From IMG/VR virus record IMGVR_UViG_3300047510_002727, positions 1 to 35,039 of that record: 35,039 nt of DNA. One strand, written 5' to 3'. How positions within the stretch are numbered: position 1 is the first letter of the stretch; every line of letters starts with the position of its first letter. Source of the DNA: a virus. The translations under genes were made by a program, and so were the position numbers. Below, piece after piece: positions 1 to 35,039 of the stretch. The notes under the pieces were generated by a model. That model did no database searches, had not been told where the DNA came from, and saw nothing but the letters and a program-made list of their open reading frames with translations.

Positions 1-2260
1 TGGTCTCATCGCAGATTACGATGTAATCCTGAATACCTCTCTTTGCTTGTACATCACGAAGGAATGGTTCAATTGTATTTACAAAGTTGGTACGAGTAAT
101 TTCATCGTTGAATTCGAAGAGAACGTCCTTAGACGCATTTGCAATAGTATTTTCAAGATAGATGAAGAGGCGGCGAACATTGATTCTGTCGAATGCAGAT
201 GCTCTAGCAAGACCAGTCTTATCGCCAAAAAGAATGATTCCAGCACCTGGTGAGAAGATTACTGGGTTGACCCTATTTGAGTACAGACGATCTCTTTGTG
301 ACTTGGATGGGTTATATGCAAGTTTTACTGCGTTTAGGATTGCACCTCTAGCAGTACCTGCGGGTGAGAACCAGGGGAACTGATTGATATCAGTTCTAGC
401 ACAAGTACCCGCAATATCTCCATTCAGTGGGACATATCTAAATGTATCGGAGAATCTATCATACATGTATTTGTAACCACTATCAAAAATTGCATAAGAT
501 GAAGATGAAATTGGTGAGAAGAAACTAATTACTTCATCTGTAATTTCTGCGTCTGAATTTACAGTTACAGAACCAACGTTAGCATCTGAAATAAATGCTC
601 CTCTATATGGTGAGATAAACGCTACAGCATCTTTTCTAATTTCGGCAACAGAAATCAGTTTATTAGCGAGTGCTTGTGCATTTTCTTTCAGATAATTTGC
701 AGATCCCATAAGTAAGAAATCAATCTGGAAATTATCAGTATTTTCAAAAAGATCATATCCATCTGAAATTTCTGCAAGAGTTGCAGTAAGTGAACCTGTT
801 GTAGTTAATCCAGTTTGACCGTTGTAGTTTAGTCCACTCTGTAGAACCAAAGATTGGGATCCAATACCACCAAAGATGATTCCCTCTGCATTTTGATTCC
901 AAGCATTATCTGTTGATGATTCAAACTCATTTGCATTGAATCCAGTTGAAGTAATTCCTGCGGGTTGATCCCCACCAAATACATATCTGGAATTTGCTGC
1001 GAGGAACTTTCTCCAGTAAGAGGGGCTTCCTACAGAGAATACTGCATCTTTTGCTTTAGAAAGTGAAGTCCACTTCTCCAGAATGGTTCCAGCATTTCCA
1101 GTAATCTTACCTTCAGTGTCTACAATTACAACGTGAATTTCGTCAAATCTAGAATCTCTTGCAGCAGCAAATGAAGTGGTGGAAGGTCTTTCTACAATTG
1201 AGTTCCAGAGGATAGTTGATGATGTGGTAATTCCGAGAGACTGCTCATCGAACCAGTCGTCCGCATCAGTTACGGTAGTTGTTCCGTAAGCAACATTTGA
1301 TTGATTGTGAAGAGAAACTTCAGTATCATCGAAGAGATATACGCCAGATGGTTGATAATCAATATCGGACTCTGTACCACTAGCAGTAACGTAACTTAGT
1401 ACTTTTACACCAACACTTCCAGAATTTACTTCGGTAATAATACCTTTCAGATATCCAGTGAGAATCGATGTACTTCCTACGCCAGGGTCAACTTTACCGT
1501 AGAGACTTTGTGTAACTCCATATCCAACCGCAGGTGCAGCTGCAACCACTGATGTAGTTCCAATATCAAACGTTGATGATACATCTACTAGTTGTAGAGA
1601 TGCACTTGAAATCGTAACGATTCCTACACCAATTGAAGAAACTGTAGTTCCTGGGGAAAGAACGCCAGAAATATCGCAACGAATTTCTTGTCCAACAGTA
1701 ATTGATGCTGTAGAAATTCCAATTGTGCTTGCTCCACCAACCAGAACTCCAGATACATTATTGAGTGCTGCAACAAAACTGGAAACACCAGTTGTGCTCA
1801 TTCTGAGAATTTGGTCCGCTTTAGCATCAATAATTCCAACTGTAATCCCATTTGCCCAAGATCCTGGGTTTTGTGCTACAAATGTTCTTCCAGGAATAAT
1901 ATTCTCATCATAACCTAGTTGGTTATAATTTTCTAAACTTTTAATTTTTACGCTGGCTCCTGCACCAACATAAGCATTTTTCATATCCGCATCATCTGCT
2001 CTTACGACTCTTAAAGATCCGCCGTAAGAAAGATACGAAGATGCAGTTAGCCAATGCTCATAATGCTTATCAGTTGAATATGGTTCTCCAAAATTGTTAA
2101 GAAGATCTTGTTCGGTCTCAACAAGAGTTGGAACATCCACTGGTCCTTTCGCAAAAGGAGCGACGATAGCACCAATCTTATTAGATGCTGGAGTGGTTCT
2201 TCCAAATGTTAAGTCAACTTCTCTTACTACAATTCCAGGAGATGCTAAATTTAGAGGCAT
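1..2260 (-). CDS. 18: Tail sheath protein gp18 (C-terminus cut by window edge)
   Basis: Contractile tail sheath subunit, which polymerises around the tail tube and contracts on infection. Reading the minus strand from the ATG at 2260 gives an unbroken frame of 753 codons to the left edge. It begins MPLNLASPGIVVREVDLT. The part nearest the edge carries the sheath signatures FGDKTGL and DYIVICDET, close to T4 gp18 'VCDET'. The visible part already exceeds the 659 residues of T4 gp18. Extra length seems to lie around residues 130-245, a Gly/Ser/Thr/Val-rich stretch (ISGVLSPGTTVSSIGVGIVT) like the modules in the phage's other virion proteins, probably a surface-exposed domain. GGAG lies seven bases before the ATG, and a GATAAATA octamer 36 bases upstream suggests its own late promoter. 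Product identity is firm; how much sequence is missing is unknown. Confidence 0.95.
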   Translation of the reverse strand, partial: MPLNLASPGIVVREVDLTFGRTTPASNKIGAIVAPFAKGPVDVPTLVETEQDLLNNFGEPYSTDKHYEHWLTASSYLSYGGSLRVVRADDADMKNAYVGAGASVKIKSLENYNQLGYDENIIPGRTFVAQNPGSWANGITVGIIDAKADQILRMSTTGVSSFVAALNNVSGVLVGGASTIGISTASITVGQEIRCDISGVLSPGTTVSSIGVGIVTISSASLQLVDVSSTFDIGTTSVVAAAPAVGYGVTQSLYGKVDPGVGSTSILTGYLKGIITEVNSGSVGVKVLSYVTASGTESDIDYQPSGVYLFDDTEVSLHNQSNVAYGTTTVTDADDWFDEQSLGITTSSTILWNSIVERPSTTSFAAARDSRFDEIHVVIVDTEGKITGNAGTILEKWTSLSKAKDAVFSVGSPSYWRKFLAANSRYVFGGDQPAGITSTGFNANEFESSTDNAWNQNAEGIIFGGIGSQSLVLQSGLNYNGQTGLTTTGSLTATLAEISDGYDLFENTDNFQIDFLLMGSANYLKENAQALANKLISVAEIRKDAVAFISPYRGAFISDANVGSVTVNSDAEITDEVISFFSPISSSSYAIFDSGYKYMYDRFSDTFRYVPLNGDIAGTCARTDINQFPWFSPAGTARGAILNAVKLAYNPSKSQRDRLYSNRVNPVIFSPGAGIILFGDKTGLARASAFDRINVRRLFIYLENTIANASKDVLFEFNDEITRTNFVNTIEPFLRDVQAKRGIQDYIVICDET

Positions 2261-2295
2261 CTTTATTCTCCGTGATATCCAGAATTATCTAGAAA

Positions 2296-2303
2296 TATTT
2301 ATC
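2296..2303 (-). promoter_or_regulatory. Late promoter (GATAAATA) for gp18
   Basis: The minus strand reads GATAAATA, one base from the T4 late-promoter octamer TATAAATA. It lies in the 84-base gap between the small Cys4 gene and gp18, 36 bases before the gp18 ATG. The spacing leaves room for a short leader with the GGAG ribosome site at 2271-2268. The octamer alone is weak evidence in AT-rich DNA. Its position in one of the few real gaps, ahead of the most highly expressed tail gene, supports it. Confidence 0.6.
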
Positions 2304-2344
2304 AAAAAGTCTATTTTGAATGGGGAAACGATGCGTGAACGTCT

Positions 2345-2575
2345 TTACCAGTCAGGATATTCCCACTCAACTTTTCTAGGCAATTTTTTCCTAGATTTTG
2401 ATACCCTCCTCACAGTACATTCTTTACACTCATATGAATATGCTGATGGAAAAGAACTTTTATTTTTACGAGTCAAATAAAAGTCTTCAATTAAATTTTT
2501 TACTCTACCACAAACTCTACACTTTCTTTCAAAAAATAGTAAATGCTCTACCTCCAATTCTTTATCTAAATCCAT
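2345..2575 (-). CDS. Small Cys4 zinc-ribbon-like protein
   Basis: A 76-residue protein starting MDLDKELEVEHLL. It has two CxxC pairs (CRVC and CKEC) about 30 residues apart, separated by a segment with FYLTRKN and PSAYSYE, then a basic tail (VRRVSKSRKKLPRK). The paired cysteines suggest a structural zinc site as in small zinc-ribbon or HNH-associated domains, but no catalytic HNH residues are visible. I chose the ATG at 2575 because its A is shared with the TAA of gp17 (TAATG), the coupling used repeatedly in this cluster. A GTG at 2590 would add five residues inside gp17. Its place between gp17 and gp18 may point to a packaging or nucleic-acid-binding role, but the function is unknown. Confidence 0.8.
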   Translation of the reverse strand: MDLDKELEVEHLLFFERKCRVCGRVKNLIEDFYLTRKNKSSFPSAYSYECKECTVRRVSKSRKKLPRKVEWEYPDW

Positions 2576-4248
2576 TACATATAATCCCACATAAAAGATC
2601 GATCTCCATATTCATCGGCGTACCACCTATCACCATCTTTATCGACAAATGCGGACATTTCTTCGAGACCATCAGAGACGAATCCAAATGGAGCCATATC
2701 TGCTTCTATTTGCTCTTCTTGCTCAACATATATTCTTTTACGAACATCATCATTCGTCATCTCCTTGAAATAAGGTTGTGCAACCAACCAGGAGAAAATA
2801 ACCAAGCACATTGCTAGGTCATCATTACAACCTTCTTCTGCTTCAAATGAACTATGCTTTTGAATAAATGTTGTTAACTCACTAATGATATCGTAATCAT
2901 TGATGAACAATTTATCGTCTTCTATAAGAGTCTTCAAATTGGAACAACCCAACTTCTTTACCGCAGAAGTCATTCTTATTCCTAGATAAGATTTTTTACC
3001 ACTAAATCCAGTTCCAACGATTTGCCCCGCTCTACCTCTTTGGGAGCACATCAAAATATTGTCATATTCCAAATCATAATGAAGAATATTTGCTACTTGA
3101 TCTCCAATATCATTGACCTCTACTAATAACCAAGAATTGTTATAGGCTCTCGCTACCTTTGCTATAATTTCTGGAAATAGCATTGGTTTGATTTCATTAT
3201 TTTTATATTTACCGACAATTTTATAAGGAAATTCGGTAATGTCTGTGATTATGAAAGCAGAGTAATCATTTCCTATTCCTCTAGCAACGTCAACGGTCAT
3301 CATATAATTATGATCCTTGACAGGATGTTCATATATGTCTAAACCTTTATTTCTTTTTATTGGATCATCATAAGCAAGATTTCTTAATTTGGATGCAGCA
3401 ATTAGCGTATTAACCGATCCTAAAAATTCACATTCAAACTCAACTCTAAACTGTTGCTCTGATGTGTTCGCAATTGTCTGCTCTTTCCATTTATCATCCC
3501 TTCCAGGAACCTCCTCCCAATGAACTTCTGTTGGGACATATTCATTTTTATTTCGTTCGGCATCATGCCACATTCTATAAAAATGATTCATTCCACGAGG
3601 AGTGGAAACAATAATTACTTTGGTGGATTGACCAGAAGATATAGTAGGATAAACAGAAGCGAAGAAGTCGTCAGCGATGTGATTAGGAATAAACGCAAAT
3701 TCGTCCAAGAATATAATATTATAAGAGCCACCGCGTACCGCAGAGGCGCTAGTAGAAGCAGCAATAATTTTTGAACCATTTTCTAACTCCAGAGAACCTC
3801 TATTCCATTGAAGAACGCCTTGTTGCATCCACTTTGGTAGATTTTCATAAGCAAGTTGTAAACGCTGTAACAAATCCCTAGCAGTGGATGCTTTGTTAGC
3901 AAGAATCGCAATATTTACATTATCATTGAAAACTGCATAGTGTAGAAGATAAGATACGCAAGTAGTTGACTTACCTGTCTGACGAGGCATCTTACAGATA
4001 TTAAATCTGTTTTGATGAAATCTCGTAATAAGTTTTTCCTGAAAAGGATACATTTCAAAAGGAACCAAACCATGATCCAGGGATACGATTTTGATGTAGT
4101 TTCGTGCAAAATATACAGGATCGTCCTTACATTTCAAAAATTCAATAATTTGTTCTTCATTATATTGAATCTGAGTGTTCGCTCTTTTTAGATTTGGATT
4201 AGAGAGATAGGCATCACCTTGCTTCAATTGAATGTCTTGGATATCCAT
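2575..4248 (-). CDS. 17: Terminase large subunit gp17
   Basis: ATP-driven DNA-packaging motor and headful nuclease, docking on the prohead portal. The 557 residues (T4 gp17: 610) show every expected motif: Walker A PRQTGKST at 88-95, Walker B IIFLDEF at 178-184 with catalytic E183, coupling motif VSTPRG at 214-219, then an RNase-H-fold nuclease with acidic residues at D320 (MTVDVARG), E377 (LLVEVND) and D477 (NDDLAM), matching T4 D401, E458 and D542. All catalytic residues are intact. The start at 4248 has AGTAGG in front and follows the upstream gene by two bases. The stop TAA overlaps the next ATG. Its partner gp16 is not adjacent as in T4 but lies three genes upstream. Confidence 0.97.
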   Translation of the reverse strand: MDIQDIQLKQGDAYLSNPNLKRANTQIQYNEEQIIEFLKCKDDPVYFARNYIKIVSLDHGLVPFEMYPFQEKLITRFHQNRFNICKMPRQTGKSTTCVSYLLHYAVFNDNVNIAILANKASTARDLLQRLQLAYENLPKWMQQGVLQWNRGSLELENGSKIIAASTSASAVRGGSYNIIFLDEFAFIPNHIADDFFASVYPTISSGQSTKVIIVSTPRGMNHFYRMWHDAERNKNEYVPTEVHWEEVPGRDDKWKEQTIANTSEQQFRVEFECEFLGSVNTLIAASKLRNLAYDDPIKRNKGLDIYEHPVKDHNYMMTVDVARGIGNDYSAFIITDITEFPYKIVGKYKNNEIKPMLFPEIIAKVARAYNNSWLLVEVNDIGDQVANILHYDLEYDNILMCSQRGRAGQIVGTGFSGKKSYLGIRMTSAVKKLGCSNLKTLIEDDKLFINDYDIISELTTFIQKHSSFEAEEGCNDDLAMCLVIFSWLVAQPYFKEMTNDDVRKRIYVEQEEQIEADMAPFGFVSDGLEEMSAFVDKDGDRWYADEYGDRSFMWDYM

Positions 4249-4250
4249 AA

Positions 4251-5576
4251 TTACCTACTAATCTCTTCCCAGTCCATAGAAGCAACTACTGTATTATTAT
4301 TAGCACTTGAAGCAACAACAAGAGTAAGTTCAAAAGGTGTTGATATTAGTCCATTTCTTTCTAACTGAAACTTAAATAGTGCTTCTTTGAGGATATCAAT
4401 TTGAGTTGTTCCTTGATTTGAAGCACTAAAAAATCCACTTCCAAGTATTCTTCCACCAGTGTAAGAAGTTCCAGTAATGTTATAATTCACAGCACTATCA
4501 TCACCAGCACTTACCCAATCTCCTCCCACAGTAGTGCCAGATGCTCTAATCTGCCAATTATAAGCACCTGTAGCAATTGGCATTACTGAAAGTGCCGTAA
4601 GAATTACAATTGCATCCAAAAAATTTGGTGATGTTTTGAGACGCAAACTAATGATAGGATAAAATGTTCCCGCAGTTGTAAGAGTTCTTGGTGTGGTGAT
4701 TGGTATTCCTACCGCCTGCTGTATTCCACGAAGTTCATAACCACCTTCTGAAATAACTGTAGAACAAACCTGTTTGAGATTACTTACACTCGTAGTTATT
4801 CCAGTATTGGCAATCTCATATCTTACTGGAAGTGATGCTGTTGTAATATAAGTTGATTCAATTATGTTTGCGTGATGAAATGAATGACAATGAATAAATT
4901 TTCCATCAATTACAAAACCCATTCTTACTGTTCCAAGTCCTAACCATTCAATATCCATCCACAAAATTTGTGCTTTGGAAATATCTAATGTAACACCAGA
5001 TGGATTGAGATGCCCTGCACCAAGCATTGTGTCAATATTCCAGTTATGTTGCGAAATTTTTGTTGTTGTTCCAGTAGATAAACTTCTTTCCGCAAAATAT
5101 AAAGTATCTCCATCAAGTTCTAGATACATTCCATTATCTGCACCAAAGTATCCTATTCTTTGACAAAGATTTGTTTTTGCTGGGTTCATTACAAATGTAT
5201 TCAATACCTGTAATGATTTTCCTGGTTGATAAGAGAATACTTTTGTGGTTTCTCTAATCACAGAACATCCTGCAGTAGTTCCTATTCCAATATTAACTAA
5301 ACCTTGTGTTGTTACAAATCCTACTGTAGAACCAGTACCAACAACTAAACTACTCCAAAGATTATTATCTCTATATCTGTGAGATGAATCAAATAATGTA
5401 AGTGGAATAGAAGTTCTTAAACGACCAAATGCATCGGTTGCTATAGGAGGAAAAATAACTGGAAATGGATTGTCAATTGTAACTACTTCACCATTTTTAT
5501 TGGCGACCATATTTACTTCAAAAAGAGTTCTTTCCTGATTTAGAAAGTCCTGTTCATTTTTATTAAATTGTGCCAT
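4251..5576 (-). CDS. Virion fibre/adhesin-like structural protein
   Basis: A 441-residue, beta-rich, Gly/Thr/Ser-rich protein. Near the N-terminus it has DAFGRLRTSIPLTLFDSSHR (about 48-67), a pattern I recognise from structural proteins of many marine and enteric phages (AFG(K/R)LRVSxPxTLFDS). It also has NIGIGTTAG, shared in style with other virion proteins of this genome, and ends VVASMDWEEISR. No signal peptide, membrane segment or enzyme motif is seen. It lies between the small Cap-targeted protein and gp17, with close spacing on both sides, so it is probably expressed with them. Likely roles are a head or neck decoration or a receptor-binding accessory. Assignment as structural is reasonable; the exact location on the virion is not shown. 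Confidence 0.75.
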   Translation of the reverse strand: MAQFNKNEQDFLNQERTLFEVNMVANKNGEVVTIDNPFPVIFPPIATDAFGRLRTSIPLTLFDSSHRYRDNNLWSSLVVGTGSTVGFVTTQGLVNIGIGTTAGCSVIRETTKVFSYQPGKSLQVLNTFVMNPAKTNLCQRIGYFGADNGMYLELDGDTLYFAERSLSTGTTTKISQHNWNIDTMLGAGHLNPSGVTLDISKAQILWMDIEWLGLGTVRMGFVIDGKFIHCHSFHHANIIESTYITTASLPVRYEIANTGITTSVSNLKQVCSTVISEGGYELRGIQQAVGIPITTPRTLTTAGTFYPIISLRLKTSPNFLDAIVILTALSVMPIATGAYNWQIRASGTTVGGDWVSAGDDSAVNYNITGTSYTGGRILGSGFFSASNQGTTQIDILKEALFKFQLERNGLISTPFELTLVVASSANNNTVVASMDWEEISR

Positions 5577-5579
5577 TAA

Positions 5580-5888
5580 TCATTCACCCCACGATAATCT
5601 TTCTGGTCTATATCTTTGTGAACTCTTTATAGTTATATCACTATTTGTTGATGGATAAATGTTATGAACAATTGCTCCAGGATATTCTCCTTGAAGTTGT
5701 TCGGTAAGTTCATTCTTATTCATCATTTTACCTTCAACTTCCATACGATATAATTTTCCTTGCCAAACTACATCAGCAAGAAAAGATTCTTTTGTTGTCT
5801 CTGGTTGTGATGCGTTCATATAGAGATTTCCATTGAAATCTCCAGCAATATTGATGCTTTCTGATAGAAACTGTTTAAAACTTTTCAT
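5580..5888 (-). CDS. Putative internal head protein with capsid-targeting sequence
   Basis: A small protein of 102 residues from the ATG at 5888. Its first residues, MKSFKQFLSE, closely resemble the T4 capsid-targeting sequence of internal proteins (MKTYQEFIAEA), and LSE fits the (L/I)xE site cut by prohead protease gp21. Cleavage after E10 would leave about 92 residues. The remaining domain contains VVWQGKLYRMEVEGK and an ELTEQLQGEYPGAIVHNIYP segment, suggesting a small beta/alpha fold. A GTG at 5900 would add four residues and overlap the preceding stop. I prefer the ATG because it places the targeting motif exactly at the N-terminus, five bases after that stop. Predicted role: co-packaged into the prohead with the scaffold and possibly ejected with DNA. 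What it does after that is unknown. Confidence 0.75.
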   Translation of the reverse strand: MKSFKQFLSESINIAGDFNGNLYMNASQPETTKESFLADVVWQGKLYRMEVEGKMMNKNELTEQLQGEYPGAIVHNIYPSTNSDITIKSSQRYRPERLSWGE

Positions 5889-5893
5889 TGGTT

Positions 5894-7306
5894 TCACCAC
5901 TTGACTTTATTCGCCCAATAGGCAGCGGACATTTTACCTTTTGCAATATTCTTTGCGTGTCTGGTTTGAAATCTCTTACGACGACTTGCGTATTCTTTTG
6001 ATTCTCCCTCTTTCTTTGGAGAACCTTTCACACCCCTTTGCCCAAAACGGATGAGTTTTTCTTTCCCACCCTCACAAGCTTTTACGACGTGAGACTTACC
6101 CGTAAGAGAATCTCCTACGGGGTCAGACTTTGGGGAGTTACATTTCATTTTAGACTTATCAATTGCTTCTCCAATTAGACCTATCTCTTTCTTCCAATCA
6201 GAGTAAATCTGCTCTGGTCCAATAACATCAATTACAGATATGAAATCATTACCTTGAGCATCTTGAAGTGTAACATCTTCATTTACAGTTTTCCACCCGC
6301 CACCTGCTTTTTTATATTCTTTTGCTGCCCAACCATTAGCATAAGCACTGGGATAAACATCAAATTTTGCTTTTGCTCTTGATTTCATCCGAGACCAGAG
6401 AGATGGATTAGTCGGAACATTCTTTTCCTCAATATACCCCTCACCAACATTATGCTCACCACTATCCAAATAATCTGCTGCAGTATCAATGTAGTCTGCT
6501 GCTTTTGTAATTTTAGATTGAACCCAAGCTTCAACACCACCTTCACCTTTCACCTTTTTACGAATTCTTGCAATGGCTCTATCAATCGTAGAAAGCTCCG
6601 AACGAATCATTGAATGTTCGTGATCAGATTCTTTTGATTCGTTTGCTGGGTGAGGACTATTTGCGTGATAATGAGGCATAGACATTGCTACAGAGGATAA
6701 CTTTGATGGTAGAGAAAACATATCCCAATATTTCACACCATATCTACACTCTTCTCTAGTCTCATCTTTTCTACACTTGGGGCAGTATCTAATCATACCT
6801 GCTTCTTCACCAATTTTATTAGAAACCATAATTGGTTTTCCTCCTTTGCCTTTACGATTTGCTACTGGATCAGATTTTCTTTTTCTTCTAACTGCAGCAG
6901 CCCTTTGAGATTTAGTCATTTTTGCTGCCTTCTCATTGGATAAGCACTTTGGTTTTGATTCTCCTGGCTCGCGGGCACAAGGTCCGATTGCTTCACCTTC
7001 AGTATTATACCTTTTCCAATTTCCTTCTGGATGTTTTTTGGAAAACCAGTTTCTCAAATCTTCTTTTACATCAGTAAATTTTTGATGTTCTTTTTTCGCT
7101 TTAGATTCCATCTTTTTCAAACGAGTATAATAATCTGGAATCTCATCAAGATGCTGAAGAGCAATATCTCTTGCTAATTCATGATCTTTTGTGTGCTCAT
7201 GTTCAATACGCTCCCCCATTTCAAGTTGCTTCTGTATAAAAGAAACATCCATTCGATGTTTCCTTGCAATTTGTTCAACTGTCTTATGGATTTTGAGTTT
7301 ATGCAC
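5894..7306 (-). CDS. Modular basic protein with DUF5661-, Cys- and DUF5872-like segments
   Basis: A 470-residue protein starting with GTG, ten bases after the gp16 stop. Segments in order: an N-terminal helical domain with EHEHTKDHELARDIALQHL (about 35-53), like DUF5661; a basic Cys-containing stretch with CAREPGESKPKC and AVRRKRKSDP (about 110-150); a zinc-finger-like segment YCPKCRKDETREECRYGVKYWDMFS (positions 174-198, Cys at 175, 178, 187); a helical module around AWVQSKITKAADYIDTAADY (260-279); a DUF5872-like segment RAKAKFDVYPSAYANGW (310-326); and a basic C-terminus with RHAKNIAKGKMSAAYWANK (449-467). Similar modules occur singly or in other combinations in marine phage proteins, from memory. 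The basic charge and setting next to the terminase genes suggest nucleic-acid or head association. No catalytic motif is recognised. The family names are from memory and need a profile search. Confidence 0.72.
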   Translation of the reverse strand: MHKLKIHKTVEQIARKHRMDVSFIQKQLEMGERIEHEHTKDHELARDIALQHLDEIPDYYTRLKKMESKAKKEHQKFTDVKEDLRNWFSKKHPEGNWKRYNTEGEAIGPCAREPGESKPKCLSNEKAAKMTKSQRAAAVRRKRKSDPVANRKGKGGKPIMVSNKIGEEAGMIRYCPKCRKDETREECRYGVKYWDMFSLPSKLSSVAMSMPHYHANSPHPANESKESDHEHSMIRSELSTIDRAIARIRKKVKGEGGVEAWVQSKITKAADYIDTAADYLDSGEHNVGEGYIEEKNVPTNPSLWSRMKSRAKAKFDVYPSAYANGWAAKEYKKAGGGWKTVNEDVTLQDAQGNDFISVIDVIGPEQIYSDWKKEIGLIGEAIDKSKMKCNSPKSDPVGDSLTGKSHVVKACEGGKEKLIRFGQRGVKGSPKKEGESKEYASRRKRFQTRHAKNIAKGKMSAAYWANKVKW

Positions 7307-7316
7307 AACGAAAAAG

Positions 7317-7769
7317 TTACTCTTTATTATTTAGAAAACCTTGTTTAAGTAATTTAGAAAGTTCGGAAGTAGATCCGACAAATAAAGCATTATTAGTCAC
7401 ATTATTTGTTGTTTTTGAAGACTCCTCCTCAACATCCTTCAATTTCTTCTGGAGATCCATCAATTTATCAGTCACATCACCAACACTTTTTATAAGTTGT
7501 CCAGCAACTTCATATGCTCTAGGACTTTCTCCTTCCCCAGCAAGTTCCAGTATTCCATTTATAGCTTCCTGACCCTTTTCAATCAAAGAATATAAATTTG
7601 CTCTAGTGTACTCATAGTCTTTCTTAACATCTTCCGTGCTAGTGTTTTTTGGAATTATTTCTTCAATTTTTCCTACTTCAACTTCAACTAGAGATTCTTC
7701 AGATTTAACTATATTTGTGTCGATTTCTAAATTGAGTGCTTTATCAATGGGATCGAAATTTTTAGGCAT
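7317..7769 (-). CDS. 16: Terminase small subunit gp16
   Basis: Recognition and regulatory subunit of the packaging motor, which in T4 forms a ring that stimulates gp17 ATPase. The protein has 150 residues (T4: 164). The central region DYEYTRANLYSLIEKGQEAI followed by a helical stretch with PRAYEVAGQLIKSVGDVTDKLMDLQKKL matches the coiled-coil oligomerisation core of gp16 in T4-like marine phages. The tail is Asn/Ser/Thr-rich and ends in a helix (SKLLKQGFLNN). The gene follows gp15 by 12 bases, as in the T4 order 15-16. It is not followed directly by gp17. Three other genes intervene. Confidence 0.93.
   Translation of the reverse strand: MPKNFDPIDKALNLEIDTNIVKSEESLVEVEVGKIEEIIPKNTSTEDVKKDYEYTRANLYSLIEKGQEAINGILELAGEGESPRAYEVAGQLIKSVGDVTDKLMDLQKKLKDVEEESSKTTNNVTNNALFVGSTSELSKLLKQGFLNNKE
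7328..7334 (-). promoter_or_regulatory. Possible late promoter heptamer CTAAATA before the inter-terminase cassette
   Basis: The minus strand reads CTAAATA inside the last codons of gp16, 21 bases before the GTG of the 470-residue gene. CTAAATA-like boxes have been described for late genes of cyanophages related to T4. The match is short and inside coding sequence, so it could be chance. It is listed because it is well placed to drive the three-gene cassette separately from gp13-gp16. Confidence 0.28.
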
Positions 7770-7781
7770 AAGTTATACATC

Positions 7782-8579
7782 TCAAATATCTTGTTGTTGT
7801 GGCGCACTGTATGTACGTGCATCATCAAAGTAATCGAATGTTTCACTAAATCCAAAATCATCGCCAGGATTTGCATCAATTGGATCTGGGACAACGGTAT
7901 ATCTCATTTCTCTCTTCGCAGTGGCGACATTTGTATCAGAATAAAGATCGACTTGAACCTTACGGATAAGTCCATCAGTGCTATCAGCGATAGGACCGAA
8001 GAGATATGTTTTTGCGGTAAATCTAAAAGTGTAGATTAGTGCTCTTCTAGTCGAAAAATCTCCTTCATAATCATCAGTGAAATTTACACTATCGAGAACC
8101 ATTGGAATATCTCTTTTTTCTCCAATAGAATCTACTAGATCAACTGTTAGATTGAATGATGGTTGGAAAAATGGAAGAATTTGTTCTGTGACTTGAAGTG
8201 CGTCGTCTTGCTGTTTCGACAGCAAATTAAGTTCAAAACCAATATTATATGGAACAGGTAAATAAACTTGCTTTATTTTATTACCATCATGTGCTTTGAA
8301 GGTTTGGGTAACACCAGTTTTTCTTGTTGGATCATACTCAATAGAAACCATTTCAAATGATAATCTTGGGAGAGTAATTTGAATTGGTTTATTGAGTTCT
8401 GGTTGTTGTTCAATTCTCGCTAAAAACTTTTGGGTTGGTCCATATGCTAAAGGAACTTTGATCTCACTTATATAATTTCCATCTTTATCTTTCTTTTTAA
8501 TATAAATCTCATTAAAAAGAGTTCCAAAAGAAATTACTGTCTTCCTAATTATTTCGTGATAGTAATATTGACCAAGCAT
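7782..8579 (-). CDS. 15: Tail sheath stabiliser / tail terminator gp15
   Basis: Caps the completed tail and joins it to the neck. The protein has 265 residues (T4 gp15: 272) and opens MLGQYYYHEIIRKTVISFGTLF, in the same register as T4 gp15 (MFGYFYNSSFRRYATLMGDLF). It continues with a basic strand pair (IKVPLAYGPTQKF), ITLPRLSFEMVSIEYDP and EQILPFFQPSFNLTVDL, the last almost identical in pattern to T4 EQILPYFQPHFNTT. The ATG at 8579 shares its A with the TAA of gp14 (TAATG), so translation is probably coupled to gp14. Identification is firm. Confidence 0.96.
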   Translation of the reverse strand: MLGQYYYHEIIRKTVISFGTLFNEIYIKKKDKDGNYISEIKVPLAYGPTQKFLARIEQQPELNKPIQITLPRLSFEMVSIEYDPTRKTGVTQTFKAHDGNKIKQVYLPVPYNIGFELNLLSKQQDDALQVTEQILPFFQPSFNLTVDLVDSIGEKRDIPMVLDSVNFTDDYEGDFSTRRALIYTFRFTAKTYLFGPIADSTDGLIRKVQVDLYSDTNVATAKREMRYTVVPDPIDANPGDDFGFSETFDYFDDARTYSAPQQQDI

Positions 8580-10009
8580 TAGTAAGTACCAAAGGGATTA
8601 GATTCAGAAAAATCAAGAATATTTGACGCTTCTTGTTGAATTTTCAGATTTTGATTATATTTATCATAAACATTCCAATCCTCATAAGTTTTAATTGAAT
8701 ATATTGCAGATGAAGACGCTCCAATTAGAACTTCACCTGGATAAAAACGTCCATCAACAATAGAAACTTTTAATTTATTAGTAGTAGCATTCCAATCCTT
8801 GACTCTCCCAACCACTCTAGATTGCTCTCCGACTACCTCCTCATTGAACATAAACGTTCCAATTCCAGTAATTACTGGGGGTGGGTCGATAGTAACATTT
8901 ACTGTTGCTGGTGTAACCAGTTCAGGTGATTCTGGTCTTATTTCTCCATAAGAATAACCAATTCCAGTATTTGTAACGTAAATATTTCTTATAGTAGTTC
9001 CAGATCCAACCACAGCAATTGCACTAGCAGCTACTCCAACTAATGGAGATTCTATAACTACATTTGGGGGAATTGTATATCCAACCCCAGCGTCAGTAAT
9101 GACAACCTCAATTACACCACTAGATGTACCAATTCCTATATTGCATGTTACTGCTGCCCCAGTGCCGCCACCACCTGATAGTGTAATGTTTGGTGCCACG
9201 GTGTATCCATATCCAGCAGAAACAAATAAAATGTCTTTGATAGAGCGTACCCCACCAATAGAAGTTGTGATTGCAATCGCTGAAGCACCACTACCAGTTA
9301 TATCTTCTGGTGGTGGAATTGATACTGTTGGTGTGGAAATATATCCATATCCATCATCATTAATAAAAAATTGATTTACATATCCAGGAATTGGGGAACA
9401 TACAGCATATGCCGTTGCAGTTCTTCCAACTCCTATTAGATCTAATGTATAAATGTGACCCTGATCCTGAAGTTGAGTATCTATTTCTTCGATAGATGTA
9501 TCAAGAACCTCATCTTCATATTCAAAGAGTTCGCATCTTAATTCATAAACATAATTTTTACCTAACTGGTAAAAAGGTTGCTCATGTTCTACAAATTTTA
9601 CTTCAAATAATCTTTGCCCAAGAGGAAAATAAATCAAGTCACCTTCTCTTGGTCTTGTTGTTAATTCAATCTCTTCATCATCCAAACCACCGAGAAATGG
9701 TGTTATAAAGTCTTCAAATCTTTCCCTTGAAATAATTAAAACTAACTCATCTCTCAAACTCATTCCAAATTTTGTGAGTATATCGCCCTGTCCACCAAAA
9801 CCGTCATATGTAGAAATGTATGCTTCTATCACATAATTATCATCAAATTTTGACGATGATATTTCTTCAAGAATAGTTTCTTTTCTTACAAATTTTCTAG
9901 GTATGTAAGTTACATCCACACCATAAATTTTCAATTGCTCATTGATGAGCTCTTGAACTAAACGTTGTTCTCCAGGTGAACCTTGTAAGAAAAAAGGATT
10001 TAGAGCCAT
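8579..10009 (-). CDS. 14: Neck protein gp14, enlarged by a Gly-Tyr repeat insert
   Basis: Neck/head-completion protein joining the head vertex to the tail. Residues 1-190 form the conserved part (MALNPFFLQGSPGEQRLVQE, YIPRKFVRKETILEE, ISRERFEDFITP) and residues 375-476 the conserved C-terminus ending DFSESNPFGTY. Between them, about residues 217-360 hold four imperfect repeats of roughly 44 residues, each centred on a GYGY/GVGY/GIGY element followed by PxxxI and a Gly/Ala/Ser-rich strand. This explains the length of 476 against 256 in T4. The start at 10009 overlaps the gp13 stop as TAATG. The insert may be surface-exposed on the neck. Product identity is firm; the function of the insert is not known. 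Confidence 0.93.
   Translation of the reverse strand: MALNPFFLQGSPGEQRLVQELINEQLKIYGVDVTYIPRKFVRKETILEEISSSKFDDNYVIEAYISTYDGFGGQGDILTKFGMSLRDELVLIISRERFEDFITPFLGGLDDEEIELTTRPREGDLIYFPLGQRLFEVKFVEHEQPFYQLGKNYVYELRCELFEYEDEVLDTSIEEIDTQLQDQGHIYTLDLIGVGRTATAYAVCSPIPGYVNQFFINDDGYGYISTPTVSIPPPEDITGSGASAIAITTSIGGVRSIKDILFVSAGYGYTVAPNITLSGGGGTGAAVTCNIGIGTSSGVIEVVITDAGVGYTIPPNVVIESPLVGVAASAIAVVGSGTTIRNIYVTNTGIGYSYGEIRPESPELVTPATVNVTIDPPPVITGIGTFMFNEEVVGEQSRVVGRVKDWNATTNKLKVSIVDGRFYPGEVLIGASSSAIYSIKTYEDWNVYDKYNQNLKIQQEASNILDFSESNPFGTY
8930..9361 (-). repeat. Four-copy Gly-Tyr repeat insert within gp14
   Basis: Encodes gp14 residues 217-360. The repeat elements are DDGYGYISTP (219), SAGYGYTVAP (264), DAGVGYTIPP (306) and NTGIGYSYG (347), spaced about 42-46 residues apart. 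Each is followed by a Gly/Ala-rich turn and a hydrophobic strand. The same type of unit occurs in gp8, the DUF4815 protein and the giant baseplate protein of this window. Confidence 0.8.
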
Positions 10010-10833
10010 TATCCAATAAAGTCGTATGGTGGGAGTTCGTGTTCGAGGGCCATTATCTGCTTGAGTGAATCTAATTCCCTTTGAGCATCTTCATAAAACT
10101 CTCTACCATTGAGTTCAATTCCTCCAGGAAGTTTTACACCTCTAAACTTGATAAGATTTTGTCCCCACTGTCTCTTGATTAGTGCAGTCAGATATCTCTT
10201 GAGAAAAGAATCATTCCAAACTTTAGAAAAATTATTTGGATCTAGTGCTCTATAACAATCTATGATTAACCAGTTTCCTGGCTTTTCTTGTTTCCAATCA
10301 ATGTCAAGATACATTCTACCTTGTCTCTTATTGAATCTAATTTGCTTATCCGTAGTTAGAAGAAAATCAATATCTTCTAGATAAGTTTTAGTCATATAAT
10401 ATTGTAAAAGTTCAACAGAATTAAAATAGTACAAATCATTCAGAAATAATTGATATTTGATGCTAAACATTCCACCAGAAATTGTGGATGTATCAAACTT
10501 CCAAACTTTTTCGATACCTATTACAGAGTCGGGAACTTGAATATAATTAGCATTCTCATAAAAAGTAAAATTAGTTGGATTTCCTGCAATTGTACTTGAT
10601 GCTGTTGTTGAAGTTATACCAGGACCCTTTCCTCTATCGATATCTTGTTGGGTCATTTGATACTTCAAATACATCCTTTCAACACCATCAAAATGGCGCT
10701 CCTGGAAGTACTGTAGGGCATCATCCACTAGATCGTCTATTTGATCATCATCAACGTTGATCTCCAGTACAGGGGCACCCAGACGCCTTAGACAGTAATC
10801 TATAAGTTCTTGTCTGCTAGAAGGTTGAGCCAC
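10009..10833 (-). CDS. 13: Neck protein gp13
   Basis: Head-completion/neck protein that works with gp14 to seal the filled head and provide the tail attachment site. The protein has 274 residues (T4: 309). The N-terminal region, with ELIDYCLRRLGAPVLEINV, DQIDDLVDDALQYFQERHFDG and VERMYLKYQMTQQDI, is the typical gp13 pattern. The C-terminus holds ALIKRQWGQNLIKFRGVKLP followed by a helix. It starts with GTG at 10833, whose G is shared with the TAG of the preceding coiled-coil gene (TAGTG), and ends in TAATG with gp14. Gene order 13-14-15-16 is as in T4. Confidence 0.94.
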   Translation of the reverse strand: MAQPSSRQELIDYCLRRLGAPVLEINVDDDQIDDLVDDALQYFQERHFDGVERMYLKYQMTQQDIDRGKGPGITSTTASSTIAGNPTNFTFYENANYIQVPDSVIGIEKVWKFDTSTISGGMFSIKYQLFLNDLYYFNSVELLQYYMTKTYLEDIDFLLTTDKQIRFNKRQGRMYLDIDWKQEKPGNWLIIDCYRALDPNNFSKVWNDSFLKRYLTALIKRQWGQNLIKFRGVKLPGGIELNGREFYEDAQRELDSLKQIMALEHELPPYDFIG

Positions 10834-11078
10834 TAATCCGTTCCTCCATCTTCAAACGTAGATGTCTCTGCTTTTGGTTGTTTTTTATTTCCTCTAATAA
10901 GTGCATCATACTTTTGTTGAAGTTCAAGATTTGCTTTGAGGAGAATATTTTTCTCCTCGGCAAACGTCTTAGTTAGAGATTGAATTTGTGCTTCAAGTAA
11001 AATATTTTGATTAAGAATTGTATTGATTTTTTGATTATAAACCCCAACTAAAACATTCACATCAATATCATTTTGCAT
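10833..11078 (-). CDS. Small coiled-coil protein at the fibritin (wac) position
   Basis: An 81-residue, mostly helical protein. Residues about 8-62 have hydrophobic residues at heptad-like spacing (VLVGVY, INTILNQNILLEAQI, LTKTF, ILLKANLELQQKY), so a coiled coil is likely. The tail is charged and ends TFEDGGTD. The best ribosome site in the window, AGGAGG at 11095-11090, precedes the ATG by 11 bases. In T4, the coiled-coil fibritin gene wac sits immediately upstream of gp13, exactly this position, but fibritin is far longer. A neck-associated coiled coil is a reasonable guess. No sequence homology to fibritin is claimed. Confidence 0.8.
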   Translation of the reverse strand: MQNDIDVNVLVGVYNQKINTILNQNILLEAQIQSLTKTFAEEKNILLKANLELQQKYDALIRGNKKQPKAETSTFEDGGTD

Positions 11079-11098
11079 AATTTAAATTTCCTCCTAAA

Positions 11099-13345
11099 TC
11101 AGAATTCTCCACCATCTAATGTGTCAGTCCAAACTGGAACATTAGATGCATTTGTTGTTAGTATATAGTTGGATGTTGATGCGTAACCAATTTCTGGACT
11201 ATTTGTGCTTACTAGTTTCCCATCAGTATTGAAATAGGATACCCCTCTTGTACTAATTCCAGAAACACCCCAATCTAAAAATAGAGCACCAACATCAAGA
11301 GTTCCCTTTACACCAGAAACAACAGCATTAGTAATAGTTGCATCTGGAATATAAGTCCAACGTCTATTCGAATCTACATATCCAAAAAATCCAATCTTAT
11401 TATTTGCTACACCTGTACTAGTATTATAGTTGAAAGAAATACCCCTATCAGTATTAGTATCATATGAAGCTTGAATTGTTAGTTGTGTTCCAGTGCTAAT
11501 TCCACCAACTGTATTATCTTGAATTGTAATAATTTTATTCGCTTCATCAATAACTGTAATTGTCGATATTCCAGTTGGTGATAAGTTTGCTGATCCAGTT
11601 ACAGTATCATTTGTACTGAGACCAACTACAGAATCTAATCTGATTGTGTTTACACCAACAACCACAGGACTCATTACTGTTCTTGTGGTAAAAACCTTTC
11701 CAAGTTCTAGAATAGGATCATCAATAGTTACAGTATTTGAATTAACACTGGTAGTTGTTCCATCAACTTGCAAATCTCCCTTAATAACAACGGTTCCTTC
11801 ATTACTCAATCCATCTGGATATGGATCGATATAGAGAGTATCACTACTTCCTGGTTTGGTAGAAATTACATTATTTCTGATAATAATGTCATCTATTTCT
11901 GCACCACCATTGTTTGTAAATGCACCAGTTTGATTTATATCACCAATTACTGTAGTAATTCCAGTAATATAAATTGAGTCAGATGCAGAATTTCCTAGTG
12001 TGACATCACCATCTACAGAGAAATCTCCAGTAACATCTAGTCCTCCATCAATATTGAAGTTTCCATCAACTTCGAGATCATTGTCGATGAATAAACTTCC
12101 ACCAACGTAAACATCACTTGCAATACCAACTCCACCAGCAACTCTAAGAGCTCCAGTAATTGTTGAAGATGCTGCAGTTGTTGCCGCTATAGAAACATAT
12201 GATCCATCACTAGCATTATTAAATTCTGTGGAACTATTTCTAATAGTCACACTTCCACTAGTTGATCCCAAAAGGATACTAGTAGCAGACCCAAACATTT
12301 CAGCGGTGGTTACATTATTATTGAGAAGATAAAATGAGGTCTGATTTGAAGTTATGTCGCCACCATCAACATTTAAGTCGCCATCTAAATCTACAACAGC
12401 ATTTCTAAATGTAGCAACACCACTTTGAGCACCAATTGTAATGTCATAAGCAGATGTTAAAACATTTGCCTGAGTGACATTGGTTGTAAAAACATTCATC
12501 AAAGGAAGATCTGCAGTCAGATCTCCTTCGGAAATGTTTAAATCTCCATTAATATCAACTAATGCATTACGAATTGTAAGAATACCAACAGTATTACCAA
12601 TTACAATATTAGAAGCTGAAGCAAAAAGAGAACCTCTAAGTGCACCAGTGTCTGCAATATCTAATTGTTGCGAATTGGTATCTATTTTTGCAATACCATC
12701 ATCTGATACTGCACCTACTGTAAGATTGTTGGCAATACTTGCATTGTGGCCAACATTTAAGTCAGAACCTATTCCAACACCACCACCAACAACTAAAGCT
12801 CCATCATTTGTTGTTGTTGAAGCGGTATCGTCATCAATATAAATCGAAACGCCAGAAGCAAAATACCAATCGGCACCTTCTACCTCTAATCTATCATTTC
12901 CAGCTTCATCATAATGAATACTAGTATCTTTACTAGTACCGAAAACTAAAGGAGTGTCATCAGGTATCTGAATATCTCCAGTCCCATTAGGATCTAATAC
13001 AATGTCGCCATCGGTATCTTGTGATGATAAGGTATTACCGTCTAAGCGTAAATTATCAACATTCCATTGGTCTACTTTTCTGTTTTGATCTAAAATCGGA
13101 ACAAAACCGTTTGCAGCAGTTCCTGGATTTTGTTGACCATCTACCAGTCCAGGACCTACTCCCAAAAGATCAGTATAATACTTACCACCAACAATGAGTG
13201 GGTTAAGAAGAGTATCACCAATAAATAACCTGCTTCCAGAATTTCCGAAAGTACCAACACCAACTGTGTAGGCTAATTCACCGTATTGAAGTGAACCTGG
13301 CGCCGAAGTTCCAGTTGATCTTTTGACTCTAATAATACTAGCCAT
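11099..13345 (-). CDS. Repeat-containing tail-fibre/whisker-type structural protein
   Basis: A 748-residue protein. The N-terminus (ASIIRVKRSTGTSAPGSLQYGELAYTVG...RLFIGD, residues 2-44) resembles the attachment domain of many phage fibres, with the pattern KRSxxxxxPxxLxxGELAxN. The middle is beta-rich with a strict 55-residue repeat (about 245-375) and two copies of GALxVxGGVGIxSDxxVG (182-199 and 398-416). The C-terminus ends YILTTNASNVPVWTDTLDGGEF over positions 727-748. No enzymatic or chaperone domain is visible. It sits between gp8/DUF4815 and gp13, where T4 has fibre and whisker genes (gp10-gp12, wac). TAATG couples it to the gene before. A trimeric beta-structured fibre is likely; the receptor or partner is unknown. 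Confidence 0.8.
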   Translation of the reverse strand: MASIIRVKRSTGTSAPGSLQYGELAYTVGVGTFGNSGSRLFIGDTLLNPLIVGGKYYTDLLGVGPGLVDGQQNPGTAANGFVPILDQNRKVDQWNVDNLRLDGNTLSSQDTDGDIVLDPNGTGDIQIPDDTPLVFGTSKDTSIHYDEAGNDRLEVEGADWYFASGVSIYIDDDTASTTTNDGALVVGGGVGIGSDLNVGHNASIANNLTVGAVSDDGIAKIDTNSQQLDIADTGALRGSLFASASNIVIGNTVGILTIRNALVDINGDLNISEGDLTADLPLMNVFTTNVTQANVLTSAYDITIGAQSGVATFRNAVVDLDGDLNVDGGDITSNQTSFYLLNNNVTTAEMFGSATSILLGSTSGSVTIRNSSTEFNNASDGSYVSIAATTAASSTITGALRVAGGVGIASDVYVGGSLFIDNDLEVDGNFNIDGGLDVTGDFSVDGDVTLGNSASDSIYITGITTVIGDINQTGAFTNNGGAEIDDIIIRNNVISTKPGSSDTLYIDPYPDGLSNEGTVVIKGDLQVDGTTTSVNSNTVTIDDPILELGKVFTTRTVMSPVVVGVNTIRLDSVVGLSTNDTVTGSANLSPTGISTITVIDEANKIITIQDNTVGGISTGTQLTIQASYDTNTDRGISFNYNTSTGVANNKIGFFGYVDSNRRWTYIPDATITNAVVSGVKGTLDVGALFLDWGVSGISTRGVSYFNTDGKLVSTNSPEIGYASTSNYILTTNASNVPVWTDTLDGGEF
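12221..12613 (-). repeat. 55-residue tandem repeat in the fibre protein
   Basis: Encodes residues 245-375 of the 748-residue protein. Two full units begin at residues 245 (SNIVIGNTVGILTIRNALVD) and 300 (YDITIGAQSGVATFRNAVVD), and a third partial unit at 355 (TSILLGSTSGSVTIRNSSTE). The period is exactly 55 residues. Each full unit carries IxIG, (T/F)RNA, GDLN and a NVTxA element at the same offset, as expected of a repeated beta-structured shaft segment. Confidence 0.85.
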
Positions 13346-13587
13346 TAAAAGCTACCTCCGTTAATGTCTAAATTCTGGGTATTTCCAGGAGTAAGTGACA
13401 ATGTTGCATCCCACCTTTCTTCTGATTGATTATAAACTAAAACCATACCATTCAATAAGAAGTTTGGATCTGCATTCACATCTTTCAAATCATTAAGACC
13501 AAGACTTCCAGGTTTTATTGTTCCTACTAAAGAGGAAGCAACTTTAATTGAATTTTGTTGTCCAACTCTTACTTTGATGTCTGCCAT
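13345..13587 (-). CDS. Small virion-associated protein (fibre accessory)
   Basis: An 80-residue protein. It contains LGLNDLKDVNADPNFLLNGM and VLVYNQSEERWDAT, the LxDLxDVN...LxNGxVLVYN...W pattern common in phage tail-fibre and structural proteins. It ends NLDINGGSF, similar to the LDGGEF end of the next, 748-residue protein. Its ATG overlaps the stop of the 114-residue gene (TAATG), and its own stop overlaps the start of the next gene in the same way. These three are therefore one coupled unit. A separate exact function is not assignable. Confidence 0.78.
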   Translation of the reverse strand: MADIKVRVGQQNSIKVASSLVGTIKPGSLGLNDLKDVNADPNFLLNGMVLVYNQSEERWDATLSLTPGNTQNLDINGGSF

Positions 13588-13931
13588 TACTTGGTGACTC
13601 CTTCTCTTACTAGAACCATCCCCTCAATAACTCTAGATGTTTTATTTTCTATAGTATTCGTTGCCAATACGTCATAAACATATCTTCCTGGTTTTAGTGA
13701 ATATGTTTGAGATGTAGTCAATCCAATTAGTAGTCTCCCTGCAGTTGGTGGATTTATAATTACTACAGAAAATTCTGTTGCTGAAGAACTCCCAGGATGT
13801 TTTCTCATCTGGGATTCAAAAGTATAATCAGTCAAATCAATAGGAGTGCTAGAATCACTACCCTCTAAAGTAAAAGTCTGCTCAAAAGTTGTTCCAGTGT
13901 TTATTACTAGATTACTTACATAAACTGCCAT
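13587..13931 (-). CDS. Small beta-sandwich virion protein
   Basis: A 114-residue protein with alternating beta strands: TFEQTFTLEGSD, IDLTDYTFESQMRKHPGSS, RLLIGLTTSQT, LKPGRYVYDVLAT and RVIEGMVLVREGVT. The DLTxYTxxxQMRKHPxSS...LKPGRYVYDV pattern is one I recognise from small proteins next to tail-fibre genes in cyanophages and other phages. A fibre adaptor or small decoration protein is likely. It is the first gene after an exact TATAAATA octamer and the first of three genes joined by TAATG overlaps. Confidence 0.8.
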   Translation of the reverse strand: MAVYVSNLVINTGTTFEQTFTLEGSDSSTPIDLTDYTFESQMRKHPGSSSATEFSVVIINPPTAGRLLIGLTTSQTYSLKPGRYVYDVLATNTIENKTSRVIEGMVLVREGVTK

Positions 13932-13956
13932 TTATAAAATGTCAGGACCTAAAATA

Positions 13957-13964
13957 TATTTATA
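13957..13964 (-). promoter_or_regulatory. Late promoter (exact TATAAATA) for the fibre gene set
   Basis: The minus strand reads TATAAATA, the exact T4 late-promoter octamer, in the 37-base gap between the 55-residue gene stop (13969) and the next ATG (13931). The octamer ends 25 bases before the ATG, leaving space for initiation and a short leader. It probably drives the 114-aa, 80-aa and 748-aa genes and perhaps those beyond. Confidence 0.75.
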
Positions 13965-13968
13965 CTTC

Positions 13969-14136
13969 CTAGATTCCAAAAGATGAAACAACTTCTTGCT
14001 GCTTAAGATATAACTTGCAATATATTTTTGCAAAATTTCTCAATTCATCCGTATCAAGTTCATCAATGAATCTTGAATGCTTTTCATATTCGAATAGTTT
14101 ATTGACACTCGTAAGAGTTATTTCTTCAGGATCCAT
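13969..14136 (-). CDS. Small conserved-looking helical protein (55 aa)
   Basis: A short gene reading MDPEEITLTSVNKLFEYEKH and ending KQQEVVSSFGI, with TAG at 13971-13969. It is charged and helical, with no membrane segment or cysteine pair (a single Cys at 40). It is easily missed because of its size. Its support comes from neat packing: its ATG lies within the end of the 69-residue gene, it ends five bases before a late promoter, and it closely resembles short proteins I remember from the same place in T4-like cyanophages. Function unknown. Confidence 0.75.
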   Translation of the reverse strand: MDPEEITLTSVNKLFEYEKHSRFIDELDTDELRNFAKIYCKLYLKQQEVVSSFGI

Positions 14137-14335
14137 TGTTAATAAGTTGTTGTAGTAAATTTTTTATTTCTTGAATATCCTTTTTCATATTATCAATCTC
14201 TTTCTTTTGAGATTCTCTCCTATTCAATGTGGAAATATATTGATTATATCCCATAGTATCGCAATTAATAATTGCACCACTTTCAGAGTCTCTATAAAGG
14301 TTTGGATGTCCAGTAACAGGAATAAACTTTGCCAT
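14126..14335 (-). CDS. Small protein with C-terminal coiled coil (69 aa)
   Basis: A 69-residue protein. The N-terminus AKFIPVTGHPNLYRDSESGA and the following NCDTMGYNQYISTLNRRES form a compact conserved-looking part. Residues about 40-65 (KKEIDNMKKDIQEIKNLLQQ) look like a short coiled coil. Similar proteins (GHPNLYRD..SGAIIN) accompany structural genes in cyanophages, from memory. It starts three bases after the 2,428-residue gene stop and overlaps the next gene by 11 bases. A virion or assembly accessory role is guessed from position only. Confidence 0.82.
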   Translation of the reverse strand: MAKFIPVTGHPNLYRDSESGAIINCDTMGYNQYISTLNRRESQKKEIDNMKKDIQEIKNLLQQLINNGS

Positions 14336-14338
14336 AAA

Positions 14339-17300
14339 TTATCTAACGGTAAGAATTCTAATATCACGCATTCTGGGAACGTCTGCCTGATTTGTTGAGG
14401 AGAATACTATTTTAACAGCATAGTTTGTAAATGGTGCCAAATTATCTACAGTAAATTGATACTCTCTAAATTCATCTCTCAAACTGATAGGAACTCTTAC
14501 ATCAGGTCTTCCACTATTGAGTGAAGGATTAATAATATTATTTGGTACACCATCACCATCTGTATCGACTGAAAGATTATCATATCCAGGGAATAAGTTG
14601 TATATTACATCAGATCCAGAAGTATTTGCTGGGTCTAAAGTATATAATGCTCTAATATCTGATCCAGATGGTAGATATACAGTTGCCAGTATTTTTATAG
14701 AGGTTGCTGGTTGTGAAATGGTAATTATATCACTGTAATAATTTGCTATATGGGGATCTCCAGAAATTTGATTAACTCTCGAATCATTCGTATAATCTAC
14801 TATTGGATTATTAATTCTAGAACTCATAAATTCCGTTGAACCTTGATCTAAAATAATTTGTGGAGAAATATTTTTATCTGTTGTGGATAAAGTAATCCCT
14901 GTTGTGAAGGATTTATTTCTAGGTAGTGCAGTTAAGTATGTATCCTCATTTACTTTAGAGCAAACCATTCTAACTGAAGATAATTTATTCATTTGATTGA
15001 GTAAAACTGACTCAAATCCTAAATCTTGGAATGATGCTTCCGAACCACTAATACTAGTTCCACTTACAGATCTGATAGATGCTGAAACATTAGTTACTGG
15101 AGCTGGAGTTATAATGGTGTAAAGTGGTTGTATAGAATCAAATTGAATGTTTTTAGATCCTCTTACGTTTATTCCACCATAAGTACCACCAGATGTGAAT
15201 GACAATTGTGGGCTATTTGGGATAGTTCCATCAGTATTTCTACTTGTCCCATTTGAAGTTCTATCAATTTCAATGTAATATGAATCTGCTTGGATATCAT
15301 AATCACTAATGTCGTGAGATTTATTAATTCTTCTCAATGAAACTCCATCAAGTTCATACTTATAAACCAATGTCCCTACAGAATAATTTACTGGGATTGT
15401 AGAATCTTGACCTCTTGTGATAGAACTAATAACTCCATCACCAATTCCCTCATATTTAACAATTTCATTTTCAATTAGTAAGTATCCTGGATTATTAGCA
15501 TTTACTGGCAATCCTTCAAATAGTGCAAAATTAGTAGTATCGGCAATAGCAACATTTATAGAAGTATCTGTGATAGAGAATGGAGACTCTATTCTTACTG
15601 GTGCAGAGTTTGGTTCCACACCCGATATTGATACCTGGTTATTTTCGGCATACATTCCATGATAAAAATGATTAACTCTTAGGTGTTTTCCAGTAGATCT
15701 TCCTCCAACCTCTGTTGAACTTCTGACAAGAGTGGATCCTAATGAGACTTTTGTTCCAGTTGAAGTTACATAAGTCAATGCTGCACCAACAGTAAAGTCT
15801 CCTTGGACATTTGTAAGATATAAGGTATCTAATCCAGAAATTTGAGATATTGTAAAGAGAGCACCAGATCCAGTGTTAGAAGAAACTGAAGAAGTTACGA
15901 TTCCAACTACATCACCCACAGCATATCCATTACCTGGTTGAACAGTAGAAACTCCACTTATAGCGCCATTTGTAGCAGTAATATTAAGTTTTAATCCACT
16001 ACCTCTACCAGTAATACTATAAGTATCTACTGAAGTATCAGTAACATAATTAGTCCCAACTCCAGTCACTGTTAATGTTGTAACAGAACTACCAGTTCCA
16101 GTAATAACACCACCACCATATCCAGTTGTCGTTACCTTTCTTCCAGGAGACAATACTGCAGCGACTAGTGGATCTGTTGCTGTTGTAATTCCAACTATTA
16201 ATTCTTTAGGATAAGTAGTAATTGGGTTTGATGCAAGTGGCTCAATAAAGTTGTTTGCTACGTCAAGTGTTGGATTATAGAAGAAGGCTGTCCCTTCAGT
16301 TGAAGTGAATTCTGCCTTATAAAGTTTAAACTTCAGATCTTGATACTGATCAGCAGTCCATATAGATCCATTTTGAGATTTGAACAAGCTGCCAATTGCA
16401 AACTGCTGTGTATATCTTGCTTGATCTGCATTTGGTAGAGATGCTGCATTCACAGAATCTTCTCCCATCTGCGCTATCCAAGCTTCATACTGATCACTTT
16501 CGGATGCAATTAAAACAATTGCATATTCTTCTCCTGGCGGTAAAAATATTGGAGAATCGAAAGTTACACGTGTCGCAGCGGTGGCATCTGCTGAAACATT
16601 TATTTGATCTGGACTCAATATTGCAGGTGTTCCTAATATTTCTAGAGTTGGAGTTCCTAATTGAACAGTACGAACTTCAACAGTCAATGGAGCTGACCCA
16701 CTATCTTTAGATTTGAAATAAAGATCTACACCAGTTAAAAATGCCCCGTTTATATCTTCCTGAAAATCATTTTGTCCAGGAGCATCGATTTCTCTCCCTA
16801 CTGTAAAAGTTTGTGCCAATGGATCTCTACGTCTTACCCTTCTTACAGTTGTTGTAGTAACAATTTCAGATACTTGTGTTATGGTTCTTGTTATAGTTCT
16901 TAAGAAAAAGTTTACAGTTCCTTCAGATCTGAAATTAGTTTCAGCACTAGAAATCAATTTACTACCCAATGCGTTTCTAGCATCATTCGAATCAGAACTT
17001 AGCCTATACGTCTTATTACCTGTGGTTATTCTTACTGATGGTGCGGGAGTATCAAAAGGTTCTCTAATCCAAAAACATCCAGATACAAATCCAAAGTTGT
17101 CAGTAATCAATCTAACATCCTTAACATATGCAACCGCTCCACTTGTTTGGCCAACCAATCTCATTCCAATTTCAATTCTACCAGCAAAAATTCCTTGAGT
17201 TTCCTCTGCAAGAGAAAATGTATCAACGTTTAAAACACTGGATGATATACTATATTCTGATGATAGGGATTGTGTTCTATCATATGGATTTATAACATAT

Positions 17301-20300
17301 GTTGTTGTTGGATTATTGAATGGTCCAGTTTTATGATTTTGATTTGCAACTCTGAACGAAATTGATGCTTGTGATGAAGATGTGGAGCTGCTCATTCTAC
17401 CTATTACGGTCTCTCCAGGTATGAATGCTTTAGAAGATCCATTTGTTGTTAGATTTTCATCTGCGGCAATCTCAATAAGTTTTGGAATAAAATCTACACC
17501 ACTGTTTCCATCCAAAAATTGATAATATCTTGTGTTAGATTTTAAATTTGATGCTCTAAATTCAACGTTTCTAGACCTCATAAACTCTTCGTTTATGGTA
17601 TCTACTAAATCATTTGATTCTGTTTCGGTAGTGAAACTTCCTAAATCTCTAGTTTCAACCGTAGTAGTAGATTGTACTCTTCTTCTGAACCATGGCCAAC
17701 CCCACCATCCCCATCTCGATCTACCAAACCACCACCACCACAAATTAACTCTTCTTGTTTGAATCACAGTTTGTTCTCTAGTTTGTACCAAAGAAGTAGT
17801 TTGAGTAATAATATTATTTGGGAGTTGAACTGTTCTAATCCAAGTGTCAGAACTTGGATTAAGTATAACAGTACCATTATATTCCACAACGTGGAATGGG
17901 TTGACATTTTCAACTCTAGTTGCTATTGGTTGTTCTATCCAACCAACTTCACGATAGTTTAGTGTTACCGTTCTCCCAGTTTTTCTGACATTAGGATCTA
18001 ATAAATCATAATTTTCAGATAAATCTATCTCATTATCTGTTCTGAAAAGAGATGGTGCTAATTGACATCTAAAGCTATTTCTGGCAGTAATTGGTTTTAA
18101 TTCTGAATCGACAACCTCACATTCAGCAACTCCAAAATTGACTAATTGCCCGTTATCAAAGTCGTCTACAAAAAATCCAGTTTTAAATCTGTTCAATCCT
18201 TGAGCATCTTGAATTTGAAGAGATTGTGTACTCAGTTCTAATAGACTTAATGATGTAGTTTCTTCAAGTCTTTGAATTCTATTTTCAAGTCCACCAATAT
18301 CTCTCATAGTATATCTTCGATTATCAGTTAGATTAATCAAAGCATTTGCGGTATTGTATAGATACGGTGGAAGTGATATAGTTGCAATGTTCATCACTTC
18401 TTTTGGTTTTGGTGGAGCTTCTGGATTGATTGATGAAACTCCTTTTTCTACAGAAATAAAACCAAATTTATCTACATAAACTCTATCAACTCTCCCCAAA
18501 TAGAATGAATATCCAACTACAGAACTTTCATTTGGTGCAATAACATATTTTGGATCATCTACAAAAGATCTTTGGGAAAAATCAAATGGTGAAGAAGTGC
18601 TACTAGTGAATGGCGATACTCTAGGTCTAAAATCTAAAATATCTGAAGCTCTTATTTGTCTAGCTCCAACATTTGGAATATCCTCAAGATATCTTTCCTC
18701 ATCATAACTTAAAACAGTAAATACATCTCCGTTATCGTTTGATGGTATTTGATATCTGTCAAATACAACTAAAATACGTTTTGATGGTGTTATAGAGCTT
18801 CTATTTCTATTGATACGGGAATAATCTAAGTATTGATCTCTTTGACCTTTATCTAAATTAAAATTATTTGTGAGATCTATATATTGCCCTAAAATAATTT
18901 CAGAAATGTTGGTATTAATATTTGATTCGGTAAAAATTACAGATTCGTTAGGTTGGAATCTTTGTGGATTTAAATAAACAATACTTAGAGTATTTGAAGA
19001 TAATTTTTCAACCACTCTAGCAACTGTTCCACTTGCCGATCCAATTATATTCTCACCAACAATAGCATTCACATCAACATTAGCAGTGGATAGGAAAATT
19101 AATTTATCTAAAACTGGATTAGATATACCATAAGATTCATAAACTGCTAAAACTCTAGATACATCTGGATAGTTTAGGCAGATAGATTCGTCCTGAACTC
19201 TTGTTCCATAATAAGGGCTATAGGTTAATCCATCATTCAAACTTTCATTAGATGTTACTCCTGAACCTACATTTTTAGATTTTGAAATATAAACAATTTC
19301 ACTCCTCTTATATTCTTTTACTTTACTTTGAACATTAATTTTTCTCGCGGTAACGTTTACGATCACATTTGTTTCTGATGGTCTAAGACCATTAATTGTG
19401 ATTGTTGTTCCAGTAGTAGTGAATTGATCGGAGGTTATTCTTGCTTGAGATCCATCAGAATAATGAATAGAATAACGATCTTCATCAAATGATTCAAAAA
19501 ATGCACTAGAAATTCCAGTTACAGATATATCAAATGTTAATACTCCAGAACCATTTGTAGTCTGTGAAGTAATTTGTTCTGATACAATTAATTGAGAATC
19601 ATTAAGATCAATTGAAGCAACGTTTGTTGAGGGTAATATGCTGTATAAGGAAGATTTTTCTGGACTACTTAATTCAGCATTTCCCAAAAATATTGGTACA
19701 TTTATATCTGATGTTGGAAGATCTCCAACACAAACTCCAGGTACTGAAATTCTTGTTGCAACTGTTATTGAAAGTCCACTGGGGTCTACGGAAGAAACTC
19801 TATTATATGTTTCAGTAGATAAACCTGGATTTTGATATCTGATAATAGAATCAACTTTAATATTTGTAAAAATACGACCAGGACTACTAATTATTCCTCC
19901 ACTAGTAATACCTACGGTATCTCCTAAAGTAAATTCTGGAAGAAGAGTTCTATTTAGAACTGAATCTGCAGCAAAACCTACTGGATATCCACTACTGATT
20001 GCTTGATATAGGGATTTTATTTCGTCGGTGCCATATGAAAGAACTGCTGTTAAAGTTCTTGTATTATTTTCATTATCATCTATTATAATTTCTTCATTTA
20101 CGATAAATTGTCCTGTTGTTTGTCTGACAGTAACTGATGTGCCTGTTCCACCAGAAACAACGAATCCAGTTGCACCACTACTCTTCCCTCTTATAAAGGA
20201 TGTGGTATTTGTAGTTACTGATCTGGAAACAGTAAGGGTAGTATAAAGTAAAATATCATAAAGATATACATCCCATTCAGTAGATGGTCCATTGTAAGCA

Positions 20301-21625
20301 GCATCTACAAGATTATATGTGTATATTCTTGCAACTCCGATTAATTCTTGAGTTGGTGCAAAAGACCCACTTAGTCTTCCACGATAAAGAGAAACTTCTG
20401 CTTTTTGTTTTGGTGCACCGTAAAAATTATTAATTCTAATTCTATTTCCCATCTCAAATGAGATGTTAGATGTGTTTGATTGTGTATCTCTTGGTTTTTC
20501 TACATCTAAAATAGTAGTTCCTTGACTTTCTACATCATATCCTCTAACATAAGCTTTTCCTGGAGAAATCTTTATAGATAAGAGATTTTCTGATGGTGTA
20601 TTTCCTTGTTCTGTTTTTTCATTTTCAAAGAAAAATCCATTATTGCCTAAACGATTATTTAATGAATTTCCTAATGTTACTTCATAAGGATCTACTGCAT
20701 AATCTCCAGATTCATCATAAGTTCTTTTTGCCAAATAATCTCTGATGATCGAATAGTCAGTTTTAGTATTGATTTTTTTAATTTGACCTTCTTGAATTCT
20801 CATGAGTTCAACAAAGTCAGTATCATTTAAATCGTCAATCGATTTTTTAGATAACTTTACTGAAATTTTAAATCTATCTGCGCCAGGAGCTGCAAAATTG
20901 TTAAATCCTTTAGCATTATCATATAAAGAAGAATCGTCTTTAGCTGTTACTATTTCTTCACTAACTGTAAGACCGATCCTGTAAGTTGGTAAATTCCCAT
21001 AAGGATCTAAAAGTATTGTCTCTTTTTCTACCCTAACAAAATTACCACGTATAAAGTAAATTCCATTATCTATAGAAACTGCAGATCCAATAGAAGTTGG
21101 ATTATCATTTATTATAGTTGCGAATGGTGTTCCAGAATTTATCGTCGTATTTCCATACGTAATATTTTCATTTGCAAATAATTCTTCGCCTGCAGTAAAT
21201 GGATTAAAAATGTTATCATTATCAGAATCGATATATTTTACGTAAAGAGTAACATCTTGTATTTCATTACCATCTGGATATGCAATAAAAACGAGATTTG
21301 CAGTTACACCAGATGTCTGTCCTACGATATTTTTTCCTAAAAATTGATCAAGATAAAGTTGAACTGGAATACCAAAGTTAGACGAATTTATTTTTACAGA
21401 ATAAAACTGCGAATCGAAAGTGAGTGCACCTGGTATGACCATCGCACCTTCTTTGAATATATGACTGCCAAATGACTCAATTTGATTTTGGAGAACTGAC
21501 TGTAATGTAGTTAATTCTCTTGCCTGAATTGGTCTACCTGGATTGAATAATACTTTGTAAAAATTCTTGGTAGAATCAAAATCATCAAAATATGGATTTA
21601 CATTTAAATTTGTTTTTTGAGCCAT
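14339..21625 (-). CDS. Giant DUF4815-type baseplate/tail-fibre protein
   Basis: A 2,428-residue protein. The N-terminus NPYFDDFDSTKNFYKVLFNPG (10-30) with RPIQARELTTLQSVLQNQIE (31-50) is the start of the DUF4815 family of phage virion proteins. A later conserved part has FMRSRNVEF and SNTRYYQFLDG (about 1348-1376), and RRDPLAQTFTV lies near 1600. At 1296-1316 there is a Trp-rich basic patch with nine Trp in 17 residues. Beyond about 1850 come recurring modules: a GNGY-type unit, and a GYLLIENEIVKYEGI...TRG unit near 2045-2070. The C-terminus looks like a beta-sandwich (SIKILATVYLPSGSDIRALY). It follows gp8, where T4 has gp9 and gp10, so baseplate periphery or fibre attachment is likely. Equivalence to one T4 gene is not shown. 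Confidence 0.85.
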   Translation of the reverse strand: MAQKTNLNVNPYFDDFDSTKNFYKVLFNPGRPIQARELTTLQSVLQNQIESFGSHIFKEGAMVIPGALTFDSQFYSVKINSSNFGIPVQLYLDQFLGKNIVGQTSGVTANLVFIAYPDGNEIQDVTLYVKYIDSDNDNIFNPFTAGEELFANENITYGNTTINSGTPFATIINDNPTSIGSAVSIDNGIYFIRGNFVRVEKETILLDPYGNLPTYRIGLTVSEEIVTAKDDSSLYDNAKGFNNFAAPGADRFKISVKLSKKSIDDLNDTDFVELMRIQEGQIKKINTKTDYSIIRDYLAKRTYDESGDYAVDPYEVTLGNSLNNRLGNNGFFFENEKTEQGNTPSENLLSIKISPGKAYVRGYDVESQGTTILDVEKPRDTQSNTSNISFEMGNRIRINNFYGAPKQKAEVSLYRGRLSGSFAPTQELIGVARIYTYNLVDAAYNGPSTEWDVYLYDILLYTTLTVSRSVTTNTTSFIRGKSSGATGFVVSGGTGTSVTVRQTTGQFIVNEEIIIDDNENNTRTLTAVLSYGTDEIKSLYQAISSGYPVGFAADSVLNRTLLPEFTLGDTVGITSGGIISSPGRIFTNIKVDSIIRYQNPGLSTETYNRVSSVDPSGLSITVATRISVPGVCVGDLPTSDINVPIFLGNAELSSPEKSSLYSILPSTNVASIDLNDSQLIVSEQITSQTTNGSGVLTFDISVTGISSAFFESFDEDRYSIHYSDGSQARITSDQFTTTGTTITINGLRPSETNVIVNVTARKINVQSKVKEYKRSEIVYISKSKNVGSGVTSNESLNDGLTYSPYYGTRVQDESICLNYPDVSRVLAVYESYGISNPVLDKLIFLSTANVDVNAIVGENIIGSASGTVARVVEKLSSNTLSIVYLNPQRFQPNESVIFTESNINTNISEIILGQYIDLTNNFNLDKGQRDQYLDYSRINRNRSSITPSKRILVVFDRYQIPSNDNGDVFTVLSYDEERYLEDIPNVGARQIRASDILDFRPRVSPFTSSTSSPFDFSQRSFVDDPKYVIAPNESSVVGYSFYLGRVDRVYVDKFGFISVEKGVSSINPEAPPKPKEVMNIATISLPPYLYNTANALINLTDNRRYTMRDIGGLENRIQRLEETTSLSLLELSTQSLQIQDAQGLNRFKTGFFVDDFDNGQLVNFGVAECEVVDSELKPITARNSFRCQLAPSLFRTDNEIDLSENYDLLDPNVRKTGRTVTLNYREVGWIEQPIATRVENVNPFHVVEYNGTVILNPSSDTWIRTVQLPNNIITQTTSLVQTREQTVIQTRRVNLWWWWFGRSRWGWWGWPWFRRRVQSTTTVETRDLGSFTTETESNDLVDTINEEFMRSRNVEFRASNLKSNTRYYQFLDGNSGVDFIPKLIEIAADENLTTNGSSKAFIPGETVIGRMSSSTSSSQASISFRVANQNHKTGPFNNPTTTYVINPYDRTQSLSSEYSISSSVLNVDTFSLAEETQGIFAGRIEIGMRLVGQTSGAVAYVKDVRLITDNFGFVSGCFWIREPFDTPAPSVRITTGNKTYRLSSDSNDARNALGSKLISSAETNFRSEGTVNFFLRTITRTITQVSEIVTTTTVRRVRRRDPLAQTFTVGREIDAPGQNDFQEDINGAFLTGVDLYFKSKDSGSAPLTVEVRTVQLGTPTLEILGTPAILSPDQINVSADATAATRVTFDSPIFLPPGEEYAIVLIASESDQYEAWIAQMGEDSVNAASLPNADQARYTQQFAIGSLFKSQNGSIWTADQYQDLKFKLYKAEFTSTEGTAFFYNPTLDVANNFIEPLASNPITTYPKELIVGITTATDPLVAAVLSPGRKVTTTGYGGGVITGTGSSVTTLTVTGVGTNYVTDTSVDTYSITGRGSGLKLNITATNGAISGVSTVQPGNGYAVGDVVGIVTSSVSSNTGSGALFTISQISGLDTLYLTNVQGDFTVGAALTYVTSTGTKVSLGSTLVRSSTEVGGRSTGKHLRVNHFYHGMYAENNQVSISGVEPNSAPVRIESPFSITDTSINVAIADTTNFALFEGLPVNANNPGYLLIENEIVKYEGIGDGVISSITRGQDSTIPVNYSVGTLVYKYELDGVSLRRINKSHDISDYDIQADSYYIEIDRTSNGTSRNTDGTIPNSPQLSFTSGGTYGGINVRGSKNIQFDSIQPLYTIITPAPVTNVSASIRSVSGTSISGSEASFQDLGFESVLLNQMNKLSSVRMVCSKVNEDTYLTALPRNKSFTTGITLSTTDKNISPQIILDQGSTEFMSSRINNPIVDYTNDSRVNQISGDPHIANYYSDIITISQPATSIKILATVYLPSGSDIRALYTLDPANTSGSDVIYNLFPGYDNLSVDTDGDGVPNNIINPSLNSGRPDVRVPISLRDEFREYQFTVDNLAPFTNYAVKIVFSSTNQADVPRMRDIRILTVR
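17678..17740 (-). other. Trp-rich basic patch in the DUF4815 protein
   Basis: Encodes residues 1296-1316 of the 2,428-residue protein. Four consecutive Trp are followed by FGRSRWGWWGWPW, then Phe and three Arg. Nine of 17 residues (1296-1312) are Trp. It is preceded by a Gln/Thr/Arg stretch (QTREQTVIQTRR) and followed by a Thr/Glu-rich one. The frame is open on both sides for hundreds of codons, so it is not a frameshift artefact. Role unknown. Confidence 0.85.
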
Positions 21626-21628
21626 TTT

Positions 21629-23206
21629 TTAAAATTCCAGGATAATTTTAACGTCTTCTTTTTGCCTTAAGTTTCTAGAAATCAAAGGTCTATTATCAAT
21701 ATAAATTATATCTCCAGACTCTTTATTTATCTCTGGATTGGCAAGACCTCCATCAAAAGTAACACCTAAGAATATAGTTTCATTATCTATGGTTACAAAG
21801 TTTTCATCAAATCCTTGATCAATACTACCAGAGAAACCAGGAGAGGTTACTGGGTTGCTTGATGATTCAAATGGTAAAGTCTGCCCAACACTGCTAATAC
21901 CGACATAATCTCTCTGGTCATACGTCACATCATTATAGTATAATGAACGATCTTGGAAGTATTTTAATACCTTTGTTTTATCATCCCAAGATGCCACATA
22001 TCCAAAAGCTGTTTTATTTCCAGATACAGATTGACTTATAATATCGCCAATTTGAGGTGGAGTTCCAGATGTCGATGAGAACTTAATAGAATATAAAGAA
22101 CTAAATTCATTATCAGTAAAAATTGTATCAGAATTATATGCTGTTGGATTTTTAACTATTCCTATTTGAGCAAAACTAGTATCTATTGGAAAATCTTTAG
22201 TAGAATCATCAAATCTAGCATAAACCAATATTCTATCTGTTCCAAGTTCTTTATAAAGATCAAATCCGTGCCCTTTAGATGGCGGTATAATTGGTATGAG
22301 ATGTGCAGGATTATCTAAAGTTGTAGTTCCTGGTTGCAAAATACTAAGATCTACCAAAGCATAACTATAATTTTTTCCTCCAGAAGAAACTCTAACATCG
22401 ATAATTTCTCCACTATCATTTACATCAACAATTGCAGTTCCGTTGTCACCATCCCCTAAAATATCCACGGCATTTCCGAGTCCTGGAGAATAATCCGATC
22501 CTCTATTTTCAATATAGATTTTTTTAATTTGATTTTCATTTATTGTTGAATTTCCACTATCTCTTATTGAAGAAATTAATGGATCTGTACTAGTAAACCA
22601 ATCACTCGGTACTGCAATGTATTCAGTGGAATCAAATTTTATGATATCTGACGGAGAAACAGTGAATAAGTATTTCCACAAGTAACCATCACCACTTTCT
22701 CCTGCTCTCGTGGGTTCTAAATCTATAAAAGTCGGTTCATCTTGTGAAACATTACCCTGAACATTGTCTCCAGAAGAACCATTATCAATGCATATATAAA
22801 CTCTAAAATCGGAATTTATAACATAATAATTTGCATCATATAAACGTGCTTGTTGTGTTATTGGGGAAAGATTATCTGCACTATAATCATGCCTATACAT
22901 TTCATATCTAGCACCTCTTGTCCAAGTAACTCTTCTTATCAATCTACGAACATTAGAACTAGTTATTTTTTTACCAAATAACATAGTATTTTTATAATGA
23001 TTCTCGAAAGAAAAATTATCAGTTGGGTTTAGTGGATTTTGATTATAGTTATCTAAGGTTGTTCCAGTTCTTCCAAATCCAATTGTTGATGGTGCTGGAT
23101 TTGGAAGACCTAAAAATACATAATAAGAATTAGATGCATTTTCAACCGATTCTATAAAATTATTTGTATTTAAAATTCTAAATTGGTCGGTAACAATTGC
23201 TGACAT
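21629..23206 (-). CDS. 8: Baseplate wedge protein gp8
   Basis: Baseplate wedge subunit; T4 gp8 is a dimer that joins the gp10-gp7 wedge core. The protein has 525 residues (T4: 334). Diagnostic matches are AIVTDQFR at the start, GDGYLWKYLF (172-181) followed by EYIAVP (195-200), against T4 GDGYVWEYLF and EYIVVP, and a C-terminus SGDIIYIDNRPLISR...VKIILEF against T4 SGEMIYMENRPPI...INILFTF. The extra length includes a segment around 230-290 (NRGSDYSPGLG, SSGGKNYSYALV) of the Gly-Tyr repeat type also seen in gp14. It is the first gene after an exact late promoter. No strong ribosome site is visible before the ATG. Confidence 0.95.
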   Translation of the reverse strand: MSAIVTDQFRILNTNNFIESVENASNSYYVFLGLPNPAPSTIGFGRTGTTLDNYNQNPLNPTDNFSFENHYKNTMLFGKKITSSNVRRLIRRVTWTRGARYEMYRHDYSADNLSPITQQARLYDANYYVINSDFRVYICIDNGSSGDNVQGNVSQDEPTFIDLEPTRAGESGDGYLWKYLFTVSPSDIIKFDSTEYIAVPSDWFTSTDPLISSIRDSGNSTINENQIKKIYIENRGSDYSPGLGNAVDILGDGDNGTAIVDVNDSGEIIDVRVSSGGKNYSYALVDLSILQPGTTTLDNPAHLIPIIPPSKGHGFDLYKELGTDRILVYARFDDSTKDFPIDTSFAQIGIVKNPTAYNSDTIFTDNEFSSLYSIKFSSTSGTPPQIGDIISQSVSGNKTAFGYVASWDDKTKVLKYFQDRSLYYNDVTYDQRDYVGISSVGQTLPFESSSNPVTSPGFSGSIDQGFDENFVTIDNETIFLGVTFDGGLANPEINKESGDIIYIDNRPLISRNLRQKEDVKIILEF

Positions 23207-23225
23207 ATTGTTGGACTTTTTTCTA

Positions 23226-23233
23226 TATTTATA
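23226..23233 (-). promoter_or_regulatory. Late promoter (exact TATAAATA) for gp8
   Basis: The minus strand reads TATAAATA, identical to the T4 late-promoter octamer, in the 32-base gap between the giant baseplate gene (stop at 23241-23239) and the gp8 ATG at 23206. The ATG follows 20 bases after the octamer, so the leader would be short. Confidence 0.75.
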
Positions 23234-23238
23234 TTACA

Positions 23239-26200
23239 TTATGGTAAAACCTTTGAAACCGCACCAGTATCTCTCAAACCATATCCTCTTCTCTGTAATG
23301 ATGGGTATGTTGATAGCCCAGAAGAAGATGTTTTTCCAGTAACTGCAATTGCAACAGAATTAGATCTAGTTACATTTGTTATTTTACCCCAAGAGAATTT
23401 ACCAATATTTGTTCCAGTACTACTCAATCCAATAGTAGAAGTTGTTGATCTAATATTACAAGTAATAATTCCTGCTGCATTATTTACAAAGTGTACATAG
23501 TAGACGTTATCAACAGAATGAGTACCAATTGCAACAACATCATTATTATTAAAATCAATTGATGTTATGCCAGAACCAACTGTTGTATCGTAAATGTAGA
23601 TAGCATCTCCAGTAGAAATTCCAGATCCAGAACTCAATGTGAAAGTTATTGCTAATGGAGTTCCAACTCCCTTAGTTGTAGAAATTCCAGTAATAGTACC
23701 TTTATTTCCCAGGATATTTGTTTTTTCAATATTTGTAATATTATCATATATTGGTGATGGTGGTGGAATAAGAACACTCGGAGGTCTCTCTGGATCATAC
23801 CCAAATCCACCATTAGTCACATTAATTGTACCTAATGAACCTCCAACTATAGAAACAACAGCCTGAGCATTTGCTGTGGTTCCTATACCAGTAGATATAT
23901 TATTAGTTCCAAAACCTGCTAATGGTGGAGATCCGATTATAACTGTTAGAGATGATCCAACATATCCAGATCCACTCTCAACAATCGACAGAACAACTGT
24001 GCTACCAATTCCAACACTTGCTGTTATTTTTCCTGGGATTAGAGATTTAGAATCATCTACAATGATTGCTCCAATACTTTCAGATAATCCAATATCCTCA
24101 TAATCAAATAAATCAACTGTATCTAGATATATTTCAGAAGAATTTGAATTTACATTTTTTAGTATTCTTGCAGATGGATAGAGAGTTGTCTCCAAAGAGT
24201 CTCTAGTTTTATAAACTATAGTATTATTAATCTTAATATCTGCTTTTTGTTTGTACCAAGTTAATGGTTTGTAATTCAAGTCATCTACACCCACACCAGA
24301 ATATGAATTAGTTTCTAATATGTCTGATGATTTCAATAAAGTAACAGTTCTTCTATTTTGTGTTACCGTTTCATCTAGGTTTTGATTTGATTTAAATAAT
24401 TGTACTTGATCTCCTTCTTTTATTGTTGCGTCTGCCTCAACTAAAGCACTATCTTGTCCAGAAGTTCCCAAGTAGAAGAAAATTGAAATATTATCTTCTG
24501 GTTTAGGTGGACTCGAAAAACTAAAAGTAGAACCACCTTCAAATATGTAATCAATGTCTGGTTTTTGTAGAACTCCATTGACAAAAATCAATAGTAGAGG
24601 GCTAAAATCAATTAATTGAGAGTCTGGATCTTTGGTGTCCTTTTCAAAAGAAAGTAGTTCTCCATCAAAATTTAGGGGGAATCTAACTCTTACGTTGTCT
24701 TGTAGATTTTTTATACTATCAATGTAATTAAATTCTCCAAATTGCCATGATGCAAAATCATCATTGAATACCTCAGTTACAGTCAGTTCAAATGGAAGTA
24801 TTGGATTAGCATATCCTCTTGCAGTCACCAATCCAATTGGTCTAATAACATCACCTTTTCTAAACCCATACCCCTGTCTAGAGACCTTGAATGATGTTAC
24901 TTCAAACAAGGTAGATCCAATTCCCGTTGCAGAACTAGCACCGACCTCTAAGGTAACTAATAAACCAGTTCCAGTTTGTGTTGTTGATCCTATACCAAGT
25001 CTAGAAACCCCTACAACCTCTAGATTTTCATAAGATGGAGGTCCCACAAAGATTTGGGGATTTGTGTACCCAGTTCCCCCAGAATTGACGATAAATGATA
25101 GTGATCCACCAGCACCAACCAAAGCGGATACAGAGGCTTGTGACCCAGTGTGACCCGCTTCATACACAGATACTCCAATTGAAACTAATCCATTATATCC
25201 AGATCCATTATAGTCTGTTGTTCCAACACCAACAGCAGTGATAGATCCTCCAGAAACAACTGCAGTCACAGATGCTCCGACTAATGGTGCAAATCCTAAA
25301 CCATTAGTAGAACCTAAAGATACAATCAAACCACCCCTTGGAAGTTGATTTTGATTTACATCAGCATTAGAAATAATGATAGAACCACCAACTGAAGTAA
25401 TTCCAGTAAATCTTACACTAGTTATTCCTGATACAGTATTTTCAACGATTTCATAATTATTATTCGTATTATTTGGTGCAGATGGGGATTGGAATATACT
25501 ATTCAACAATATTATTCCACTTCCTCCTGTTGTGCCTAGACCAGTAGTATTCAAACCAGAAACTGTTAGTGGATATAATTGATCTAATCCAGTAAATTGT
25601 GGGGATATATTATCAAAAATTTGGTTAGTAGTATAATCTTGTCTTAAAAATACTCTACCACTAAACTCCGATTGAGGATCTTCAATATTTGAAGAACCTA
25701 TAGTTTCTCCAAAATTTCCTTTTGGTGCTTGAGTAAAGTATATGTCACTACCAACAATATTATATGATCCTTTATAAACTATTGCAGTTGTTCCGTCAGT
25801 GTGGCTAGTTGCGGAAGATCCCACAAACGCTCTACGAACTTCAACTAAATTAAAATCTCCATCATCCGTAATAGGACCCTGTGATGTAGTACCAAGTCCA
25901 ACATTTATAACTCTTACAAATTCTTCATCTATTTTCAATAAATCGTCAGAAAGAACTGAAGATATTCCAGATAAAGAAATGTAGGTAGTTGCCGATCCTA
26001 CTGATCCACCATTATCAAATAAACTATGTGCTATTCCAGTATATGCAATTGGAGATTGTACTAAATCGTCAATAGAAATAACTGCCTTTGTATTCTTTTT
26101 GGTCATTTCTAGTTTATGGGCATTTCCAGATCCTCTATTAGTGAATGTCACCGCAATGCCAGACAAAGCATATTCTTTTCTTGTTGATAATTTAATCGTA

Positions 26201-29200
26201 TCCTTTGTAATTTTTATAGGATAAACTGTTGATGGTAGAATATTAGTTACAACGCCAACAGAATTTAAGGTTGCACCAATTCCAAGTGCAATTGGTAATG
26301 ATCCACCAAAGGTTGAGAATGGTTTATAAATTAGTTCTTCACCAGTATTGAAAAAGTGGTCTGGAACTCTAATTACTCCAGTTTCTAAATCAACTACAGA
26401 AAAATCGGATGGATTGAAAGTTTTTTCAAAAATAGGAACGTTATTATAATTCAATGGGAAAACTAAATTATTAAAGTTTTCATCATTGATGCCAAAATAT
26501 GTTACAACATTCAATTTCTCGGAAACCGCACCATATACTAAATCTGGTGGAATATTAACAGGGTCTGATTCGAGATACATTCCCAGAGTAAATGCTTTGA
26601 CTGTTACTATTCCAGTAATAGAAGGGTCTGGATAAAATACTAAGTCAATATTACCTCCAGAATATTTTGCACCAAAAGATCCTATTCCTGATGTTGCACC
26701 GACAGAAACTGTGGGAGATTGCATTGTATAAGATTGGAGTTCTGAATAATTATTCAGAGTAATGACTTGATGTAAAGAATTTTTACCAGGGGCAATAATT
26801 TCAACCATTCCCTTGAATGTTGAAAATCTGCTCGAATCGAATGAAGCATAAGTAGTCGATGAAGACCCTACAGTTGTAGCATAATCAGAACTGTATACTA
26901 GGGTTTTTTCTGTTCCAGGAACTTCTCCAGCAGAAAGGAATCTATACGTCCCAATACCAATGGATGTTTGGGCAAATCCTACATTTTTTGATCTTATAGT
27001 ATACTTATTGCCATTTGGTTTTATATAATCTAACTTAAGTAATCCACCAGCAAGATAAGATCTAAACGTACCAAATCCTGTGATTGAAAGACTATTTGAT
27101 GTATTATTGAAGAAAAATTCACTTTGATAGGTATTGATCCCATCATGGACAATATAAAGCTCCACATAATTGATATCTTTCGTTACATCATCTAGAACTT
27201 GAACTATAGAATGTACTGCAGTGTAAGAAGAGGAATCTAAATCATATATTGATGTACTTGAAACTCCAGTATTAAGAACTTTATTCGATGATATGAGATC
27301 TACAAATCCTACGGATGATACTCCATAACCAACCGAAAATCCATTGAAATTTTGAGATAATATTTTAATCGAAAAACTATTGTTAAATGGATCTGTTGGT
27401 AAAAATCTAAGACTATATACTCCAAATTCATCCTGGAAAGAATTTATTTCAGATAATGTATCAAAATCGCCATTTGAAAGATAATTTCTCTTCAATGAAA
27501 AAATATTTTTATCATCATTCAAAACTACAACTTCATGAATTTCAACATTGTTAGTTGCTAGTTCATTAACTTGTATAAAATAAGAATTATAAGTACTCGA
27601 AGATTCTATATCATCTAAAATAGTAAAGCTTTCTACATCAAAGTCTAGATTTATGGATTCTTTGTTGGAGAATAATCCAGAAATATCGTCTATTTTCAAT
27701 ACACGATTAGTTTTAGATGCTAGATAATTAGAAAGTTTTTTATTTTTTAGTTTAATTAGTTTAGATGTATTGTTGAATATATTTAAATCTATAGATTGGT
27801 CATAGTTATTAATAGCGTCTACTCTATTTTCGGATATATTATCGATAATCAAATCAGTTTCATCAACCGTTGATACTAAAGATGATGTTAGATTTGAGCT
27901 AAAAATTTGAGTATCTGCAAAATTTTTCAATCCAGAAGAGTGAACAAGACTATTGACTGGTGTTATTAATTCATCAAAAGTTATTTTACTCTTGATAGTA
28001 TAGGATAAATTTTGGTGATAATCATTATCCGATAAGACTTGGATATCATTATTTAAAAATCCAGTTTGATCTGTCCACCCATATGTTTGCTCGGTAGAAT
28101 AATCAATTTCAAATTCAGCATCATCTTCTCTGATCTCATAAACCCTCCCTTCATATCTGGATACAGATCCTTTTACAACTTCTCCAATAGATAATTTATA
28201 TTGTCCAGAAACTTTAATGGATGTATTTGTTGTATTTTCTACAAATAAATCTCTCTGTAAAAATTCTTGATCTCCAAATTTTGTTATTAATCTTTCACCT
28301 TTTATAAAGGGTGAATTTGATAAAACTAAATTAAAATCTGGATAATTAAGACTACTTATTATAGATGAGAATGAATCTTGTATTGTTTTAGCAACGCCAA
28401 CATTTAGACTAAACTCTGATAAATCAAAGGTTACTTTTGCTGGAATTGAGGGTGTATAATTTGTTACAGTAAAGAATTGATATCCATAATCCGAAGAATT
28501 AAATCCAGATCCATCCAAACTATTTTTTTCTATACCTTCGACATATATTTTACTTCCAATTGGAAATGGTGAAGCACTAAATCCAGAAAGAGGCGTTGTT
28601 ATTGTACAAGTTACAATTCCAGATGAAGAACTCTCAACACTAGTAATACTTACACCATTTGTATTGTTTACAGATACTAGTCTCACATCTCCAGATGGCA
28701 GACCTTTAGGTGAATCGACAATTTCTATAGACGAAACTGTCGATCCAGATAATTTAGCATTGAATAACCCAGAGTTGATAACTTCATTATTAAAATCATC
28801 AAAGATAATCAGATTTGGTGGTGTGATATAATTTTTACCACCATTAATTATTTCTATATCAGATATTGTATTTGAAGACTCCAGTAAAATTTCTAATGAT
28901 ACATCTGCTAGAGGTCTAATAGTTTTATCAATAGCATATTCAATACCCTGGTTGGATATATTGACTTGTTGAATTTTTCCAATTGAATTTGAATTTGCTA
29001 TAAATGATGCTCCAGATCCATTTTCTGTTATAGATTCTGAGAAAAATGGAATGGTTGAATAATTTTTAGAAGAACTTATGTCCAACTTTGAAATTCCGCC
29101 AAGTGCAGATTTTGAAGTTGTCTGGTACTCTAACACATCACAATCTTGCTGATCATAATCAATAGATTCTGGAATATCGGTAAGAATTATATCGAAGGAT

Positions 29201-32200
29201 GTACTGGTAACTCCTGAAATTTTATGAGTTCTTGAATATTTACTATCAACAAAAACTATTTCAGTTTTTAATGGAACTTCCGAATCTGTTGTAATTGAAT
29301 CTCCATTTTTAGTAATTGTATAATATAAAATATCTGGTAAATTATCAGAATAATTGAGAATAAATCTTGATGTTGTACCAATTCCAACTTCTCCAGTTAA
29401 CTCTGTAGAAAATATAGATGTAGATCCAGTTGATACAAATTCACTAGTCAAATTCTTATCATAGAATAATCCAAAATCATACCCCAATAAGGATGAATCT
29501 GTTACGTCAAATACTAAATTATTATTTTTAATAACTTGTATTTGAGGATTAATCAAAGAAATCGTTTGAGAGCTTCCACCACTATCTAAAATATCAACTA
29601 AAACTGCAGGATTTAAATCCAAGTTAGATTTAGTTTCAGACAACATAATTTTATCATCATCAATTCTATAAACAAAATAAGAACCAGTGCTTAATCCAGA
29701 TGCTACAGTATTTGCTGAATAGAAAACTTTATCCCCACTACTTAAATTATGATTTGGAATTGTTATAATATTTGTTGTCGTATTGATTCCCGAGGAACTA
29801 AATCCTATAGGATTGATAATTAAAGATTCTATAGATTCTTCATATACAACTTTAATGGAAGTGGAAGTTCCTATTCCAATATTCTTATTGGATTTTACAG
29901 TGAGTGTTATTTCATCACCATTAGTTAAATTATGTTCTTCGATTGTTTCAATAGTAGAGATTCTTTTTTCAACTTTAGCAGTTACTGGACTAAATGTTGT
30001 TTCTAGTGAATATTGAAAATCCCTATTATCTCCATTTGGAGTAAAGCTAGTGAAGAATAGACCGTCTGATGTAGTAGTAAGTCCAATTTGAGTAACTAAT
30101 CCAATAAAATCTTTGGATTTATTGATGATATATAATTTTTGCTCTGATCCAGAAGATGGAATATTGAATGGTGTAGATCCAGAAGTTGTAGCTACACCTA
30201 TCAAGTTACCTGATGTTGGTATTTTGAATGATACTTCTTGATTTGTCTTAAACGGATGATTTGGAATAAAAATAGATTGATTTGGGACAGATATATTTTT
30301 TTTATTAATTCCAAGTGAATATTCAACATTATTTCCTACTCCACTAGTAGTTCCAATACCAATAGACTCTTTTGGATTGAAATATACTGTTACATTTCCA
30401 GTAGATTCAAAATAAGGAATATTTTGTTGAATAGTAAATGAATCTGGAGTAAAATATAATAGATTACCAATACTATGTGCGACTCCAGTTGAACTTCTCC
30501 TAACTCTAAGAATATTTTCATTTTGGAAAATATTTAATACTGTAAAAATTTCAGCATTAATACTAATACTACTTCCGATTGAAATTATTTCAGAAGATGG
30601 TATACTCGTTAAATAAATGTCAGTAACTAATCCAACTGTAGGTGTGGATGGTATTGAAGATGCAATGGATGTAATTGCAGAAGTTACCCCTATTTTATAG
30701 TACCCATTTATTTTGTTATTATTGTTAGATACTGAAGAGATGAGAACATCTTCACCATCTCTCAATCTATGTGATGGTTTAATATTAATTTTAAGAATTC
30801 CTGGTCTTTCCCAAAATACTAGTGCATTTGAATATGAATCGATACTTGTATCTAATGAAGTAATTCCTTTACCGACAACAGATGAAACCTTCGCATCTAG
30901 TCTATCCCCATTAGAAGTGGAGAAAATAATAGAATCGCCAACTTTATAATCAGTTCCAGAATCTAATATTTCAATAGAATCTACTTTTCCACTAGATACA
31001 GATTCAATAGTAGATCTTTGACTGGTAAGATTTGTTGAATCTATAATAAAATCGTTATATGCATATTTTTGTCCCAATTTATATGGGAATGTATTCCTAA
31101 TTAATTTTGAAGAATTAAAATCAAATGTCTGATTTAAGAAATTATTTTCTTCTGGATATTCGGATTTGTAAAAATCTCCGATAAAATATGGAAAAGATGG
31201 TTTTAGGACAGATGCTACTAACGAAGAACCAACAAAATAAGCGTAGGTTCCATTAGGAAACTGTGGAGTTATAGCAAATCTTCCATTAGACTCATCTAAA
31301 TCTCCAGAATTAGTAAATTTATAATCTTCTACAAAGAAACCAGGAATAAATTTAGTTGTAGAAGGTCTATTTGTTATATTATTCGTATCTAAAGTATATC
31401 CACTAACAAGATTTTTTACATTTGTTGGATTCTCCGCGTCACTATATCCATATGAACCATAAATTGGATTCCCATCGTATGCCCACCCAATAATAGGTGA
31501 GTGTGTATTGGGATTTGTATCATTGAATATAGATCTTATCGCATTTTCATAACCACATACTGAATATTTTAATGATGATTGGTCTCTAGAACTTTGTACT
31601 AATGCCTCTCCACCATATTTTACGTAATTATTTACTGTAAGATTTCTAACTTCTACATCAATAACAGCATTAGATCCAGCAGATATTACAGTTAATTTGG
31701 TTTTATTATCATATCCAATACCAGAATTTTCTACAATTACACTTCTAATTTTATTATTTACGATTACTGGTCTCAATACTGCTCCTGATCCAGATCCAGA
31801 AACAGATATAGTTGGTGTTGAATAATATTCAATACCACCATAAAGAACATTTACTCTATCTATTCTACCGTTTACTACAATTGGATCCAGTTGAGCATTT
31901 TTTCCATTTTTAATAACAATATTGGGTTTTTTATGTAGATTTAAAATTTCTGATCCATAATTAGATCCAGTTTCATATAGATAGGCGCCGATAATACTTC
32001 CCCTTACTTCTGGTATTGCCTGGATAGTTTCCGTAAATGTAGTTGTCCCAACACCAACATTAGTAAATTGGACATTCACATTTATTTCTGGATAAGAAAA
32101 ATATTGATATCCAGACCCAGAACTTTCTAAGGATGCATATCTTCTTCTTTGGTAATTTACTAGGTTAGTTCCATCGGTTCCAGCATCAGACAATCTAAAG

Positions 32201-35039
32201 GAATTATTGTCAATTTTTAAAACAAAATAATACAGCGAAGAAGATAATCCAACGATGCTAGAAGTTTCATAATTATATCTTACTAATTCTCCATCAGAAA
32301 ATCCGTGGTTTTCAAAATTTATCGTAGAAGATACTGATGATATTCCTGCGGTTTTTACAATTAATTTTCTATTTGTATAACCAGATCCAGAACTTACTAC
32401 TTCTACTTTTGTTAATGTCTTTTTGGGTGTAGTTTTAAACTTATGTATTCCAGATATACTTGCAGTAGTAAAACCTATTGTATTAATACCAGAATTATAA
32501 TCCAATAAAGATGGATATAAAGATATTGTTTTACTATTGATAATTTTTGAATAATACGTAACTCCAGAAATTAAACTTTCTCCAGTGGGTAAATTTAATG
32601 GATCTCCAAATGATCCAATTCCAATAGGAGAATTAGTACCAGGATCGTAAACTATTGGTTCTCCATTTTGTAAATTATGCTCTCTATCAAAAGAAATATA
32701 ATCATTGATGACATCTAAATTTCCAAAATTATCAATTGGTCTAGCATCAAACTCTAACTCCCTTCTTCTTAGGGAGATTATAGGTCTTAAACTGGAACCC
32801 CCACCGTTTCCTCCAGTAACATCAATAGAAACGACCGAATTAATATCAAATTCTTGTGGTTCTACGAAAATATTAGTAATAGATCCAGAAACAACTGGTT
32901 GAATTTTGGCACCAGATCCAGTTTCTGAACTAATATCTATTTGGGGTGGATTGATTACATCATAATCTCGTCCAGAGTTATTAATAAAAACATTTTTAAG
33001 TGGACCATAATAAATTTTATCATCAGATTTGTAATTTAAAATTTCAACACCATTAATCAACATCCCCGTTGTCCCTGGAGATGTTTCTTTACCAACATTA
33101 CTCAAATTGGGAGATAATGGAAATTTTTTAAGAGATTTTGATCCTTCAATTATTCCACTACTTTGATCTTTTAATATGAATCTATGCTGTCCAGTTCCTG
33201 GACCTAGTGGTAAAAATGTTTCAAATTTATCAGTACCAATTATAGATCTAGATTTATAGAGTTTTATTTTATTTCTATTAGTATTAACTATTTCAATAAA
33301 ATAATCTCCCTCAGATAATCCTGGTATAGTATCATTTTCTGCAAAATATTCTACTTTAGATCCATCAACCAGTGAGTATGGTAATGAATTTTGAAAAGAT
33401 AAGATAGAATATCTATTTTCAGAATTTTTTGATGCTGGGTCTATTGTAGATTGCTCTAATGATGCTTCCTGTATAATAATTTCATTAATGCCAACACTAA
33501 TTTCATATTCTGATGGTAAGGAATTTGATGCAACATAGGCAAAGGTATCATTCTCGGTGTATAAATTTTGAACATCAGAAATTATTTGATTATTTCCGTA
33601 CTTAATGGGAATATTAGAACTAGATGCTTTTTTGATTTTTCTTCTAATATCATAAGAAGAATTTGATGAGTATTCTGGGAGTGTTGTGATATCTACAGTT
33701 AGATCTAATTTTTTATCTTGTATAGTAATATTATCTACGATAATATCAAAGGTGGAATCTAATACCTGTTGTGTTCCTCTCTTCAATATCTCAATCTCAT
33801 CACTTTCTTTTAAACTAGATTTATCTATTTGATCATTTTTTAGAATAATACTAGATCCATTGGGTAAAATCTCCTCAATTTCATATCTGCTACTAGTATT
33901 ATAAATCCAACTATTTGCAAATATTTCTAATTTTGATTTTTGACCATCATCAGTTAATGGGTTGGAAATTAAACGCCCAACTGACTTTATTCCAATTTTT
34001 TCGTTGGGTAAAGAGTATACTGTAGAGTTAGTTGAAACGAACTTCGATATAACATTAAGTATTCTAAATTCTACAGGTCTAGAAGTATCTCCATTTTCAT
34101 ACCCAATATAAGTTTCTGTAATTAGGGAAACCAATTGAGATGGAATACATTCTTCAGTTATACCTGTGCAATCTAAAAATTGATTGATATTTTTATTTTG
34201 ATATGTGACAGTATTTTCACCACAATTGATAACTCCCGAGTCTGGGAATCCAATTGTAGAATCGACCGTAATTACTGAAGATCCTATTGATACTTTATCT
34301 ACAATTTTAGATGATGGAGTATTATTAAAATTACCTAGTATTTTGGGTGAAGATTCATCATTACCCAAAAATAAAAAGATTTTATAAAAAACTTTATTAT
34401 TTCTAGTAAAAATTTCTACCTCAGAAACAGAAGCTATGGTAGATGGATCACTAATTTTTTGAATAAATTGACCTACTAATTTTGAAGGGTCCCCAGATAA
34501 GGACTCTACAATAATTACTTGTCTACGAATATATTCAGAAAAAGATGGCTTTAATAAGAAATTTTCCAAATCTATAATTTGGGGCGTTTCTCCAAATAAA
34601 ACATTAAATAATATTCTAAAAGATTCTGCAGACCCTTTGGATTGATAAAAAGATCTTATTTCTTTGATAAAATTACCAACATTCAGATCACTTACAAAGT
34701 TGTAATCTTCTAAACCTGGAGTGAAGGTATATTTGAATTTTTTATAAAATTCTTTGAGAAATAGTGCGCTTAAATTTTCTACTAAAGTTCCAGATATATG
34801 AGAATCTGCAGAACTTTCTTCAAAGACTAACTCTTCTTGGTCTAAATCTGACTGATATTTTGTAATTCCACTAAATCCACGAACACATCCAGTAAAAGAA
34901 TTTGTTGTTATTCCCGTGTATGTGATAATTTCATCATCTATTTTAATCAAACCATATGAATTTGGGAAACCTTTAGTCGAAGATACAAAAATAGTATCTG
35001 AAGATATTGAAAGGTCAGAACTTAATACTGAACTATCTA
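23239..35039 (-). CDS. Giant baseplate wedge protein, gp7 position (N-terminus cut by window edge)
   Basis: An open frame of 3,932 residues running off the right edge without a stop, so the true start is outside the window. The TTG at 34950 is an internal codon. Near the edge it carries SSTKGFPNSYGLIKIDDEI...TGCVRGFSG, then a helical segment LFLKEFYKKFKYTF and FYQSKGSAESFRILFNVLFG (34590-34770), a motif seen in large baseplate proteins of T4-like marine phages. Around 31440-31500 lies GWAYDGNPIYGSYGY, the signature of a YHYH domain. The rest is mostly recurring beta modules: GxGYxxP units, HxLxxGDxVxY units and GxIxIxxExxxY units. It immediately precedes gp8, as gp7 does in T4 (1,032 residues), so a wedge role is inferred from order. 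Direct sequence identity to T4 gp7 is not shown. Confidence 0.82.
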   Translation of the reverse strand, partial: DSSVLSSDLSISSDTIFVSSTKGFPNSYGLIKIDDEIITYTGITTNSFTGCVRGFSGITKYQSDLDQEELVFEESSADSHISGTLVENLSALFLKEFYKKFKYTFTPGLEDYNFVSDLNVGNFIKEIRSFYQSKGSAESFRILFNVLFGETPQIIDLENFLLKPSFSEYIRRQVIIVESLSGDPSKLVGQFIQKISDPSTIASVSEVEIFTRNNKVFYKIFLFLGNDESSPKILGNFNNTPSSKIVDKVSIGSSVITVDSTIGFPDSGVINCGENTVTYQNKNINQFLDCTGITEECIPSQLVSLITETYIGYENGDTSRPVEFRILNVISKFVSTNSTVYSLPNEKIGIKSVGRLISNPLTDDGQKSKLEIFANSWIYNTSSRYEIEEILPNGSSIILKNDQIDKSSLKESDEIEILKRGTQQVLDSTFDIIVDNITIQDKKLDLTVDITTLPEYSSNSSYDIRRKIKKASSSNIPIKYGNNQIISDVQNLYTENDTFAYVASNSLPSEYEISVGINEIIIQEASLEQSTIDPASKNSENRYSILSFQNSLPYSLVDGSKVEYFAENDTIPGLSEGDYFIEIVNTNRNKIKLYKSRSIIGTDKFETFLPLGPGTGQHRFILKDQSSGIIEGSKSLKKFPLSPNLSNVGKETSPGTTGMLINGVEILNYKSDDKIYYGPLKNVFINNSGRDYDVINPPQIDISSETGSGAKIQPVVSGSITNIFVEPQEFDINSVVSIDVTGGNGGGSSLRPIISLRRRELEFDARPIDNFGNLDVINDYISFDREHNLQNGEPIVYDPGTNSPIGIGSFGDPLNLPTGESLISGVTYYSKIINSKTISLYPSLLDYNSGINTIGFTTASISGIHKFKTTPKKTLTKVEVVSSGSGYTNRKLIVKTAGISSVSSTINFENHGFSDGELVRYNYETSSIVGLSSSLYYFVLKIDNNSFRLSDAGTDGTNLVNYQRRRYASLESSGSGYQYFSYPEINVNVQFTNVGVGTTTFTETIQAIPEVRGSIIGAYLYETGSNYGSEILNLHKKPNIVIKNGKNAQLDPIVVNGRIDRVNVLYGGIEYYSTPTISVSGSGSGAVLRPVIVNNKIRSVIVENSGIGYDNKTKLTVISAGSNAVIDVEVRNLTVNNYVKYGGEALVQSSRDQSSLKYSVCGYENAIRSIFNDTNPNTHSPIIGWAYDGNPIYGSYGYSDAENPTNVKNLVSGYTLDTNNITNRPSTTKFIPGFFVEDYKFTNSGDLDESNGRFAITPQFPNGTYAYFVGSSLVASVLKPSFPYFIGDFYKSEYPEENNFLNQTFDFNSSKLIRNTFPYKLGQKYAYNDFIIDSTNLTSQRSTIESVSSGKVDSIEILDSGTDYKVGDSIIFSTSNGDRLDAKVSSVVGKGITSLDTSIDSYSNALVFWERPGILKINIKPSHRLRDGEDVLISSVSNNNNKINGYYKIGVTSAITSIASSIPSTPTVGLVTDIYLTSIPSSEIISIGSSISINAEIFTVLNIFQNENILRVRRSSTGVAHSIGNLLYFTPDSFTIQQNIPYFESTGNVTVYFNPKESIGIGTTSGVGNNVEYSLGINKKNISVPNQSIFIPNHPFKTNQEVSFKIPTSGNLIGVATTSGSTPFNIPSSGSEQKLYIINKSKDFIGLVTQIGLTTTSDGLFFTSFTPNGDNRDFQYSLETTFSPVTAKVEKRISTIETIEEHNLTNGDEITLTVKSNKNIGIGTSTSIKVVYEESIESLIINPIGFSSSGINTTTNIITIPNHNLSSGDKVFYSANTVASGLSTGSYFVYRIDDDKIMLSETKSNLDLNPAVLVDILDSGGSSQTISLINPQIQVIKNNNLVFDVTDSSLLGYDFGLFYDKNLTSEFVSTGSTSIFSTELTGEVGIGTTSRFILNYSDNLPDILYYTITKNGDSITTDSEVPLKTEIVFVDSKYSRTHKISGVTSTSFDIILTDIPESIDYDQQDCDVLEYQTTSKSALGGISKLDISSSKNYSTIPFFSESITENGSGASFIANSNSIGKIQQVNISNQGIEYAIDKTIRPLADVSLEILLESSNTISDIEIINGGKNYITPPNLIIFDDFNNEVINSGLFNAKLSGSTVSSIEIVDSPKGLPSGDVRLVSVNNTNGVSITSVESSSSGIVTCTITTPLSGFSASPFPIGSKIYVEGIEKNSLDGSGFNSSDYGYQFFTVTNYTPSIPAKVTFDLSEFSLNVGVAKTIQDSFSSIISSLNYPDFNLVLSNSPFIKGERLITKFGDQEFLQRDLFVENTTNTSIKVSGQYKLSIGEVVKGSVSRYEGRVYEIREDDAEFEIDYSTEQTYGWTDQTGFLNNDIQVLSDNDYHQNLSYTIKSKITFDELITPVNSLVHSSGLKNFADTQIFSSNLTSSLVSTVDETDLIIDNISENRVDAINNYDQSIDLNIFNNTSKLIKLKNKKLSNYLASKTNRVLKIDDISGLFSNKESINLDFDVESFTILDDIESSSTYNSYFIQVNELATNNVEIHEVVVLNDDKNIFSLKRNYLSNGDFDTLSEINSFQDEFGVYSLRFLPTDPFNNSFSIKILSQNFNGFSVGYGVSSVGFVDLISSNKVLNTGVSSTSIYDLDSSSYTAVHSIVQVLDDVTKDINYVELYIVHDGINTYQSEFFFNNTSNSLSITGFGTFRSYLAGGLLKLDYIKPNGNKYTIRSKNVGFAQTSIGIGTYRFLSAGEVPGTEKTLVYSSDYATTVGSSSTTYASFDSSRFSTFKGMVEIIAPGKNSLHQVITLNNYSELQSYTMQSPTVSVGATSGIGSFGAKYSGGNIDLVFYPDPSITGIVTVKAFTLGMYLESDPVNIPPDLVYGAVSEKLNVVTYFGINDENFNNLVFPLNYNNVPIFEKTFNPSDFSVVDLETGVIRVPDHFFNTGEELIYKPFSTFGGSLPIALGIGATLNSVGVVTNILPSTVYPIKITKDTIKLSTRKEYALSGIAVTFTNRGSGNAHKLEMTKKNTKAVISIDDLVQSPIAYTGIAHSLFDNGGSVGSATTYISLSGISSVLSDDLLKIDEEFVRVINVGLGTTSQGPITDDGDFNLVEVRRAFVGSSATSHTDGTTAIVYKGSYNIVGSDIYFTQAPKGNFGETIGSSNIEDPQSEFSGRVFLRQDYTTNQIFDNISPQFTGLDQLYPLTVSGLNTTGLGTTGGSGIILLNSIFQSPSAPNNTNNNYEIVENTVSGITSVRFTGITSVGGSIIISNADVNQNQLPRGGLIVSLGSTNGLGFAPLVGASVTAVVSGGSITAVGVGTTDYNGSGYNGLVSIGVSVYEAGHTGSQASVSALVGAGGSLSFIVNSGGTGYTNPQIFVGPPSYENLEVVGVSRLGIGSTTQTGTGLLVTLEVGASSATGIGSTLFEVTSFKVSRQGYGFRKGDVIRPIGLVTARGYANPILPFELTVTEVFNDDFASWQFGEFNYIDSIKNLQDNVRVRFPLNFDGELLSFEKDTKDPDSQLIDFSPLLLIFVNGVLQKPDIDYIFEGGSTFSFSSPPKPEDNISIFFYLGTSGQDSALVEADATIKEGDQVQLFKSNQNLDETVTQNRRTVTLLKSSDILETNSYSGVGVDDLNYKPLTWYKQKADIKINNTIVYKTRDSLETTLYPSARILKNVNSNSSEIYLDTVDLFDYEDIGLSESIGAIIVDDSKSLIPGKITASVGIGSTVVLSIVESGSGYVGSSLTVIIGSPPLAGFGTNNISTGIGTTANAQAVVSIVGGSLGTINVTNGGFGYDPERPPSVLIPPPSPIYDNITNIEKTNILGNKGTITGISTTKGVGTPLAITFTLSSGSGISTGDAIYIYDTTVGSGITSIDFNNNDVVAIGTHSVDNVYYVHFVNNAAGIITCNIRSTTSTIGLSSTGTNIGKFSWGKITNVTRSNSVAIAVTGKTSSSGLSTYPSLQRRGYGLRDTGAVSKVLP
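31440..31500 (-). other. YHYH-domain signature inside the giant baseplate protein
   Basis: Encodes HSPIIGWAYDGNPIYGSYGY. The WAxDGxPIYGPYGY core is the hallmark of YHYH domains found in bacterial secreted proteins and in cyanophage virion proteins. The Pro usually found in the last part (GPYGY) is Ser here. It appears once in the visible part of the protein. Confidence 0.75.

Follow-up and report, generated by a model that had tools for sequence, protein, structure and literature searches.

Genomic context and gene family

The window analyzed here, an entire virus record of 35 kb, carries on its minus strand a tight block of genes in which the terminase subunits gp16 (positions 7317 to 7769; phrog_445, E = 2e-53) and gp17 (2575 to 4248; identified by profile matches) are separated by three genes. 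The first of these (5894 to 7306) encodes a multidomain protein with DUF5661 and DUF5872-like regions, whose relative in S-SCSM1, gp029 (phrog_727), is a virion protein detected by mass spectrometry (MS), and the last one (4251 to 5576) encodes a virion structural protein assigned to phrog_1645. Between them lies a minus-strand open reading frame (5580 to 5900) that, when read from the ATG at 5888 to the stop codon at 5580 (5580 to 5888 including the stop codon), specifies a small protein of 102 aa with the N-terminus MKSFKQFLSESINIAGDFNG; the product reads MKSFKQFLSESINIAGDFNGNLYMN... The structural block of the window also includes two very long genes, at 23239 to 34950 and 14339 to 21625 (minus strand), of 3903 and 2428 aa.

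The PHROG profile phrog_1742 (function unknown) matches residues 1 to 101 of the 102-residue protein (E = 3.4e-40), making it a full-length member that shows no difference from the rest of the family. A Pfam search with this protein gave no match, and a sequence search of the PDB returned chance-level matches only. Homologues are found in 137 phage records and several hundred IMG/VR contigs and, where the phage is named, all of them come from T4-type cyanomyoviruses. Directly after the phrog_1742 gene comes a phrog_1645 or phrog_8198 virion gene (160 of 160 loci), and on its other side a member of the upstream family is recognizable in 125 of 164; S-SM1 has neither the phrog_1742 gene nor its phrog_1645 partner.

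The N-terminal leader and the start codon

The first ten residues of the protein, MKSFKQFLSE (5859 to 5888, minus strand), constitute a putative T4-type capsid-targeting sequence (CTS) with a predicted gp21-type cut after E10, an assignment based on the homologue alignment and on mutational data from T4 (PMC9026906). In the T4 record, both IPII and IPIII begin with MKTYQEFIAEA, the same pattern as MKSFKQFLSE followed by S. Mutagenesis of the T4 CTS has shown that targeting depends mainly on residues 4 and 7 and processing on residues 8 and 10, with gp21 cleaving after L/I-x-E (PMC9026906). The 176 distinct homologues aligned with the window protein share an invariant M1, K2, F7, and E10 and have F or Y at position 4, I, L, or M at position 8, and S, A, or T at position 11, so that both the targeting determinants (F/Y4 with F7, 176/176) and the processing determinants (I/L/M8 with E10) are present throughout. 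The positions conserved in the phrog_1742 leader are, by this alignment, the functional ones of the T4 CTS. The statement that all homologues have the leader is slightly biased because the leader itself served as one of the search patterns; homologues obtained through other motifs, those in loci L272 and L323 and in S-PRM1, were inspected singly. The leader is kept in every homologue with an intact N-terminus and is lost in the S-PRM1 fusion described below. It also appears to be modular, as the L272 homologue (L272/L410 contig) keeps it ahead of an insertion of ~36 residues.

Two counts argue for the significance of this pattern. In the window and ten phage genomes taken together, E10 is found in 23 of 27 proteins that start with MKx[FYLIM]xx[FY][LIMVF], versus 18 of 212 internal occurrences of the same motif, which served as controls (Fisher p = 4e-17), and the residue after E10 is A, S, or T in 21 of these 23. 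The DNA pattern of the leader gave 18 matches in 13 records and 36 more in 18 IMG/VR contigs, against none for the reversed-pattern control, in a census that covered the whole records reached through the loci. As for the start codon, 116 of the 175 homologues with upstream sequence have no alternative start between the upstream stop codon and the ATG, which supports ATG 5888 over GTG 5900. The preliminary description of this locus, made from the sequence of the window, had proposed a T4-type leader, a protease site after E10, and a start at ATG 5888 rather than GTG 5900. All three proposals agree with these data: the leader follows the IPII/IPIII pattern, is conserved among homologues, and is shared with an MS-detected virion enzyme (see below), and the invariance of E10, in keeping with the T4 data on residues 8 and 10, makes cleavage after this residue likely. 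The strongest support comes from this enzyme and from the match to the T4 mutational data on residues 4, 7, 8, and 10.

The body of the protein

The structure model built from 44 sequences predicts a short helix for the leader, then a disordered region, and, with confidence, a beta-beta-alpha-beta core. The segment that would follow the cut, SINIAGDFNGNLYMN (residues 11 to 25; 5814 to 5858, minus strand), is mostly predicted to be disordered but conserved, and the folded core occupies residues from about 35 to 80 (5649 to 5786, minus strand). In the homologue alignment, the mean entropy is 0.50 bits for the leader, 0.64 for residues 11 to 25, 1.99 for the linker, and 1.12 for the core. Thus, of the expected contrast between ten conserved residues at the start and a variable remainder, the first half stands, the leader being the most conserved block of the protein, but not the second, since the segment after the predicted cut and the core are conserved too.

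The core is homologous to a module found in the upstream DUF6321/DUF5872 virion proteins (phrog_727/3477) of many relatives (hhalign probability 97.4%, E = 9e-12, along with matches of the core HMM), including the MS-detected gp029 of S-SCSM1; there, however, the module is internal to a large protein and comes without the phrog_1742 leader. In S-PRM1 (L088:3956-6070), a single gene joins the phrog_1742 core to the N-terminal side of the DUF-type protein that is elsewhere encoded upstream, and this version has lost its leader; the gene after it (L088:6073) begins with MKTYNQFVLE. The kinship of the core, this fusion, the invariable synteny with the downstream virion gene, and the joint absence of both genes from S-SM1 point to the phrog_1742 product working with virion proteins.

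The comparison with the T4 internal proteins is likewise two-sided. IPII and IPIII resemble the window protein in being small products with a ten-residue N-terminal leader that has an aromatic residue at position 4, F7, L, I, or M at position 8, E10, and A or S at position 11. The bodies, however, show no kinship, and those of the T4 proteins are hypervariable between related phages, a trait that the entropies of residues 11 to 25 and of the core do not display. Unlike the IPII and IPIII genes, the window gene resides in the terminase/neck block of cyanophages, and the packaging and cleavage of its product are predicted ones.

The same leader on a virion enzyme

The leader is common to otherwise unrelated proteins, which include the T4 internal proteins, a cytidylyltransferase, a DPBB_1 protein, and others. 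The cytidylyltransferase/NMNAT-like protein T4-GC190 (phrog_395) bears it in Syn9, Syn33, S-RIM2, P-SSM2, S-B05, S-SRM01, and S-SCSM1, and in 40 distinct IMG/VR sequences of this enzyme the pattern MK[SN][FLY]xxFLxE[ASG] gives way at once to an indel-rich linker. The S-SCSM1, Syn9, and S-SM1 genes of this enzyme correspond to loci L194:4820-6049, L195:3736-4884, and L475. Such a sharp break in conservation after E10 and A/S/G11, at the predicted cut, is what would be expected of a removable tag. The enzyme has the same leader pattern and the same protease-type site as the window protein but differs from it in being a protein of ~360 to 440 aa (longer in S-RIM2), in a conservation that stops at the cut site and is followed by a variable linker, and in having been detected by MS in virions, namely, those of S-SCSM1 (PMC9602691), S-SM1 (PMC3037559), and S-SZBM1 (PMC9146016). 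The virion-detected proteins start with MKSFLQFLKEA, MKKFSAFLNEA, and MRFRQFIIEA, respectively. Among the leader-bearing cyanophage cargo, virion presence has been reported for the cytidylyltransferase only.

A protease of gp21-type specificity is plausible in cyanophages because gp23 has the site LAE58/A (in S-SCSM1) and S-SCSM1 gp22 contains eight sites of the type [LI]xE[AGS], which places it, like T4 gp22, among the proteins densest in such sites in the proteomes compared.

Virion proteomes

The phrog_1742 product is not among the 45 virion proteins detected in S-SCSM1, as read from the virion labels of its record, nor among the 30 detected in S-SZBM1 according to the published table (PMC9146016). 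Products of the neighboring genes were detected in both, gp029 and gp031 in S-SCSM1 and S-SZBM1_190 in S-SZBM1, where _190 and the absent _191 were tentatively matched to GenBank genes by length and order. S-SM1 is uninformative in this respect because it does not have the gene. Presence of the protein in the mature virion, in which T4-type internal proteins are abundant, is not supported by these two proteomes. Scarce proteins can be missed by MS, and small ones often are; small size, low copy number, or loss during maturation may explain the nondetection.

Interpretation

We favor, at a probability of about 0.6, the view that the phrog_1742 product enters the head by means of a T4-type CTS and resides there as a minor internal protein. 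The shared leader, the conservation of its targeting and processing positions, the enrichment of E10, and the MS-detected enzyme with the same leader make CTS-type prohead loading likely, as judged from sequence comparisons. In the proposed scheme, the leader helix would bind the gp22-type scaffold core through aromatic residues 4 and 7 and bring the protein into the prohead, a gp21 homologue would cut after L-S-E10 and free the 92-residue protein, and the mature protein would stay in the capsid at low copy number beside the virion proteins encoded by its neighbors, from where the DNA may take it along on ejection. It is uncertain that the protein persists in the finished virion, and the role of an injected effector after packaging is unproven. 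The evidence against this view consists of the nondetection of the product in two virion proteomes that do contain neighboring products and the leader-bearing enzyme, the fusion of the core and loss of the leader in S-PRM1, and the conservation of the segment after the cut, which comes close to that of the leader, whereas variable cargo would be usual behind a disposable tag.

Some of these observations could also be accommodated if the protein were an assembly partner that is not retained: the leader would take it into the prohead core, where it would assist the placement or folding of the DUF6321/5872 and phrog_1645 virion proteins encoded next to it before being cut and expelled, as are the T4 gp67 and gp68 fragments. 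This possibility, which we regard as real but rather less than probable, is in line with the detection of the neighboring products in the two proteomes that lack the phrog_1742 product, the fixed position of the gene directly upstream of the phrog_1645/8198 gene and the joint loss of this pair in S-SM1, and the paralogy of the core with the module of the upstream virion protein, to which it is fused in S-PRM1. However, the window protein has one obvious strong protease-type site, E10, whereas gp22 has many; its compact core would survive the cutting, and MS often misses small proteins. The position of the gene in a neck/terminase/tail block, rather than beside gp20 to gp23, would fit a leader that is a short assembly helix for the neck or tail and resembles the T4 CTS by convergence, but we consider this very unlikely, as the T4 internal protein leaders and an MS-confirmed cargo enzyme encoded at a distance share exactly the positions critical in T4, the protease site included. 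A chance resemblance or a wrong start codon, for which one could cite the limitation of the match to ten residues, can practically be dismissed: the conservation of the leader in all homologues with intact N-termini already refutes it, as do the enrichment statistics.

The remaining alternative concerns the core. An injected modulator with a Gp2/epsilon-like core, delivered with the DNA, would bind host RNA polymerase before phage gene expression begins, much as T4 Alt acts on this enzyme by another chemistry. The best fold matches in the PDB are, in repeated comparisons, T7 Gp2 and YkzG (epsilon), with 4lk0_M for the window protein (E = 0.17, probability 0.99, TM score 0.67 on the target) and 4njc_B for a diverged family member (E = 0.25, probability 0.93), and the order of secondary structure elements is the same, beta-beta-alpha-beta. 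Nevertheless, all fold E values exceed 0.1 (0.17 to 0.28), kinship with the Gp2 family by sequence profile was rejected (hhalign probability 0.3%), the strand with the invariant R56 and R58 of the Gp2 family has no evident counterpart in the core, the same module occurs in a large virion protein, and small beta-beta-alpha-beta folds recur widely. The Gp2-like fold, which the model suggests weakly, is thus a lead, not a finding, and we consider a polymerase modulator improbable. The 92 residues after the leader had been described earlier as a candidate early effector, a suggestion that is not supported in view of the absence of the product from two virion proteomes, the conservation of residues 11 to 25, the paralogy of the core with a virion-protein module, and the constant location of the gene immediately before one for a virion structural protein.

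Implications for cyanophage capsid cargo

Returning to the CTS-type loading of a head-internal protein, several cyanophage genes make use of the predicted tag, among them that of an enzyme already seen in virions, and these viruses probably carry a set of tagged proteins. The authors of the proteome studies left open whether the NMNAT-like enzymes found in the particles were packaged or carried over (PMC9602691, PMC10665884); a T4-type tag on these enzymes offers a packaging mechanism and a simple test. We found no report of such a leader in cyanophages, including on the virion cytidylyltransferase, in the open-access literature searched. With this tag, a class of "hypothetical" cyanophage genes becomes a definite set whose products are likely to be capsid cargo. 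A far broader scheme, which we consider doubtful, would have T4-type cyanophages operate a modular prohead import in which one exchangeable ten-residue tag serves unrelated cargo, namely, NMNAT/cytidylyltransferase, a DPBB_1 "lytic transglycolase"-type protein, and a protein of Gp2 fold that targets the RNA polymerase of the host; once released by the cut, this cargo would be injected to begin host takeover ahead of gene expression.

Additional leader-like sequences

Several other genes encode proteins with the leader or a similar sequence. The product of L436:1501-1914 combines the leader with a DPBB_1 "lytic transglycolase" domain (E = 2.6e-9), and a leader-bearing protein encoded on the minus strand at L432:1003-1530 resembles it only weakly. 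T4 gene 61.1 (L200:467-631) encodes the uncharacterized 54-aa gp61.1 with the CTS-like start MKTFKEFIKEDMVAGDSGGN. The DUF5872-type protein encoded directly upstream of the phrog_1742 gene can bear a leader of its own, as in L410 and in S-SZBM1 gp084; at L410:1501-2381, on the contig that also includes L272, each of two neighboring genes has the leader, and the second has ~36 extra residues before the conserved body. Possible non-N-terminal versions of the tag are found in the virion protein gp279 of S-SCSM1 (L202:41626-41835), with a C-terminal TFKEFLEYIE, and in S-SZBM1 gp082 (L439:15253-17376, minus strand), with an internal TYREFIAEG; apart from these two cases, internal CTS-like motifs in the proteomes look like background. 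Finally, the cytidylyltransferase gene of S-SKS1 (73234 to ~72048, minus strand) appears to be split into a leader-bearing 111-aa open reading frame and an unannotated remainder, which may represent either a pseudogene or a sequencing error.
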